The notes under the pieces were generated by a model. That model was not told the origin of the DNA and made no database searches. It saw only the letters and a program-made list of their open reading frames with translations. A DNA stretch of 64,000 nt from an uncultured Rhizobiaceae bacterium. GTDB taxonomy: Bacteria; Pseudomonadota; Alphaproteobacteria; Rhizobiales; Rhizobiaceae. Positions 1-64,000 of the stretch are shown here, piece by piece (positions within the stretch are counted from its first letter, which is position 1; the number at the start of each line of letters is the position of its first letter). A program made the translations under genes and the position numbers. The DNA is taken from the NCBI GenBank assembly GCA_947259295.1, contig CAMYMG010000079.1:62001-126000 (forward strand). Direction: 5' to 3'.

Positions 1-72
1 GATTGGGCATTGAGCCGTTTCCAGTGCGAATAGCCTGCAGCAGCCGGTATTCTTCGGCATCCGGGGTGCTTC

Positions 73-2118
73 TTGACCGGTAGCGACCCGCTCCTCCAGC
101 CGTACCAGCTGAAGTACCTGACACTGAAAAACCGTGTCATGTCGACCAGCCACGAGCCGGCCTATTCCGAGGACGGCATGCCGAAGGAACGCTACCGGCT
201 TTACCATGCGGAGAAAGCCAAGGGCGGGCTGGCGCTGACCATGACGGCGGGCTCCGCGATCGTCGGCCGCGACAGTCCGGCGGCTTTCGGCAATTTGCAC
301 GCCTATCGCGACGAGATCGTCCCCTGGATGAAGGAACTCGCCGACGCCTGCCACGAGCATGGCTGCGCGGTGATGATCCAGCTGACGCATCTTGGCCGCC
401 GTACCGGATGGAACAAGGCGGACTGGCTGCCCGTGCTCAGCGCTTCGCCGGTACGGGAACCGGCGCACCGGTCCTTTCCCAAGACTGCCGAGGACTGGGA
501 CATCGAGCGCATCGTGGCCGACTATGCGAGTGCGGCGCAGCGCATGCAGGCCGCCGGCCTCGACGGCATCGAGTTCGAGGCCTACGGCCACCTGATGGAC
601 GGCTTCTGGTCGCCGGCGACCAATTTTCGCGACGACGAGTATGGCGGTTCGCTCGACAATCGCATGCGCTTCACCTGGCGGGTCATCGATGCCGTTCGCG
701 CGGCGGTCGGTGAGGAATTCATCGTCGGCATCCGCATGGTCGCCGACGAGGATTTTTCGGCCGGCCTGTCGAAGGCCGAGGGTGTGGAGATAGCGAAACG
801 GCTGGCGGATTCCGGCAAGTTCGACTTCCTGAACATCATTCGCGGTTCCATCGAGACGGATGCCGCGCTGACCAAGGTCATCCCGATTGCGGGCATGCCG
901 TCTTCGCCGCATCTCGATTTCGCCGGCGAGGTCAGGGCCGCTACGAAGTTCCCCGTCTTTCACGCCGCGCGCATCGCCGATGTCGCGACCGCCAGGCACG
1001 CCATCGCGTCCGGCAAGCTGGACATGGTCGGCATGACGCGCGCGCATCTCGCCGATCCGCATATCGTCAGCAAGGTGATGAAGGGCCACGAGGAGCGGAT
1101 CCGCCCCTGTGTCGGGGCGACCTACTGTCTCGACCGGATCTACGAGGGCGGCGAAGCGCTCTGCATCCACAATGCGGCGACCGGACGCGAGGCCAGCATC
1201 CCGCACAAGATCACGCCGACAACGGGTCCGCGCCGGCATGTCGTTGTCATCGGCGCGGGGGCGGCCGGGCTCGAGGCGGCGAGGGTCGCAGCCGAACGGG
1301 GGCACAGGGTGACCGTCCTCGAAGCGTCCGCTGAGGCCGGCGGGCAGGTGAGGCTGGCAGCACAGAACCCGCGCCGCCGCGACCTGGTCGGCATCATCGA
1401 CTGGCGGCTTTCGGAACTGTCGCGGCTCGGCGTCGATGTGCGCTACAATCTCTGGGCCGAAAGCGGCGACGTGCTCGCGCTTGAACCGGACGTCGTCATC
1501 GTCGCGACCGGCGGAGTGCCGCAAAATCCGCCTTTGGCGGCCGGCGAGGACCTGGTCACCTCAAGCTGGGACATCATCGCCGGGGCGGTCAAGCCGGCCG
1601 AAAACGTGCTTCTCTACGACGACAATGGCGGTCATCAGGGCATGACGGCGGCGGAACTCATCGCCATCACCGGTGCAACGCTGGAGCTGATTTCGCCGGA
1701 GCGATTCTTTGCTCCGGAAATGGGCGGCATGAACCACGTGCCCTACATGCGCGTCTTCCATGAGAAGGGCGTCCGCATAACCATCAACACGCGGCTCAGC
1801 GCAGTTCGGCGCGAGGGCAATCAGCTGGTGGCGACGCTGTCCTCCGATTTCTCGGCAGGCTGGAGCGAGGAAAGGCGGGTCGATCAGATCGTCGTGGAGC
1901 ATGGTACGCTGCCGCTCGACGACCTCTATCTGGCGCTGAAGCCGCTGTCGAAGAATGGCGGCGCTCTGGACTACGAGCGCCTCATCGAAGGTGGCGCGAT
2001 CTTTCCGGAGGTCCGTCCCGAGGCTGGTTTCAACCTGCTGCGTGTCGGAGATGCGGTCGCGGCGCGAAACATCCACGCCGCCATCTATGACGGGATCAGG
2101 TTCGCCCTCAGGATCTGA
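73..2118 (+). CDS. NADH:flavin oxidoreductase / FAD-dependent demethylase, Old Yellow Enzyme family
   Basis: This 681-residue protein has the two-part architecture of 2,4-dienoyl-CoA reductase, trimethylamine dehydrogenase and the dimethylglycine/N-methylproline demethylases. An FMN TIM barrel fills about residues 5-345, followed by an Fe-S Cys segment and a dinucleotide-binding domain whose GAGAAG loop lies near residue 394. The Cys segment reads C346, A349, C352, C364, so the second of the four expected [4Fe-4S] cysteines is Ala. The N-terminal wording (LLQPYQLK, STSHEPAYSEDGMPKER) resembles the demethylase branch more than dienoyl-CoA reductase. That substrate assignment is inference. The start is a TTG: the frame is closed by a stop at 31-33 and the next ATG (139) would remove conserved residues of the barrel. 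It ends 9 bases before a convergent gene. Confidence 0.88.
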   Translation: MTGSDPLLQPYQLKYLTLKNRVMSTSHEPAYSEDGMPKERYRLYHAEKAKGGLALTMTAGSAIVGRDSPAAFGNLHAYRDEIVPWMKELADACHEHGCAVMIQLTHLGRRTGWNKADWLPVLSASPVREPAHRSFPKTAEDWDIERIVADYASAAQRMQAAGLDGIEFEAYGHLMDGFWSPATNFRDDEYGGSLDNRMRFTWRVIDAVRAAVGEEFIVGIRMVADEDFSAGLSKAEGVEIAKRLADSGKFDFLNIIRGSIETDAALTKVIPIAGMPSSPHLDFAGEVRAATKFPVFHAARIADVATARHAIASGKLDMVGMTRAHLADPHIVSKVMKGHEERIRPCVGATYCLDRIYEGGEALCIHNAATGREASIPHKITPTTGPRRHVVVIGAGAAGLEAARVAAERGHRVTVLEASAEAGGQVRLAAQNPRRRDLVGIIDWRLSELSRLGVDVRYNLWAESGDVLALEPDVVIVATGGVPQNPPLAAGEDLVTSSWDIIAGAVKPAENVLLYDDNGGHQGMTAAELIAITGATLELISPERFFAPEMGGMNHVPYMRVFHEKGVRITINTRLSAVRREGNQLVATLSSDFSAGWSEERRVDQIVVEHGTLPLDDLYLALKPLSKNGGALDYERLIEGGAIFPEVRPEAGFNLLRVGDAVAARNIHAAIYDGIRFALRI

Positions 2119-2127
2119 AGCGGCCGA

Positions 2128-2850
2128 TCAGACGTGCACGCGCCCGTGCTTCAGTTCGCCAGACGCGCCTGCCGACACGAAGGTTGCATAGGCAATCCAG
2201 CCGTAGAATGCCGCCACCAGAAGCAGCACCAGCCAGCCGGGCAGCGGCCCGAGCGCGGCATTGCCGACGATCTCTTGAAGCGATGCCACCACGTCGCGGC
2301 GCGTATCCATGTCCTGCAGCTTGGGCGACGATATCTTGAGCACCCAGGCGAGCAGCAGGATCAGGAACATCCAGGAATAATTGCGCCGCAGCCGGCGCGC
2401 CATTGCCGTGCGCAGCGACATCAGGAACTCCGGTTCGCGCAGATTGCGGCCGAGCGCCTTGGCCCAGTCCTTTTCGGGGTCGGGTTCGGGCGCGAACATC
2501 TGGGCGAAGTAGTGCCGCTCGATGAGGCGGACCCGGCCACGGTACACGTCGAAGAAGCGGTAGCGGCGCGCTTCGATCAGGAGCAGAAGCAGGATCAGGA
2601 TCATCGCGAACAGGAGCACGCCATGTGACGAGGAAGGCGTCGAAAGCGACAGCGACAGCATCGCCGCGACGCCGGTAATCGCCCAGTTGCTGGTGCGGTC
2701 GATGCGGTCGCGCCAGCCTGCCATGCGCGCGATCTCGGCGCGATGAAAATGCGCCAGCGCCGTGATGAACTCGGAGGCGGTGGAGGGCAGTGGCGGCGTG
2801 GCGAAGCCCGTCGTGATGTCCGCGTCCGGTTGTTGCTGCGCCGCTTCCAT
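2128..2850 (-). CDS. DUF2270 integral membrane protein
   Basis: This 240-residue protein has about four hydrophobic segments: near residues 55-70, 77-95, 158-176 and 205-227. Between segments two and three lies a charged cytoplasmic stretch containing RYRFFDVYRGR and IERHYFAQMF, which is typical of the DUF2270 family. The family has no established function. I chose the ATG at 2850 because GAGGA lies five bases upstream of it. The in-frame ATG at 2862 would add four residues but has no Shine-Dalgarno sequence. The GNAT gene lies 80 bases upstream on the same strand, so the two may be co-transcribed. Confidence 0.82.
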   Translation of the reverse strand: MEAAQQQPDADITTGFATPPLPSTASEFITALAHFHRAEIARMAGWRDRIDRTSNWAITGVAAMLSLSLSTPSSSHGVLLFAMILILLLLLIEARRYRFFDVYRGRVRLIERHYFAQMFAPEPDPEKDWAKALGRNLREPEFLMSLRTAMARRLRRNYSWMFLILLLAWVLKISSPKLQDMDTRRDVVASLQEIVGNAALGPLPGWLVLLLVAAFYGWIAYATFVSAGASGELKHGRVHV

Positions 2851-2930
2851 GGCGTTCCTCATATGTCTTTTTGGCGATCGTAGCGCAAATAGGGGAGCCG
2901 CTGGAATTTTCTTCTTTGTCGTGGCGGTCG

Positions 2931-3428
2931 CTAGCGGGGCGAGAGGCTGCGAACGAAGTAGCGCACCGATTTGGAACCGCCATGGATGGTTGCGCTACCG
3001 ACCTCCTGAAAGCCGAGCGCCAGGTGGAAGGCGTCGGAGGCTGGATTGGGCGGATCGGAATTGACCTCGCAGCAGACCATGTCGTGGCCGGCGGCCGCAG
3101 CGCGGGCGGACAGGTCTTCGTAGAGCAGCCGCGCCAGACCGCGTCCGCGCGCCGACCCTGCCACGGCGATCCGGTCGACATAGACGAAGCTCGGATAGCG
3201 TTCGCGAAACCAGAGAAAATTGGGGCTGGCATAGGCGGCGGACTGGTCGAAGGCGAGCATGAACGCGTCGACATCGCCGATCCGTCGCGCGTGAAAGGCG
3301 ATGGCGACCAGTGCCGACAGTTCTTCCGGCTCAAGCCAGGACAGTTCGGCAGCGTGCTCGTTGTTCAACGCCAGTACGCCGACTTCGGACGCCGGCGCGA
3401 TGGGCAAGATCGTGGTTTCGGTCTTCAT
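2931..3428 (-). CDS. GNAT-family N-acetyltransferase
   Basis: A 165-residue single-domain GNAT protein. The acetyl-CoA-binding motif A is visible as VDRIAVAGSARGRGLARLLY (about residues 84-103), the R/Q-x-x-G-x-G/A pyrophosphate loop. Motif B follows as the segment ending in AFHLALGFQEVG near residue 145. The substrate cannot be inferred: related proteins acetylate small amines or protein N-termini. The gene lies upstream of the DUF2270 gene on the same strand and 75 bases from the end of the GGDEF-EAL gene. Confidence 0.83.
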   Translation of the reverse strand: MKTETTILPIAPASEVGVLALNNEHAAELSWLEPEELSALVAIAFHARRIGDVDAFMLAFDQSAAYASPNFLWFRERYPSFVYVDRIAVAGSARGRGLARLLYEDLSARAAAAGHDMVCCEVNSDPPNPASDAFHLALGFQEVGSATIHGGSKSVRYFVRSLSPR

Positions 3429-3503
3429 ATCGGGACGCCCGCAGTGTGATAGGCGGGACTGCTTCGCACGATAGGCGTTGCAACACCAGCGAGGCTGACG
3501 GGA

Positions 3504-5582
3504 TCAGGCTCGGCTGCCGTGAAGAACCTTGAGTTCGGGCCGCTTGCGGGGCGTCCGCAGCGCCAGCCATTCGCGCGCCTTCTCGGTCGGCATCGGGAAG
3601 GCGATGGAATAGCCCTGCACCTGATCGCAGCCGACGGAAAGGAGCGATTCGAGTTCTTCTTCCGTCTCGGCTCCCTCGGCGATGATCGAGATGCCCAGGC
3701 CCCGTGCCAGTTCGGTGATTGCGCGGACGATCTTGGTGTTGTCGCTGTTGGAATTGATGTTCTGCACGAAGCGCCGGTCGATCTTCAGGCGATCGATTTC
3801 ATTCGGATTGACGTGACTGAGCGAAGCGTAGCCGGTGCCGAAATCGTCGAGCTCGAGATGCACGCCGGCCGCGCGGATCTGGCGCAGCTTTGCCGCGATG
3901 CCGGTCTTCTCGTCGTCGAGGATGACGGATTCCACGATTTCGAGCGACAGCTTCTCGGGGGGCAGTCCGGCATCCTGCAGCGTATCGAAGAGAAACTTGT
4001 CGAAGTCGAGCTCGCGCAACTCCATGCCCGAGACATTGACCGCAAGACGCCCGAAATAGACGCCGGACCGATGCCATTCTGCAGCTTCGTGGATCGCCTT
4101 GGCGATGACGATGCGGCCGATCTGCGCCATCATGCCGGATTTCTCGGCCACCGGCAGAAATTCGCCGGGCGCGATCATGCCGCGCGTCGGATGGTTCCAG
4201 CGCACCAGCGCCTCGGTGCCGGCAATCGTGCCATCGGAGAGCGAAACCTGCGGCTGGAAATAAACCTGGAAGGCCTTGTCGGCGATCGCGATGCGCATGT
4301 CGGTTTCGAGCTGCTTGCGATGCTCGAGTTCCTGCCTGAGTTCTTCGGAGAAGAAGGAGAAGGCGCCGCCGCCCTGCTTCTTGGCGGCATAGAGCGCCAG
4401 GTCGGCATGGACGATCAGGTCATTGGCGTCTTCGGCGTCGACCGGATAGACCGCGATGCCGGCACTGGCGCCGGGCAGGATGGTCGCGCCGTGGAAGCTG
4501 ATCGGTTCGTTGATCCGCTCCATGATCCGCTTGGCCACCATGTTGATGTCTTCGGTATTGCCGGCGCCCTGCAGGATCATGACGAATTCGTCGCCGCCGA
4601 GACGCACGCAGAGATCCGACGCGCGGCAGGTTTCGCGCATCCGCTGGGCCGTCACGACGAGCACATAATCGCCGGCAGAATGGCCGAGCGTGTCGTTGAT
4701 CTGCTTGAAGCGGTCGAGGTCGATCTGCACCACCGCCATGCGCTCCTGACGACGGCGCGCACCCTTGATCAGCGTATCGAAGTGGTCGGTGAGGAAGGTC
4801 CGGTTGTGCAGGCCGGTCAGCCCGTCATGGACGGCGATGAAGGCCATCGAGTTGCGCGCGTCCACAAGCTCATAGGTCTTGCGGCGTATGACCTCCGACA
4901 TCGGCCGGAAGATGAACACGGCGACAAGAATGATGACGGCGATCGTGGCGAAGAACAGATTGCCATGGAGGTCTAGCATGCTGGAGAGGCTGACGGTTGC
5001 GGAGGCATCGATCCGCTTTTCCAGCGCGGTAAAGCCCTCAAGCGTAGCCCTGGCGACGGTCTCGTCGAGTTGGGCCCGTTCCCGGCCCGCAAGATAACCG
5101 CTGGACGGTCCGTAGTTGTTGAGCTCGGATTCCAGCGCGGCGATAAGGCGCCAGCCATTGGCTGCCAGGCTCATGCAGAAATAGTCGAGATGATAGGGCT
5201 TCGCGAACAGCACACTCTCGATGGAATCCGGATCGAAGCGTGCCTGCGAGGCCGGGTCGGCGCCTGTGCGCTCGAGGAGCAGGTCGTAGTTCGTCTCGAA
5301 CTCGGTGTTGGCCTTTCTCAGCGAGGCGACCAGCGCCGGCTGATCCTTTCTGGCGGCCGTTCCAGCGGCCGAGGCTAGAAACACGACGCGCTGCGACAAT
5401 GCCTTTTGCGTGCTGGCAAGCGTCAGCAGTTCCTTGTCGCGCTGCTGCGACGCCATCATTTGCTGCAGGAGCACGAAGGAGGCCATGGCCATTGCTGCAA
5501 TGATCAGCAGCGCGATCCAGTAGGCGCTCTTGATCAGGACGATCAACTTTGCGGAACTGGCGTTGACTGGCTGCTGCTGCAT
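3504..5582 (-). CDS. Membrane-bound diguanylate cyclase/phosphodiesterase (GGDEF-EAL)
   Basis: A 692-residue c-di-GMP enzyme. The first membrane helix spans about residues 12-40. A periplasmic sensor of about 165 residues follows, with a PilJ/type IV pilus sensor-like stretch (STQKALSQR). The second helix lies at about 208-226. The GGDEF domain has an intact GGDEF at 329-333 and a product-inhibition I-site RASD at 320-323. The EAL domain has E457-A458-L459, DDFGTGYASL, LKIDRRFV and AEGAETEEEL, so both halves appear catalytically competent. Such dual proteins usually favour one activity under given conditions, and the sequence does not say which. The cellulose operon in this window encodes a PilZ-containing BcsA, a possible c-di-GMP target, but any link is inference. 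Confidence 0.93.
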   Translation of the reverse strand: MQQQPVNASSAKLIVLIKSAYWIALLIIAAMAMASFVLLQQMMASQQRDKELLTLASTQKALSQRVVFLASAAGTAARKDQPALVASLRKANTEFETNYDLLLERTGADPASQARFDPDSIESVLFAKPYHLDYFCMSLAANGWRLIAALESELNNYGPSSGYLAGRERAQLDETVARATLEGFTALEKRIDASATVSLSSMLDLHGNLFFATIAVIILVAVFIFRPMSEVIRRKTYELVDARNSMAFIAVHDGLTGLHNRTFLTDHFDTLIKGARRRQERMAVVQIDLDRFKQINDTLGHSAGDYVLVVTAQRMRETCRASDLCVRLGGDEFVMILQGAGNTEDINMVAKRIMERINEPISFHGATILPGASAGIAVYPVDAEDANDLIVHADLALYAAKKQGGGAFSFFSEELRQELEHRKQLETDMRIAIADKAFQVYFQPQVSLSDGTIAGTEALVRWNHPTRGMIAPGEFLPVAEKSGMMAQIGRIVIAKAIHEAAEWHRSGVYFGRLAVNVSGMELRELDFDKFLFDTLQDAGLPPEKLSLEIVESVILDDEKTGIAAKLRQIRAAGVHLELDDFGTGYASLSHVNPNEIDRLKIDRRFVQNINSNSDNTKIVRAITELARGLGISIIAEGAETEEELESLLSVGCDQVQGYSIAFPMPTEKAREWLALRTPRKRPELKVLHGSRA

Positions 5583-5838
5583 TTCCTGCCGCCTTCTGGC
5601 GCGATTCAGTGTTTTGGAACATGCACCATGGCGCCAAGTGGGTTAACGGCTTGTCCCGCCTCGCCAAAATGCGCCTGGCCTTCGCCACATTTTGGACCTG
5701 ATGGTTATCGAAGCGTTGCGGCATTCCGCGGGATTTTGCGATAAGGCATACGGCTGGCGTAACCGAAACGAGTTTCAGCCGACGCCTAAAAGCTTTAAGC
5801 TTGGACGATCAAAACAACAATCAAGGCCGGAATTTGCC

Positions 5839-7050
5839 ATGAACATCGAACAGAAGCCCGCCAAGGCCACATCCGGCTCATTTGTCTGGGACGACCCGTT
5901 CCTGATCGAGGACCAGTTGAGCGAGGACGAGCGGATGATCCGCGACGCTGCGGCGAGCTTCGCTGCCGACAAGCTCGCGCCGCGCGTCGAGGAAGCCTAC
6001 ATGAGCGAAACCACCGACCCGGCCATCTTCCGCGAGATGGGGGAAGCGGGGCTGCTCGGCATCACGATTCCGGAAGAATATGGCGGCCTCGGCGCGGGCT
6101 ACGTGACCTATGGTCTGGTGGCGCGCGAGGTCGAACGCGTCGATTCCGGCTATCGCTCGATGATGAGCGTTCAGTCGTCGCTGGTGATGTATCCGATCCA
6201 TGCATACGGGTCGGAAGAACAGCGCAAGAAATACCTGCCCAAGCTCGCTTCGGGCGAGTGGATCGGCTGCTTCGGGTTGACAGAACCCGACGCCGGCTCG
6301 GATCCCGGCGGCATGAAGACGCGGGCCGAGAAGACTGCCAACGGCTATCGCATCTCCGGCTCGAAGATGTGGATCTCCAACGCGCCGATCGCCGACGTCT
6401 TCGTCGTCTGGGCGAAGTCTGCCGCCCATGACAACCAGATCCGCGGCTTCATACTCGAAAAGGGCATGCAGGGGCTTTCGGCGCCGAAGATCGACGGCAA
6501 GCTGTCGCTGCGCGCCTCGATCACCGGCGAGATCGTCATGCAGGGCGTCGAAGTCGGCGAGGATGCGCTATTGCCCAACGTGTCGGGACTGAAGGGCCCG
6601 TTCGGCTGCCTCAACCGCGCCCGCTACGGCATCTCGTGGGGCGCCATGGGTGCGGCCGAGGATTGCTGGCACCGCGCCCGCGACTACGGGCTCGACAGGA
6701 AGCAGTTCGGCAAGCCGCTGGCCGGCACGCAGCTGTTCCAGAAGAAGCTTGCGGACATGCAGACCGAAATCGCGCTTGGTCTGCAGGCGTCGCTCAGGGT
6801 CGGCCGCCTGATGGACGAGCACAAGTTCGCCCCCGAGATGATCTCGCTGGTCAAGCGCAACAATTGCGGCAAGGCCCTCGACATCGCCCGCCAGGCGCGG
6901 GACATGCACGGCGGCAACGGTATCCAGATCGGCTACCACGTCATGCGTCACGCCCAGAACCTCGAGACCGTGAACACCTATGAAGGCACGCATGACGTCC
7001 ATGCGCTGATCCTGGGCCGCGCTCAGACGGGATTGCAGGCGTTCTTCTAG
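5839..7050 (+). CDS. gcdH: Glutaryl-CoA dehydrogenase (acyl-CoA dehydrogenase family)
   Basis: A 403-residue acyl-CoA dehydrogenase. It carries the glutaryl-CoA dehydrogenase hallmark [15 protein letters not shown], whose Glu is the catalytic base, and the FAD/substrate motifs [13 protein letters not shown] and [12 protein letters not shown]. The enzyme oxidises and decarboxylates glutaryl-CoA to crotonyl-CoA in lysine and tryptophan catabolism. I placed the start at the ATG at 5839: the frame is open further upstream to 5692, but those 49 residues are low-complexity and not family-like. A perfect 11-bp hairpin follows the stop at 7061-7092. The 256-base upstream gap has an AAGCTTtAAGCTT element near 5800, possibly a regulator site. 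Confidence 0.93.
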
Positions 7051-7060
7051 TGCAAGCCTA

Positions 7061-7092
7061 GCAAGGCGGGCCGCATCCCGAGCCCGCCTTGC
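7061..7092 (+). terminator. Hairpin terminator after gcdH
   Basis: A perfect 11-bp inverted repeat (GCAAGGCGGGC and its complement) with a 10-base loop starts ten bases after the gcdH stop codon. There is only a weak T-rich tail, so the terminator may depend partly on Rho. Confidence 0.6.
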
Positions 7093-7248
7093 CGTCCTGA
7101 CTTTCGCTGCATGCCTGCGCCGAAGCAGCGGCGCATGTTTCCAGCTCCGATACAGACTCCCCAGCCACCGCATCCGACTGGATACAGCATCGGGCTAGAC
7201 CGAAGCTGCGGGGGCCTTGCTGTTGGCAAGAGTCCGAGGGAGATCAAC

Positions 7249-7728
7249 ATGACCATGCATGCGATGCTGGAGAGTGGCGGAGAACTGTTCTGGTTCAAAG
7301 GGTCGCTGGTAAACATCCGTGTTTCGTGGATCGCGGGCCAGGACCGGGTAAGTGTAGTTGAACATTACATGCCATACGGCATGTCGCCGCCGCTGCACGT
7401 CCACCGCAACGAGGATGAAGTGTTCCACATTCTCGACGGATCGATGCGCATCCGGATCGACGGCGTTGAATCGATCGCCCATGCCGGACAGACCATCATG
7501 GCGCCCAAGGGCGTTCCGCACAGCTTTCGCGTCGAGTCCCCGGAAGGCGCCCGCTGCCTCACGATCACGTCGGGCGGCGACCTGGAACGCATGATCCGCG
7601 AGAATGGCGAGCCGGCCCAGGGCACGGTCCTGCCACCGGAGGGCGACGCCAGGCCGGTCGTCTCCGAAGCGCTGGCGAGATCCTGCGCCCGCAACGGCAT
7701 CGACATCGTGGGCGAACCGCTTTCCTGA
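7249..7728 (+). CDS. Cupin-domain protein
   Basis: A 159-residue single-cupin protein. Cupin motif 1 is seen as SPPLHVHRNEDEVFHILDG (G-x5-H-x-H-x3,4-E-x6-G) near residues 45-63. Motif 2 is the segment APKGVPHSFRVE near residue 87. The His/His/Glu/His set for one metal is present. Proteins of this shape serve as small dioxygenases, isomerases or ligand binders, and the substrate is unknown. I chose the ATG at 7249, which has GAGGGAG seven bases upstream. The frame is open back to 7111, but that stretch overlaps the gcdH terminator region. The gene precedes the kbl-tdh operon on the same strand. Confidence 0.82.
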   Translation: MTMHAMLESGGELFWFKGSLVNIRVSWIAGQDRVSVVEHYMPYGMSPPLHVHRNEDEVFHILDGSMRIRIDGVESIAHAGQTIMAPKGVPHSFRVESPEGARCLTITSGGDLERMIRENGEPAQGTVLPPEGDARPVVSEALARSCARNGIDIVGEPLS

Positions 7729-7758
7729 AACCCGCCAGTCGCGCCGGCGGGGCGCGGC

Positions 7759-7793
7759 GCCGGGCCGGTCTGCCTCCCAAGAGCCGGTCCGGC
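7759..7793 (+). terminator. Hairpin downstream of the cupin gene
   Basis: GCCGGGCCGG at 7759-7768 pairs with CCGGTCCGGC at 7784-7793, with one G-U pair. The following bases include a short T run. It is a plausible terminator separating the cupin gene from kbl, but the U tract is weak. Confidence 0.4.
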
Positions 7794-7866
7794 GTCGCAT
7801 TTGTCATGGATTTTTGTCCTGTGCCGGGCGACAGTCGGCACAATTCTGATCCGGGACACCAATCCA

Positions 7867-9054
7867 ATGAGCAATGCCTTCCTCTCCCATTTGTCGTCCG
7901 AGCTTGAGGGTCTCAAGGCCGACGGGCTCTACAAGTCCGAGCGGGTGATCAGTTCGCCGCAGTCGGCCGAGATCGAGGTTTCCGGCGAGAAGCTGCTCAA
8001 CTTTTGCGCCAACAACTATCTCGGCCTCGCCGACAGCGAAGAACTTCGCGATGCCGCCAAGTCGGCGATCGACCGCTACGGCTTCGGCATGGCTTCGGTG
8101 CGCTTCATCTGCGGCACGCAGGAAGAGCACAAGCAGCTGGAGGCCCGGATATCGTCGTTCCTGCGCATGGAGGACACGATCCTCTACGGCTCCTGCTTCG
8201 ACGCCAATGGCGGCCTGTTCGAGACGCTGCTCGGTGAAGAAGACGCGATCATTTCGGACGCCTTGAACCATGCGTCGATCATCGATGGCGTCAGGCTCTC
8301 CAAGGCAAAGCGCTTTCGCTACGCCAACAACGACATGGCGGCCCTCGAAGGAGAGCTGAAAAAGGCCGAGGGCAGCCGTTTCAAGCTGATCGCCACCGAT
8401 GGCGTGTTCTCGATGGATGGCATTATCGCCAATCTTGAGGGCGTGTGTGACCTTGCAGACAAATACGACGCCATGGTCATGGTCGACGACAGCCATGCCG
8501 TCGGCTTCGTCGGCGAAAACGGCCGCGGATCGGCGGAGCATTGCGGCGTCGAGGGTCGCGTCGACATTATTACCGGGACGCTCGGCAAGGCGCTCGGCGG
8601 TGCCTCTGGCGGCTACACCAGCGGCAGGCGCGAAGTCGTCGACTGGCTGCGCCAGCGCTCGCGCCCCTACCTCTTCTCCAACACGCTGATGCCGGCGATT
8701 GCGGGCGCGTCGCTGAAGGTCTTCGACCTCGTGGAGAATGGCACCGCGCTGCGGAAACAACTATATGCGAATGCCGCGCAGTTCAGGACGCGCATGACCG
8801 AGCTTGGCTTCACGCTGGCGGGCGCAGACCATCCGATCATCCCGGTCATGCTTGGCGATGCGGCACTCGCGCAGGAGATGGCTCAAAAGATGCTCGAGCG
8901 AGGCATATATGTCATCGGGTTCTCGTTTCCGGTGGTGCCACGGGGGCAGGCGCGGATCAGGACCCAGATGTCGGCGGCCCATTCCTCCGCGGATATCGAC
9001 AGGGCAGTTGAGGCATTCGCCGAAATAGGTCGCGAACTGGGCGTGATCTCCTGA
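7867..9054 (+). CDS. kbl: 2-amino-3-ketobutyrate CoA ligase (glycine C-acetyltransferase)
   Basis: A 395-residue alpha-oxoamine synthase, the usual length for Kbl. It converts 2-amino-3-oxobutyrate plus CoA to glycine plus acetyl-CoA, using PLP. The Schiff-base lysine lies in GTLGKALGG. The PLP-binding segment [10 protein letters not shown] and the [11 protein letters not shown] substrate loop are clear. I used the ATG at 7867, giving the family N-terminus; the open frame extends to 7801 without similarity. A 7-bp hairpin at 7820-7842 lies in the leader. tdh follows after 51 bases, giving the standard two-step threonine degradation pair. Confidence 0.95.
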
Positions 9055-9105
9055 CAGTGTCGGCGAGAAAACGATTCTGGATCAAGCGATTCGAAGGACA
9101 ATAGA

Positions 9106-10140
9106 ATGTCGAACATGATGCGGGCGCTGGTTAAGGCCAAGGCCGAACCGGGGATCTGGATGGAACAGGTGCCGGTGCCGGAGATCGGCCCCAACGACGT
9201 GCTGATCAAGGTCAGGAAGACTGCGATCTGCGGCACCGACGTGCATATCTACAACTGGGATCAATGGGCCCAGAAGACCGTTCCGGTCCCGATGGTGACC
9301 GGCCACGAGTTCGTCGGCACGGTTGCCGATTTCGGCTCGGCGGTCACCGAATACAGGGTAGGCCAGCGCGTTTCGGGCGAGGGGCACATCGTTTGCGGAC
9401 ACTGCCGCAACTGCCGCGCGGGCAGGGGGCATCTCTGCCGCAACACGCAGGGTGTTGGCGTCAACCGGCCGGGCGCCTTCGGCGAGTATGTCGCGCTGCC
9501 GCAGCACAATGTCGTGCCGATACCGGACGACATTCCCGATGAGATCGCTGCGATCTTCGACCCGCTGGGCAACGCCGTGCACACGGCGCTGTCGTTCGAT
9601 CTGGTCGGCGAGGACGTTCTGGTGACCGGTGGCGGCCCGATCGGAATCATGGGCGCGCTGGTTGCCCAGTCCGTCGGCGCGCGCAAGGTCGTCATCACAG
9701 ACATAAACCCGGTGCGGCTCGCCCTCGCCAAGAAACTCGGCGTGCAGCACGTAGTCGATGCCTCGAAGCAGAAACTGTCCGAGGTGATGCGCGAGATCGG
9801 CATGACCGAGGGTTTCGATGTCGGGCTGGAAATGTCGGGCGCTGCTCCGGCCTTCCGCGACATGATCGATGCCATGAACAATGGCGGCAAGATCGCCATC
9901 CTGGGCATCGCTCCGACCGGGTTCGAGATCGACTGGAACAAGGTGATCTTCAAGATGCTGCACCTGAAGGGCATTTACGGCCGCGAGATGTTCGAGACCT
10001 GGTACAAGATGATCGCCCTGGTCCAGGGACCGCTCGATGTCTCGGGGCTGATCACCCATCGCATCGGCGTCGACGACTATATCTCCGGCTTCGAGGCCAT
10101 GAAGAGCGGCAATTCCGGCAAGGTGGTGATGGATTGGTGA
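9106..10140 (+). CDS. tdh: L-threonine 3-dehydrogenase
   Basis: A 344-residue zinc alcohol dehydrogenase-type enzyme oxidising L-threonine to 2-amino-3-oxobutyrate with NAD+. The catalytic zinc ligands are in [13 protein letters not shown] and TGHEFVG. The structural zinc cysteines are in [15 protein letters not shown]. The Rossmann loop [10 protein letters not shown] is present. The [12 protein letters not shown] wording is specific for Tdh within this superfamily. It lies directly downstream of kbl, with which it acts, and 13 bases upstream of the MBL gene. Confidence 0.95.
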
Positions 10141-10153
10141 GCCTGCGGGCCCG

Positions 10154-11047
10154 ATGACGACCGCTTCCAGGCTCCCGATGACCGGCAGGCTCGTCATCCT
10201 CGGCTCCAAGGGCGGCCCGGCACTTCGCCCGGGCGGCCCCTGGCCTTCGTCGGCCCTGCTCGAACTGGCTGGTCGTCGCATCGTGGTCGATTGCGGCCTT
10301 GGCGTGACCCGCGGCCTCACCGACGCCGGCTTCGACCTGAAGATGCTCGACCTCGTCTTCGTCACCCATCTCCACTCCGACCACATCCTGGAACTCGGGC
10401 CGCTGCTGCACACGGCATGGACCGCCGGCCTCGCAACGCCCGTCATCCTCTACGGTCCGCCCGACCTGAATCGATACTGGCGGAAATTCCTGCAATCCAT
10501 GGAATTCGATATCGAAACCCGCATTGCCGACGAGGGACGCCCGGACATTCGCGGCCTCGTCACGGTCCACGAGTTCGGCGAGGGGCAAGTGGTTCAGGAA
10601 CGGGGCCTTTCGGTATCGTCGCTGCGGGTCGATCACCCGCCAGTCACCGAATGCTACGCGCTTCGCTTCGAACAAGGCGGGCAGAGCGTCGTGTTCTCCG
10701 CCGATACGGCCTATTTCCCGCCGCTAGCCGACTTTGCCCGGGGCGCCGACATTCTGGTCCACGAAGCGATGCTGGAGGACGGCGTCGAGCGCCTGATAGC
10801 GCGAACCGGCAATGGCGCGCGGCTGAGAGAGCATTTGCTTGCCAGCCATAGCTTTGTCGAGGATGTCGGGCGCATCGCCACGGCCGCGGGCGTCGGCCAT
10901 CTGCTGCTCAACCATCTCATCCCGGCCGACGATCCGCTGCTGGGCGAGGCGGACTGGATTGCCGCAGCAAGGAAAAGCTGGTCCGGTGCCTTGACGATTG
11001 GTCGCGATGGCCTTGTTGTGCTCCTAGCCGACAGCAAGCCGGCGTAA
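10154..11047 (+). CDS. MBL-fold metallo-hydrolase (RNase Z/arylsulfatase-like)
   Basis: A 297-residue metallo-beta-lactamase-fold protein with the two-metal motif THLHSDH at 71-77 (H72, H74, D76, H77). Further ligands are likely in the segments VDHPPV and FSADTAYF and in the C-terminal LLLNHLIP. The layout resembles the RNase Z/AtsA-like branch, but it lacks a recognisable tRNA-binding flexible arm, so a small-molecule ester or phosphodiester substrate is more likely (inference). An alternative start is the ATG at 10178. The gene sits tightly between tdh and the FAH-family gene, suggesting co-transcription. Confidence 0.85.
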   Translation: MTTASRLPMTGRLVILGSKGGPALRPGGPWPSSALLELAGRRIVVDCGLGVTRGLTDAGFDLKMLDLVFVTHLHSDHILELGPLLHTAWTAGLATPVILYGPPDLNRYWRKFLQSMEFDIETRIADEGRPDIRGLVTVHEFGEGQVVQERGLSVSSLRVDHPPVTECYALRFEQGGQSVVFSADTAYFPPLADFARGADILVHEAMLEDGVERLIARTGNGARLREHLLASHSFVEDVGRIATAAGVGHLLLNHLIPADDPLLGEADWIAAARKSWSGALTIGRDGLVVLLADSKPA

Positions 11048-11059
11048 TGGGAGGACTGC

Positions 11060-12067
11060 ATGAAACTGGCGACCATGAAGGACGGTACGCGCGACGGGAA
11101 ACTGGTCGTCGTATCGCGGGACCTGACGCGGTATACCGATGCTTCGTTCCTCGCGCCGACATTGCAGGCTGCCCTCGACGACTGGCGACGCATCGCGCCG
11201 CACCTTGCCGCCATGGCTGAATCGCTGGAGACGGGCGCCGTGCCGTCGGAGCGCTTCCATGAACATGACGCGCATTCGCCGCTGCCCCGTGCCTACCAGT
11301 GGGCCGATTGCTCCGCCTACCTCAACCATGTCCAGCTGGTGCGCAAGTCGCGCGGCCACGACATGCCGGCGAGCGTCGAGACCGACCCGCTGATCTACCA
11401 GGGCGGCTCCGATTCCTTCCTCGGCCCACGCGATCCGATCCAGGCAGCCGACCAGGAATTCGGCATCGACATGGAGGGCGAGATCGCCGTCGTCGTCGAC
11501 GACGTGCCGATGGGCACGAACCGCGAAGACGCGCTGGATGCGATCCGGCTGGTCATGCTGGTCAACGATGTGTCGTTGCGGGCTCTCGCCCCTTCGGAAC
11601 TCGCCAAGGGCTTCGGTTTTTTTCAGTCCAAGCCGTCTTCGGCCTTCTCTCCGGTCGCGGTGACGCCGGATGAGCTGGGCGACGCCTGGCAGGACGGCAA
11701 GCTGCATCTGCCGCTTTGCGTCGATCTCAACGGCAGGCCGCTCGGCCGCGCCAATGCCGGCGTGGAGATGAGTTTCGATTTCGGCAGCCTGATCGCCCAT
11801 GCCGCGAAAACCCGGCGCCTGGGCGCCGGAACGATCGTCGGGTCGGGAACGGTGTCGAACAGCCTCGAAGGCGGACCGGGAAAGCCGGTCGCGGCCGGCG
11901 GCGTCGGCTACTCCTGCCTGGCCGAGCTGCGCACGGTGGAGGCGTTGGAAGGCGGTGCTGCGAAAACCCCGTTCCTGCAGTTTGGCGACGTGGTGCGGAT
12001 CGAAATGAAGGACAGGGCCGGACATTCGATCTTCGGCGCGATCGAGCAGACCGTCGCTCCAGCGTGA
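11060..12067 (+). CDS. Fumarylacetoacetate hydrolase family protein
   Basis: A 335-residue FAH-fold enzyme. The metal-binding acidic motif is visible in IDMEGEIAVVV around residues 135-146. The conserved MLVNDVSLR and QSKPSSAFSPVAV stretches and the C-terminal LQFGDVVRIEM barrel strand are present. Family members hydrolyse or decarboxylate beta-diketo acids or hydrate 2-keto acids. The substrate here is unknown. The start has a GGGAGGA Shine-Dalgarno. It lies 12 bases after the MBL gene, the last of the kbl-tdh run, and converges with the cyclase gene. Confidence 0.88.
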   Translation: MKLATMKDGTRDGKLVVVSRDLTRYTDASFLAPTLQAALDDWRRIAPHLAAMAESLETGAVPSERFHEHDAHSPLPRAYQWADCSAYLNHVQLVRKSRGHDMPASVETDPLIYQGGSDSFLGPRDPIQAADQEFGIDMEGEIAVVVDDVPMGTNREDALDAIRLVMLVNDVSLRALAPSELAKGFGFFQSKPSSAFSPVAVTPDELGDAWQDGKLHLPLCVDLNGRPLGRANAGVEMSFDFGSLIAHAAKTRRLGAGTIVGSGTVSNSLEGGPGKPVAAGGVGYSCLAELRTVEALEGGAAKTPFLQFGDVVRIEMKDRAGHSIFGAIEQTVAPA

Positions 12068-12145
12068 GGAAGCCCGAGCGTCAGGCAGAGGCGCAGGTGC
12101 CGGAACTCCAATGGCCGGAGCGACGGGACCGCGCTGTATTGCCGG

Positions 12146-13408
12146 TCAGTTCTTGACCGTCGGCTTGAGTTCGATGCGGTCGATGCCCACGTGCAACGGC
12201 GCAGGGGTCTTCGCAAAGGTGAAGAGTTCGATCTCCTCGGACACGCCGAGCAGGCGCTGATTGCCGATGCTGACCCAGTTGTTCGGGTCGAGCGCAACGA
12301 TGTCCTTGGTGACCAGCGCATCGATCCCGGTAGCCTTGGTCATCGACTCGATCCGCGACACTTCGTTCACGGTGGGGCCGATCACGGAAAACGCCAGCCT
12401 CTGCGACACGCCGATATTGCCGAACATCACGGTGCCGGTATTCAGCCCGATCCCGAATCGGATCGGAAACAGGCCGAGGTCGCTGCGCTGCTGGTTGAGT
12501 TCGTCCCGCGCCTTGATCACGTTGCGCAAGGCAGTCGTTGCGGCCTTGACCGCCCACTTCTGGCTGGCAGCGTCGTCGTAGGGAAAGATCGCCAGCACGG
12601 CGTCGCCGATGAAGTCGAGCACTTCGCCGCCGGCCTCGATGATCGGCGTCGCGGTGCAATCGAAATAGGTATTGAGGAGCTGGATGTAGTCGGCGCCGGG
12701 CATGGTGTCGGCGAGTGCAGTCGAGTCCCGCATGTCGTTGTACCAGACGACCGCCTTGGTCTCGCGTCCATCACCGCGTCGGATCGATCCGGACAGCACC
12801 TGCCCGCCCGCCTCCTTGCCGAGATAGGTCTCCGAAATGTTGCGTGCGATACGGGTCTGGATGACCGTCTTGCAGGCCACGGCAAAGCGCCGCTGAATCT
12901 TCTGCAGCGCCTCGAGCTCATCGTTGGAGAAGCCGCCTTCGCGGTCCGCCGACCAAGTCGTGATGATGCCCATCTGGCTCTTGATGCCGGCTTCGTTCTT
13001 GACTGAAAGCGCCGTCCTGATGACGAAATAGTCCGTCATGCCCTGCGCGGCGACGTCGGCCAGCACGGGGAAGTCGAGCAGCTTGCTCGGACCGTCGAGA
13101 TTGCGGCGCAGGACCCATACGTCGTTCTCGAACATGTACCGCATGGGGCTGAGCAGCCAGGCCTCGGACTGGGTTTCCTGGTGCATGAACTGCTCGAACT
13201 CGGTCTCGCGACCGCGGGCCCATAGAATCGTCTCAGCCCGGAAAAGGGGATGCAGCGTCGGCCATGTCAGCCGGGCCCGCCCGAGCGGAATGCCGATCGC
13301 ATGGATGCGATTGCACAGCCCCTCGAACATGTCGACGATGTCGGGCTCAGAAAGCGCCTGGTCCACCAGCCACTCGTTGATTCCGGTAACCAGTGTTCTA
13401 TCTGTCAT
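12146..13408 (-). CDS. Class III nucleotidyl cyclase with N-terminal sensor-like domain
   Basis: A 420-residue soluble protein. The first 190 residues form a GAF-like sensor region without membrane helices. The C-terminal half is a class III cyclase domain. Metal ligands are D225 (in NDMRDST) and D269 (in FIGDA), and the transition-state residues N348 and R352 are in TVNEVSRIES. The position that normally holds the adenine-recognising Lys is D265, and its partner position is S341. Purine specificity therefore cannot be assigned to ATP with confidence. It is divergently transcribed from the DUF3095 gene across a spacer of about 130-185 bases. Confidence 0.88.
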   Translation of the reverse strand: MTDRTLVTGINEWLVDQALSEPDIVDMFEGLCNRIHAIGIPLGRARLTWPTLHPLFRAETILWARGRETEFEQFMHQETQSEAWLLSPMRYMFENDVWVLRRNLDGPSKLLDFPVLADVAAQGMTDYFVIRTALSVKNEAGIKSQMGIITTWSADREGGFSNDELEALQKIQRRFAVACKTVIQTRIARNISETYLGKEAGGQVLSGSIRRGDGRETKAVVWYNDMRDSTALADTMPGADYIQLLNTYFDCTATPIIEAGGEVLDFIGDAVLAIFPYDDAASQKWAVKAATTALRNVIKARDELNQQRSDLGLFPIRFGIGLNTGTVMFGNIGVSQRLAFSVIGPTVNEVSRIESMTKATGIDALVTKDIVALDPNNWVSIGNQRLLGVSEEIELFTFAKTPAPLHVGIDRIELKPTVKN

Positions 13409-13593
13409 GTTTGGCCTTTATCGTATCCGGCCCTGCAGGCGCGACCCGTTATTTGGAGTGGCGCCTACCGGATTTTAAGTGCAGATTTGATTTTTGCGCC
13501 AACAATTTCTCGAGATTGATCGCGGCGCTTTCCGACATGATACCGTCACAAATCGATCTGCCACAAGAAGCGGGTCGGAAAGGAATCGGTCAC

Positions 13594-14736
13594 GTGGAAC
13601 CCGAAACTGCGCTGTTCACCAGGGACCTCCCGGTACGCAACGAGTTTCGTACGGTACTCGACGAAACCTCCTACCAGGCAGCACCCGACGACTGGCTGAT
13701 TGCCGTGACCGATGTCGTCGGCTCACGCAAGGCCATTGCCGACGGCAAGTACAAGGCCGTCAACATGGCCGGCGTGGCGATGATCAGTGCCTTGATGAAC
13801 GCGCTGGGCACGCAGGAGGTGCCGTTCATCTTCGGCGGCGACGGGGCAGCCATTATCTGCGCGCCCTCCGACCGCGCCGTGGTCGAGAAGACAATGGCCG
13901 AAACGGTGGTGTGGGTGCTGGAAGACCTCGGCCTGACGCTGCGGGCGGCGCTGGTTCCGGTTGCAGTGGTGCGCGCCGAAGGTCTCGATGTCCTTGTCCA
14001 GGCCACCCGGGTGTCCGACGCGGTCAACAATTATGCTTTCAGGGGAGGCGGCCTGTCGCGGGCCGAAGCCTTGATGAAGGCGGGCCAATACGGCGTGGCG
14101 CCCGCGGCGCCAGGAAGCAAGCCGGATCTGAGCGGCCTGTCGTGCCGATGGTCGCCGATATCGTCCGACGGCGAAAGCATCGTGTCGATCATCATCGAGG
14201 CGGGCGAGCACGGCGAGCAAGAGTTCCCCGCAAAGGCTGCCCGGCTGCTGGAACTCGCCGGCATGGCGTTGCGCAATGCAGGATCGCCGATGCCGAAAGA
14301 CGGCCCGCCGATCGGCTGGCCGCCGAAGGGTCTGGATCTTGAGGCGAGGGCCATGCCTAGCCGGACTTCGCTCACAAGGCGAAGGATCTCGGTCTATCTG
14401 AGTACTCTGTTCGCGTGGTTCGTGTTCAAGACAGGCGTGTCGGTTGCCGGGTTCAATCCGAAACGCTACAAGGAATTTACTTCGCTCAATACGGACTATA
14501 GAAAATTTCAGGATGGATTGCGCATAACCGTGTCCCTGGGTGATGCCAGGCTGAAGAAACTGTCAGAATTTCTGGAGAATGAACGAAAGGCAAAAAATCT
14601 TCGCTACGGGCTGTGCGTTCAAGATAGTGCAATCCTCACCTGTTATGTGCCGTCCGTGACCTCGGATGCGCACTTCCATTTCCTCGACGGGGCAGGCGGG
14701 GGTTATGCCCAGGCGGCGGAGAATATGAGGGCATGA
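13594..14736 (+). CDS. DUF3095 family protein, possible nucleotidyl-cyclase-like domain
   Basis: A protein of about 380 residues of the DUF3095 family, function not established. Two stretches resemble the catalytic core of class III cyclases or GGDEF enzymes. One is a beta strand ending in TDVVGS (compare DIxGST). The other is a hairpin FIFGGDGAAII (compare GDGxMAxF or GGDEF), about 50 residues later. A later LTLRAALVPVAV strand sits where cyclases have their RIGxHxG strand. I chose the GTG at 13594 because AAGGA lies nine bases upstream. The in-frame ATG at 13537 is an alternative without a Shine-Dalgarno. It diverges from a cyclase gene and precedes the transport operon by about 105 bases with no strong terminator. 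Confidence 0.8.
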   Translation: MEPETALFTRDLPVRNEFRTVLDETSYQAAPDDWLIAVTDVVGSRKAIADGKYKAVNMAGVAMISALMNALGTQEVPFIFGGDGAAIICAPSDRAVVEKTMAETVVWVLEDLGLTLRAALVPVAVVRAEGLDVLVQATRVSDAVNNYAFRGGGLSRAEALMKAGQYGVAPAAPGSKPDLSGLSCRWSPISSDGESIVSIIIEAGEHGEQEFPAKAARLLELAGMALRNAGSPMPKDGPPIGWPPKGLDLEARAMPSRTSLTRRRISVYLSTLFAWFVFKTGVSVAGFNPKRYKEFTSLNTDYRKFQDGLRITVSLGDARLKKLSEFLENERKAKNLRYGLCVQDSAILTCYVPSVTSDAHFHFLDGAGGGYAQAAENMRA

Positions 14737-14841
14737 GGAGGTTTCCGGCGTTCAAGCACCGACGGAATGGGGGAAAGCCGGCCTGGTTGCGAAGATAGAT
14801 AGCAAGGCTCGACTGGCGTTTGGGGATTGGGGAACGACGAG

Positions 14842-16728
14842 TTGCAAGAGGGTGAGGTTCTTCGCGTAAGCGATCTCAAGGTGGCGTTCGACGTAAACGG
14901 GTCGCCGGTGGAGGTCGTAAAGGGCATCAGTTTCCGGGTGTGTTCGGGAGCCGTCACGGCAGTCGTCGGCGAATCCGGTTCCGGAAAGTCGGTGACCGCC
15001 CAGGCGATCATGCGGATCTTGCCGCGCAATGGCGCGATCACGGCGGGTTCGATCGAATTCCGCCCGGAATCGGGCGAGGTCACCGACGTCGTCCAGCAGA
15101 TGGCGAATGGCCCGTCGATGCGCGCGCTGCGCGGCTCGGCCGTGTCGATGATCTTCCAGGAACCAATGTCCTCCCTGTCGCCCGTCCATTCGGTGGGCAA
15201 CCAGGTCGAGGAAAGTCTGCGCATCCATGCGCGCGGCGCCGGCATGTCGCGCAAGGAGCTGCGCGAGGCGACCGAGGAAACGCTCGGTCTTGTCGGCTTT
15301 CCCAATCCCCACCGCGCCTACGACATGTATCCGTTCGAGATGTCGGGCGGGCTGCGCCAGCGCGCGATGATCGCCATGGCGCTGATCTGCCGCCCGGCGC
15401 TGCTCATCGCGGACGAGCCGACTACCGCGCTCGATGTCACGGTTCAGGCCCAGATCATCAAGCTTCTCAAGGAGTTGCAGGACAAGCTTGGTATGGCCGT
15501 CCTGCTCATCACCCACGATCTCGGCGTCGTCGCCAACATGGCCGACGAGGTTGTCGTCGTCTACGACGGACGCGTCGTCGAATCCGGGCCGGTCGAGGAC
15601 ATCTTCAGGGACCCGCGGCACGAATATCTGAAAGCCCTGCTCAATGCCGCGCCGCATTTCGACATGGCGCCCGATCACCGGCTGGCGGCGCTGCGTGGCG
15701 GCAACCGCGGCGTCATCGAGATGACCAAGGGCAAGGTCAAGCGCAGCCAGCCGGACGACCGCCCGCTGCTGACGGTCTCCGGCCTGAGCAAGATCTATCA
15801 TCTGCGGCGCGCCTCCATCTTCGGCGGCCCGGCCAAGGTCATCCGCGCCGTCGACAATGTCGCCTTCACCATCCGCCGCGGCGAATGCCTCGGCCTGGTC
15901 GGCGAAAGCGGCAGCGGCAAGACGACGGTCAGCAAGATCCTGACGCGCGCCATCACGCCGGATACCGGCACGATCATCTTCGACGATGGCGATGAGCAGA
16001 TCGACGTTCTCGCCCTCAACGAGCGCGACCTGAAGAGATTCCGCCCGCGCCTGCAGATGGTTTTCCAGGATCCGGTGAGTTCGCTCTCGCCGCGCATGAC
16101 GATTGGCGACATTCTGCGCGAGCCGATGCAGATTCACGGGCAGGGGAGCCGTTCCGAGCAGATGGCGCGCGCCAAGGACCTGCTGAGTTCGGTGGAGCTT
16201 GGCGTCAACGCGCTGAACCGCTACCCGCACAGTTTTTCGGGTGGTCAGCGGCAGCGCATCGGCATTGCTCGCGCCCTGGCGATGAATCCCGATCTTCTGA
16301 TCCTGGATGAGCCTGTGTCAGCGCTGGATGTCTCGGTCCAGGCGCAGGTGCTCAACCTTCTCAAGGACCTGCAGGCCGAAATGGGCCTGACCTATCTGTT
16401 CATCGCGCATAACCTCGCGGTGGTGAAATACATGGCCGAGCGGGTCGCCGTGATGGCTGCCGGCCGCATCGTCGAGATCGGCCCGTGCGAGTCCATCTTC
16501 GATGCGCCGGCCCATCCCTACACAAGGGCCTTGCTCAAGGCCGTGCCATTTGCAGATATTGACCGTCCGCTGGTGCTGGACGAACTCGTTCTCAAGGGCT
16601 CGTCCGATCCGCGCAACTGGCCTGATGCATTCCGGGGCGAGATGGCCGAACTCGCTGCAATCGATCTTGGCGAGGGCCACCAGGTCCTGGCTCGCCAAAC
16701 CGCTGACATAAGGGAGTTCCACGCATGA
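14842..16728 (+). CDS. Peptide-type ABC transporter, fused double ATP-binding protein (Yej/Dpp-like)
   Basis: A protein of about 628 residues with two complete nucleotide-binding domains. Walker A motifs GESGSGKS (near residue 45) and GESGSGKT (near 355), signatures MSGGLRQR and FSGGQRQR, and Walker B motifs [12 protein letters not shown] and [12 protein letters not shown] are all intact. This corresponds to DppD and DppF fused in one chain, as in YejF. I chose the TTG at 14842, preceded by GGGGA at eight bases. The TTG at 14827 lacks a spaced Shine-Dalgarno. Its stop overlaps the ATG of the binding protein (ATGA). It supplies energy for the importer encoded by the next three genes. Confidence 0.93.
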
Positions 16729-18623
16729 GGTACTTTGCTGCTCTCGCCGTAGTGATGATGGCGCTGGTCGGATCTGCCGGCGCCGAAGAGGCACCTCTGC
16801 TGGCCGAACTTGTTGCTTCCGGCAAATTGCCGCCGCAGGCGGAGCGGCTGCCGGACGAGCCGCGGGTCATGCAGATCGATGAATCGACGCAGCGAACCCC
16901 CGGCAAGCAGGGCGGTTCGATCCGCATGCTCATGGCCGACCAGAAAGACCTTCGCATGATCACGGTCTACGGCTATGCCCGTCTGATCGGCTACAACCGG
17001 TCCCTCGAACTTAAGCCCGACATTCTGCTGAGCTACGAGAACGAGAAGAACCGCGTCTTCACCCTGCACCTGAGGCCCGGCCACAAATGGTCGGACGGGT
17101 CGCCCTTCACGGCAGAAGACTTCCGCTACCAGTGGGAAGACGTGCTCACCGATCCGGACATGGATCGCGGCGGGCTCGACCAGGTGTTTCTGGCCGGCGG
17201 CAAGCCGCCGAAATTCGAGGTCATCGACCCGCTCACGGTCCGCTACACTTGGGAAACCCCGAACCCGCTTTTCCTGCCGGCGCTCGCCGGTGCGCGGCCG
17301 CTCGATATCTATGCGGCGTCCGCATACCTGAAGCAGTTCCACGCCAAATATGCCGATCCGGAGCAGCTGAAGGCTGAGGTCGCCAAGGAGAAGGTGAAGG
17401 ACTGGCAGTCGCTGCAGATCCGCATGGCGCGCAGCTACCGCCCCGAAAATCCCGACCTGCCGACATTGCAGCCATGGATGAACATGACGTCGCCGCCGTC
17501 GAACCGGTTCGTGTTCGACCGCAATCCCTATTATCACCGTGTCGACCAGAACGGCGTTCAGCTTCCCTATATCGACCGCCTGGTGATGAACATCGCCGAG
17601 AGTTCGATCATACCGGCCAAGACGGGCTCGGGAGAGTCCGATCTTCAGGAACGCTATCTGAGCTTCACCGACTATACCTTCCTGAAGGAAGGCGAAGAGC
17701 GCAACAACTACACGGTCAGGCTGTGGACGGTAGGCCGGGGCTCGGCCGTCGCGCTGTTTCCGAACCTGAACACGACCGACGCCGGCTGGAAGGAGGTCTT
17801 CCGCGATGTCCGCTTCCGGCGCGCGCTGTCGATGGGCGTGGACCGCACCCAGATCAACCAGGTGCTGTTTGCCGGTCTGGCCAAGGAAAGTGCCAGCACG
17901 GTGCTGCCGGGAAGTCCGCTGTTCCGCGACGAGCTCGGCGAGGCCTATGCCTCCTTTGATCCGGATGCTGCCAACGCATTGCTCGACGAGATGGGGCTGA
18001 AGCGGTCGCCGGCGGGCGTGCGGCTCTTGCCCGACGGTAGGCCGATGGACCTCATCGTCGAAAGCACGGGTGAAAGCTCCATGGAGGCCGATGTCCTGGA
18101 GCTGATAACCACCGACTGGGCCGATCTCGGCATCAAGGTCTTCACGCGCACCAGCCAGCGCGACATCTTCCGCAGCCGCGTGGCGGCCGGTTCCACGCTG
18201 ATGTCGGTCTGGGCCGGGGTCGACAACGGCGCCCCGACCGCCGATTTCAGCCCGCAGGAATTCGTGCCGACAGACCCCTACCAGCTGCAGTGGCCGATGT
18301 GGGGAACCTATGTCAGCACCCATGGCAGCGCCGGCGAAAAGATCGACTACGAACCGGCCCAGAAGCTGGTCGACCTCTACGGCCAATGGCTGTCGGCCGA
18401 AGACGACGATCAGAAGAGAAAGATCTGGGCGCAGATCCTGGACATCAATGCCGAAGAGGTCTTTTCCATCGGCATCGTCACCGAAACGCTGGTGCCGGTC
18501 GTTGTTTCCAACAATCTGATGAACGTCCCGGCCGAAGGCATCTCGAGCTTCGATCCCTACGGCTATTTCGGCGTCTACGAGATGGATTCCTTCTGGATGA
18601 AGAACGCCGGCCAGGGCAACTAA
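16725..18623 (+). CDS. ABC transporter substrate-binding protein, family 5 (peptide-type)
   Basis: A 632-residue periplasmic binding protein with a Sec signal peptide (about residues 1-20, ending GSAGA). The family 5 hallmark FTLHLRPGHKWSDGSPFTAEDFRY is recognisable across about residues 104-128. At over 600 residues it is longer than typical DppA/OppA (about 530) and nearer the YejA-like class, which fits the fused ATPase. The ligand is unknown. Peptides are the default, but family members also bind nickel, opines or other solutes. A hairpin at 18666-18694 separates it from the first permease. Confidence 0.92.
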   Translation: MRYFAALAVVMMALVGSAGAEEAPLLAELVASGKLPPQAERLPDEPRVMQIDESTQRTPGKQGGSIRMLMADQKDLRMITVYGYARLIGYNRSLELKPDILLSYENEKNRVFTLHLRPGHKWSDGSPFTAEDFRYQWEDVLTDPDMDRGGLDQVFLAGGKPPKFEVIDPLTVRYTWETPNPLFLPALAGARPLDIYAASAYLKQFHAKYADPEQLKAEVAKEKVKDWQSLQIRMARSYRPENPDLPTLQPWMNMTSPPSNRFVFDRNPYYHRVDQNGVQLPYIDRLVMNIAESSIIPAKTGSGESDLQERYLSFTDYTFLKEGEERNNYTVRLWTVGRGSAVALFPNLNTTDAGWKEVFRDVRFRRALSMGVDRTQINQVLFAGLAKESASTVLPGSPLFRDELGEAYASFDPDAANALLDEMGLKRSPAGVRLLPDGRPMDLIVESTGESSMEADVLELITTDWADLGIKVFTRTSQRDIFRSRVAAGSTLMSVWAGVDNGAPTADFSPQEFVPTDPYQLQWPMWGTYVSTHGSAGEKIDYEPAQKLVDLYGQWLSAEDDDQKRKIWAQILDINAEEVFSIGIVTETLVPVVVSNNLMNVPAEGISSFDPYGYFGVYEMDSFWMKNAGQGN

Positions 18624-18665
18624 GCCATGATCGCGTCGCCGTCGCACCCGCAGACTTCCAGTCAC

Positions 18666-18694
18666 GCCGACCTGCGAACAGTCCGCAGGCCGGC
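18666..18694 (+). other. Intergenic hairpin between binding-protein and permease genes
   Basis: GCCG/CGGC and CCTGCG/CGCAGG arms (18666-18676 with 18684-18694) flank a seven-base loop, with one mismatch. It lies 42 bases after the binding-protein stop and has no U tail. It is a likely mRNA-stabilising or differential-expression hairpin rather than a full terminator. Confidence 0.45.
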
Positions 18695-18747
18695 GCGAAT
18701 GGCGCCCGCGGCGGCCGGAACACTACGAGAAGGCGCGGTCTAGCATC

Positions 18748-19746
18748 ATGCTCTACTATATCTTCCGCCGCGTCCTCATGATGATCCCGACGCTGATCAT
18801 AACCAGCGCCCTGATCTTCGCGATCATCGAAGCGCCGCCCGGCGACTATCTTGAGAGCTACATCGCAGAGTTGCAGGCCCAGGGCGAGGCCGTCGATACG
18901 GCCAAGATCGAGTATCTCCGGAAGGAATACGGCTTCGACAAGACTCCCGTCGAACGGTATTTCACCTGGGTGTCGGGCATGTTTGTCGGGGATTTCGGCT
19001 ATTCCTTCGCCTATGAGTTGCCGGTGACAGCTGTCGTGGGCGACAGGATCTACCTGACGATCCTGGTCAGCATGGCCACCATCATCTTCACCTGGCTAAT
19101 CGCCTTTCCGATCGGCATCTACTCGGCCACCCACCAGTACAGCTGGAACGATTACGGCTTCACGTTTCTGGGTCTGCTCGGCCTGGCGACGCCGAATTTC
19201 CTGCTTGCGCTGGTGCTGATGTATCTTGCGAATGTCTGGTTCGGCACGTCGATCGGCGGGCTTATGGACCCACGGTTTGTCGGGCAACCCATGAGTTGGG
19301 CCAAGTTTCTGTCCGTGCTTGACCATCTGTGGGTTCCGGTGATCGTGATCGGCACATCTGGAACGGCCGGCATGATCCGCCGCATCCGCGCCAACCTGCT
19401 CGACGAACTGCAGAAACAGTATGTCACGACGGCGCGGGCCAAGGGCCTTCACCCCTTTCGCGCGCTGGTCAAGTATCCGCTGCGCATGTCGCTGAATTTC
19501 TTCATCTCCGACATCGGCTCGCTGCTGCCGGCCGTCATCTCAGGCGCCGAGGTCGTGGCAATCGTGCTGTCGCTAGAGACGACAGGGCCACTGTTGATCT
19601 CAGCGCTCCAGAGCCAGGACATGTATCTCGCCGGCTCGTTCCTGATGTTCCTGTCGCTGCTGACCGTTGTCGGCGTACTCATCTCCGACATTGCGCTCGC
19701 CTATCTCGATCCGCGCATACGGCTAAGCGGCGGGGTGCGCAAATGA
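18748..19746 (+). CDS. ABC transporter permease, DppB/YejB type
   Basis: A 332-residue inner-membrane permease with about six helices. The first helix begins at the N-terminus (LYYIFRRVLMMIPTLIITS), followed by a large periplasmic loop typical of DppB. The EAA-type coupling loop is seen as YVTTARAKGLHPFRALVKY near residue 230. Its stop overlaps the next gene's ATG, so the two permeases are translationally coupled. It pairs with the downstream DppC-type permease. Confidence 0.93.
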   Translation: MLYYIFRRVLMMIPTLIITSALIFAIIEAPPGDYLESYIAELQAQGEAVDTAKIEYLRKEYGFDKTPVERYFTWVSGMFVGDFGYSFAYELPVTAVVGDRIYLTILVSMATIIFTWLIAFPIGIYSATHQYSWNDYGFTFLGLLGLATPNFLLALVLMYLANVWFGTSIGGLMDPRFVGQPMSWAKFLSVLDHLWVPVIVIGTSGTAGMIRRIRANLLDELQKQYVTTARAKGLHPFRALVKYPLRMSLNFFISDIGSLLPAVISGAEVVAIVLSLETTGPLLISALQSQDMYLAGSFLMFLSLLTVVGVLISDIALAYLDPRIRLSGGVRK

Positions 19747-20912
19747 CGCTGCCCAAGAACGCTGCGCCCCTGGCCCACACAGTGACGGATGCGCCTTTCG
19801 ACCCGGAGGCGATCTATCAGTACACCGACGCCCAGAAATCGCTGTTCGAAGCGTCGCAGCTGCGCTTGATGTGGTGGAAGTTCCGCCGCCACAAGCCGGC
19901 ACTGATCTCGGCGATATTCCTCGGGCTCCTCTACCTCTCGACACTGTTTTCCGAGGTTCTGGCCCCCTACAACCTGCATACCCGCCACTCCGGGAGCATT
20001 TACGCTCCGCCACAGTCGGTGCATCTCTTTCACGATGGGCAGCTGCGCGCGCCTTTCGTCTACGGCTACGATTTCAAGCTGAACATGGAGAACCTGAAGC
20101 GGGAATACGTGCCGAACACGGACAAGATCGAAACCATCCGGTGGTTTTGCAGTGGCGACGACTATGATTTCTGGGGTGTCATCCCGGCGAGTTTCCACAT
20201 CGCCTGTCCGGCCGAGGGCGGCAGCCTGTTCCTGCTTGGAACCGATCGTCTCGGCCGCGATGTGCTGAGCCGCATCATCTACGGCGCGCGGATATCCCTG
20301 ACCATCGGCCTGCTGGGGGTTGGCGTCAGTCTCGTGCTGGGAATCCTCATCGGCGGCATGGCCGGCTATTACGGCGGCCTCTTCGACGTCCTCAGCCAGC
20401 GCCTGATCGAGGTGATCCAGTCGATCCCGTCGATACCGCTGTGGCTCGCGCTGGCTGCGATCCTGCCGATCACCTGGTCGCCGATCTTCGTCTATTTCGG
20501 CATTACGGTAATCCTTGGCCTGCTTGACTGGACCGGACTCGCGCGAACGGTTCGCTCGAAGCTTCTGGCGCTGCGCGAGGAGGATTATGTTTCCGCCGCC
20601 CAGGTGATGGGCGCAAGCAGCTTCCGGATCGTCTCGCGCCACCTGATACCCGGCTTCGCCTCGCATCTGATTGCCACGGCAACGATCGCCATTCCGACCA
20701 TGATCCTCGGCGAGACGACGCTGAGCTTTCTGGGGCTAGGGCTGAGGGCGCCGATCACCAGTTGGGGCGTGCTGCTGACCGAAGCCCAGAACATCAACGC
20801 GGTGGCTCTCTACCCCTGGCTCCTGTGGCCGGTGCTTCCCGTCATCCTCGTCGTGCTTGCGTACAACTTCCTGGGCGATGGGCTGAGAGACGCCGCAGAC
20901 CCCTACAAATAG
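19743..20912 (+). CDS. ABC transporter permease, DppC/YejE type
   Basis: A 389-residue inner-membrane permease. After a cytoplasmic N-terminus and one helix (about residues 55-75) comes a long periplasmic segment of about 100 residues. It ends in LGTDRLGRDVLSRIIYGAR, the conserved DppC entry motif. Five more helices follow. The EAA loop is EEDYVSAAQVMGASSFRIV. The ATG at 19743 overlaps the preceding stop. An open frame continues upstream to 19329 but only as an out-of-frame read of the previous permease. The long loop after helix one resembles YejE. Confidence 0.93.
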   Translation: MTLPKNAAPLAHTVTDAPFDPEAIYQYTDAQKSLFEASQLRLMWWKFRRHKPALISAIFLGLLYLSTLFSEVLAPYNLHTRHSGSIYAPPQSVHLFHDGQLRAPFVYGYDFKLNMENLKREYVPNTDKIETIRWFCSGDDYDFWGVIPASFHIACPAEGGSLFLLGTDRLGRDVLSRIIYGARISLTIGLLGVGVSLVLGILIGGMAGYYGGLFDVLSQRLIEVIQSIPSIPLWLALAAILPITWSPIFVYFGITVILGLLDWTGLARTVRSKLLALREEDYVSAAQVMGASSFRIVSRHLIPGFASHLIATATIAIPTMILGETTLSFLGLGLRAPITSWGVLLTEAQNINAVALYPWLLWPVLPVILVVLAYNFLGDGLRDAADPYK

Positions 20913-20998
20913 ATGGCAAGGCATCCCTCATCCTCCGTCGACACGCCAGCCCCGGCAGGCGACAGCGTGGATCCGAACTCTAGACTGGATGGACTCTT

Positions 20999-23677
20999 AT
21001 GAGCGACAGAATGGAGCGGAACCTTTTCAGGTACATCTGGAGCCATTCGAAGCGCCAGCAGATCTGGATTCTGTTCGTCGTTGCCTTGTCGATGCCGACC
21101 TACTTCCTCGCCTTCGACATTCCGAAACTGATCGTCAACGGACCCATCCAGGGCAAGGGCTTCGAAACCCCGGACGCCACCCAGAAAGTGCTGCCGATCG
21201 AAATCGGCAATCCGTTCGGCGAAGGCTCGCTGACGATCTTCAGCGGCTTCGAGCTGGACCGCATGAACGCGCTTATCGCGCTCAGCATGGCGTTCCTCGG
21301 CTATGTCATCATCAATGGCATGTTCAAGCTCTACATCAACACCTACAAGGGCAGGCTCGGCGAGCGGATGTTGCGCCGCCTGCGCTATCAACTGGTCGAC
21401 CGGGTTCTGAGGTTTCCCTTTCCCCAGTATCGCCGCGTGCGCAGTTCCGAAATCGCGACAATGATCAAGGACGAGGTCGACCCGCTGGGCGGCTTCATCG
21501 GCGAGGCCTTTGCGACCCCGGCCTTTCTCATCGGCCAGGCTCTTTCGGCCCTCATCTTCATCATGCTGCAGAGCTGGATTCTCGGCATGGTGACCTTGGC
21601 CATACTGGTGGTGCAGACCGGGCTGATCCCGAAACTGCGCGGCCGGTTGCGCAAGCTCGCCCTGCAGCGCCAATTGACGGCCCGCGACCTGTCGGGACGT
21701 GTCAGCGAGATCGTCGACGGGGCAACGGACATCAGGCTCAACGACAGTTCGAACTACGAGCGCTCCGACATCGCCGACCGGCTGGCCAGGATTTTCTTCA
21801 TCCGTTTCGACTTCTATCAGTGGAAGTTCATGGTGAAGTTCATCAACAACTTCCTTGCGCAGTTCACGCCTTTCGTCTTCTACCTGGGCGGCGGCATATT
21901 GGCGATCCGCGGCAGCCTCGATATCGGACAGCTGGTGGCCGTCATCGCCGCCTACAAGGACCTGCCCGGGCCGGTCAAGGAACTGATCGACTGGGACTAT
22001 CAGCGGCTCGACGTGCAGGTGAAGTATCTGCAGGTCGTCAACGCATTCGACGTCACGCCCCTGACGCCCGCCATCTCGCAGGAGGTTAAGCCAGACAGAT
22101 CCCCGAGCCTGAACGGTCCGTTCGTCTTCCATCAGGTGTCGGCGACGGACGAGTCCGGCAAGGCGCTCCTGACCGGACTGGACCTGACGATCGGCATCGA
22201 CGAGCGGGTAGCGGCCCTTGGCGCCACCGGCGACGGGGCCGAGGTGGTGGGCGATCTGATCACCCGGCTGGTCGCCCCGTCGGCCGGAACCATCAATGTA
22301 GGCTCGACCGCGCTGGCCAGCATCCCCGAATGGCAGACCGGACGGCGCATCGGCTATGTCGGACCGGAACCCTTCTTTGCGCATGGGACGGCTCGCGACG
22401 CCCTGCTGAGCGGACTGCGCCACGCCCCGTTCAAACCGGCGCCTGAAGAACTGGCGATGACCCCGCTCATTCTCAGGGAAGCCAAGGCTTCCGGCAACCC
22501 GCTGCTTGACCGGCGGGCCGACTGGATCGACTACGAGGCCGCCGGGGCTTCGAACAACCAGGAACTCGCGGAGCGCATCACCGAGGTGCTCGGCCTCGTC
22601 AGCCTTGAAGAGGATTTCTACGCCTTCGGGCTGCGGACCAAGCTCGCCGACGACACTGGGGGCGATGGCGAGGAGATGTTCCTCAACGCGCGCAGGATTT
22701 TCCTCGATCGCCTGACCAAGGACGACAACGCCGCCGACGTCGAGCCTTTCGACGTCACCAAGTTCAACTCGCAGATGACGATTTTCCAGAACCTGGTCTT
22801 CGGCGCGGCTTCCTCACCGGAATATCTGCCGAGCGAGATACCGGCGGACTCGCCGCTCTGGAAATTCCTCGCGATCGACGGTCTCGACCGGCGCCTCTAC
22901 GAACTCGGGCGAGAGGCCTCGGCCGTCATCGTCGATCTGTTCGGCGAAGTCTCCGACAACATGAAGATCCTCGAACGACTGGATCTGATCGATCCGACGA
23001 AGCTGTCGGACTACAGCGCGGCGTTGGGCAAGACCGACGGCGTCGACTTTGCCAATGTTGCCGAGCAGGACCGTCAGAAGTTCACCCGCGTCGCATTGAG
23101 CTACAATGAGCCGCGTCACCGCCTGGATCTGCTGACCGACGACGTGCGCAAGGCCGTGGTCGATGCCAGAATGACTTTCCGGACCAAACTCCCCCCGGAT
23201 ATGGCGGCTGAATTCTCGTTCCACGATGCCGACCAGATCAATCCCTACGCATCGCTGCAGGACAATATCCTGTTCGGTCGTATCGTCGATGGCCGCGCCG
23301 GAGCCGTCGATCGCATTGGCGCGCTGCTGCGCGAAATTCTCGAGGAGCTGGACCTGTCCTATGCCGTTCTCGAGCGCGGACTGAACTATGAAATCGGCTC
23401 CGGCGGTCGCCGGCTGTCGCTGTCCCAGCGTCAACAGTTGGGGCTTGCACGTGTATTGCTAAGGCGTCCAGAATTCCTCATCGTTAATCGCGGCTTGAAC
23501 GCGCTGGACAATCGAACGGTGGAGAAGGTGATCCAAAGCCTACTGGAGGTCTCTGACAAGAATGGCGAACGATTTGGCATGTTGTGGATTACGTCTCAGG
23601 AATCGCATGCCGCGATGTTCGATCGCGTCTTGAAGTTTTCGCGTGGCGAGCTGGCATCGGACGAGGCCGTGGCATGA
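20999..23677 (+). CDS. ABC-exporter-like membrane protein with a degenerate (pseudo-ATPase) nucleotide-binding domain
   Basis: An 892-residue protein laid out like an ABC half-exporter. About six membrane helices occupy residues 20-325, and a nucleotide-binding-like domain starts near 375. Every catalytic element is altered. Walker A reads GATGDGAE (408-415, no Lys). The Q-loop region YVGPEPFFAHGT (453-464) lacks Gln. The signature is LSLSQRQQ (806-813). Walker B is FLIVNRGLNALD (826-837, Asp to Asn and Glu to Arg). The H-loop region WITSQES (863-869) has no His. About 340 extra residues separate the Q-loop region from the signature, where about 50-100 is normal. ATP hydrolysis is therefore unlikely. 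The gene lies 86 bases after the importer permease and 94 bases before the CNB gene on the same strand. Confidence 0.88.
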   Translation: MSDRMERNLFRYIWSHSKRQQIWILFVVALSMPTYFLAFDIPKLIVNGPIQGKGFETPDATQKVLPIEIGNPFGEGSLTIFSGFELDRMNALIALSMAFLGYVIINGMFKLYINTYKGRLGERMLRRLRYQLVDRVLRFPFPQYRRVRSSEIATMIKDEVDPLGGFIGEAFATPAFLIGQALSALIFIMLQSWILGMVTLAILVVQTGLIPKLRGRLRKLALQRQLTARDLSGRVSEIVDGATDIRLNDSSNYERSDIADRLARIFFIRFDFYQWKFMVKFINNFLAQFTPFVFYLGGGILAIRGSLDIGQLVAVIAAYKDLPGPVKELIDWDYQRLDVQVKYLQVVNAFDVTPLTPAISQEVKPDRSPSLNGPFVFHQVSATDESGKALLTGLDLTIGIDERVAALGATGDGAEVVGDLITRLVAPSAGTINVGSTALASIPEWQTGRRIGYVGPEPFFAHGTARDALLSGLRHAPFKPAPEELAMTPLILREAKASGNPLLDRRADWIDYEAAGASNNQELAERITEVLGLVSLEEDFYAFGLRTKLADDTGGDGEEMFLNARRIFLDRLTKDDNAADVEPFDVTKFNSQMTIFQNLVFGAASSPEYLPSEIPADSPLWKFLAIDGLDRRLYELGREASAVIVDLFGEVSDNMKILERLDLIDPTKLSDYSAALGKTDGVDFANVAEQDRQKFTRVALSYNEPRHRLDLLTDDVRKAVVDARMTFRTKLPPDMAAEFSFHDADQINPYASLQDNILFGRIVDGRAGAVDRIGALLREILEELDLSYAVLERGLNYEIGSGGRRLSLSQRQQLGLARVLLRRPEFLIVNRGLNALDNRTVEKVIQSLLEVSDKNGERFGMLWITSQESHAAMFDRVLKFSRGELASDEAVA

Positions 23678-23771
23678 GCTTGTTTAACGCCGTTGCATAT
23701 CGGGGCGACGAGAGAGAGCCGGCATTTGAAGCGTTTCTCCGGCCTTTTGACGCGCGCCGCAGGAGAGTTCG

Positions 23772-24224
23772 ATGAGCCTTGAAGAAGACGCGTTGCTGCT
23801 GTCGAAGGTGGAGCTGTTCGCGAATGTCAATCCGCGGCGTCTCAAGCTCCTGGCACTGGCATCGAGCCGCATGCTTTTCGCTCCCGGACAGGATCTGTGT
23901 GTCGAAGGCGACGAGGGCTACGAGGCATTCATCGTCATTTCGGGCGAGGCCGACGTGAAGATCAAGACGCCCTCCGGCGTCGCTACCGTGGCAAGGCTGA
24001 AGCGCAACGACATTGTCGGCGAAATGGCTATCTTGCGCGACATGCCGCGCAATGCCACGGTGACCGCGGTATCCGATGTCACCACCTTGCGCATCGGCAA
24101 ACAGGATTTCCTCAACCTGATGAAGGAATTTCCGGAAGTCACCGTCGAAGTCATGCGTTCGTTGGCGGAGCGGCTCGCCCGTACAACCAGCGAACTGGCG
24201 AATGCCCGGGCCGCGAAAGCTTGA
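23772..24224 (+). CDS. Stand-alone cyclic nucleotide-binding domain protein
   Basis: A 150-residue protein that is almost entirely one CNB (Crp-like) beta-roll without a DNA-binding domain. The phosphate-binding cassette is IVGEMAILRDMPRNATV (81-97), with the key E84 (ribose 2'-OH contact) and R93 (cyclic phosphate contact), so cNMP binding is likely. There is no HTH, kinase or channel domain, so it should act by protein contact. The start has an AGGAG Shine-Dalgarno six bases upstream. The MBL gene follows after five bases and the adenylate cyclase after that, suggesting it senses that cyclase's product. Confidence 0.9.
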   Translation: MSLEEDALLLSKVELFANVNPRRLKLLALASSRMLFAPGQDLCVEGDEGYEAFIVISGEADVKIKTPSGVATVARLKRNDIVGEMAILRDMPRNATVTAVSDVTTLRIGKQDFLNLMKEFPEVTVEVMRSLAERLARTTSELANARAAKA

Positions 24225-24229
24225 ATTGA

Positions 24230-25081
24230 ATGTCGGAGCCTGCAGCTATCGACGTCCAGATCTGGGGCGCGCGCGGAACCTTTCCAATGGTCGGCGAGGA
24301 AGCCCTGGATTACGGTGGCCACACGTCATGTGTTGAGGTTCGCGCGGCCGGCCGCGTCATGATCTTCGATGCCGGCAGCGGCATCATTCCGCTCGGCAAG
24401 TCGCTCCTGGAAGAGGGTGTCACCGAAATCGACCTCTTCTTCAGCCACGTCCACTACGACCACATAATCGGGCTTCCCTATTTTCTGCCGGCGTTCTGGA
24501 ACAAGGCCAAGCTGCGCATCTGGGCCGGCCACATGCAGGACGGCTCGACGCCCGAGCAGCTGGTGGACGGTATCTTCAGGCAGCCCTATTTCCCGATTAC
24601 CAAGGACTATATGCGCGCCGAGGTCGAATACTGCCAGTTCAAGCCGGGCGATATTCTGACGCCGGGTTCTGGTGTGAGGATCGTCACGGGGTCGCTCAAC
24701 CACCCGAATGGCGCAGTCGGGTATCGTGTCGAGGCCAAGGGCGCTAGCTTCGCCTACCTGACCGACTTCGAGCATGACAACGGCGCCGGCGACGCCGAAG
24801 TCATGCGCCTGGCGCAGGGAGCCGATCTTGCCCTGCTCGACGCCACCTATACGCCGGAAGAATATCCTCGATACGTGAAGTTCGGGCACTCCACCTGGGA
24901 TCACTGTGGCGACCTGTGCGCGCGGGCCGGCGTGAAGCGGTGGGGCATGTTCCACCACATGCACATGCGCAGCGACATCGACCAGGCGGAGATCGAGAGT
25001 GCCGCCCAGGCCAAGTATCCGAATTCCATCGCGGCCCGGCAGGACCAGCGTTTCGAGCTTCCTGAACGGGGCCGGAAGTGA
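24230..25081 (+). CDS. MBL-fold metallo-hydrolase, candidate cyclic phosphodiesterase
   Basis: A 283-residue metallo-beta-lactamase-fold protein with the metal motif SHVHYDH (H73, H75, D77, H78). Further likely ligands are H158 (SLNHPNG), D179 (YLTDFEHD) and H242/H243. The N-terminal GARGTFP and YGGHTSC segments are typical of the PhnP-like cyclic phosphodiesterase group. That group includes enzymes acting on cyclic phosphates, so cNMP hydrolysis is a reasonable inference from the neighbouring CNB and cyclase genes, not a demonstrated function. Its TGA overlaps the GTG start of the cyclase gene, implying translational coupling. Confidence 0.85.
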   Translation: MSEPAAIDVQIWGARGTFPMVGEEALDYGGHTSCVEVRAAGRVMIFDAGSGIIPLGKSLLEEGVTEIDLFFSHVHYDHIIGLPYFLPAFWNKAKLRIWAGHMQDGSTPEQLVDGIFRQPYFPITKDYMRAEVEYCQFKPGDILTPGSGVRIVTGSLNHPNGAVGYRVEAKGASFAYLTDFEHDNGAGDAEVMRLAQGADLALLDATYTPEEYPRYVKFGHSTWDHCGDLCARAGVKRWGMFHHMHMRSDIDQAEIESAAQAKYPNSIAARQDQRFELPERGRK

Positions 25082-26454
25082 CATCGCTGCCCTACCGTTA
25101 CCGGCGGCTTCTGATCCCGATCCTGGGGCCGAGGGTTACGGGCACGCTGCCTGAGCAGACGACGGCGGCCATCGAAGAGCAGGAGAACCGCGGCGAAATT
25201 CTCGTCAAGCTGCTGCAGATTCTCATCGTTTCGATCTGGGGCGTGCTCTATGCGGTGTCGCCGAAGGCGGAAACCAGCGGGATGGCCCTGGCGCCCTACG
25301 CCATAGCCATCTATTTGGTAGCGAACGGTCTCGGTCTCGCCTGGTGCCTGCGCCGGCGCATTCCCGATTGGGCCGTCTATGTCTCCATCCTCTTCGATAT
25401 GCTGCTGCTCTACGCCGTCATCTGGAGTTTCCACGTCCAGTACATGCAGCCGCCGGCCTTCTACCTGAAGGCGCCGACCTTCATGTATGTATTCGTCTTC
25501 ATCGCGCTGCGCGCACTGCGGTTCCAGCCGCGCTTCGTGCTCGCAGCCGGCGGGGCGGCCGCGCTCGGCTGGCTGCTGATGATCGGCTATGTCGTGGTAT
25601 CGGACCCGCTGGGAACCACAATTACCCGAAACTACGTGACCTACCTGACCGGAAATCTCATGCTGATCGGGGCGGAGATCGACAAGGTCATCGCCATCCT
25701 GATGGTCACCGGAATTCTGGCAATGTCGCTGGCCCGCGGGCGGGACCTGCTGGTCCGATCGATTTCGGAGACGGCGGCGGCCAAGAGCCTGTCGCGCTTC
25801 TTCGACAACAGCATCGTCGAAGAAATACGCGCCGGCGAGCAGATGATTGCGGCCGGCGAGGGGATGGTGCGCAACGCTGCCATCCTGAACGTCGACATCC
25901 GCGGCTTTTCGCGTCTCGTCGAAAACCGGGAGCCTTCCGAGGCGATCCGCATTCTGGCCGCCTACCAGCATCGGGTGGTGCCGATCATCCAGAAGCACGG
26001 CGGCGTGATCGACAAGTTCATGGGTGACGGCATCATGGCGACGTTCGGGGCGGTGCGAAGCTCCGACAGCTACGCCGCCGACGCCCTGCGTGCCATGGAC
26101 GCGGTGATCGACGACATAGGGTCTTGGGAAAGTGATCCCGACCTCGCCATCCTGACGGCAAACGGCATCGGCATCGCGGTGTCGGCCGGACCCATCGTGT
26201 TCGGCGCGGTGGGAGATCGCGAACGGCTCGAGGTCACCGTCATCGGCGCCACCGTCAATCTGTCGGCCAAGCTGGAGAAGGCCAACAAGTCGCTGTCCTC
26301 ACAGGCGATCGCCACGCGTGCCGCATTCGATCTTGCGGTCGAGCAGGGGCATAAGCCGCAGCGCGCCCCGCGCTTTGTCGATGCCCATGTGGACGGCATC
26401 GGCTCGCAGACGCCGGTCGCGGTCTGGGCTCGCGACACGCAGCTGCTTCCCTGA
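25078..26454 (+). CDS. Membrane-bound class III adenylate cyclase
   Basis: A 458-residue protein. Six predicted membrane helices lie at about residues 44-60, 71-90, 97-118, 132-147, 152-174 and 202-218. A cytoplasmic cyclase domain starts near 265. Metal ligands D273 (NVDIRGFS) and D317 (FMGDG), the adenine-specifying pair K313 and T387, and N394 are present. The position of the usual transition-state Arg is K398 (VNLSAKLEK), a substitution seen in a known bacterial subfamily. ATP is the likely substrate. The GTG start overlaps the preceding TGA. The stop codon abuts the stop of the convergent deacetylase gene with no spacer. Confidence 0.9.
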   Translation: MTSLPYRYRRLLIPILGPRVTGTLPEQTTAAIEEQENRGEILVKLLQILIVSIWGVLYAVSPKAETSGMALAPYAIAIYLVANGLGLAWCLRRRIPDWAVYVSILFDMLLLYAVIWSFHVQYMQPPAFYLKAPTFMYVFVFIALRALRFQPRFVLAAGGAAALGWLLMIGYVVVSDPLGTTITRNYVTYLTGNLMLIGAEIDKVIAILMVTGILAMSLARGRDLLVRSISETAAAKSLSRFFDNSIVEEIRAGEQMIAAGEGMVRNAAILNVDIRGFSRLVENREPSEAIRILAAYQHRVVPIIQKHGGVIDKFMGDGIMATFGAVRSSDSYAADALRAMDAVIDDIGSWESDPDLAILTANGIGIAVSAGPIVFGAVGDRERLEVTVIGATVNLSAKLEKANKSLSSQAIATRAAFDLAVEQGHKPQRAPRFVDAHVDGIGSQTPVAVWARDTQLLP

Positions 26455-27222
26455 TCAATCGTTCGGTTGCTGGCTGAGGGGCGAGACCCATCTTGCCACG
26501 GCACTCGCTCGCAACAGGTCGAGCCACATGGCGTTGAACGACCAGCTTGCTTCATCCTGCACCAGGTGATGCGTCAACAGGCCCAGCGGTTCGGTATTGT
26601 CGGCCACACCCTGGCGGCGATCCTCAAGTTCTCCGAGAATAGTGCCAGCCAGCTGCGCCGTATCAACCAGCCCGCCGCCGGCATGCCACGCGATCGGGTC
26701 GATATGCGTGTTGACTTGCCACAGGCCATCGGCGGCGCGGCTGCTATTGCGCCGACCGAAAGTCGAAAGACCGCGCAGGCCTGCTTGCGGCAGCCCGGCG
26801 ACAAGTTCCGGGGCAATCCGGTTCCACGGCGGGGTGAAGACGGGAAGTGCCTGAGCGCCGAAGAGACCGCCGATGCGGCGCCAGCCTCTCTCGATCTCCT
26901 CAAGCATTTCCGTGACCGGGCGATGCGGGCCGAACTCGGCCTTCTTCTGGTCTGGTGGAGCGTGGTTCGCGTGTTTCCAGCCATGCGGCAGCACGGAGAC
27001 ACCCGCGGCTCCACGCAGCCGCTCGACGAGTTCCTGCGTGGCGGGCTCGGGAATGACGGCCAGGTGCAAGGGAACCGCGAACCCGGCCGACAGCGCCAGC
27101 AATCGGTCGAGGGCAGGGGAAGGCACGGTCGCATCGTCGTCCCGCCACCAGACCGGCAGAACCAGTCCCATCTCGCGCCAGAGCGCGAGTTCGGCAACAA
27201 CGGTTTGAAACTGCTCGATCAT
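26455..27222 (-). CDS. Polysaccharide deacetylase-like protein
   Basis: A 255-residue protein of the NodB/carbohydrate esterase 4-like fold. The metal-binding start motif appears as WWRDDDA near residues 25-31. The zinc His motif is LPHGWKHANH near 78-87, and TPPWNR marks motif 3. It probably removes N-acetyl groups from a glycan made by the neighbouring glycosyltransferases. There is no signal peptide, so a cytoplasmic or lipid-linked precursor is a possible substrate (inference). Its ATG overlaps the stop of the upstream GT28-like gene, and it is the last gene of a six-gene operon. Confidence 0.82.
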   Translation of the reverse strand: MIEQFQTVVAELALWREMGLVLPVWWRDDDATVPSPALDRLLALSAGFAVPLHLAVIPEPATQELVERLRGAAGVSVLPHGWKHANHAPPDQKKAEFGPHRPVTEMLEEIERGWRRIGGLFGAQALPVFTPPWNRIAPELVAGLPQAGLRGLSTFGRRNSSRAADGLWQVNTHIDPIAWHAGGGLVDTAQLAGTILGELEDRRQGVADNTEPLGLLTHHLVQDEASWSFNAMWLDLLRASAVARWVSPLSQQPND

Positions 27223-28364
27223 GACCGGTCGGCCAGCATGTCGAGCACGATGCGGCTCGAGCGCTCGGCGCCGTCGAGATGCAGGCCGCTTGCCGTGAAC
27301 CGGCCTCTGCGGATCGCGCGATCCGCGGCTCCGGCGAGGTTTTCCGGCGTCAGATCCGATTCCGCGATCTGTTCGAAGCCGAACCTGTCTGCGAGCGAAG
27401 CAGCGCGGATGGTCTGTTCTACCTCGCCTTCTTCGGCGAAAGGCACGAAGACCCCGGGCACGCCGGCCTGCAGCCAGTCGATTGCGGTATTATAGCCGCA
27501 TTGGCCCACAGCGGCGGCGCATCGTGCCAGCATCTGGCGGTAGTCGGACCGCGCCGGCTCCGCGACCATCGGCGCACCCGAGGCCTCACGGTTGAGGCGC
27601 TCGCTGAACGCGGCCGCATCTGCCCCACCGACGAGAAGCCGCCAGCGATGGCTGCCCAGGCGAGCCGCCTTGGCCGCCGTATCGAACAGTTTGCGGCCGA
27701 CCGGCCCCCCGCCCGCCGTGACGAGGATCTCGCCGGCGCCTTCGTTTCCCTGGCGATTGTCCGGGGCGAGGGGGGCGGCTATGAAGCCGGTGTAATGCAA
27801 CAGTTCTGCGGTGCTCGGCGTCAACGGCCAGCTCGCCTCGAGCGGCAGGACTTCGGCATCGGAATGAACCAGAACGCCGTCATAATATTCGCCAAGCCAG
27901 GCCTCGGTCTGCGCCGCCTTGGCGGCACTTGATGGCGGCGCGAGAATATCTCTGACCGACGAGAGAATGAGCGGCCGCTCGTCCATTGCCCTGGTCGCGG
28001 CAAGCGCCGCCTCGAACTCGGTGCGCAGCATGCGGCGGCCGAAGGGAAACAGTTCGGTAAGGAGGACGTTCGGAGGCGTGCGGCCAAGGGCTGCAACTAT
28101 CGCCTGAGTGCGCTCCTCCATGAGCGCCGGGGTTGCGGGGTTGCCCTGCCGGTCGAGCAGCCGCGTGAAGCCCGCGCCGTCCGAACGAACCGGCGGCAAT
28201 TGCACGAAGTCGATGCCCGATATGTCGAGATGGCCGGTCGCCATCCCTCCCGAGATAAGCTGGGGCTGCATGCCGGCGTCGCGCAATGCCCGCGCCAGGA
28301 TGATCGCGCGGCTCAAGTGGCCGGTTCCCAACAGGTGGGTGACGAGAAGGGTGACGAGCTTCAC
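27219..28364 (-). CDS. Glycosyltransferase, GT28/MurG-like
   Basis: A 381-residue GT-B-fold protein without membrane segments. The N-terminal motif THLLGTGHLSRA (residues 9-20) is the Gly-rich acceptor-side loop of MurG-like enzymes. The C-terminal half carries a Gly-rich donor-binding strand (LVTAGGGPVG) and the segment GQCGYNTAIDWLQAGVPGVFVPF, which matches the GGxxT-E-x-GxPxhhhP donor motif. The sugar donor is unknown. The operon overlaps are tight on both sides (ATGA with the phosphatase and with the deacetylase). Confidence 0.83.
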   Translation of the reverse strand: MKLVTLLVTHLLGTGHLSRAIILARALRDAGMQPQLISGGMATGHLDISGIDFVQLPPVRSDGAGFTRLLDRQGNPATPALMEERTQAIVAALGRTPPNVLLTELFPFGRRMLRTEFEAALAATRAMDERPLILSSVRDILAPPSSAAKAAQTEAWLGEYYDGVLVHSDAEVLPLEASWPLTPSTAELLHYTGFIAAPLAPDNRQGNEGAGEILVTAGGGPVGRKLFDTAAKAARLGSHRWRLLVGGADAAAFSERLNREASGAPMVAEPARSDYRQMLARCAAAVGQCGYNTAIDWLQAGVPGVFVPFAEEGEVEQTIRAASLADRFGFEQIAESDLTPENLAGAADRAIRRGRFTASGLHLDGAERSSRIVLDMLADRS

Positions 28365-28933
28365 GCGGCGACTTTCTCGACAAGCCGCACCGGCTGATTG
28401 TCGAAGCCGAGTGTGCCGTCATCACTGATGTCGATTCGGTAGAGCCGATCCCGCTTCACCTGGAAAGGAGGAAGGCCGTCGAACTCCCATCCCGTTGCCC
28501 GCGCGAGCAAAACCCTCATGATTCCGATGTGGGTAACGACGACGGCCGATCCTTCGAGCGATTTGACCCAGGTCTTCAGGCGATCCCAGACCGCGGCAGG
28601 CGTTTCGCCGCCGGGTGGACGAAAATCCCATCCCCATTCCTCGATGTGGCGATAGCCCGAACCCGTGTCGGCGAGCAAGTCAACACCGCGGCTGCCTTCC
28701 CAGCGTCCCCAGTCCATTTCCACCAGTTCAGGCGCAATGACGGGCTCGCGGCCTGCGACGAGTCTCGCGGTCTCGATAGCCCGCGTGAGTGGACTTGAGA
28801 TCAGCGCTGCGTCGTTGAATTCTTCGGGCAATTGCAACCTCGCCAAGTGGGCTCGCGCGGCGTCGTCAAGCGGCTGGTCGATCCGCCCCTGGATCCGGCC
28901 GGCGCGGTTCCACGCCGTGTGGCCGTGGCGCAT
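28361..28933 (-). CDS. Histidine phosphatase family protein
   Basis: A 190-residue phosphoglycerate-mutase-like phosphatase beginning with the catalytic RHG motif (MRHGHTAWNRAG). Later conserved elements are SSPLTRAIETA, E92-type acid residues in the VEMDWGRWEG segment, and the second catalytic His in VVTHIGIMR. In this operon it may dephosphorylate a sugar or a lipid-linked intermediate (inference). The ATG leaves only one residue before RHG. Eight further in-frame codons lie upstream without a standard start. It overlaps the downstream GT28 gene by four bases. Confidence 0.85.
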   Translation of the reverse strand: MRHGHTAWNRAGRIQGRIDQPLDDAARAHLARLQLPEEFNDAALISSPLTRAIETARLVAGREPVIAPELVEMDWGRWEGSRGVDLLADTGSGYRHIEEWGWDFRPPGGETPAAVWDRLKTWVKSLEGSAVVVTHIGIMRVLLARATGWEFDGLPPFQVKRDRLYRIDISDDGTLGFDNQPVRLVEKVAA

Positions 28934-28953
28934 CAGGGCAATGCGGGCGGAGA

Positions 28954-30045
28954 TCAGTGGTATTCTTTCGTGATGAGGGGGCGGAGCGCTTCGGTCAAAG
29001 TCGCGCGTGCATTGGCGATGAGATGGTCTGTCGCGACCTTCTCGCGCGCCTGGCGCCCGACACGAAGACGGCCGTCCGCATCCGAAATGATGGATTCGAT
29101 GGCCCTGGCATAGGCTGGCACGTCGTTTGCCGGCGTCAGCCAGCCGCCGCCTTCGACCACGTCGCGAACTCCCGGCCTGTCCTCGGCAAGAACAGGGCAG
29201 GCCTCAGCCTGCGCCTCAAGATAGACCATGCCGTAGGCCTCGCCGACGCCCGGCCAGACCAACGCGTCGCAGCGGCGGAACTGTTCGTTGACCCCGTCCT
29301 GGTCGAGTGCGCCCAGGAACGTCACCCGCTCGCCAAACCTCGAGAACAATGCCTCCACCTCCGCCCTTGCCGCGCCGTCGCCGACGATCGTAAGCGTCCA
29401 ACTGCCTGTCCGCACCTGAGCAAGCGCCGATGCCAGCACCTGATAGCTTGCGAGCTTGTCTCCGGGGCGGAACATGGCACAGGCGAGTAACCGCGTCATG
29501 TCATGGCTGGGACGGGCAGGAGCAGCATCGAGACTCTCCCGATTGAGGAACGGCTTCAGCCAGACGAGCTTCTGGTTCGACGTGCGGTCGCGCTCCAGCG
29601 CTTCCCGGTCATAGTCGGTCAGATAGAATATTAGGTCTGCGGCGTCGCACGCTTCTTCCGCGGCTTTCGCGAACCGGGCGTAGGGTCCCTTCAGCCGGCT
29701 CGACGCGCGCGTTGCCTCGATCAGCGCGTAGGGAATTCCCCAGTGCCTGGACAGAGCCGGACCCAGCAGGTCGGGCGCCTTGTAGTAGGAGTGATAGGTC
29801 AGCCAAAGGGCGGGAGGATTTCGCTCTGAAAGTTTTTCGATTTCGGCCCGTGCGGCCATCTCGATCGCCTTCTGGACCGCTTCTTCGCCGTGCTTATCCC
29901 GGCTGCGCAGCCGGCTGATCAGGATGACGTCTCCGAGTTCCGACGATGTCAGTGCGGAAACCAGCGCCCGGGCCATGGTGCGGTCGCCGGACGGCACAGC
30001 GTCGTCCGGTGGCTTCATCGGGGCATAGAACGCGATCTCGGCCAT
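28954..30045 (-). CDS. Glycosyltransferase, GT4-like
   Basis: A 363-residue GT-B protein. The C-terminal half has the GT4 pattern: LLACAMFRPGDK, TLTIVGDGAARAEVEAL, VTFLGAL, and the donor-binding WPGVGEAYGMVYLEAQAEACPV with its E-x7-E motif. The start is the ATG at 30045, four bases after the upstream stop. The frame is open further to 30144, but that stretch lies inside the previous gene. The role is addition of one sugar in the locus glycan. Donor and acceptor are unknown. Confidence 0.85.
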   Translation of the reverse strand: MAEIAFYAPMKPPDDAVPSGDRTMARALVSALTSSELGDVILISRLRSRDKHGEEAVQKAIEMAARAEIEKLSERNPPALWLTYHSYYKAPDLLGPALSRHWGIPYALIEATRASSRLKGPYARFAKAAEEACDAADLIFYLTDYDREALERDRTSNQKLVWLKPFLNRESLDAAPARPSHDMTRLLACAMFRPGDKLASYQVLASALAQVRTGSWTLTIVGDGAARAEVEALFSRFGERVTFLGALDQDGVNEQFRRCDALVWPGVGEAYGMVYLEAQAEACPVLAEDRPGVRDVVEGGGWLTPANDVPAYARAIESIISDADGRLRVGRQAREKVATDHLIANARATLTEALRPLITKEYH

Positions 30046-30049
30046 GCGG

Positions 30050-31291
30050 CTAGGCAAGAGCTGCGTTGAGACGCGCCGCAAGCCGGTCGATACCGGCATC
30101 GACGCCGAACGAGGAGACCAGTCGCTGGCGCGCCGCTTTCGCATAGAGGGCGCGAGCCGCCGGGTCGCGGATCATGTCGAGAAGAGCGCCGGCTATCTCC
30201 GAAGCTTCGGGTTCGACCAGCACGCCATGCTTCCCGTTCTCGATGAATTCCGGGATCGAAGAGACGTTCGTGGACAGGATTGGCAGTTCCTGGCTCGCCG
30301 CCTCCATCAGCACGTTGGGCAGGCCATCGCGGTCTCCATCGCTGGCTATGCGGCTTGGCAGGACGAAAATATCGGATTGCCGCAGCGCCTCGATGACTTC
30401 CGACTGATTGGAGGCGCCACGCCATTCGACGCGATCCGCAAGGCCGAGGCTTTCTGCCTGCGCCTGCAGCTTTTCGGAGAGGTCACCGCCGCCAATGTGG
30501 ACAAAGCGCCATTCCAGTTCGCGCGGCAGCTGGGCGAGCGCGGATAGAAGCAGATCGTAACCCTTCTTCTCCACCAGTCGGCCGACCGAAACCAGTATGA
30601 CGGGCTCGCCCGATCCATCGCGCTTCGGCCGGGCAGGGGGTGGCGTGGGAAAGCGCGACAGGTCGAGACCATGATAGATCAAGTCGAGATCCCCGGGATG
30701 GCTTGAGAGCCCGCGCAGATGACCCGCACCAAGCGCCGTGCAGGTGGCGCCGAAGGTCGAGCGCGCAAGCTTGTCGCGCTTCTCCCAGTCCGGCGATTTC
30801 CAGATGTCCTTGGCATGGGCGGAAAATCCCCATGGGACGCCGCGCATCAGGCTGGCGTAGAGGGCGACCGATGACGGCGTATGCAGGAAATGCGCATAGA
30901 TGAATCTGAGGTCCGCGGATGCCTCGCGTGCGAGCACCATGGCCTGGCCGAAGCGCCGGACGCGGTTTGGGGTCGGATCCCGGAGCAGGTGTTTGAGCCA
31001 GAGCTTCAACGCCGAGCCGAACCTGGGCAAGCGTATGGCATGGACCGCACCCTTCATGACGCGGCGAGGCTCTTCGTAAAGATATTCCGGCAGATAGCGC
31101 ACGTTCGCCTGGAGCGCATCGTGCAGCGCATGGCGCTTCTTGTCGGTAGGATGACGCATCGACCAGACGTCGAAGCGCAGGCCGTGCCTTTCAAGCGCCA
31201 CGAGTTCCTGGGCGATAAAGGTCTCCGACAATCGGGGCCAGCCCTTGAGAACGATTGCCAGGCTGCCTGCGGACCGGTCAGCCTCGTTCAT
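30050..31291 (-). CDS. Glycosyltransferase, GT4 family
   Basis: A 413-residue GT4 enzyme. The N-terminal acceptor domain begins LKGWPRLSETFIAQEL, typical of capsular and exopolysaccharide GT4 enzymes. The C-terminal domain has VSVGRLVEKKGYDLLLSAL, the VEWRG strand and the E-x7-E donor region PNVLMEAASQELPILST. It is soluble, probably associated with the inner membrane surface. The ATG overlaps the stop of the upstream GT28-like gene by four bases. Confidence 0.92.
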   Translation of the reverse strand: MNEADRSAGSLAIVLKGWPRLSETFIAQELVALERHGLRFDVWSMRHPTDKKRHALHDALQANVRYLPEYLYEEPRRVMKGAVHAIRLPRFGSALKLWLKHLLRDPTPNRVRRFGQAMVLAREASADLRFIYAHFLHTPSSVALYASLMRGVPWGFSAHAKDIWKSPDWEKRDKLARSTFGATCTALGAGHLRGLSSHPGDLDLIYHGLDLSRFPTPPPARPKRDGSGEPVILVSVGRLVEKKGYDLLLSALAQLPRELEWRFVHIGGGDLSEKLQAQAESLGLADRVEWRGASNQSEVIEALRQSDIFVLPSRIASDGDRDGLPNVLMEAASQELPILSTNVSSIPEFIENGKHGVLVEPEASEIAGALLDMIRDPAARALYAKAARQRLVSSFGVDAGIDRLAARLNAALA

Positions 31292-32493
31292 GCGTTGACG
31301 GGCGCCTTCATCAGCGATTTCGTCAGCGCGATGATCTTTTCCAGCCCGTCCATGAACCCTGCCGGAGCATGGTCGGACGGCGGGCTTTGATGCGCGAGGT
31401 CGCGGATGGCCTTGGCCATGACCTCCGGTCCGCCGCCATCCCGGTCGCGGTCGAGCATCCGGATCAGCCCGAGGCGTTCGGCGACGGACGCCCGGATGTG
31501 CTGTTCCATGCGCGGTACGGTACGCGGCGCGATCACGGCGCGGCAGTCGAAGGAGAGAATTTCGCAGAACGTGTTGTAGCCGCCCATGGCCACGACACCC
31601 AACGCGTCCTGCATCAGCCCCTCGATGCGGGATTCGAAGCCGATGGCCGTCACGCGCTGTCCCAACGCCTCCACCCGCTGGTCAAAGGCCAGCCGACGCT
31701 CGCCATTCAGGAACGGGCCGTACACGATCAGCGCAGGCGGGCCGAGGGCGGGATCGTTTTCATAGGCGCGCAAGGTCCAGTCGACGAGCGCCTCGCCGTC
31801 GCCGCCACCGCCGGGCGTGACGAGCACGAAAGGATGGTCCATCTGCGTCGCAGGCAGTTCGACCGGCGCGGCGCGGCGCAGATAGCCGGTGTAGTGGACC
31901 CGGTTCTTGAAATCATCCGAGATATCAAGGCTTTGCAATGGATTGTAAACGCTCTGGTCGCCGTAGATCCAGAACTGGTCGTAGAACCGGTCTGCGATCT
32001 CCAGTGCGCCCTTGCGCTCCCATTCGACTGACAGGGCTTCGGGGGAGTCGAGCACGTCGCGAATGCCGAGGACGAATTTTGCACGGCCCATCGCCTTGAT
32101 GATTTCCAGGGTCGATGTCAGTTCGCCGCGAAAGCCGGACGGCTCCTTATCGACGATCACCAGATCCGGGTTGAAGTTTTCCGCTGCCGCCAGGATGACG
32201 CTGGCGCGCAGCGAGGTCGTCTGCTCGATATCCATGTTCAGGGATTCCGAGACATATTCCGCTTCGGTGGTCTTCACGACGCCTGGCATGCGGATATGGT
32301 CGACACCGGGCGGGAAGGTGAAGCGTCCCGCGACGGGAGAGCCGGTCAGGATAAGTGCCGAAGAGCCTTCGAATGCGGACACCAGCGCCTCGGCGATCGC
32401 CCGGGACCGCCGCAGGTGCCCGAGCCCGAATGTATCGTGGCTATAGAACAGGAAGCGCGGAGGACGGCCCGTCGGCTGGACTCTGGTATGCAT
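31288..32493 (-). CDS. Glycosyltransferase, GT28/MurG-like
   Basis: A protein of about 401 residues and the first gene of the leftward glycan operon. The motif YSHDTFGLGHLRRSRAIAEAL near the N-terminus is the GT-B Gly-rich loop. The C-terminal half contains VTPGGGGDGEALV and VAMGGYNTFCEIL, the donor-binding motif. It is a paralogue type of the GT28-like enzyme at 27219-28364, with low overall similarity by eye. I placed the start at the ATG at 32493. The frame extends to 32559 with 22 residues that do not look conserved. It diverges from the lyase-like gene. Confidence 0.83.
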   Translation of the reverse strand: MHTRVQPTGRPPRFLFYSHDTFGLGHLRRSRAIAEALVSAFEGSSALILTGSPVAGRFTFPPGVDHIRMPGVVKTTEAEYVSESLNMDIEQTTSLRASVILAAAENFNPDLVIVDKEPSGFRGELTSTLEIIKAMGRAKFVLGIRDVLDSPEALSVEWERKGALEIADRFYDQFWIYGDQSVYNPLQSLDISDDFKNRVHYTGYLRRAAPVELPATQMDHPFVLVTPGGGGDGEALVDWTLRAYENDPALGPPALIVYGPFLNGERRLAFDQRVEALGQRVTAIGFESRIEGLMQDALGVVAMGGYNTFCEILSFDCRAVIAPRTVPRMEQHIRASVAERLGLIRMLDRDRDGGGPEVMAKAIRDLAHQSPPSDHAPAGFMDGLEKIIALTKSLMKAPVNA

Positions 32494-32731
32494 CGTCAAT
32501 CCCGCTTCTCGTCGACTGGCCGGGCAAATGAACAGGTCATCTGGAGGGCGGGCTACCATTAACCGGCGAGGGCCGATTTGTGAATAGCACGGCCGTTTTC
32601 TCGGGCCATCCCAAAATCGGCCGTCGGGTCTTTCGCACGGGCGCTGAAACCCCTAAGTGACTGCGAGGCCGTGCAAAAGCGCGGCCGTTGGACGTTCGCC
32701 TGCCGTTGGGACACGGTATTGAAGGAGTATC

Positions 32732-33544
32732 ATGAGCGCGACGGAAACCGACGCCGGGCGCATCGCCGCTTCCGGGCGCACGCTTGAGGAACATCTGGAG
32801 ATTGCCAGTTCGCTGCAGACCGATCCCAAGGGCAGCAGCGCGATCACGCTCGATTTCGAAAGCGGCGATCTGACCGGCTGGAGCATAAGGCGCCTGGCGA
32901 GGTCCTATTCGGCGGTGGTCCAGGACGAGATCGTGCGGGTGGGTACCAAGGCCTGCCGCTTCGAGATCCGGGCCGGGGACAAGGTCTCGCAGGGTCTGCG
33001 CGCCGAACTCCGCGACTGGTACAACGCGCCTTTCGACGTCGATATCTGGTACGGCTTCTCGACTTATCTTCCGAAGGATTTCCATCCCCCGCGCGGGGTA
33101 GGGGTGGTCCTCGCGCAATGGCACGACCAGGCCGAGCTTGGCGATCCCTCGGGCAAGCCGCCGCTGGCTATCCGCTATCTCGATGGCGCATTGCACTTTA
33201 CGGGCGCTTTTTCCGAGATCGCGTCGCATGAGCCCGACAAGCGCTATGAATTTCACGTCATGCGCGACGTTGCCCATGACCGGTGGCTGGACTTCGCGTT
33301 TCGCATCCGCTGGTCGAGACTGGCCGAAACGAGTGTCGAAGCGCTTCTCGACGGCGCGCCGCTCTTTCGGTTCGACGGCCCGCTCGGCTATCGAAACCAG
33401 GTCAAGGGCCCGTATTTCAAGCTGGGCGTCTATGCCAGTGGTGAAATTTCCGACCCGCTGGTCGTCTACCACGACAATTACAGCCGCGCCGACAGTTTTG
33501 GGGCGGTCGATCCCTCTGTCCTTCATACGACGCAGGGCCTGTGA
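32732..33544 (+). CDS. Heparin lyase I-like (polysaccharide lyase) family protein
   Basis: A 270-residue beta-jelly-roll protein resembling the heparin lyase I/PL20-type Pfam family. Conserved stretches are DIWYGFSTYLP, VLAQWHDQ, KRYEFHVMRD and the C-terminal GPYFKLGVYAS with VVYHDNYSRAD. No signal peptide is visible, so the protein should be cytoplasmic, odd for a polysaccharide lyase. It may act on a cytoplasmic glycan precursor or serve as a lectin-like binder (inference). AAGGAG six bases before the ATG fixes the start. It is the first gene of a four-gene operon, with TGATG overlap to the next. Confidence 0.78.
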   Translation: MSATETDAGRIAASGRTLEEHLEIASSLQTDPKGSSAITLDFESGDLTGWSIRRLARSYSAVVQDEIVRVGTKACRFEIRAGDKVSQGLRAELRDWYNAPFDVDIWYGFSTYLPKDFHPPRGVGVVLAQWHDQAELGDPSGKPPLAIRYLDGALHFTGAFSEIASHEPDKRYEFHVMRDVAHDRWLDFAFRIRWSRLAETSVEALLDGAPLFRFDGPLGYRNQVKGPYFKLGVYASGEISDPLVVYHDNYSRADSFGAVDPSVLHTTQGL

Positions 33545-34812
33545 TGCGCCACGTCGACGGCAATGGGCGGTCGCTTGCGATCATCGAACTCGCTGGCGAG
33601 CGGCGGGCGACGCATCCCCGGCCGGGTGCCTTCGATGGGGTGACTGTTCATGGCCTTGGCGGCAGCAATGGCAATTCATATGAGGTGCAGCTCGAAGCCA
33701 TTGCGTTGGCGCGCCAGACCGGCGCCGACTGGATGATCGTTCTCGGCGCCGGCGAAGGTCTGTCGGACGATGCCCTCGAACTCGCTTCGCCCGGCCTGGA
33801 TAGATACGACGCCATCTTCGGCGCCGCACACGTCCGCGGCAGCAGGGATGCTGTTTCGAGGATCACGCGCCTTGCCTTCGACACGGCCGACCGGCTTCCG
33901 CATGCCCTGCTCAACTGGTGGATGCCGAGCGCACATCTCGTCCGCGTCGACAAGGCCGAGCAGGCGATGCAGGCTGCTTCAAGCGCGGGACCCGACTGGC
34001 AGACGGAATATCTGTTCGAGATCTGGGCCTCGGCGCCTTGCATGAAATCGGCGCAGCCAATGCTTGAGCTGGACCGGGAACCGGAGGGTCTCGACGCCGG
34101 CGCCAGGGAACTGGTGCTTCGGCGCCTGTCAGAGCAACCGGTATTCCTGCCGGTCGTTTACGGCGATACGGTCTACTACTTGCCCTATACCGGCCGGAAC
34201 GCGGGGATAGAGCGGGAGCAGACGCGCGGTCTGTTCTTCGAGGCCATGGAATTGGAAGAACTGCGCAAGGTCATCGAACCCGGCGCTCACATCGTCGATG
34301 TCGGGGCCAATACGGGCAATCACACCATGTTCTTCGCGGGGCCCATGAAGGCGGCCAGGGTCACGCCTTTCGAGCCTCTGCCGGCGGCGGCCCAGGCTTT
34401 ACGGGCCGCAGTGCAACGCAATGGCCTGTCGAATGTCGATCTCTCCCACCTGGGCATTGGTGTCGCCGACCGGATCGGCCGCGCAAGCCCGTCCTTCTCT
34501 ATTCGCGGGGGCCTGGGGGCGACAAGCATGACCTCCGATCCGGATGGCGAAATCGATGTAAAGACGCTCGATTCGATGGTATCCGGACCCGTCGACCTGT
34601 TGAAGATCGATGTCGAGGGGATGGAAATGAGCGTGCTCGCCGGCGCGGAACATATGATCAGGCAGTCGCGGCCGCTGATCTACATCGAAATCGCCAATGC
34701 CAACACGCCGGCCTTCACGCAATGGCTGGACGCGGCGGGCTATCGCGTCGAACGGATGTTCACCGACAAGGCGCATGCCAACTATCTCCTTGCTCCGAAA
34801 GCTAAGTGCTGA
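33544..34812 (+). CDS. FkbM-family methyltransferase with extra N-terminal domain
   Basis: A 422-residue protein in two parts. Residues from about 200 onward form an FkbM SAM-dependent methyltransferase with [10 protein letters not shown] and [17 protein letters not shown], likely O-methylating a sugar. The first 190 residues are not part of FkbM. Their alternating pattern around [18 protein letters not shown] resembles a glycosyltransferase 2 fold lacking the catalytic DxD, so it may be a degenerate GT-A or binding domain (inference). I used the ATG at 33544, which overlaps the upstream TGA. A GTG at 33541 is one codon earlier. Confidence 0.85.
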
Positions 34813-35846
34813 TGCGATTTCTCGTTACCGGAACCGCCGGCTTCATCGGCTTTCACGTAGCCCGCCGCCTTTTGCGTGACGGGCATTCGGTCGTCGGGTT
34901 CGATGGCATCACGCCCTATTACGATGTCAGGCTGAAGCGTCGCCGGCATGCGACACTGAACCAGATGCCCGGCTTCGCGGCGGTCGAAGCAATGCTCGAG
35001 ACGCCGGATGCCCTGATTGAGGCGGTGGACGGAAGAAACCCGGATGTCGTGATCCATCTCGCGGCACAGGCAGGCGTGCGCCACAGCATCGAGGATCCGG
35101 AATCCTATGTCAGCGCCAATCTGGTCGGCTTGCTGAAAGTGCTGGAACTGTGCCGCGCCGTCCAGCCGAAGCATCTGGTCTTTTCGTCGACGAGTTCCGT
35201 GTACGGCATGTCGCCGAAGTCGGAATTCGTCGAGACGGACGTCACCGACAGGCCGGTCTCCCTCTACGCCGCGACCAAGAAATCCGGCGAGGTGATGGCG
35301 CACTCCTATGCCCACCTGTTCGGCATACCGACGACGGCCTGCCGCTTCTTCACCGTCTACGGGCCGAGCGGCCGTCCGGACATGTCGCTATTCAAGTTCG
35401 TCCGTGCAATTCTGAACGACGAGCCGATCGACGTGTTCGGGGAGGGCAAGCACGAACGCGATTTCACCTATATTGACGATCTGGTCGAGGCGATCGTCCG
35501 TCTCGTGGGGTGCATTCCCGAAACGGGCAATCCGGTCGTCGAGGCAGACGTCACGGATTCGCTGTCCGCGGTCGCTCCCTATCGGGAGGTCAACATCGCC
35601 GGCGGAAAGACGGTCGGGCTGATGCGCTATATCGAACTTATCGAGGAAATCCTCGGCCGCAAGGCGCGCCTCAATATGCTGCCCATGCAGCCCGGCGATG
35701 TCGTTCGCACCACGGCTTCGCCGGCGCTTCTCAAGGCGCTTACCGGCTACCAGCCGGACACGGATATCAGGACGGGGCTCGAGAAATTCATCGCGTGGTA
35801 TCTGAGCGAAATCCATGACGCCTCAGGGCGGGGCGTGCCGGCATGA
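34812..35846 (+). CDS. NAD-dependent epimerase, UDP-glucuronate 4-epimerase-like
   Basis: A 344-residue short-chain dehydrogenase-type sugar epimerase. It has the Rossmann motif GTAGFIG, the catalytic YAATKK (Tyr and Lys) preceded by SSTSSVYG, and [10 protein letters not shown] near residue 40. The last resembles the YYDxxLKxxR stretch of LpsL/Cap1J-type UDP-glucuronate 4-epimerases. The product would be UDP-galacturonate (inference from similarity). Start at the ATG at 34812 in a TGATG overlap; a GTG two codons earlier is possible. The dehydrogenase gene follows with an ATGA overlap. Confidence 0.88.
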
Positions 35847-37120
35847 ATTTCGATGGCGGGAAGATCGCCGTTATCGGCCTTGGCTATGTCGGGCTGCCGC
35901 TGGCCATGGAATTCGCCAGGTCCCGGCCGGTCGTGGGTTTCGATACGAAGCGGGCGCGGATCGACGAGTTGCTTGCTGGGCACGATGCGACCCTCGAGGT
36001 CGATCCCGAAACGCTGGCATCGACGCCAGGCATCGAATTCACCGACGATCCGGAAGCGCTCGGCGAATGCGACATCTTCATCGTGACGGTGCCGACGCCG
36101 ATCGACAGCGCCAACCGGCCCGATCTGTCGCCGCTGGTCCGTGCCACCGAGACAGTCGGCCGGGCCATGCGCAAGGGCGCACTGGTCGCCTACGAATCGA
36201 CGGTTTACCCGGGCTGCACGCGAGACGTGTGCGTGCCGATCCTTGAGCGCGAGTCCGGCCTGCTGCTCAACGAGGGGTTCTTCGTCGGGTATAGCCCGGA
36301 GCGGGCCAATCCCGGCGACAGGGGTCACCGGCTCACCAACATCGTCAAGGTGACGAGCGGATCAACGCCCGAGGCGGCCGACGCGGTCGACCGGCTCTAT
36401 GGGTCGATCGTCACTGCGGGAACCCACAAGGCGAGCTCGATCGAAGTGGCGGAGGCAGCCAAGGTGATCGAGAATACGCAACGCGACCTCAACATCGCGC
36501 TGATGAACGAACTCGCCATCATCTTCAACCGGCTGGGCATCGACACGATGGAAGTGCTCGCCGCGGCGCAGACCAAGTGGAATTTCCTGCCCTTCCGTCC
36601 CGGCCTCGTCGGTGGGCACTGCATTGGGGTCGACCCCTACTATCTGACCCACCGGGCGCAGGAGGCTGGCTACCACCCCGAGGTCATCCTGGCCGGGCGG
36701 CGCATCAATGACGGCATGGGGCGCTATGTGGCAGACCGCGTCGCGCGCCTGATGATGAAGCGAGGCTTTCCGGTCGTCGGCAGCCGGGTGCTGGTAATGG
36801 GGCTGGCTTTCAAGGAAAACTGTCCCGACATCCGCAACTCGAAAGCGATCGACATCGTGCGCGAACTGCAACAGTTCAACGCCGATGTCGACGTGTGGGA
36901 CCCCTGGATCTCCGAACAGACGAGGCTTTCCGAACCAGACATGAACGTCTTGTCGGAGCCGCCTGCCGCAGGCAGCTACGATGCCGTCATCGTGGCAGTC
37001 GGACACCGCGAATTCGTGGAGGCCGGCATCTCGGGCGTGCGTGCGCTTGGTCGGGAAGGCGCCGTGCTCTTCGACGTCAAGAGCGTCTTCGCCAAAGATG
37101 AAAGCGACGGCCGGCTATAG
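35843..37120 (+). CDS. Nucleotide sugar dehydrogenase, UDP-HexNAc 6-dehydrogenase type
   Basis: A 425-residue enzyme of the UDP-glucose/GDP-mannose dehydrogenase family. The NAD loop is [10 protein letters not shown]. The catalytic Cys is in [17 protein letters not shown], the wording of the WbpA/TviB group that oxidises UDP-N-acetylhexosamines to uronates. SPERANPGD also fits that group. The C-terminal domain ([19 protein letters not shown]) is intact. It provides a uronic acid donor for the locus. It ends the rightward operon, followed by an 8-bp hairpin shared with the convergent operon. Confidence 0.9.
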
Positions 37121-37132
37121 CGATGCAAACAG

Positions 37133-37154
37133 CCCGGCGACCGAAATCGCCGGG
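37133..37154. terminator. Bidirectional hairpin between convergent operons
   Basis: CCCGGCGA and TCGCCGGG form a perfect 8-bp stem with a six-base loop in the 42-base gap between the sugar dehydrogenase stop and the UxaA-family stop. Symmetry and location suit a two-way terminator, although T tracts are absent. Confidence 0.55.
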
Positions 37155-37162
37155 ACCGTCAG

Positions 37163-38701
37163 CTACATCGTGGCGCCGATCTGCCAGGGCACGAATTCGT
37201 TGTCGCCATAGCCGAGCTCTTCCGACTTGGTCTTCTTGCCCGACGCTACGGCCAGGATCTCGCGGAAAATCTGCTCGCCCTTTTCCTGCAGCGTCACGCC
37301 GTCGAGAATGTCGCCGCAGTTGATGTCCATGTCGTCGACCATGCGTTCGTACATCGGCGTGTTGGTCGCAAGCTTGATTGAAGGTGTCGGCTTGCAGCCA
37401 TAGGCCGAGCCGCGTCCCGTCGTGAAGGCGAGAATGTTGGCGCCGCCTGCGACCTGGCCCGTCGCCGCGACCGGGTCGTAGCCGGGCGTATCCATGAACA
37501 CGAACCCCTTTTCGGTCACCTGATCGGCATAGTGATAGACGGCATTCATCGTCGTGGAACCACCCTTTGCGGCAGCACCGAGGGACTTTTCCAGGATGGT
37601 CGTCAGCCCGCCGAGCTTGTTGCCGGGGGACGGATTGTTGTTCATTTCCATGTTGTTGCGGGCGGTGTAGTCCTCCCACCAATGGATGATCTCGATCAGC
37701 TTCTCGCCGACCTCCGTGTTCTTGGCGCGCCGCGTCAGGAGATGTTCCGCGCCGTAGATTTCGGGAGTTTCCGAGAGGATGGCTGTGCCGCCGTTCTTGA
37801 CCAGCATGTCGGCCGCGACGCCGAGGGCCGGATTGGCGGTGATGCCGGAATAGCCGTCTGATCCGCCGCATTGCAGAGCCAACATCAGCTCGGATGCCGG
37901 CAGCGTCTCGCGGCGCGCGGCATTGACCGTGGGCAGCATCGCCTTCACCGCTTCCACGCCGGCTGCGACCGTCTTTTTCGTGCCGCCGACCTCCTGGATC
38001 GTCATCGTGCGGAAGGTGTCGCTCTCCTGCACGCCGTAGGCTTCCTTGAAGCGCGGGATCTGGAACCCCTCGCAGCCGAGCCCGACCATGATGACGCCGC
38101 CCATATTGGGGTTGGTCGCGTAGCCCCAGGTGGTCTTCTTCAGCGTGTCGAAGATGACGCCGCGATAGTCGATCACGCAGCCATTGGCCTGCTTCAGCGC
38201 GACGATGCCATCGATGTTGGGGTAGTCGTCAAGAATGCCCGAGCGTTCGATTTCCTTGGCGATGAAGCCGGCAACGGTGGTCGAGCAGTTCACGCTTGTC
38301 AGGATGCCGACATAGTTACGGGTGCCTGCTTTGCCGTTCGAGCGGCGAAACCCCTGGAACGTCGCCTGTTCCTCGACAGGCAGCACGTTCTCAGGCCTGG
38401 CGCCCTGGGCGATCTGGTAGTCGCGGTCGAAGGCGCCGTGTTCCGGACCCATGTCGCAATTGTGCTCGTGCACCCAGTCGCCGGGAACGATCTGCTGGTT
38501 CGCAAAGCCGATGATCTGGCCGAACTTCCTGACCGGTTCGCCCTGCGCGATCGGCACCACGGCAACCTTGTGGCCGAAGGGTATGCGCTGGCGCGCGGCA
38601 ACGCCGTTGGCGACACTCGCACCTGCCTCGGTTCTCTCGGTTGCGACGACGACATTGTCCTCGTCGCTGAGACGGAGTGTTCTGGCTACTTTGTCTAGCA
38701 T
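37163..38701 (-). CDS. UxaA-family sugar-acid dehydratase (altronate/galactarate dehydratase type)
   Basis: A 512-residue protein with both parts of UxaA: an N-terminal SAF domain (about residues 10-90, with HEHNCDMG) and the large C-terminal dehydratase domain. The latter contains GTRNYVGILTSVNCS, GLGCEG, QCGGSDGYSG and FTTGRGSAYGCKPTPSIK. The conserved Cys and His residues likely hold an iron centre. The reaction is dehydration of an aldonate or aldarate to a 2-keto-3-deoxy acid. The substrate is uncertain, but with the upstream aldose dehydrogenase-like AKR an aldonate is likely. I used the ATG at 38701, with GGA nine bases upstream. The ATG at 38707 is an alternative. Confidence 0.88.
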   Translation of the reverse strand: MLDKVARTLRLSDEDNVVVATERTEAGASVANGVAARQRIPFGHKVAVVPIAQGEPVRKFGQIIGFANQQIVPGDWVHEHNCDMGPEHGAFDRDYQIAQGARPENVLPVEEQATFQGFRRSNGKAGTRNYVGILTSVNCSTTVAGFIAKEIERSGILDDYPNIDGIVALKQANGCVIDYRGVIFDTLKKTTWGYATNPNMGGVIMVGLGCEGFQIPRFKEAYGVQESDTFRTMTIQEVGGTKKTVAAGVEAVKAMLPTVNAARRETLPASELMLALQCGGSDGYSGITANPALGVAADMLVKNGGTAILSETPEIYGAEHLLTRRAKNTEVGEKLIEIIHWWEDYTARNNMEMNNNPSPGNKLGGLTTILEKSLGAAAKGGSTTMNAVYHYADQVTEKGFVFMDTPGYDPVAATGQVAGGANILAFTTGRGSAYGCKPTPSIKLATNTPMYERMVDDMDINCGDILDGVTLQEKGEQIFREILAVASGKKTKSEELGYGDNEFVPWQIGATM

Positions 38702-38790
38702 TATCATCGTTCCGCGTTGAACTTGACCGTCTACAGCAGCACGGCCGGTGGCGCCACCAATCCTTTCCCGACTTCCCGGGAGAGGCCCGA

Positions 38791-39813
38791 TCAGTCCGTC
38801 GGGGCATCCTCGCGCATCAGGCCGGCGGCCTTGAGGTCGCGCCAAAGCGCCGAAGGGATCCGAGTGTCGAGTATTTTCCGGTTGCTCTCGACCTCCTCGA
38901 CCCGCTGGCCGCCCGGTATCATCGACACGACAGCCGGATGCATCAAGGGAAAGTGGAGGGCCGCCTCGATCAATTCAATGCCGTGGCTCTTGCATATGGC
39001 CTCGATGCGGGCGACGCGGTCGAGGATTTCCGGCGGCGCCTCGGAATAATTGTAGTAGGCGCCGGGCTTCGGACCGGTGGCCAGGATGCCTGAATTGTAG
39101 GGGCCTCCGAGGATGATGCCGATGCCGCGCTTTTCGCAGAGCGGAAGGAAGCTCTCGAGGGCCTCCTGCTCCAGGAGCGTGTAGCGTCCGGCAAGCAGGA
39201 AAAGGTCGAAGTCGCCGCGCTCGGCCAGCGTCTGGCAGACCTGCCACTCGTTGATGCCGCCGCCGAATGCCTTGATGACGCCCTGGTCGCGCAGCGCCAG
39301 CATGGCGTAGTAACCGCCGCGCATGAACTCGTCGATGCGCGCGTCAGACGCCTCCTTGGTGCCGTGGGTGAAGATGTCGAGATCGTGCGCCAGGAGGATG
39401 TCTATGCGGTCGACGCCGAGCCGTTCCAGCGACGCTTCGAACGAGCGCATGACACCGTCATAGCTGTAATCGTAGATCTCGCGGCGGCTCGGTGTCTCGA
39501 AGAACTTGCCGATGCCGGTTCGCTGATCGGGAGGGCAGGCGGTCAGCAGCCGGCCGGCCTTGGTCGACAGAACGTAATCGTCGCGCTTGTGGCCGCGCAG
39601 GAACGGGTTCAGCCGCGTCTCGGCAAGACCGAGGCCGTAAAGCGGCGCCGTATCGAAGTAGCGGCAGCCGGTATCCCAGGCCGCGGCAAGAACTGCCTGG
39701 GCATCCCCGTCGGAAACGGCGCGGTAGAGATTGCCGAGCGGCGCGCTGCCGAATCCGAGTTCGGTGAACTGCAGCCCGCTTCCGGAGCCACGCTGCCAAT
39801 GTCTGAACTTCAT
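38791..39813 (-). CDS. Aldo/keto reductase, aldose 1-dehydrogenase-like
   Basis: A 340-residue AKR. The catalytic tetrad is visible: Asp and Tyr in FDTAPLYGLG, Lys in LSTKAGRLL and His in LLAHDLD. The wording around DYSYDGVMRSFEASLERLG matches the L-fucose/D-threo-aldose 1-dehydrogenase and pyridoxal 4-dehydrogenase group. It probably oxidises a sugar C1 to a lactone with NAD(P)+. GGAGGAAATTTC immediately upstream fixes the ATG at 39813; upstream in-frame residues are not conserved. It lies between the GNAT and UxaA genes in the ROK-controlled operon. Confidence 0.9.
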   Translation of the reverse strand: MKFRHWQRGSGSGLQFTELGFGSAPLGNLYRAVSDGDAQAVLAAAWDTGCRYFDTAPLYGLGLAETRLNPFLRGHKRDDYVLSTKAGRLLTACPPDQRTGIGKFFETPSRREIYDYSYDGVMRSFEASLERLGVDRIDILLAHDLDIFTHGTKEASDARIDEFMRGGYYAMLALRDQGVIKAFGGGINEWQVCQTLAERGDFDLFLLAGRYTLLEQEALESFLPLCEKRGIGIILGGPYNSGILATGPKPGAYYNYSEAPPEILDRVARIEAICKSHGIELIEAALHFPLMHPAVVSMIPGGQRVEEVESNRKILDTRIPSALWRDLKAAGLMREDAPTD

Positions 39814-39880
39814 GAAATTTCCTCCACCGATACCTTTAGCATAACCGTCCACGGCCAAAAGCCCCGCCCTTCAGATCAGG

Positions 39881-40540
39881 CTAAAAAGTGACCTTGTCAG
39901 CTGGTGATAACGCCCTGGCCATATAGCGACCTTGGCCGGAAGGACCGGTCGGAGGCGACGGCGCGAACCCGAGCTTCCGGTAGAACTCCCGTGCGCCCAG
40001 ATTGCGGGGGTCGACATCGAGGAACATGCCCCTGGACCCCGTCGCCGCGAGGCGCTGCATCAGGAAAATCATTGCCTTGCGGCCGATGCCACGCCCGCGT
40101 GCATCTCGCAGGAGGTCTATGTGCCCGTGCGATGGATACCGCGCAACAATCTCGGCAGCGATGGGCTCGGGGTGGTGGATCATCCGCCGCGCCCAGTCGC
40201 TGCCGCCCCATGTCGATGCGTCCGGCCCCGGATCGGCGACGCGTTCGCGAAGCCTGGGATACCATTCACTCCCCAGGCGCCTGTTGAATTCGACCGTATC
40301 GGGCGCGCCGAAGAGATAGCCGCAAACGCCGTCGGGACCGTCGACGACGAAGGCGTGATCGGGCTGGAGGACGCGGTATGGCAGGCAGTAGATCAGGCCA
40401 AGCAGGTCGGGATCGTCTTCGCGGGAACTCGCATCCTGGCCGGCGTCGCCGGTGAGCAGGCAGACGCGGCAGATCGCGGCGTCGTCCTCGGCCGTCGCCT
40501 GCCGCAGGACGAAGCCGGCGCCGAAGTCCAGCACGCTCAC
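39881..40540 (-). CDS. GNAT-family N-acetyltransferase
   Basis: A 219-residue GNAT protein resembling the O-GlcNAcase C-terminal acetyltransferase-like group by its length and the HIDLLRDARGRGIGRKAM acetyl-CoA loop (about residues 138-155). MFLDVDPRNLGAREFYRKLGF is motif B. The substrate is unknown, but its place inside a sugar operon suggests a sugar or amino sugar derivative (inference). The ATG overlaps the SDR stop. Confidence 0.84.
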   Translation of the reverse strand: MSVLDFGAGFVLRQATAEDDAAICRVCLLTGDAGQDASSREDDPDLLGLIYCLPYRVLQPDHAFVVDGPDGVCGYLFGAPDTVEFNRRLGSEWYPRLRERVADPGPDASTWGGSDWARRMIHHPEPIAAEIVARYPSHGHIDLLRDARGRGIGRKAMIFLMQRLAATGSRGMFLDVDPRNLGAREFYRKLGFAPSPPTGPSGQGRYMARALSPADKVTF

Positions 40541-41304
40541 GGGTTGATGCGGAAGTTTGCGCCTTCCGGCAGCAACTGCCCGCCATCGACGACGATGGTG
40601 GTGCCGGTGATGTAGCTCGCCTCGTCCGAAGCGAGGAACAGGAAGGCGTTGGCAACGTCCCGCACATGCCCGAGCCGTCCGAGCGGAATGGCATCGCGCA
40701 TCGACTGGATGAAGTCCTGCGAGCGGTGCTGGCCGACACCCTCGGTCTCGATATTGCCCGGCTCGACCCCATTGACGCAGATGCCGTAGCCCGAGAATTC
40801 GAGGGCTGCCGCGCGGATGAAGCCGTTGATGCCCGCCTTGCTCGCCGAATAATGCGCCTGGCCCGGCATGGTGACATGCGGGCCGGTGATCGACGAGGTG
40901 AAGAGCAGCCGGCCCGAGCCTTGTGCCTTCATGGCGGGAAGTGCGGCCCGGGCGGCGAGAAAGCAGCCCTTGAGGTTGACGCCGAGGACGCGGTCCCAGT
41001 CTTCCGGTTCGATGTCTTCGATAAGCTGCCAGGGGTAGATGCCGGCGTTCTGTACGAGGATGTCGAGGCGCCCATGGGTTTCGAGGGCCAGTGCCACGGC
41101 CGCCTTGGCGTCGTCGAAACGCGAGATATCGGTTGCGAGGAAGGCGGCGCCGAGCTCTCGCGCCGTCTCTTCGCCAGCGTCGGCCTCGCTGTCGGCGATG
41201 ACCAGGCGGGCTCCTTCCTCGGCAAAGCGTGTCGCGACGGCCTTGCCGATGCCGCGTGCCGCGCCGATGACGAGCGCGACCTTGCTGTCGAGGCGGCCGG
41301 TCAT
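40537..41304 (-). CDS. SDR-family oxidoreductase
   Basis: A 255-residue classical short-chain dehydrogenase. The cofactor motif is GAARGIG, with a following acidic residue favouring NAD. Other elements are the NAG segment LVQNAGIYPW, the active-site Ser and YSASK, and VVDGGQLLPEG at the C-terminus. It likely oxidises a sugar or sugar acid carbonyl in the operon's pathway. The start at 41304 overlaps the permease stop. The frame continues open to 42357 but reads the permease out of frame, so there is no true fusion. Confidence 0.92.
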   Translation of the reverse strand: MTGRLDSKVALVIGAARGIGKAVATRFAEEGARLVIADSEADAGEETARELGAAFLATDISRFDDAKAAVALALETHGRLDILVQNAGIYPWQLIEDIEPEDWDRVLGVNLKGCFLAARAALPAMKAQGSGRLLFTSSITGPHVTMPGQAHYSASKAGINGFIRAAALEFSGYGICVNGVEPGNIETEGVGQHRSQDFIQSMRDAIPLGRLGHVRDVANAFLFLASDEASYITGTTIVVDGGQLLPEGANFRINP

Positions 41305-42296
41305 GCGAGCCTCTGCCTGATCGAATGCTTGGCTGTGTCGAGCAGCACGGCGGCCAGCACGAGCAGGCCGTGGATGACCTGCGTGTAGTGGGCGGGAAGC
41401 CCCATCAGGTTGATTGCCGTGTTGATCGAGGAGAGCAGCAGCACGCCGGCATAGACGCCGGGCAGGGCGCCGACGCCGCCTTTCAGGCTGACGCCGCCGA
41501 TGACGACCGCCGCGAATGCATTGAACAGCATGCCGACGCCCAGATTGGCCGTCGCGCCGGAGGTGCGGATGGCGAGCAGCCAGCCGGCGAGCGCCGCGGT
41601 GGCGCCAGCCAGCACAAAGGCCAGCATGAGGATACGGTCGACCTTGATGCCGGCCCGGAAGGCTGCCGCCTCGTTGCCGCCGATCATGATAAGGTGGCGG
41701 CCGAACCGGGTCTTGGCCATGATGAAGGAAAAGGCGATGAAGCAGGCGATGGCGATCCACGCCGTCAGCGGCACGCCGATCAGGCGCTGGATGCCAAGCC
41801 AGCGTATGGCCGGGTCGAGATCCTGTGCCGATCGTCCGCCCGATACGGCGACGACGAGGCCGCGAACCCAGATGAAGGCGGCCAGCGTGACGATGAAGGC
41901 GCTCATCTTCACCTTCACCACCAGATAACCGTTGAGCGCGCCGACCGCGGCGCCGACGGCAAAGCTGGCAAGCAACGACACCGGGACGGCCAGCCATGCG
42001 GGCGACAGTTCCAAGCCCATGCCGATGCCCGCCGAGCAGAACAGGATGCCGGTCGCCATGGCCGCCAGGGCCGCGACGGATTCCACGGAAAGATCCATGT
42101 GCCCGGAGATGATGACCAGCGCCAGGCCGATCGCCATGACGCCAAGCACGCTCGACTGCTCGACGATGTTGGCGAAGATGCCGATCTGGAAATAGTGCGG
42201 AATGGTCGCCGAGAAGACGAGCAGCACGGCCAGCAGCATGAACCAGACGAGGTTGTCCAGAACGAATTCTAGGGCGCGGCGGTTGGTTGGGGTCAT
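41301..42296 (-). CDS. Sugar ABC transporter permease, RbsC/FrcC type
   Basis: A 331-residue membrane protein with 8-10 hydrophobic segments. The family signature is seen in GHMDLSVESVAALAAM and in AVVIGGVSLKGGVGALPGVYAGV. It forms the membrane channel of a ribose/fructose-type importer with the single-domain ATPase at 43448 and the binding protein at 42368. A perfect GC-rich hairpin precedes it at 42324-42348. Overlap with the SDR start couples uptake and catabolism genes. Confidence 0.93.
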   Translation of the reverse strand: MTPTNRRALEFVLDNLVWFMLLAVLLVFSATIPHYFQIGIFANIVEQSSVLGVMAIGLALVIISGHMDLSVESVAALAAMATGILFCSAGIGMGLELSPAWLAVPVSLLASFAVGAAVGALNGYLVVKVKMSAFIVTLAAFIWVRGLVVAVSGGRSAQDLDPAIRWLGIQRLIGVPLTAWIAIACFIAFSFIMAKTRFGRHLIMIGGNEAAAFRAGIKVDRILMLAFVLAGATAALAGWLLAIRTSGATANLGVGMLFNAFAAVVIGGVSLKGGVGALPGVYAGVLLLSSINTAINLMGLPAHYTQVIHGLLVLAAVLLDTAKHSIRQRLA

Positions 42297-42323
42297 CTGT
42301 CAGGCGGGCTCCGGCGGTAGGTT

Positions 42324-42348
42324 CCGGACCGCCGCAGGGGCGGTCCGG
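42324..42348 (-). other. Intergenic hairpin between binding-protein and permease genes
   Basis: A perfect 10-bp stem (CCGGACCGCC and its complement) with a five-base loop lies 19 bases after the binding-protein stop and before the permease gene. On the transcribed strand no U tract follows, so it is more likely an mRNA-stabilising hairpin that raises binding-protein output than a full stop. Confidence 0.6.
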
Positions 42349-42367
42349 CATTTTCATGCGAGCGCGC

Positions 42368-43408
42368 TTACTCGACCGACGTGACGGTGTCGGACGGCGG
42401 CTTCATGTTGCCCCAGAAGGCAGGGTTGTCGATGTTGTCCTTGGTGATGGCAGCTCCCGGGATCTTGATGTTGGGACCCCATCCTTCCATGTTGACCGTC
42501 GACTTCAGGCCCAGCACGTCATATTCGCCCGGCTTGATCTCTTCCTTGGCGACGATCTTGTCCATGAACATCGCCACCGCAGCCGCCTGCGCGTAAAGCG
42601 GCTGCTCGACTTCCACCTGCATCCAGCCCTTGCGGATGAGATCGAGGCCGACCGGCGCACCGTTGGAGCTCATCACATAGACGTCGCCCGGTTGCTTGCC
42701 CGCCGATTCAAGCGCAGCGACGGCTGCGACCGAAAGATGCGCGGCGTGGTTGAAGATCAGGTCGATGTCGGGATTGGCGAGCATCTGGTCGGCAACGATC
42801 GTGCCGGCATTGCTGGCTTCCCACTGCATCGCCGGCTTCGAGATGATGGTGACGTCCGGAAATGCCGCCATCTTTTCCTCAAAACCCTTCTGGATGTCGA
42901 GCGTATAGGGGTCGCCGGGATCGCCCAGCACCTGCAGCACCTTGCCCTTGACCGCGCCGTTCTTCTCCTTGAGCAGCCTTTCCACTTCGGCGGCCGCTAC
43001 ATATCCGATCTCGATCGTACCGGCGACCGAGGTGAAGGCCGAAGGCGTCGACGTGATCTGGCGATCGAATTCGATCACCGGGATGCCCGCGGCCATGGCT
43101 TTTTCGATGGAGGGCTTCAGTGCGTTGAAATCGACGGCAGCCAGGATGATGGCGGCCGGCTTCAGTGCGATGACGTCGTTCATCTGCGATTGCTGGACAT
43201 CGGTCTTGTTGTCGGCATTCAGCGTCGTCATCTCGTAGCCGACCTGCTTGAGAAACATCTCGAGCGCGCTCACCGAACCGGTCTGGAACTCGTCGAGCAG
43301 GGTTGGCACCATGTAGTAGACCTTGCCCTTCGCCTGGGCGAAGGCCGGCGTCAGCAGGGCGAGGGCCACTGCCAAGACGCCGAATATGGCTAGAAGTTTC
43401 CGCTTCAT
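42368..43408 (-). CDS. Sugar ABC transporter substrate-binding protein (periplasmic type 1)
   Basis: A 346-residue protein with a Sec signal peptide (about residues 1-24, MKRKLLAIF to TPAFA). The mature part has the two-lobe periplasmic-binding-protein I pattern: [35 protein letters not shown] and [26 protein letters not shown] five bases upstream supports the ATG. The ligand should be a monosaccharide processed by the downstream AKR, SDR and UxaA enzymes. Confidence 0.93.
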
Positions 43409-43447
43409 ATCGTTCGCTCCTGTCGTGCCGGACCTTCGTGTTTCCCG

Positions 43448-44212
43448 TCAGCCTGCCGATCCGGCACCGGTCAGGCTTTCCCCGGTGATCATCGCGATCA
43501 CCGCATCGGGACTTGTATTTTCGCGCGCAACGTCGCCCGCCACGACGCCCTGCCGGATCACCACGATCCGGTCGGCGACCTGGAAGGCCTGCTGCATGAT
43601 GTGCGTGATGATGACGACGCCGATGCCCTGGCTCGCCACGTGGCGGATCATCTCCAGCCCGCGTCGCGTCTGCTCGACGCCAAGCGCGGCGAACGGCTCG
43701 TCGAGCAGAACCAGCTTGCCGCCCCAATGAACGAAGCGATTTAGTTCGATGGCCTGGCGCTGGCCGCCCGACAGATGCTCGACCTTGGTGCGGAGCGACG
43801 GAATGGTGGTTCCGGCCGACGCCATCGCCTGGGCGACCTGCGCTTCCATCTCGCGTTCGTCGAGCACGGGAACGCCGAGCCAGCTCTTGGTCAGTTCGCG
43901 GCCCATGAAGAAGTTGGCGACGACGTCGACATTGGTGCAGAGCGACAGGTCCTGGTAGACGGTCTCGATGCCGGCGCGCTTGGCCTCCGAGGGCGACTTC
44001 GCCAGGAACGGCTTGCCCTCGAACAGCATCTTGCCGGAAGACGGCTCCATGCCGCCGGAGATAATCTTGACCAGGGTTGATTTGCCGGCGCCGTTGTCGC
44101 CGAGAAGCGCCACCACCTCACCCTTGCCGATCGTGAAGGAGATGCCCTTCAGTGCTTCGATGGCGCCATAGTTCTTCTTGATGTTGTCGAGAACCAGAAG
44201 GGGTTCCGTCAT
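43448..44212 (-). CDS. Sugar ABC transporter ATP-binding protein, single-domain FrcA type
   Basis: A 254-residue ATPase with Walker A GDNGAGKST, signature LSGGQRQAIE and Walker B LVLLDEPFAALG, followed by an H-loop in VIITHIMQQ. Unlike RbsA/XylG it has one NBD and must homodimerise, as in rhizobial FrcA. The ATG overlaps the stop of the ROK regulator, so regulator and transporter are translationally coupled. Confidence 0.94.
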   Translation of the reverse strand: MTEPLLVLDNIKKNYGAIEALKGISFTIGKGEVVALLGDNGAGKSTLVKIISGGMEPSSGKMLFEGKPFLAKSPSEAKRAGIETVYQDLSLCTNVDVVANFFMGRELTKSWLGVPVLDEREMEAQVAQAMASAGTTIPSLRTKVEHLSGGQRQAIELNRFVHWGGKLVLLDEPFAALGVEQTRRGLEMIRHVASQGIGVVIITHIMQQAFQVADRIVVIRQGVVAGDVARENTSPDAVIAMITGESLTGAGSAG

Positions 44213-45375
44213 GCTGCCATGCCTTTCTGGCTGCCGCCGTAGCGTTCCACCTCCGGCGCGAACATCTGGCCCGACTGCGGCGACAGCACGCCGGCGGTCG
44301 CCAGTGCGGCGGCGCCGCGAAGCACCGCGACCTGCCCGGCGTTCGACACGATGACCCGGGGCGCGGTCCTGTCCTTCCGCGCCGAGACCGAATTGCCAAG
44401 CGACAGGCAGCCCTCCTCAAGCGCGGCGATGAGCGCGGGCGAGGCGATCCCGCCAAGGATGATGGTTTCTGGATCGAACAGGTTCTCGATCGTGGTGACC
44501 GCGCCACGCAGCACTGGCGCCACGGACTTGACCCAACCCCGCTCGTCCACACCCTCCGCGCGACGGCCATAGGCCTCAAGCGACAGATAGCGCTCCAGGC
44601 AGCCGCGGTTGCCACAGGGGCAGGGCTCGCCATCGAGCACGATCGGGATATGACCGATCTCGCCGGCATTGCCCCATGCGCCGCGCAGGGTGACACCGCC
44701 ATGCACCATGGCGCCGCCGAGGCCGACGCCGAAATAGAGGTAGTAGAAATCGGTGAATGCTGCGCCGAGGCCATAGAGCCGCTCGCCGAGTGCGGCGGCC
44801 GCCATGTCCGCCTCGAAGAAGGCCGGCAGGCCTGTCGCTTCGGCAAGCCGCTCGCCGAGCCGGACATTGGCCCATCCGGCCATCGTGGTGGGGCCGACGA
44901 AGCTCATCGACTCGACATCGAAAGGCCCCGGAAGTGCCAGTCCGACGCCAAGCATGCGGCCCTTGGGCCTGAGCGCCGCCAGTTCCCGAACCATGTCTCC
45001 GATGACCCCGAAGGCCTCGTCGGGCGCGATATTGGAGGACTCGCGCCGCAGGCTGCCGACGATATCGCCGCCGAGGCTGGTCAGCGCCGCCTCGGTGCCG
45101 AGGGGCGTGACATGCAGGCCGACGGCATAGCCGCCTTCGGGATTGATGCGCAGTGTGGCTGGCGGAATGCCGCGGCCCTTGGGCTCTTCGCGAACGGAGA
45201 GCACGAAGCCCTGCTGCTCGAGTTCGCGAATGATGGTCGAAACTGTCTGGACGGTCAGGTGAACCTGCTCGGCGATGCGGCCGCGCGTAATGGGCCCGTT
45301 CAGCCTGATGGCTTCCAGTACGATCCGGCGATTGAAGTGCCTGCCGGACTCCTGATTGGTCCCTCTAAGCGTCAT
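44209..45375 (-). CDS. ROK-family transcriptional regulator
   Basis: A 388-residue repressor-type protein. It has an N-terminal winged HTH (about residues 12-65, with GRIAEQVHLTVQTVSTIIREL) followed by a ROK sugar-kinase-like domain. The zinc motif GHIPI...CPCGNRGCLE is complete. The kinase phosphate loops are weak, as is usual for regulators. It heads the sugar operon and probably responds to its sugar. A candidate operator with ATTT/AAAT arms lies at 45416-45427. I used the ATG at 45375; a TTG one codon earlier is possible. Confidence 0.92.
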   Translation of the reverse strand: MTLRGTNQESGRHFNRRIVLEAIRLNGPITRGRIAEQVHLTVQTVSTIIRELEQQGFVLSVREEPKGRGIPPATLRINPEGGYAVGLHVTPLGTEAALTSLGGDIVGSLRRESSNIAPDEAFGVIGDMVRELAALRPKGRMLGVGLALPGPFDVESMSFVGPTTMAGWANVRLGERLAEATGLPAFFEADMAAAALGERLYGLGAAFTDFYYLYFGVGLGGAMVHGGVTLRGAWGNAGEIGHIPIVLDGEPCPCGNRGCLERYLSLEAYGRRAEGVDERGWVKSVAPVLRGAVTTIENLFDPETIILGGIASPALIAALEEGCLSLGNSVSARKDRTAPRVIVSNAGQVAVLRGAAALATAGVLSPQSGQMFAPEVERYGGSQKGMAA

Positions 45376-45415
45376 CAATTGTCCCCAACGATCAAAGACT
45401 AGGCGCGCGAAAAGG

Positions 45416-45427
45416 ATTTAGTCAAAT
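45416..45427. promoter_or_regulatory. Candidate ROK operator / promoter region
   Basis: ATTTAGTCAAAT has complementary four-base arms (ATTT/AAAT) in an AT-rich patch 41 bases upstream of the ROK gene. On the minus strand it includes TTGACT, a good -35 box, with a poor -10 (TAGTCT) 18 bases on. The similarity to ROK operators is from memory of their AT-rich palindromic form, so this is tentative. Confidence 0.3.
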
Positions 45428-45517
45428 GAAATTCGAAAAACATTGGGGGACCACCTTGCGGCTCCGCGCCCGGCAGGGCTAGGTTCGGGTCCGATCGATC
45501 GCTGCGGGATAAGCACA

Positions 45518-45985
45518 ATGTCGACACCTGAAGAACGCCTTGGCGCAATGGGCCTTGAACTGCCGCCTGTTCCCGCGCCGCTGGCCACCTATGTGCCGTT
45601 CCGGATTGCCGGCGACATGCTCTACGTCTCGGGGCAGGGGCCGCGAATGCCGGACGGAAGCTATCAGGTCGGCCGCCTGGGGTTCGATACGACGGTCGAG
45701 CAGGGCTACGAGGCGGCGAAGCTGACCGGCCTGCATCTCCTGGCCGTTGCCCGGCAAGCGGTCGGCGAGCTTTCGCGCATCGAGGCCGTGGTGAAACTCT
45801 TCGGAATGGTCAACGCGGAAGCGAATTTCGCCGACCAGCCGAAGGTCATCAACGGTTGTTCCGACCTGCTGGTCGAGGTTCTGGGCGATGCCGGCCGGCA
45901 TGCCCGTTCGGCCATCGGCATGGGGTCGCTGCCAAACCGGATGATCGTCGAGATCGAGGCCATCTTTCAGATCAGCCGGCCATGA
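45518..45985 (+). CDS. RidA/YjgF-family protein
   Basis: A 155-residue Rid protein of the longer type annotated YjgF/RidA-like (MSTPEERL...GLELPP...). The active-site Arg is in HARSAIGMGSLPNRMIVEIEA, near residue 130, so imine deaminase activity is plausible. RidA removes reactive 2-aminoacrylate or 2-aminocrotonate released by PLP dehydratases. Its stop overlaps the ATG of a PLP enzyme of the D-threonine aldolase/D-serine dehydratase fold, which fits that job well. Confidence 0.9.
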   Translation: MSTPEERLGAMGLELPPVPAPLATYVPFRIAGDMLYVSGQGPRMPDGSYQVGRLGFDTTVEQGYEAAKLTGLHLLAVARQAVGELSRIEAVVKLFGMVNAEANFADQPKVINGCSDLLVEVLGDAGRHARSAIGMGSLPNRMIVEIEAIFQISRP

Positions 45986-47082
45986 CGATGAAATTCGCCT
46001 CGATCGACGAGCTGAAGGAGGCGGTCGCCCGCCACTACGGCACGCCCTGCCTGATGATCGATCTCGATGTCGTCGAGAAAAACATCGCGCGCGTTCAGGC
46101 GATGTGCGACGCCGCCGGCGTCGCGGCGCGTCCGCATATCAAGACGCACAAGAACCCTCAGATCGCCGCTATGCAGCAGCGCGCCGGCGCTCGCGGCATC
46201 ACGTGCCAGAAGCTCGGCGAGGCCGAGGTAATGGCCGACGGCGGGCTGGACGACATCCTGATCACCTACAACATCCTGGGCGATGAGAAGCTCGCGCGCC
46301 TTGGCGCGCTGGCAGCGACCCGGACCGTTGCCGTCGCGGCCGACAATCCGGTCACGATTGCCGGGCTGCCGAAGGCGGCAGCCATCGCCGGCCGGCCCCT
46401 CAGCGTATTGGTCGAATGCGACAGCGGCCGCAAGCGCGCCGGCGTCGAGACGCCGGGCGAAGCGATCGAACTCGCCCGAATGATTTCGGCCTCCGAGGGC
46501 CTGGAATTCGCCGGGTTCGTCTTCTACCCGGTCGAGAGCGCCATACCTGCGGCGCAGGCGTTCCTCGACGATGCCGTCTCGGGTGTGAGGCAAGCCGGGC
46601 TCGAGCCCCGCATCCTGTCGTCCGGCGGCACGCCGAACCTCGCCACGCTCTCGCAGTTCTCGGGCATCACCGAGCACCGCGCGGGCACATACATCTTCAA
46701 CGACCGCATGATGATGGCGGCCGGCATGGCGGAACTCGACGATTGCGCCCTGCATGTGCTGGCGACCGTGGTCAGCCGGGCGGCGCCGGAGCGCGGCATC
46801 CTGGACAGCGGCTCCAAGACGCTGACGTCAGATCCGGGCGGTGGCCTGGATGGCTTCGGGCTGATCCGCGAATACCCGGAAGCAAGGATCGCCGCATTCG
46901 CCGAGGAGCACGGCATGCTCGACCTGTCGCGCTGCAACGACCGCCCGGCGGTCGGCACGCTGGTGCGCATCGTTCCCAATCACGTATGTGTCACCGTCAA
47001 CATGTTCGACCGCTATGTCGCCGTGAGGGGCAATGAGCTTATCGGGACGATGGACGTCGCCGCGCGCGGCAGGCTTGGCTGA
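45982..47082 (+). CDS. PLP enzyme, D-threonine aldolase / D-serine dehydratase (DSD1) family
   Basis: A 366-residue fold-type III (alanine racemase-like) protein. The PLP lysine is K54 in RPHIKTHK. SGGTPN lies near the phosphate-binding part. The C-terminal metal-binding His and Cys are in PNHVCVTVNM, as in D-threonine aldolase and eukaryote-type D-serine dehydratase. It cleaves or dehydrates a D-beta-hydroxy amino acid using PLP and a divalent metal. The ATG overlaps the RidA stop (ATGA), so the two are made together. Confidence 0.9.
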   Translation: MTMKFASIDELKEAVARHYGTPCLMIDLDVVEKNIARVQAMCDAAGVAARPHIKTHKNPQIAAMQQRAGARGITCQKLGEAEVMADGGLDDILITYNILGDEKLARLGALAATRTVAVAADNPVTIAGLPKAAAIAGRPLSVLVECDSGRKRAGVETPGEAIELARMISASEGLEFAGFVFYPVESAIPAAQAFLDDAVSGVRQAGLEPRILSSGGTPNLATLSQFSGITEHRAGTYIFNDRMMMAAGMAELDDCALHVLATVVSRAAPERGILDSGSKTLTSDPGGGLDGFGLIREYPEARIAAFAEEHGMLDLSRCNDRPAVGTLVRIVPNHVCVTVNMFDRYVAVRGNELIGTMDVAARGRLG

Positions 47083-47120
47083 CCGGCGTCGTTCGAACGC
47101 GCAAATATCTTTTGCAACAA

Positions 47121-47145
47121 GGAACCGGCAACCCTAAATCCCGTT
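47121..47145 (+). promoter_or_regulatory. EcfG-type general stress promoter for the BA14K gene
   Basis: GGAAC at 47121-47125 and CGTT at 47142-47145 are separated by 16 bases. This matches the alphaproteobacterial EcfG (RpoE2) general-stress sigma consensus GGAAC-N16/17-CGTT. It lies 33 bases upstream of the BA14K start codon, correctly placed and oriented. Confidence 0.7.
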
Positions 47146-47177
47146 CTGAAGCCAGTTGAGATCAACGGAGAACTCCC

Positions 47178-47690
47178 ATGAGTGTCCTGTCTCGCATCGG
47201 CGCTGCGGCGCTCCTTGCCACCCTCACTTTTGTCGGAAGCCAGCAGACGGGCGCAGCGCCGCTTGTCGTGCCGGCAACCGCCTCGGCAACCAGCGACGTC
47301 GTGCAGGTGCGCGACGGGGTGCGCTGGCGCAGAAACCATTGGAACCATCGCGGCGGCCGGCATTGGCGCGGCAATGATTTCCGCCGACACGGCAACTACG
47401 CCTGGTACAATGGTCATCGCGGCTATCGTCACCAGCGGCGCGGCTATCGCTACTACAACGGCTACTGGTTCCCGGGCGGCGCTTTCGTCGCCGGTGCGAT
47501 CATCGGCGGTGCGCTTGCCGGCGACGGCTACTATGGCGGCGGATACGGGCCGCGCTACTATCTGGACGGCAACCCGGGCAGCGCCCATGTCGACTGGTGC
47601 TACAGCCGCTACCGCTCGTACCGGGCCTACGACAACACGTTCCAGCCCTATCATGGCCCGCGCCAGCAGTGCTACTCGCCCTACGACTGA
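47178..47690 (+). CDS. BA14K family protein
   Basis: A 170-residue exported protein. A signal peptide covers about residues 1-27 (ending near QTGAA). A basic, His/Arg/Tyr/Trp-rich region follows, then a Gly-rich hydrophobic patch (FVAGAIIGGALAG). The BA14K signature closes it, HVDWCYSRYRSYRAYDNTF near residues 136-154, with paired Cys. BA14K proteins are alphaproteobacterial surface or immunogenic proteins, some with lectin-like reports. The gene is monocistronic with an EcfG-type promoter. It converges with the cellulose operon. Confidence 0.92.
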   Translation: MSVLSRIGAAALLATLTFVGSQQTGAAPLVVPATASATSDVVQVRDGVRWRRNHWNHRGGRHWRGNDFRRHGNYAWYNGHRGYRHQRRGYRYYNGYWFPGGAFVAGAIIGGALAGDGYYGGGYGPRYYLDGNPGSAHVDWCYSRYRSYRAYDNTFQPYHGPRQQCYSPYD

Positions 47691-47746
47691 GCCATCTCAG
47701 TAATGACTAGGTAGGCGCTGCTGCAGTCTCAGCGGCTCCCGCCCGG

Positions 47747-49999
47747 TCAGTAGGGATTTGAGCCCGGATTGCGTGCCGCCCATAGGTCGTTGAGGCCCCG
47801 CAAAGCGTCACGGTTGCCGGTGGCGGCAGCCGCGCGGAACACCCGTTCAGCATCGCCGTACCGGGCGAGATTCAAATAGGAATATCCGCGCAACACCAGC
47901 AGGTCGTTCCGCTCGGGCGCGATACGGGCCCGGGCATCCAGCGCAATCAAGGTCTCGACATAGCGGCCCTTGCCGTACGCGTTGGTCGCCTGGGCCGACA
48001 GAAGCGCCGTTTCGATCTCGACGCTGCGCGCGGGATTGAGGCGCGCCTTGGATGCCGACACGGCGGCCATGTCGTTCATGCCGACGCGAAGATAGGCGAG
48101 GCTCTGCCCGTAAGCCGCGTCGCTCCGGGTCTGCGTCTCCCCCTTCAGCGCAACCTCGAATGCTTTCGCCGCTTCGATGGGGCGGTTCCTGTCCATCAGG
48201 CACCATCCGCGCCGCAGAGCCGTGTCGGGCGATAGTCTCTCAGGATCCATCGTGGTGGTGCAACCCACCGCGCCGACACGCTTGCCCTTCGCTTCGCCGC
48301 CAGCGGACCGCTGCGGTTGCCGGCGCTCACCCCTTGGGGCGGCCGAAGCGCTGATCTTTGACTGCCCCTCGGGAGGTGTCTGGGCAATGCCCGGAGCCGC
48401 GGCCAATGTTGGAGCATTGCTGCCCACGGAGGCGGTCTCTTCGCTGGGCTGCCCGACGGTCGGGATGCGCTCCGAACGGCCCACCCAGGCGGACTGCACT
48501 TCGCGGACGCCGGCGCTGTTGCCGAGCTTCCATCGCATCAACGCGAGTCCGTAGGCCGAGGGTTCATTATCCGGTTGCCAGGACAGCGCCGTCTGGAACC
48601 AGCGCTCGGCGGTCTTGAACTGGTTGAACCCGTCCGCATACCAGCCCAGTTGCTGGGCCGAAGCCGCATCCTTGGCGGCCGCGACGACGGCGACGGCGCG
48701 GTTGAGGACGTCGGCGCTGACCACGGGCGGCGGCTGCATCGCGAACATGTTGGCCACGGCGGCGAGGTACGCGTCGCGCGCCTTGTCGTCCGTCTCCCGC
48801 CACTCATACAGGACGGCTTCCGCCTCGACCGGCCTGTCCTGGGCGATCAGGGATAGGCCCAGTCCCTGGGACGCGTCGGCACTGTTTTCCTTTGCACGGG
48901 CCTTGGCGAACCATTCCTCCGCCACCTTCGGCTGATCGGCGTGAAGGTAGTGCCAGCCGAGGAGAAGATAGTCGGAAACCAGGCCGTCATCCGCCGCCAG
49001 CTTCTCGACGAGGGCGACGTCGGCTGGCGATGCAACGATAGTGGTATCGGTTGCTGCGTTGATGAGGCCCTGTCGGGCAACCTCACTGCGGATTGTCTCG
49101 AATTCCCCTTTGCCGTCGACCGTCTGTTCGGTTGCGAGGAGTTCCGACAAGGCATCGCGGGGCAGCAGCGACATGGCCTTCTGCACGGTGGCAATCCGTT
49201 CTTCGGGCTGCGTGCAATTGCGAAGAATGTAGAGGTAGGCGTCAATGGCGCGCCGCTGGCGATCCGTCCGCGCGAACGCCTCGGCGACGCGCCACAGCAC
49301 GTCGACATCGCCGCAGGTAAGCATCGCGGGGTTCGCAGCCGCAACCCGGATCACCGTATCGTTCTGCTCAATCTCGGAGGCGTTGACGAGCGTTTCGCGG
49401 GCTTCCGCAAGGGCCAGCCTGATGAGCAGGTCTTGGGGTGCCTCCCACGCCGGTTCACGCGTCTCGCGATCTGCAATCGCCTTGCGGACTTCGGCGATCT
49501 TGCCCTCCGAATAGAGGCTCCACATGCGGTCGAGCACCGCATCTCCCTGAGGGGGCGCGGCCAGTGGGTCCTCGGGAGGCGTCCATTCCGGATAGAGCGC
49601 CCGAAGCCTTGCGATCTCGGCCTCCAGCCGCCTGCTGTCGCCGCGCGAGGCGAAATACCGCAACGCGCTCTCGTCGACCACGGGTGCATCGGCAGCCGCT
49701 TCGGGCGCTTTCGTTGCCATCGGCACGACGGCCGGCTGATCGGCCCGATTGCCGAAACGGCCTGCCTCCGGGGCGGTTGGTGAAACCGGCGCCGCCTTGT
49801 CTTCATCCTGCGCCGCAGGCGTTTCTGTCTGAGCGACGATTTTCTGGCCCGCCGGTTCGGGCGTCTCCGCCACGGCAATGACGGAAGCGCTGTCACCGAA
49901 CGGATCGGCCGGTTGCTCGAACGGATCCCACAGCCCCGTCTGACGCAGGACGACGACGCCGAGCAGCGCTGCCACGCCTATGAGGAGCGGGGTTCTCAC
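47747..49999 (-). CDS. TPR-containing cellulose operon protein (BcsK-like)
   Basis: A protein of about 750 residues. It has an N-terminal membrane anchor (TPLLIGVAALLGVVVL), a Pro/Ala-rich linker to about residue 110, and helical TPR-like repeats over most of the remainder (for example ADQPKVAEEWFAKARA and RYGDAERVFRAAAATG). It lacks the C-terminal outer-membrane beta-barrel of BcsC, so it cannot by itself form an export pore. Rhizobial cellulose operons carry a TPR protein of this sort (called BcsK in operon surveys). The start is GTG 49999, overlapping the bcsZ TGA. GTG 50005 is two codons longer. It is last in the operon. Confidence 0.8.
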   Translation of the reverse strand: MRTPLLIGVAALLGVVVLRQTGLWDPFEQPADPFGDSASVIAVAETPEPAGQKIVAQTETPAAQDEDKAAPVSPTAPEAGRFGNRADQPAVVPMATKAPEAAADAPVVDESALRYFASRGDSRRLEAEIARLRALYPEWTPPEDPLAAPPQGDAVLDRMWSLYSEGKIAEVRKAIADRETREPAWEAPQDLLIRLALAEARETLVNASEIEQNDTVIRVAAANPAMLTCGDVDVLWRVAEAFARTDRQRRAIDAYLYILRNCTQPEERIATVQKAMSLLPRDALSELLATEQTVDGKGEFETIRSEVARQGLINAATDTTIVASPADVALVEKLAADDGLVSDYLLLGWHYLHADQPKVAEEWFAKARAKENSADASQGLGLSLIAQDRPVEAEAVLYEWRETDDKARDAYLAAVANMFAMQPPPVVSADVLNRAVAVVAAAKDAASAQQLGWYADGFNQFKTAERWFQTALSWQPDNEPSAYGLALMRWKLGNSAGVREVQSAWVGRSERIPTVGQPSEETASVGSNAPTLAAAPGIAQTPPEGQSKISASAAPRGERRQPQRSAGGEAKGKRVGAVGCTTTMDPERLSPDTALRRGWCLMDRNRPIEAAKAFEVALKGETQTRSDAAYGQSLAYLRVGMNDMAAVSASKARLNPARSVEIETALLSAQATNAYGKGRYVETLIALDARARIAPERNDLLVLRGYSYLNLARYGDAERVFRAAAATGNRDALRGLNDLWAARNPGSNPY

Positions 50000-51054
50000 A
50001 GGCACTCCGGATGTCTTGCGCGGGCGAAGGACAGGCCCAGCAGATGAAGCGTCGAGGGATAGTAATCGGTCGGCGAAAAGTCGCGCAGGTCCTCAGGCAG
50101 CGATTGACCGTCGAGCACGCAACGGATGAGCGCCGGGATAATGCGGTAGCCGGCGTCGTCTAGCGCCTGTTTGGTGCTCCCGGAGGCGATATCGACAATC
50201 AGAACGCGGCCTTGTTCGTCGGTCATGTTTTCCAGGAAAGGCTGCAGCGTTGCCCGATCCATCGTGCCGGCCCGCATGAGGTAAAGCGGGATGCGGACGG
50301 CATTGTAGCCGAACTCCTGCGGAAAACCTTCCGCGGGTACCGGCTTCGCCTTCAGCGATACCCAGTCTGGCGGCAGTTTCGAGGGTCCCATCTGCCGGGC
50401 CATCGCGAGGAGCCTGTTGCCTCCTTCGGCAAGCTCCCCCCAAGCGCCCTCGGGCGCCAGGCTAGCCATCGTCGGCAAGGCCTCGAACACCCAGTATGAA
50501 GGATTGACTACCGGCCCGTCATCGCGGTCCGCGGCGCCGAACCCGTCATTGCCGGGCTTGAGAAGGACGAGACCGCCCGTACGTGTAATGCTTTCGTCGG
50601 CGAGCGACCGCGCCATCGTGACGGCGGCGGCAGTAAGGTCCGCCCGCCGCCAGTCCTTGCCGGCAAGAGCCGCGGCATAGGCAATCAGCAGGTCACCGTC
50701 GGTCGCGTTGTTTGCATCCGAGACGTGAGGGCTGGCTGACGGGTCCCATTTCCAGACTGCCAGCCCGTCGTCGCGCAGCAGGATTTCGGTGCGTGTGAAG
50801 GCCCAGATCTTGTCGAAGTCGCCCCGGTTGTCGGCGAGATAGGCGAGGAGAAGACCGTAGCCTTGCCCTTCGCTATGGCTGATATTGTTGTTGGCGTTGT
50901 CGACGATGCGACCGGACGGTTCCAGGAACTTGTCCCGGTAGCTCGTCCATTCCTGCTCGCTGACCGTTGCCGCCCGGGCGTCGCCGGTCGAACCCGCCAG
51001 CAAGGCGCTGCAGGTCAGTCCCAAAGCGACCGACAATGAACGAACGCGCCTCAT
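49996..51054 (-). CDS. bcsZ: Cellulase BcsZ (glycoside hydrolase family 8)
   Basis: A 352-residue periplasmic endo-beta-1,4-glucanase of the cellulose export complex. A signal peptide covers about residues 1-28 (ending GDARA). The general-acid Glu is in SHSEGQGYGLLLA, and the conserved Asp is in NNATDGDLLIAYA, both hallmarks of GH8 BcsZ. The ATG at 51054 overlaps the bcsB stop (ATGA). The frame runs open upstream to 51294 but only within bcsB. Confidence 0.93.
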   Translation of the reverse strand: MRRVRSLSVALGLTCSALLAGSTGDARAATVSEQEWTSYRDKFLEPSGRIVDNANNNISHSEGQGYGLLLAYLADNRGDFDKIWAFTRTEILLRDDGLAVWKWDPSASPHVSDANNATDGDLLIAYAAALAGKDWRRADLTAAAVTMARSLADESITRTGGLVLLKPGNDGFGAADRDDGPVVNPSYWVFEALPTMASLAPEGAWGELAEGGNRLLAMARQMGPSKLPPDWVSLKAKPVPAEGFPQEFGYNAVRIPLYLMRAGTMDRATLQPFLENMTDEQGRVLIVDIASGSTKQALDDAGYRIIPALIRCVLDGQSLPEDLRDFSPTDYYPSTLHLLGLSFARARHPECL

Positions 51055-53399
51055 TGCTTTCTTCCCAGCGTTGCCAGCAGTGCCGCCGTGGCAAGGCCCA
51101 GCAGGATCGACAGGGCCGACAGCACAAGCGCGTAGGACAGCGCGTTCGATGACAGCCAGTTGGCTGCGATGAGACGGTAGTTCCTGAACGAAAAGGGCTG
51201 TGTCTGGATGAAAGCGTGGCCCGAGGCAGGAATGGAGGACAAGCCGCCCGATACCGGATTGAGTGTCGAGATATGTCCGTTCAGCTGTCCCCACGAGGCA
51301 TAGCCGGTCAGTTCGCGAACCCCCTCTTGCAGCGCGCCCACGGTCGGTGCGGTCACCAACGTCCAGCTTCCCGTACCGGCGGGATTGGCATCCGCCGCAA
51401 CGAGCAGACTGTCGTTGCCGCCGGGTGTGAATTCGGGCGTTGCCGGTCGAAACAGCCGGAAGGTATCGAGAGAAACGTTGAACGTGCGGTCCATCCAGTC
51501 CTGGAACCGGCTCGCCTGTCCGCGCCAGCCGCTGCCCCGAAGACGTTCCCGCCAGTCATCGAAAGTGGCCTGCGTATCCGGCCTGATCGACGCGACGGTC
51601 TCACCCCAACTGCTCCGTGCCTCGTCGCCAACGCCCAACCGGGCAAGCACGGTGGAGGGAATTTGCGAGATCGTGTTCACGAAGATCGCGTTCTTGTCGG
51701 CGATCGACGCTACCGAAGCCGTCGTATCCACGGCAATCGGCCTGCCGGCGGCGACCGACAACCGCGCCAAGAGGGTGGTTGCTGCCGACAGCGTGTCGGG
51801 CTGGACGCGATCGATGATCAGCGGGATCGGGTAGCTCAACCGGTTGTAGGGGAAGCCTGTTCCTCCCACACCGGCGAGGTCGGGCGTGTGTCCGAGGCGG
51901 GCATAGTCAGGCATGATGAATTCGGAGCTGTCGAAGATGACGAAGCGGCCATTATCCAGCCCGGTGGCGCCCGGCGCGCAAAGCTTGTCCGTCTCGGTGT
52001 TCAACACGGCTTCGATCGCCACGGTGTTTTCGCCCGGCCTGAAATGCCGCATCGTCACCGGGATCGGCAGGTGGCGGAGGATCTCGCCGCCATATGCGGT
52101 AATGGGCACGGTCGCCGCGATGTTGTCGTTCACGTAGATGTCGATATGGCTTCCCGGCAAGACCTCGGGCGAATAGGCGGCGTCGAGCAGCAGCGTGAAC
52201 TCGCCATAGGCATTGGCGTAGAAGTCGGCAGGCATGCCGAAGGCGAAGTCGGTCCGGAAGCGTCTGCCTGCGAATTCCTGGGTGGTCACCCCGAGATCGG
52301 CCAGCTTCGCCTCGGTGGCGCCGAACATCATCGGCACGTCGGGCGAGCGCCAGAGCTGCGTGGCGAGCGAGGTTCGCTGCACGTCGATCGGTCGATCGAC
52401 CTGATGGGCAAGCCCGTCTATCGCGGCCTGCACCATCGACCAGGTCGGCCCGGTTACCACCAGCGTCGATGACCCGAGCGCCGGATCGTCCACCAGGGCG
52501 ACAGTCGGGGCCGTTTCAGAGCCGGGCGGCAGCGTTGCAAGGGTTCCGGCAAGGTCTGAGGCGACGCCCATCACGACGTTCGCCTGGCCCTCCGTGGCCG
52601 GGCTTCCTGACTGATCGGAGACGATAAACGACTGGTTTGGCATGTTGGCCATCAGCGCCAGACTTTCGGCAAGCCTGACCGTCAGTTGCGTCGAGGCAGC
52701 CTGATCCATCGAGGGAACGATCAGGTTGAACGTCGTCGCCCCCTCGTCGTCCGCGCCGATCGCCCTGATATCGTCCACGCGCTTCCAGCGCATCGGTGCC
52801 GCAGCCTCGAGCGACAGATAGGTTTCAGCCGGATCGATCTGTGTCCAGAGTTCGTAGGTCGACTCGATGCTGCAATCCGTCCTGTGCCGCTGGCTCGCAG
52901 TCAGCTCGAGTTCGTTCAGTCCGGCATGCAGCGTTCCGGCGGGGATTTCGACTGCCAGGCTGGAGTTTTTCTCCGGTGACGCGATCGGGGCGTCGATCAG
53001 CCGGTCGCCGTTGATCGCAAGGGTCAGCCTCGATGCTTCCGGAGCGACGATGATGGCGTTCTGATAGCCCAGTCGGACCGTTGCCTTGGCCGCGGCCTGT
53101 TCTGGCGTGAGAAAGATGGACCAGGGGCGTCGGGCGTACTCGCCCGGCAGGGTCAGGTCGGGGAAGGGCAGCAGGTAGCGGCGTGCAGCCGTCGGCGGCG
53201 AGGCCTCCGCGATCGGCGCCGCCTCGCCGGGCGCGGGGGCTGCCCGGTTCGGTTCTGGCGGGCTTGGAACTGGCTCGGCCGGTGGCGTCGCCTGAGGCAA
53301 GTCCTGGCGTTCCGGCGTCATGTCGAAAGGCCCGGATTGGGCGTATGCGACTGTCCCGGCCATCAGGGTGATGCCGATCGCTGCAAGTGTCAGCCTCAC
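51051..53399 (-). CDS. bcsB: Cellulose synthase regulatory subunit BcsB
   Basis: A 782-residue periplasmic subunit that guides the glucan chain and activates BcsA. A signal peptide covers about residues 1-20 (ending VAYA). A Pro/Ala-rich linker follows, then the BcsB carbohydrate-binding and ferredoxin-like domains (LPFPDLTLPG, PGSHIDIYVND, FRPGENTVAIEA). The single C-terminal membrane anchor is ALVLSALSILLGLATAALLA. The start is a GTG at 53399 overlapping the bcsA stop. The frame continues open far into bcsA (to 54704) in another reading frame, which I discount. Confidence 0.93.
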   Translation of the reverse strand: MRLTLAAIGITLMAGTVAYAQSGPFDMTPERQDLPQATPPAEPVPSPPEPNRAAPAPGEAAPIAEASPPTAARRYLLPFPDLTLPGEYARRPWSIFLTPEQAAAKATVRLGYQNAIIVAPEASRLTLAINGDRLIDAPIASPEKNSSLAVEIPAGTLHAGLNELELTASQRHRTDCSIESTYELWTQIDPAETYLSLEAAAPMRWKRVDDIRAIGADDEGATTFNLIVPSMDQAASTQLTVRLAESLALMANMPNQSFIVSDQSGSPATEGQANVVMGVASDLAGTLATLPPGSETAPTVALVDDPALGSSTLVVTGPTWSMVQAAIDGLAHQVDRPIDVQRTSLATQLWRSPDVPMMFGATEAKLADLGVTTQEFAGRRFRTDFAFGMPADFYANAYGEFTLLLDAAYSPEVLPGSHIDIYVNDNIAATVPITAYGGEILRHLPIPVTMRHFRPGENTVAIEAVLNTETDKLCAPGATGLDNGRFVIFDSSEFIMPDYARLGHTPDLAGVGGTGFPYNRLSYPIPLIIDRVQPDTLSAATTLLARLSVAAGRPIAVDTTASVASIADKNAIFVNTISQIPSTVLARLGVGDEARSSWGETVASIRPDTQATFDDWRERLRGSGWRGQASRFQDWMDRTFNVSLDTFRLFRPATPEFTPGGNDSLLVAADANPAGTGSWTLVTAPTVGALQEGVRELTGYASWGQLNGHISTLNPVSGGLSSIPASGHAFIQTQPFSFRNYRLIAANWLSSNALSYALVLSALSILLGLATAALLATLGRKQ

Positions 53400-55603
53400 G
53401 AGACGCGCTCCGCGACCTTGCCGACCGGCCCACTGCGCGGGTCCTGGCCCCGCGCCCTGATGGCGCGACCGAGATAGACCAGCCCGCGGTAGGTCTGAAA
53501 AATCGCCAGCCGCAGAAACCACAGCGTGCCGGCGAGCAATCCGGGGTTGCCCCGGCGCGAGAGCTGGAACTCCTCCCATTGGTTGGAATTGGCGAACAGC
53601 AGATCGGCGACAAGCCTGTGATGTGCCGCCTCGTTCGGGCTGAAATAGCATCCAACCGCGATACTGTCCGAGGTCACCTCCTTGTTGCGGACGGTGATCG
53701 GAAGGACGCCCTCGGTGCCGTCGGCAAACGACTTGAACCGGATTGCGGAAGCACTGCCCTTGGCGAACGCGTCGGCGCTGGCGCCGAAAACCAGTACCCG
53801 CGCGCCATTTACCGAAACATCCTCGATCGTTGCCTTCAGCCACTCGCCGTCGAGTTTGAAGTCGCAGCGGCGGCTGACCTTGACGCGCCGCGACGCAGCG
53901 CGTTCGCCCCGCTCGGACACCACACCCAGGGCACAGCCGGCCATGATCAGGTTGATGAGGTTCCAGCCGCCGACAACCAGCGTGACGTCTGCTTTGAACG
54001 GTTCGGCGTAGACCTTGTAGACGGTGACTGCGACGCCGAGCAGCAGCACGCCAAAAATGAAGAAGAACGGCATGCCGATTTCCGACAGCCGGCTGGTGGC
54101 GATGGATTCGTCCTTGGCGGTCACCTTGAAGGTCGGCTTGCGTGGATTGAGGATCACCGACACCACCGCCGGCAGCAGGTGCACGGTCTGGATGTATTCG
54201 TAGAGTTCGGAGATCCACGGCCAGCGGAACTCGCCGTAGAGATAGTTCTGCATCATCAGGTTCACGATCATGTAGGTGAGCGTGTAGGCGAGGAACTCGC
54301 CTCCCGAAGCGGTAAATATCTGCAGGTCGAAGAACAGGTAGAACAGCGGAGCGATCAGGAAGATCGTGCGGGCAAACGGAAACAGCCAGAACAGGGTGGA
54401 CGAGGCGTAGCAAAGCCGCTGCGGGATGGACAGGCCGCGCTTCATCGGCGGAAAGCGGAAGCGCAGGATCTGCATCATGCCTTGCGCCCAGCGGCTTCGC
54501 TGCCCGATGAAGCTCGCGAAGGTTGCCGGCTGCAGGCCAGCAATCAGCGGCTTGTCGACATAGATGCTGTTCCAGCCGCGCGAATGAAGCTCGACGGCGG
54601 TCTCGCAATCCTCGGTGATGCTGATGCCGCTGAAGCCGTCCGTCTCGAGCAGTGCCTCGCGCCGTAGCACGGCCGCCGAACCGCAGAAGAACGAGGCGTT
54701 CCACTTGTCCAGTCCCCGCTGGATGACGCCGTAGAACATCTCGTTTTCGGACGGCATTTTCTCGAAAGTGCGCAGATTGCGCTCGACAGGATCCGGATTG
54801 AGGAAGAAATGCGGGGTCTGCACCAGAAACAGCCTGGGGTCCTCGTCGAAATGGCCGATGGTTTCCTTGAGAAAGTCGCGCGCGGGTGCGTGATCCGCAT
54901 CGAACACGGCGACGAGTTCGCCGGTCGAGTGGGCAAGCCCGTTGTTCAGATTGCCGGCCTTGGCATGCTCGTTGCGGTCGCGGGTCAGATAGTTTGCGCC
55001 GAGATCGGCGGCCAGTTTCTGCAGTTCGGCATGGCGCTGCTCTGCGGCGTTGGCCTCGCCGATCTTCTCGGCGTTGCGCTTCTGCAGTGTGCTGCCGTCA
55101 TCGAGCAGCCAGACGGTCAGCTTGTCTGCCGGGTAGTCCATCCCCTTGGCGGCGGCGATGGTGTTGGCGAGGAGCTCCGGTTCCTCGTTGTAGGTTGGAA
55201 TGAAGACATCCACGGCTGGCGTGCGGTCGTTCAGCTTGGCGCGCGAGGGGCGGGGCGGCAAAGGCTGCGCCACGACGAAAAGGCTGAGCGCCAGCATCAG
55301 CACGCTGTAGAGCTCTGCGAGATAGAGCAGGAAACCGGGAATGAAGTTCTCGAGCTGGTTGAAGGGCGGCAGGGTGTCGGTCGTGCGCCAGTAGACATAG
55401 CGGAGAACGACGGCGGTGCCGAAGGCAAGCGCGATCAGTCTCCAGATGCCGGTAGGCCGTACGAGTTTGAGAATCATCATCGCCACGAGGACCGACATGC
55501 CGGCGATGAGCTGGGTCTCGATGTTGATGGGAAGCGTGATCAGTGCGATGACGACGGCGGACGCCATCGCCCAAAGCAGGATCATCAGGAGCTTGCGCAT
55601 CAT
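53396..55603 (-). CDS. bcsA: Cellulose synthase catalytic subunit BcsA
   Basis: A 735-residue inner-membrane GT2 processive synthase. Catalytic motifs are intact: DDG at 168-170, DAD at 235-237, TED at 330-332 and QRSRW at 368-372, all needed for UDP-glucose polymerisation. About four helices precede and four follow the catalytic domain. A C-terminal PilZ domain has the c-di-GMP motifs SRRVKVSRR and DVSVNGARV, so activation by c-di-GMP is expected. Overlap with bcsB is four bases. An AT-rich hairpin lies 91 bases upstream, between bcsN and bcsA. Confidence 0.96.
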   Translation of the reverse strand: MMRKLLMILLWAMASAVVIALITLPINIETQLIAGMSVLVAMMILKLVRPTGIWRLIALAFGTAVVLRYVYWRTTDTLPPFNQLENFIPGFLLYLAELYSVLMLALSLFVVAQPLPPRPSRAKLNDRTPAVDVFIPTYNEEPELLANTIAAAKGMDYPADKLTVWLLDDGSTLQKRNAEKIGEANAAEQRHAELQKLAADLGANYLTRDRNEHAKAGNLNNGLAHSTGELVAVFDADHAPARDFLKETIGHFDEDPRLFLVQTPHFFLNPDPVERNLRTFEKMPSENEMFYGVIQRGLDKWNASFFCGSAAVLRREALLETDGFSGISITEDCETAVELHSRGWNSIYVDKPLIAGLQPATFASFIGQRSRWAQGMMQILRFRFPPMKRGLSIPQRLCYASSTLFWLFPFARTIFLIAPLFYLFFDLQIFTASGGEFLAYTLTYMIVNLMMQNYLYGEFRWPWISELYEYIQTVHLLPAVVSVILNPRKPTFKVTAKDESIATSRLSEIGMPFFFIFGVLLLGVAVTVYKVYAEPFKADVTLVVGGWNLINLIMAGCALGVVSERGERAASRRVKVSRRCDFKLDGEWLKATIEDVSVNGARVLVFGASADAFAKGSASAIRFKSFADGTEGVLPITVRNKEVTSDSIAVGCYFSPNEAAHHRLVADLLFANSNQWEEFQLSRRGNPGLLAGTLWFLRLAIFQTYRGLVYLGRAIRARGQDPRSGPVGKVAERVS

Positions 55604-55693
55604 CGGGCCTTTGCAACCGGTGCCGCTGTCCTCGGCGGTCGGTGACGCTTCGGAAGTCTACAAGGTGCCCATCCCCCCAAGATCGGCAGTATC

Positions 55694-55724
55694 GACATTG
55701 AACATTCAAGAATGTCTCAATGTC
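55694..55724. promoter_or_regulatory. AT-rich 14-bp inverted repeat between bcsN and bcsA
   Basis: GACATTGAACATTC (55694-55707) is followed after two bases by GAATGT-C-TCAATGTC (55710-55724), its complement with a single extra C. It is strikingly AT-rich for this genome. It could be a protein-binding palindrome or an RNA hairpin controlling bcsA expression. Confidence 0.5.
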
Positions 55725-55792
55725 CCACCGAATAGGAACAGCGTTAACAAAGCGCTAATATTGACTGCTTGCGGAGGGCTATTCGCCGGCTT

Positions 55793-56785
55793 TTACAGGG
55801 GCGGCGGGGGTACCGTTGGGGCAGAAGCGGCGGGCTTTGCGGCGCCCGGCGCGGGAGAGGCTCCCGACGTGACGGCAACGTCGGGACCGGGAGGAGGCGG
55901 CACCAGCGGCCCGATTGGCTCGGGCAGCTGCGGTGGCGGCGCGGCCTTGACCGTCCGCTTCGCGGCCGGCGCCCTCCTGGGTGGCGCGGGAGTGGGCTCC
56001 GTCACTGTCTCGTAGCGCGATGCGCTGACGGGGTAGACGGGCTCGCCACCGCGGCCGAACGAGGTATCGGGCGGCAGCGGCTCGCCATAGGGATTCCAGT
56101 TGCCGTCCTTGAACGACGCGGTGATCCGGAAGCCGTACATCGACTGCAGCAGTTGCTGTTCCGACTTGCCGCTGTCGCAGAGCCTGAGACGAATCTGGAT
56201 CGAACCCTTGTTGCCGATCAGGGTCTGCGTCATGCCGGTGGAGGTGATGCGCTGCCAGCCATAGAGACAGGTATCGCCCGAGGAGCTTCTGCCGACGGCG
56301 TAGCCGAAGGGGCCGTAATTGTTCTGGACGTAGAAGGCCGAGGTCTCCATGCGCACGCCCGGGATGAGCTTCCGCATCTCCGCCTTCACGTCCCTGGCCG
56401 GCAGGAAGCCGGCGCGAAGCTTGTCGTTGCCCGCAAGCGAACTGTCGACCGGCCCGAATATCTGGATGCGAAGCATGTTCTGGCCCGGCGTGGAGGCCGA
56501 TGTGGCGAGCAACACGTCCTGCTGCGTGCCGTTGGAAAAGCGCTGCTCAAGGACGGCCGTCACTTCGGGACCGCCGACAGCCGGCATCACGAAAGCCGAT
56601 TCCGTCGGTACCATGCGGGTCTGCGTGTCGTTCTGGAGCGGCGCCGGGTTGGCGCACCCGGCAAGCATGCCGGCAACGACCACGGCAGCCATCCGGGCAG
56701 GGCGCAGCGCCGCCTGCCCAGCTTCCAGGCCTGGTGCCGGAACGAAACGGCCTGCCCCACGACCTGCAATCGAATCAGTATACAT
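55793..56785 (-). CDS. bcsN: Cellulose biosynthesis lipoprotein BcsN
   Basis: A 330-residue lipoprotein. The lipobox LAGC lies at about residues 41-44 after a hydrophobic stretch (MAAVVVAGM). The family region covers about 50-240 (VMPAVGGPEVTAVLEQRF, CLYGWQRI, MYGFRITASF). A Pro/Ala-rich tail of some 80 residues follows. BcsN is a rhizobial-type accessory of cellulose synthesis with an undefined biochemical role. The start at 56785 gives an unusually long n-region of about 30 residues, and internal ATGs (56692) are alternatives. It is first in the operon, 189 bases from bcsA. Confidence 0.85.
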   Translation of the reverse strand: MYTDSIAGRGAGRFVPAPGLEAGQAALRPARMAAVVVAGMLAGCANPAPLQNDTQTRMVPTESAFVMPAVGGPEVTAVLEQRFSNGTQQDVLLATSASTPGQNMLRIQIFGPVDSSLAGNDKLRAGFLPARDVKAEMRKLIPGVRMETSAFYVQNNYGPFGYAVGRSSSGDTCLYGWQRITSTGMTQTLIGNKGSIQIRLRLCDSGKSEQQLLQSMYGFRITASFKDGNWNPYGEPLPPDTSFGRGGEPVYPVSASRYETVTEPTPAPPRRAPAAKRTVKAAPPPQLPEPIGPLVPPPPGPDVAVTSGASPAPGAAKPAASAPTVPPPPL

Positions 56786-56870
56786 GCCAGCAACCTATGA
56801 GATTTGCTGGCCGGGATGAAGCTGGATTGTCTGCGCTGCCTTCAGCACACAATGAAACGGCGAAGTCTTG

Positions 56871-56929
56871 CCGGATCTAGGAAGTGAAACGCTACTAAAA
56901 GGCCGGATTTCCCCGGATTGCTACCGGAT
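56871..56929. repeat. Four CCGGAT direct repeats upstream of the cellulose operon
   Basis: CCGGAT occurs at 56871, 56903, 56913 and 56924. The last three are 10-11 bases apart, one helical turn, in the gap between bcsN and the small membrane protein gene. Phased direct repeats suit cooperative binding by a regulator. No regulator is identified. Confidence 0.4.
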
Positions 56930-57021
56930 GTTGTGACCTGCGGCGTTGCCTCATTGCCGGCAGGTCCCATTCTGTGTACTCCAGTTGAAGCCGTGAATTT
57001 CAGCGGCCAAGGAGAGATAAA

Positions 57022-57189
57022 ATGGGATCGTCAGTCCTGATCGGGATTCTCATCACCTTCCTGGTGGTCATCCTCGTGCTCTACCTCGTCCAGCGGCTCC
57101 CGATCGACGCCAAGATGCGCCAGATCGTCCAGATCATCGTCATCATCATCGGCATCGTTTCGCTGTTGAAGTACCTCGCGGTCTTCTAG
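57022..57189 (+). CDS. Small membrane protein (55 aa), Thivi_2564-like
   Basis: A 55-residue hydrophobic protein starting MGSSVLIGILITFLVVILVL, with a second hydrophobic segment (IVQIIVIIIGIVSLLKYLAVF). The two helices are joined by a short amphipathic turn (QRLPIDAKMRQ). AAGGAGAG eight bases upstream is a strong ribosome-binding site, so it is very likely translated. It resembles the small Thivi_2564-family membrane proteins of unknown function. It is monocistronic and divergent from the cellulose operon. Confidence 0.8.
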   Translation: MGSSVLIGILITFLVVILVLYLVQRLPIDAKMRQIVQIIVIIIGIVSLLKYLAVF

Positions 57190-57337
57190 GATTTTTGGCT
57201 CGACCCGAGCCATCCCGGCCGCTTGATCGCTTTTGTTGGGAGAGGGCCAGCGCTCGGCGCGCAACCCTTTCGCACGCACATCGGCAAACGGGGAGCGACA
57301 GGGAACCTCGAACTACGATTTTGCCGGGTGCGGTTCG

Positions 57338-58255
57338 CTACTTCACCGCGCCGGCTGTCATCCCCCGGATCAGGTAGCGCTCCAGCACAACGCCGATGAC
57401 GACCAGCGGCAGGATCGCCGCGAAGGACAGCGCCGCCATCGCCCACCAGTTGATGCCCTGGCTGCCGGTCTGCGAGGCGACCATCACCGGCAGTGTATTG
57501 GCGTGCGTCGAGGTCAGCAGCGCGGCGAAGAAATACTCGTTCCAGGTCAACACCAGGCTGAGGATGAAGGCTGCCATCATGCCCGGCAGGGCGATCGGCA
57601 GGATGACGCTGAAGAAGGCGCCCCAGATCGACAGCCCGTCGACCAGCGCGGCTTCCTCGAGCTCAGTCGGGATCGACTCGAACTGGTCGCGCATGATCCA
57701 GATGACGATCGGCAGTACCGTCAGCGTGTAGAGCAACACCAGGCCGATCCGCGTGTCGAGCAGGGCGAGCTGCTTGTAGAGCACGAGGAATGGCAGCGCG
57801 AGAACCACCGGCGGCAGGATCAGCTGCGACAGGAAGAAGAACGAGATGTCCGAATTGCGCATGAAGCCGAACTTGTAGGAGAAGCGCGACAGGCCGTAGG
57901 CAGCGAGCGAGCCGAGCACCACGGCGATGGCCGAGGAGGCGACCGCCGCGATAGCGGAGTTGAAGAAGCGCTTCATGAATTCGGCGCGCACCGTGCTCTC
58001 GGCGCCGATCGTGTCCGGCGACAGTCCGAGCGAGCGCCAGCCGCGCCAGGCCGGCTGGTAGTCCACCCAGGGGATCAGGTGTCCCTGCATGACGTTAGGC
58101 GCGATCTTGAAGCTCGTCGTCGCTGTCCAGTAGATCGGGAAGAGGCAGATGATCGCCCAGGCGATCAGCAATACGTAGATCACGGTCTTGCCGGTCAGCC
58201 GCCTAGCGCGGAAGGCGAGGTCCGCCTCGCTGTCGCGGAAGATGGCTTCTGTCAT
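57338..58255 (-). CDS. Carbohydrate ABC transporter permease, MalG type
   Basis: A 305-residue permease with six helices. The first follows a cytoplasmic N-terminus (VIYVLLIAWAIICLFPIYW). The EAA loop is ELEEAALVDGLSIWGAFFSV near residue 205. It completes the channel with the MalF-type partner, whose stop overlaps its ATG. It is last in a three-gene operon of binding protein, MalF and MalG. Confidence 0.93.
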   Translation of the reverse strand: MTEAIFRDSEADLAFRARRLTGKTVIYVLLIAWAIICLFPIYWTATTSFKIAPNVMQGHLIPWVDYQPAWRGWRSLGLSPDTIGAESTVRAEFMKRFFNSAIAAVASSAIAVVLGSLAAYGLSRFSYKFGFMRNSDISFFFLSQLILPPVVLALPFLVLYKQLALLDTRIGLVLLYTLTVLPIVIWIMRDQFESIPTELEEAALVDGLSIWGAFFSVILPIALPGMMAAFILSLVLTWNEYFFAALLTSTHANTLPVMVASQTGSQGINWWAMAALSFAAILPLVVIGVVLERYLIRGMTAGAVK

Positions 58256-59355
58256 GTGCGCGGCCTCACGAACCGGTCGGCAAGCTTCATCAGGATCGTC
58301 ATGGCGATGATGATGATCACCAAATAGAACATCGCCAGCAGCGTGCCGTAGCCGACGTTCGAGCGGTCGCGGTACTCCCGGAATATGAAGGAGGTGACCG
58401 TGTCGGTGGCGCCGCCCGGCCCGCCTGCCGTCAGGTTGATGACGATGTCGGCGAGCTTAAGCTTGAAGATGATGCGGATGAGAACCGCGGTGATCGATAC
58501 GGGCAGCATCAGCGGGAAGGTGATCTCCCAGAAGCCCTTCCACGGGCTGGCGCCGTCGACGCGCGCGGCCTCGGTCAGTTCGCGCGGGATCGCCTGCAGT
58601 CCGGCCAGGATCATGATCATCATGAACGGGATGAAGGTCCAGGCGTCGAGTAGCATGATGGTGAAGCGGGCGATCTCGGGCGAGCCGAAGAAGGATGGAC
58701 TGTCCCAGCCGAGCCAGCGCGCGAAGCGGGCGATCGGGCCGAACCGCACCTCCAGCATCGACTTGCCGATCATCCAGCTGACCGCCACCGGCGACAGCAT
58801 CAGCGGCAGCAGGAAGGCGACGCGGAAAAATTTTCGCGCCCTTATCTCGGCATTGAGCAGCAGCGCCAGGCCGAAGGCGATGGCGTATTCCACCAGGATC
58901 GCCAGGCTGTACCAGACCATGTTGAGCAGAGCGTTCCAGTAGAAGGGATCGCGCCACATCTGCCGGATGTTGTCGAGCCCGTTGAACTGGCGGCCCTCCG
59001 TCGCCGACAGGTTCCAGTCCGAAAAGGCGATGACGAGGCCGAACAGCAGCGGAAACACCGTCAGCGACACGACGAACAGCGCCGCGGGCAGCACGAACAG
59101 GGTGCGCTTGCCCTGTTCGCCGCAGATAAGCACCTGGCTCCAGCACAGGCAGACCCCCCACAGGACATAGGCGTAGAGCGTCGGCCGCCATGTCTCGAAG
59201 CCGAAGTCCTCCACGCCGGTCTGCTGGAGGGTCTGCGCCGCGGCGACCAGCGCCACGATCAGTGCCGATCCCCACACGATGGCGCGGCCGAACAGCTTCT
59301 GCCGTTCGGATATGTCGTCTGTCGTCACGACGTGTAGTAGGTCACCCTGCGCCAT
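58252..59355 (-). CDS. Carbohydrate ABC transporter permease, MalF type
   Basis: A 367-residue permease. The core six helices start near residue 85 (LFVLPAALFVVSLTVFPLLFG). The EAA loop is ELTEAARVDGASPWKGFWEI. The N-terminus carries two additional hydrophobic segments (about 24-45 and 56-76), making it longer than typical rhizobial MalF homologues (about 290-310) though not unlike enteric MalF. An 11-bp hairpin separates it from the binding-protein gene. Confidence 0.92.
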   Translation of the reverse strand: MAQGDLLHVVTTDDISERQKLFGRAIVWGSALIVALVAAAQTLQQTGVEDFGFETWRPTLYAYVLWGVCLCWSQVLICGEQGKRTLFVLPAALFVVSLTVFPLLFGLVIAFSDWNLSATEGRQFNGLDNIRQMWRDPFYWNALLNMVWYSLAILVEYAIAFGLALLLNAEIRARKFFRVAFLLPLMLSPVAVSWMIGKSMLEVRFGPIARFARWLGWDSPSFFGSPEIARFTIMLLDAWTFIPFMMIMILAGLQAIPRELTEAARVDGASPWKGFWEITFPLMLPVSITAVLIRIIFKLKLADIVINLTAGGPGGATDTVTSFIFREYRDRSNVGYGTLLAMFYLVIIIIAMTILMKLADRFVRPRT

Positions 59356-59402
59356 GCACCCACGCTAGCCGGCGACCGGCTGCTGCCGGTCCTTGCAAGA
59401 AA

Positions 59403-59426
59403 GGGTGCGCGCCGTGGCGCGCACCC
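59403..59426 (-). terminator. Perfect hairpin with U-rich tail between binding-protein and permease genes
   Basis: GGGTGCGCGCC and its exact complement form an 11-bp stem with a two-base spacer, seven bases after the binding-protein stop. On the transcribed strand it is followed by TTTCTTG. It probably terminates part of the transcription, so the binding protein is made in excess over the permeases. Confidence 0.6.
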
Positions 59427-59432
59427 GGCGGC

Positions 59433-61091
59433 TCACAGGCCGAGCGAAGCCTTGTAGAGCTTGATCTGGCTGTCACGGCCGATCTGGTCGGTGATCTTCT
59501 CCCAGGCGGCGGCGATGGCGTCGGCGGTCTCCTGCGCCGACTTGTACTGGCCGGCAAAGCCCTTCGCCAGTTCGTCCTCGGCCACCGAGTAGTACTGGAA
59601 GATGCCGGGGATGCGCGGTTCGATCGCGGCGTTCGGATGGTTGTAGCTGTCCGCGTTCGAGCCGAGATAATCCTCGATATAGGCCCGGTCGTAGCCTGCC
59701 GCCTCCCACTCGTCGTAGTTGAAGTGGGAGTTGCGGTAAGGCTGGAAGCCGGACGGATAGGCGGCCGTCCACAGCGAAAGGTCCTTGCCGCCGAGATGCG
59801 CCGCCGCACTCCAGGCTGCTTTGCGTTTCTTCTCGTCGCCCGCCACCCGGCTGGTCACGTAAACGCCCCAGCCGATATAGGCCATGTTGGGTGCGAAGTT
59901 CGGGCTGTCGGGGGTTTCCCATTCGCTGGTCTTGGAATTGTAGACCCTGTCCGAACCCGGATTGATCGTGAAGCCGGTCACGTCGCCGACCACCGACGTG
60001 TCGGAGGTGCGCGCGCTGGAGCCGACGTCGCCCCACCAGCAGAGTGCCGCACCAGTGCCGGCGAGGAACTGCTGGAAGGCGGTCGTGCCGGGGTCGGCGT
60101 TTATCTGGTCGGTCGGATAGGCGCCGGCCTCGATCAGGTCCATGACGTCCTGGATTGCCTGCACGAAGGCCGGGTTGTTGACCCGCGGCTTCATCGTGTC
60201 CGGATCGAACAGCCAGGCCTTGTCGTCCGGATGCTTGGCATAGGCCGTGGCGCGGTCTTCCAGGAAGTAGAAGCCGAAGCCGCCCCATCCCTTCAGCGGG
60301 TCGAGGAAGCCGTGCGCGTCGAGGCCGGTCAGCGGATCCTTCTGGCCCTTCACCTTCTTGCTGAACTCGTTGACCTGCTGCCACGTCGTCGGCACTTCGG
60401 TCATCCCCGTCGCGGCGGTGATCGCCGGGTCGGTGAAATAGTCCTTGCGGTAGGCGAAGGTGTGGCAGTCGCCATCGATGGTGATGCGGTAGGTCTTGCC
60501 GTCCCAGGTGCCGACCGGCGGCTGCAGGTAGCCGACGAGGTCGTCGTCCTCGATCTGCGTCTTCACCCAGTCGGGCATCTCGTCGAGCAGTCCCTTGCTG
60601 GCCGTGTCGCCCTCGAAGGGCGCTCCCATCTCGATGATGTCGAAGTCGACCGTGCCGGTCGCGATCGACTGCTGCAGGCGGGCGTTGTAGTCGGCCTGGG
60701 CGAGGTCGATCCAGCTGATCTTGGCGCCGGTATAGGCCTCCCACGGCTTGAGGAACCCGCGGAACAGGAAGTTGTGCAGGTTCTGGTTGTTGAGACCCAT
60801 GAAGGTCAGTTCGACGCCGGCGAACTCGCCTTCCGCGACGCTTGCCTTGGTGGCGCCGAGGCACAGCTCGCCGACCTTCTGCCAGTCGGCGTCGGTGGGC
60901 GAGCCCTTGCCGACGCCTGGGATCTTGAGAATCTCGGCGCGCAGATTGTCCTGCGCCGAGGCCTGGCGCGTCAGCGCACCCAGTGTCCCGGTCGATCCCG
61001 CCGCCAGCGCGGCAAGGCTTGCCGCTCCCTTCAGCACGCTGCGGCGCGTGGCGCCGGCGCGCATCAGTCTTTCGTAATCGCTTACCCTCAT
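59433..61091 (-). CDS. Extracellular carbohydrate-binding protein with Tat-type signal
   Basis: A 552-residue family 1 solute-binding protein, long for the class (about 420). The N-terminus has a twin-arginine signal, TRRSVLKG (about residues 15-22) followed by a mild hydrophobic stretch, so export folded by Tat is likely. The mature part shows the SBP_bac_1 pattern: VELTFMGLNNQNLHNFL, YNARLQQSIATG and TAFQQFLAGTGAALCWWGD. GGAGGAAG upstream fixes the ATG at 61091. The frame runs to 61145 without conservation. The ligand is unknown. MalK-type ATPase is encoded divergently at 61355. Confidence 0.91.
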   Translation of the reverse strand: MRVSDYERLMRAGATRRSVLKGAASLAALAAGSTGTLGALTRQASAQDNLRAEILKIPGVGKGSPTDADWQKVGELCLGATKASVAEGEFAGVELTFMGLNNQNLHNFLFRGFLKPWEAYTGAKISWIDLAQADYNARLQQSIATGTVDFDIIEMGAPFEGDTASKGLLDEMPDWVKTQIEDDDLVGYLQPPVGTWDGKTYRITIDGDCHTFAYRKDYFTDPAITAATGMTEVPTTWQQVNEFSKKVKGQKDPLTGLDAHGFLDPLKGWGGFGFYFLEDRATAYAKHPDDKAWLFDPDTMKPRVNNPAFVQAIQDVMDLIEAGAYPTDQINADPGTTAFQQFLAGTGAALCWWGDVGSSARTSDTSVVGDVTGFTINPGSDRVYNSKTSEWETPDSPNFAPNMAYIGWGVYVTSRVAGDEKKRKAAWSAAAHLGGKDLSLWTAAYPSGFQPYRNSHFNYDEWEAAGYDRAYIEDYLGSNADSYNHPNAAIEPRIPGIFQYYSVAEDELAKGFAGQYKSAQETADAIAAAWEKITDQIGRDSQIKLYKASLGL

Positions 61092-61354
61092 GTGGAACTT
61101 CCTCCCAAAAGTGACACGCTCAGCCCAGCGTCCCGTGCCCGGCACCCGGTCGGCATCGCCGCCCGAAGTGTCGGGCTTTTCGGCTAGGCCGGCCTGTCAG
61201 TCCTCCCGATGCCTGGCTGGGACGGTAGAAAGCGCCTGACACTATGGGGCAAGCCCGAACAGAGTCAACGCGATGTCTGTGGCCATGAATTGGGCGATGG
61301 ACTTGGGAGGCCTGCTTGGCTAGCTTCGCGGAAAACAAGACCGACGGGGGGAAA

Positions 61355-62404
<1,050 letters not shown>

Positions 62405-62433
62405 GGCCGTCGCGCCGCTACGGGAGCGCGGCC
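62405..62433. terminator. Imperfect hairpin between convergent genes
   Basis: GGCCG-t-CGC pairs with GCGCGGCC around a 13-base loop, directly after the malK-like stop and before the stop of the aldehyde dehydrogenase gene on the other strand. It is a plausible shared terminator without a clear U tract. Confidence 0.4.
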
Positions 62434-62449
62434 TATTGGAGAAAGGCTC

Positions 62450-63934
62450 CTAGAGCGTCACGGCTATATACTGCGGTTCGGTGAACTCGAGCACGCCGTG
62501 GGAGCCGCCCTCGCGGCCGAGACCGCTTTGCTTGACGCCGCCGAAAGGTGCTGCGGGATCCGAGACGAGGCCGCGGTTGAGCGCGATCATGCCCGCTTCG
62601 ATCTGCCGCGACACCTTCAAACCACGCGCTATGTCCTTGGTGAAGACATAGGCTGCGAGGCCGTATTCGGTGTCGTTGGCGCGAGCGATCACCTCGGCCT
62701 CCGTGTCGAAGCGGCTGATCGGCGCGACCGGACCAAAAATCTCCTCGCATGACATGTCCGCATCGAGCGGCACATCCGTCAGAACGGTCGGCGGGTAGAA
62801 GAAACCCGTGCCCTGCAGCTTCTTGCCGCCGCACAGCACGCGCGCGCCGCGCGTGACGGCGTCTTCCACCAGCCTGTCGATCTTGTCGACGGCCTTTGCC
62901 GTGATCATCGGACCGCACTCGGTCTCCGGATCGGTGCCCGGTCCGACGGCCAGGCTTTCCATCCGCTGCGTCAGGGCCGCGACAAACCTGTCGTAGATTC
63001 CGGCCTGGACATAGAGCCGGTTCGCTGCCGTGCAGGCTTCGCCGGCATTGCGCATCTTGGCGATCATCGCGCCTTCGACTGCGACATCAAGGTCGGCATC
63101 GTCGAATACGATCAGCGGCGCATTGCCGCCGAGCTCCATGGAGCAGCTGATGACGCTCTTCGACGCCTCGGCGAGCAGGGTGCGTCCGACGCCGGTCGAG
63201 CCGGTGAAGGACAGTTTCCTGACCCGGGGGTCGGCAAGCATTGCGGATGTCACGGGGCCCGGCGTCGAGGTCGTGATAACGTTGACGACACCGTCTGGAA
63301 CGCCGGCCTCCTTGTAGAGCGCCGCCAGCGCGTAGGCGGTAAGCGGCGTCTCGGTTGCCGGTTTCAGCACGACGGTGCAGCCGGCGGCGAGCGCCGGTGC
63401 GATCTTGCGCGTCGCCATTGCGGCCGGAAAGTTCCACGGCGTAATCAGCACGCAGATGCCGATCGGCTGGTAGTCGACGATGATGCGGTTTGCCCCGGCA
63501 GGCGCCATGCCGAAATCACCGACGATGCGCACCGCCTCCTCGGCATTCCAGCGGAAGAATTCGGCGGCATAGGCGACTTCGCCGCGCGCATCACGCAGCG
63601 CCTTGCCGTTTTCGAGCGAGATGAGTCTTGCCAGCATCTCAGCCCGCTCGCTCATCAGCTCGAAGCAGCGGCGCAGGATCTCGGAGCGCTGCCTGGGGGG
63701 CGTCGCCGCCCAGCCGGGTGCCGCACGGGCGGCCGCATCGACGGCTGCTGCCGCGTCGGCCAATCCCGCGTCGGCGACCTCTGCCAGGACAGTCTCGCTC
63801 GAAGGGTCGACAACCGGGATTCGGCGTCCGGTTTCGCCTTCCTGCCATGTGCCGCCTATGAAGAGGCCCTTGGAAAATCCGTCGAGGTCGATGCCGCTTG
63901 TGTCGGATTTCGCGGTTCGTGCAGCGATGTTCAT
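62450..63934 (-). CDS. gabD: NAD(P)-dependent aldehyde dehydrogenase, succinate-semialdehyde dehydrogenase type
   Basis: A 494-residue ALDH. It has the catalytic Glu in MELGGNAPL, the nucleophilic Cys in GEACTAANR, the cofactor loop FTGSTGVGR, and [22 protein letters not shown] in the middle. The wording matches the GabD/succinate-semialdehyde group, although close relatives use glutarate semialdehyde or other oxo acids, so the exact substrate is uncertain. It lies 15 bases downstream of a partial gene on the same strand. Confidence 0.85.
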
Positions 63935-63949
63935 GATGTCACTCCTTGG

Positions 63950-64000
63950 CTAGGTGCGCAGGGCACTGAGGTCGCCGTCATACGCGGCCTGCACCAGCTG
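63950..64000 (-). CDS. C-terminal tail of a further gene (cut by window edge)
   Basis: Sixteen codons of open frame (reading QLVQAAYDGDLSALRT) end in TAG at 63950-63952, 15 bases before the aldehyde dehydrogenase start on the same strand. The spacing is typical of an operon. The tail is too short to name a family. Confidence 0.4.
   Translation of the reverse strand, partial: QLVQAAYDGDLSALRT

Follow-up and report, generated by a model that had tools for sequence, protein, structure and literature searches.

An ABC-exporter homologue from a Rhizobiaceae bacterium with a predicted catalytically dead nucleotide-binding domain and a linked cyclic-nucleotide-binding protein

We analysed a 64,000-nucleotide stretch of DNA (hereafter the window) from an uncultured Rhizobiaceae bacterium, in which a gene for an 892-residue ABC-exporter homologue is followed by one for a 150-residue protein with a cyclic-nucleotide-binding (CNB) domain. 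Upstream are genes for a class III cyclase, a DUF3095 protein and an oligopeptide-type ABC importer, and downstream are those for a metallo-beta-lactamase (MBL)-fold protein, another class III cyclase and a six-gene glycan block (Table 1). The best NCBIfam matches of the MBL-fold protein were to ribonuclease Z models, and a further match was to a model for a cyclic-nucleotide-degrading phosphodiesterase, all of them weak. The cyclase gene overlapping it probably encodes a membrane-bound enzyme, judging by eye from the hydrophobic N-terminal half. Pfam gave no match for two genes of the glycan block (26455-27222 and 31288-32559), and the name deacetylase-like for the former is a provisional label only. 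The DUF3095 protein also recurs beside cyclases in some related clusters.

Table 1 Features of the window, with positions counted from its first nucleotide.
Feature	Position (nt)	Strand	Evidence and remarks
Second class III cyclase	12146..13408	-	PF00211, 5.5e-11; type recurring in clusters
DUF3095 protein	13393..14736	+	PF11294, 6.3e-111; match in 19 loci
Oligopeptide-type ABC importer	14827..20912	+	Pfam for first three genes; second permease assigned from its recurrence and from annotated relatives
Importer, fused ATPase	14827-16728	+	
Importer, substrate-binding protein (SBP) family 5	16725-18623	+	
Importer, permease	18748-19746	+	
Importer, second permease	~19.74 kb to 20912	+	
ABC-exporter homologue, 892 aa, NBD catalytically dead by sequence	20999..23677	+	Open frame; Pfam ABC_membrane and partial ABC_tran; AlphaFold mean pLDDT 82.4
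Transmembrane domain, residues 1-355	20999..22063	+	Best-conserved part of family; helices in AlphaFold model; column entropy
Walker A remnant GATGDGAE, residues 408-415	22220..22243	+	Lys414 to Ala, next Ser/Thr to Glu
Repeat copy 1, residues 441-549	22319..22645	+	Native Q-loop and helical segment; HHalign 94% to copies 2 and 3
Q-loop position 456	22364..22366	+	Gln to Pro; alignment with L027-L030
NBD insert, ~residues 476-745 (~270 residues)	22424..23233	+	Edges by eye; in 26/26 aligned members; absent from L027-L030
Repeat copy 2, residues 554-639	22658..22915	+	HHalign 99%, E 2.4e-18 to copy 3
Repeat copy 3, residues 713-796	23135..23386	+	Runs into signature; HHalign profile comparison
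Signature remnant LSLSQ, residues 806-810	23414..23428	+	Both signature glycines lost; Gln810 invariant in 47-row clade
Walker B remnant FLIVNR, residues 826-831	23474..23491	+	Asp830 to Asn, Glu831 to Arg; Asn830 in 47/47 clade rows
D-loop NALD, residues 834-837	23498..23509	+	Kept; alignment with L027-L030
H-loop position 866	23594..23596	+	His to Ser; alignment with L027-L030
CNB protein, 150 aa	23772..24224	+	Conserved partner; PF00027 as sole Pfam domain, 2.7e-20
MBL-fold protein	24230..25081	+	Weak NCBIfam matches (65.7 and 47.3 bits), far below cut-offs
Class III cyclase	25078..26454	+	PF00211, 2e-7; overlaps MBL-fold gene
Glycan block, six genes: glycosyltransferases, histidine phosphatase, 26455-27222	26455..32559	-	Pfam for 4/6; recurrence

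The initial annotation described a long exporter-type frame, free of frameshifts, in which every ATPase motif had been lost. The frame was confirmed as a single run of 892 codons with no internal stop. Pfam ABC_membrane matched residues 90-317 (4.4e-20) and, for the nucleotide-binding domain (NBD), the N-terminal part of ABC_tran matched best over 391-483 (3.1e-8 counted across the protein), while NCBIfam exporter models such as MsbA matched with scores well below their cut-offs. Motif positions were mapped by alignment to canonical exporters of related genomes (L027-L030), and in this alignment the residue set of a functional ATPase (Walker A Lys, Walker B Asp-Glu, LSGGQ, Q-loop Gln and H-loop His) was absent from the protein. 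Complete loss therefore holds for the catalytic residues and not for every letter, as the D-loop NALD, the signature Gln810 and the Walker A glycines remain. Two near relatives, L002 (87%) and L003 (73%), carry identical losses in open frames, so an assembly error does not explain them.

The fold of the NBD appears to be kept. Confidence in the AlphaFold model reached a pLDDT of ~90 across much of this domain, and the predicted NBD core superposed on that of ComA with Z 27.1 at 1.9 A over 225 residues (VIA-align); the best Foldseek E value was 9e-16. On this model, the protein has a type IV ABC exporter fold, with an ABC_membrane transmembrane domain (TMD) followed by an ABC-fold NBD. Between Q-loop and signature lies the large insert. 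Predicted alone, the insert reached a pLDDT of 88.3 and had no match among solved structures at E <= 0.001; the best VIA row gave Z 4.0, and rows for the ABC helical subdomain gave Z 3.4 and 2.7, all weak matches. Profile comparison revealed three copies of a unit, consisting of the segment around a YN..AT..EN.LFG motif and the helix that follows, and four control comparisons with TMD segments all scored <1% (HHalign). In two relatives (L174:7934-10522 and L176:8956-11802) the triplicated insert is kept and the TMD has strongly diverged. The initial annotation did not describe the insert, the CNB partner or the linkage to a glycosyltransferase/glycan cluster.

The CNB gene lies directly downstream of the ABC gene in 138 of 153 loci and is fused to its C-terminus in another 13, mostly within one group of the tree; one of the two remaining loci ends before the CNB position and the other has no CNB. 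The ligand-cassette Glu and Arg, which we take to be marks of cyclic-nucleotide binding, were found in 145 and 155 of 156 rows, respectively, and the window CNB keeps both. With a CNB adjacent or fused and its cassette Glu and Arg present, the protein is, on sequence grounds, a CNB-linked exporter homologue. The window's own genome (~86% complete, 4.1 Mb) has six PF00027 matches, and a relative of the window CNB is annotated 'Crp/Fnr family transcriptional regulator'. A CNB domain does not necessarily have a cyclic nucleotide as its ligand, as that of HetC bound ppGpp and not cAMP (available sections of PMC10986499).

Across the 137 loci of at least 15 kb, matches to the glycosyltransferases of the window occurred in 101, to its cyclases in 56 and to its importer SBP in 53; within the fetched stretches, 36 loci had no glycosyltransferase match and 81 no cyclase match. 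These counts cover the fetched stretches only and have no background control and, as the window's own genome holds 15 cyclase matches, some of the linkages could be due to chance. A second exporter ORF, searched with a canonical HMM, was found in 1/137 of these loci. The same HMM recovered 34/34 known exporters (33 of them its own training genes, the independent one being L028) and 137/153 family ORFs; it replaced a family-HMM criterion that had recovered only 14/34 known exporters. On this count, a canonical partner half encoded in the cluster, as expected of a degenerate-site heterodimer, was rejected. Ten upstream or nearby ATPase ORFs that score with the family HMM were considered as such partners and rejected, since all have either two ABC_tran matches or oligo_HPY and none has ABC_membrane, which identifies them as importer ATPases.

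A comparable arrangement was found in Sinorhizobium meliloti. In strain R14 the order is DUF3095, nucleotide-sugar dehydrogenase, cyclase, importer, glycosyltransferase, methyltransferase, ABC, CNB, FkbM methyltransferase and LacI regulator, and the region in strain 1021 has the same order with extra glycosyltransferases. Of these R14 genes, those for the ABC, CNB, importer and cyclase are found in the window as well, in a partly changed order. Counting back from SM_b21272, the LacI regulator (available text of PMC11387232), the ABC and CNB genes would lie near smb21269 and smb21270, and we infer that this is the cluster for the surface-located phazolicin-protecting polysaccharide, PPP (smb21252-smb21271). 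By gene content and order the window locus is PPP-type, the locus tags being inferred. An earlier lead to msbA2 was abandoned once the LacI neighbour had placed the cluster.

In the available sections of PMC10128002, nine genes within smb21252-smb21271 are needed for PPP, an uncharacterised surface polysaccharide, transposon insertions in the region strongly lower fitness with phazolicin, and smb21252 and smb21265 mutants are more sensitive to this peptide. The same sections cite control by cAMP of genes that may contribute to PPP and report only a small effect for a cyaA mutant on retest. Seven of nine PPP genes were induced under attack by Myxococcus (PMC10315480, in the part available). The sections of the PPP literature available to us describe no function for the ABC and CNB genes; smb21267 to smb21270 were not mentioned in the open-access literature searched, and no smb2125-smb2127 tag appears in the main text of the NCR247 paper (PMC5539429).

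We further investigated the spread of the family. Near-full-length relatives were present in 26/61 searched genomes, the window's own included. At 1e-40, the family HMM matched 98/289 genomes of the class, some partially, and 32/398 genomes of the phylum; 31 of the latter belonged to the same class, and the remaining match was TMD-only on a short contig. Among 262 matching plasmid records, 224 were from Rhizobium or Sinorhizobium. The 179 sequences collected gave 170 distinct rows, including the partial L023 and L090, which were excluded from the 168 complete rows and from the tree. Retention across the 170 members was low for every catalytic residue (Walker A Lys 40, Walker B Glu 34, Walker B Asp 23, H-loop His 17, Q-loop Gln 14). 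The Walker A Ser/Thr was replaced by Glu or Asp in 137/170 and the Walker B Asp by Asn in 129/170. All six tested features were gone in 99/168 complete rows and all six kept in none. Two genomes carry several copies with a fused CNB and strongly eroded NBD motifs (G214 three, G446 two; L167-L169, L180 and L181).

A quick tree of 119 rows, built with the motif columns excluded and without bootstrap, placed the window protein in a supported 47-row clade. Almost every named record in this clade belongs to the Hyphomicrobiales; the others are a Cypionkella MAG and an unclassified proteobacterium. No row in it has the Walker A Lys, and the following position is Glu or Asp in 39/47. The initial annotation asked whether the substituted positions are themselves conserved, and the answer was divided: Asn830 is invariant, as is Gln810, and Arg831 occurs in 37/47, whereas positions 808-809 of the signature, 456 of the Q-loop and 866 of the H-loop are not conserved. 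As aligned, the dead site is part frozen and part relaxed. Rooting with four canonical exporters was dropped because long branches met, the root was weak and L030 filled 17% of columns; we therefore used unrooted change counts only (Lys 16, Glu 15, Asp 13, His 8).

Constraint on the gene was assessed by Nei-Gojobori dN/dS, with dS near saturation. Against L002 the ratio was 0.09 for the whole gene (dN 0.085, dS 0.97) and 0.06 for 65 codons around the motifs (dN 0.070, dS 1.23), with dN 0.036 and dS 0.77 for the TMD and dN 0.125 and dS 0.99 for the insert. Against the more distant L003, dN/dS was 0.23 over the whole gene and 0.12 both for the motif codons and for the TMD, and it rose to 0.38 in the insert, the least constrained part. 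The low dN/dS that the initial annotation asked for was thus found in both comparisons and, together with Asn830, upholds its reading of selected loss and not decay. Canonical orthologues, which it named as the mark of a recent decaying allele, appeared in part: two of the 168 complete rows, both distant relatives, keep Lys, Asp, Glu and His together. The confinement of canonical residues to distant relatives argues for an old, clade-wide loss.

Conservation was also distributed unusually between domains. Within the clade, mean column entropy was 1.04 for the TMD versus 1.74-1.95 for the NBD parts. Comparing 24 family members (L023 left out) with the 30 best canonical loci, the NBD was less conserved than the TMD in 24/24 family comparisons (mean -21 points) and more conserved in 29/29 comparisons of the canonical exporter of the same relatives (mean +18). 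This reversal was again seen among the 40 Lys-retaining members, in which the NBD exceeded the TMD in just 19/778 pairs, suggesting that dependence on the ATPase may have slackened before the Walker A Lys was lost. A best-conserved TMD would fit a retained TMD function (e.g. transport) and the scaffold, receptor or regulator proposed in the initial annotation equally well.

Neutral decay of a redundant transporter would account for the drifting motif positions and for an ABC gene split over frames in two published Sinorhizobium records (1021 pSymB, L193; AK57, L112), be these real alleles or sequencing errors. However, frames are open in most relatives, the gene reads through in Sinorhizobium strains 2011, SM11 and R14, dN/dS lies at 0.09-0.25 and one substitution is invariant. 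For the 47-row clade we hold decay, recent decay included, to be refuted by dN/dS and Asn830, and its overall probability to be negligible. It is also improbable, if less extremely so, that the protein remains an ATP-powered exporter, using a non-canonical site or pairing with a canonical half encoded elsewhere. Retention of the Walker A Lys and Walker B Glu in a minority of relatives is in its favour, a partner gene could lie far from the cluster, and even strong degeneration of a site need not abolish MgATP binding, which counts against a pseudo-ATPase: NBS1 of Pdr5 (Lys to Cys, Glu to Asn, His to Tyr, LNVEQ) has an affinity comparable to that of the canonical site (sections available of PMC7756269). 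A homodimer, however, would carry two dead sites, the long loci offer a second exporter ORF only once, and an acidic residue mostly occupies the Walker A Ser/Thr position.

Two further explanations are each unlikely, yet clearly less so. In one, the TMD would work like SbmA/BacA, an exporter-type TMD without ATPase, leaving the NBD as a structural relic. SLiPTs are proton driven. Conservation in the family is concentrated in the TMD, and homologues of 292-425 residues (stop to stop) consist of a TMD with no NBD match (L183:9043-10317, L184:9016-10227, L185:1-1146, L186:8913-9944, L187:9462-10337 and L188:9571-10653); L185 begins at a contig end, and five of the six share a genome with a full-length protein. 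For L183, L184 and L186, ABC_membrane was the sole Pfam match. These relatives, in which the TMD persists alone, keep the explanation alive, and BacA is named as a SLiPT in the available sections of PMC10128002. Against it, the NBD is under purifying selection with one frozen substitution, and the insert, which a relic would not need, is kept family-wide. In the other, the protein would transport nothing; it would be a receptor for cyclic nucleotides in the membrane, or a scaffold for signalling there, and would regulate the glycan machinery through direct contact. The near-obligate CNB partner, the cyclases and MBL-fold protein in part of the clusters and the missing catalytic residues all suit such a role, but TMD conservation exceeds the need of a pure anchor, and the CNB is the only partner protein identified.

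The explanation we favour, at roughly even odds of being right, is a pseudo-ATPase: an ABC-derived membrane protein under CNB control that serves a surface glycan pathway. An ABC exporter has lost its catalytic residues across the 47-row clade and kept the predicted NBD fold, with the TMD under the strongest constraint; the dead NBD and triplicated helical segment would now form a docking and transmission platform. The CNB, with or without cyclic nucleotide from cyclases (some of them in the cluster), would bind this platform and set the TMD conformation through the coupling helices, in place of ATP. As the cluster suggests, the TMD may serve a PPP-type surface polysaccharide, either as a gate for export, as a flippase or as a regulator in the membrane; any transport would draw its energy from a source other than ATP hydrolysis at its own NBD. 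More speculatively, ligand binding by the docked CNB may have replaced ATP as the driver of the TMD, turning an ABC pump into a channel or flippase gated by cyclic nucleotides that controls a protective surface polysaccharide across the Alphaproteobacteria, a proposal to which we give a modest chance of being right.

The half-transporter layout and fold are those of type IV (ABCB/MsbA-like) exporters such as TmrAB, TM287/288, MsbA and PglK, from which the window protein differs in its missing catalytic residues, its NBD insert, its TMD being more conserved than its NBD and its CNB partner. Loss of catalytic residues at an ABC site is shared with Pdr5, TAP, CFTR and SUR; in contrast to the window family, with its near-total lack of a nearby second exporter ORF, these join a degenerate to a canonical site. 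CFTR and SUR are also familiar ABC proteins turned to other uses. SbmA/BacA likewise may work through an exporter-type TMD without ATPase, but the window protein keeps a predicted NBD fold, which sets it apart from SLiPTs (TMD without NBD), and NBD loss is confined to side branches. HetC-type exporters of Nostoc share the tie between CNB and exporter through an N-terminal CNB domain, whereas in the window family the CNB is separate or C-terminal and the window ATPase appears dead; HetC needs its ATPase and peptidase (PMC10986499, available sections).

The ABC fold and degenerate sites are already known, and what appears new here is a bacterial family combining dead sites, a triplicated segment and a CNB partner. 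Our searches of the open-access literature gave no bacterial family in which a presumed homodimer has two dead sites and is accompanied by a triplicated helical segment and a near-obligate CNB partner. This widespread family of dead-NBD proteins, with several stages of motif loss and NBD-less relatives, would allow a stepwise study of how ABC proteins are repurposed. It may also supply genetically accessible candidates for factors that control a surface polysaccharide, one that reportedly shields a rhizobium against an antimicrobial peptide.
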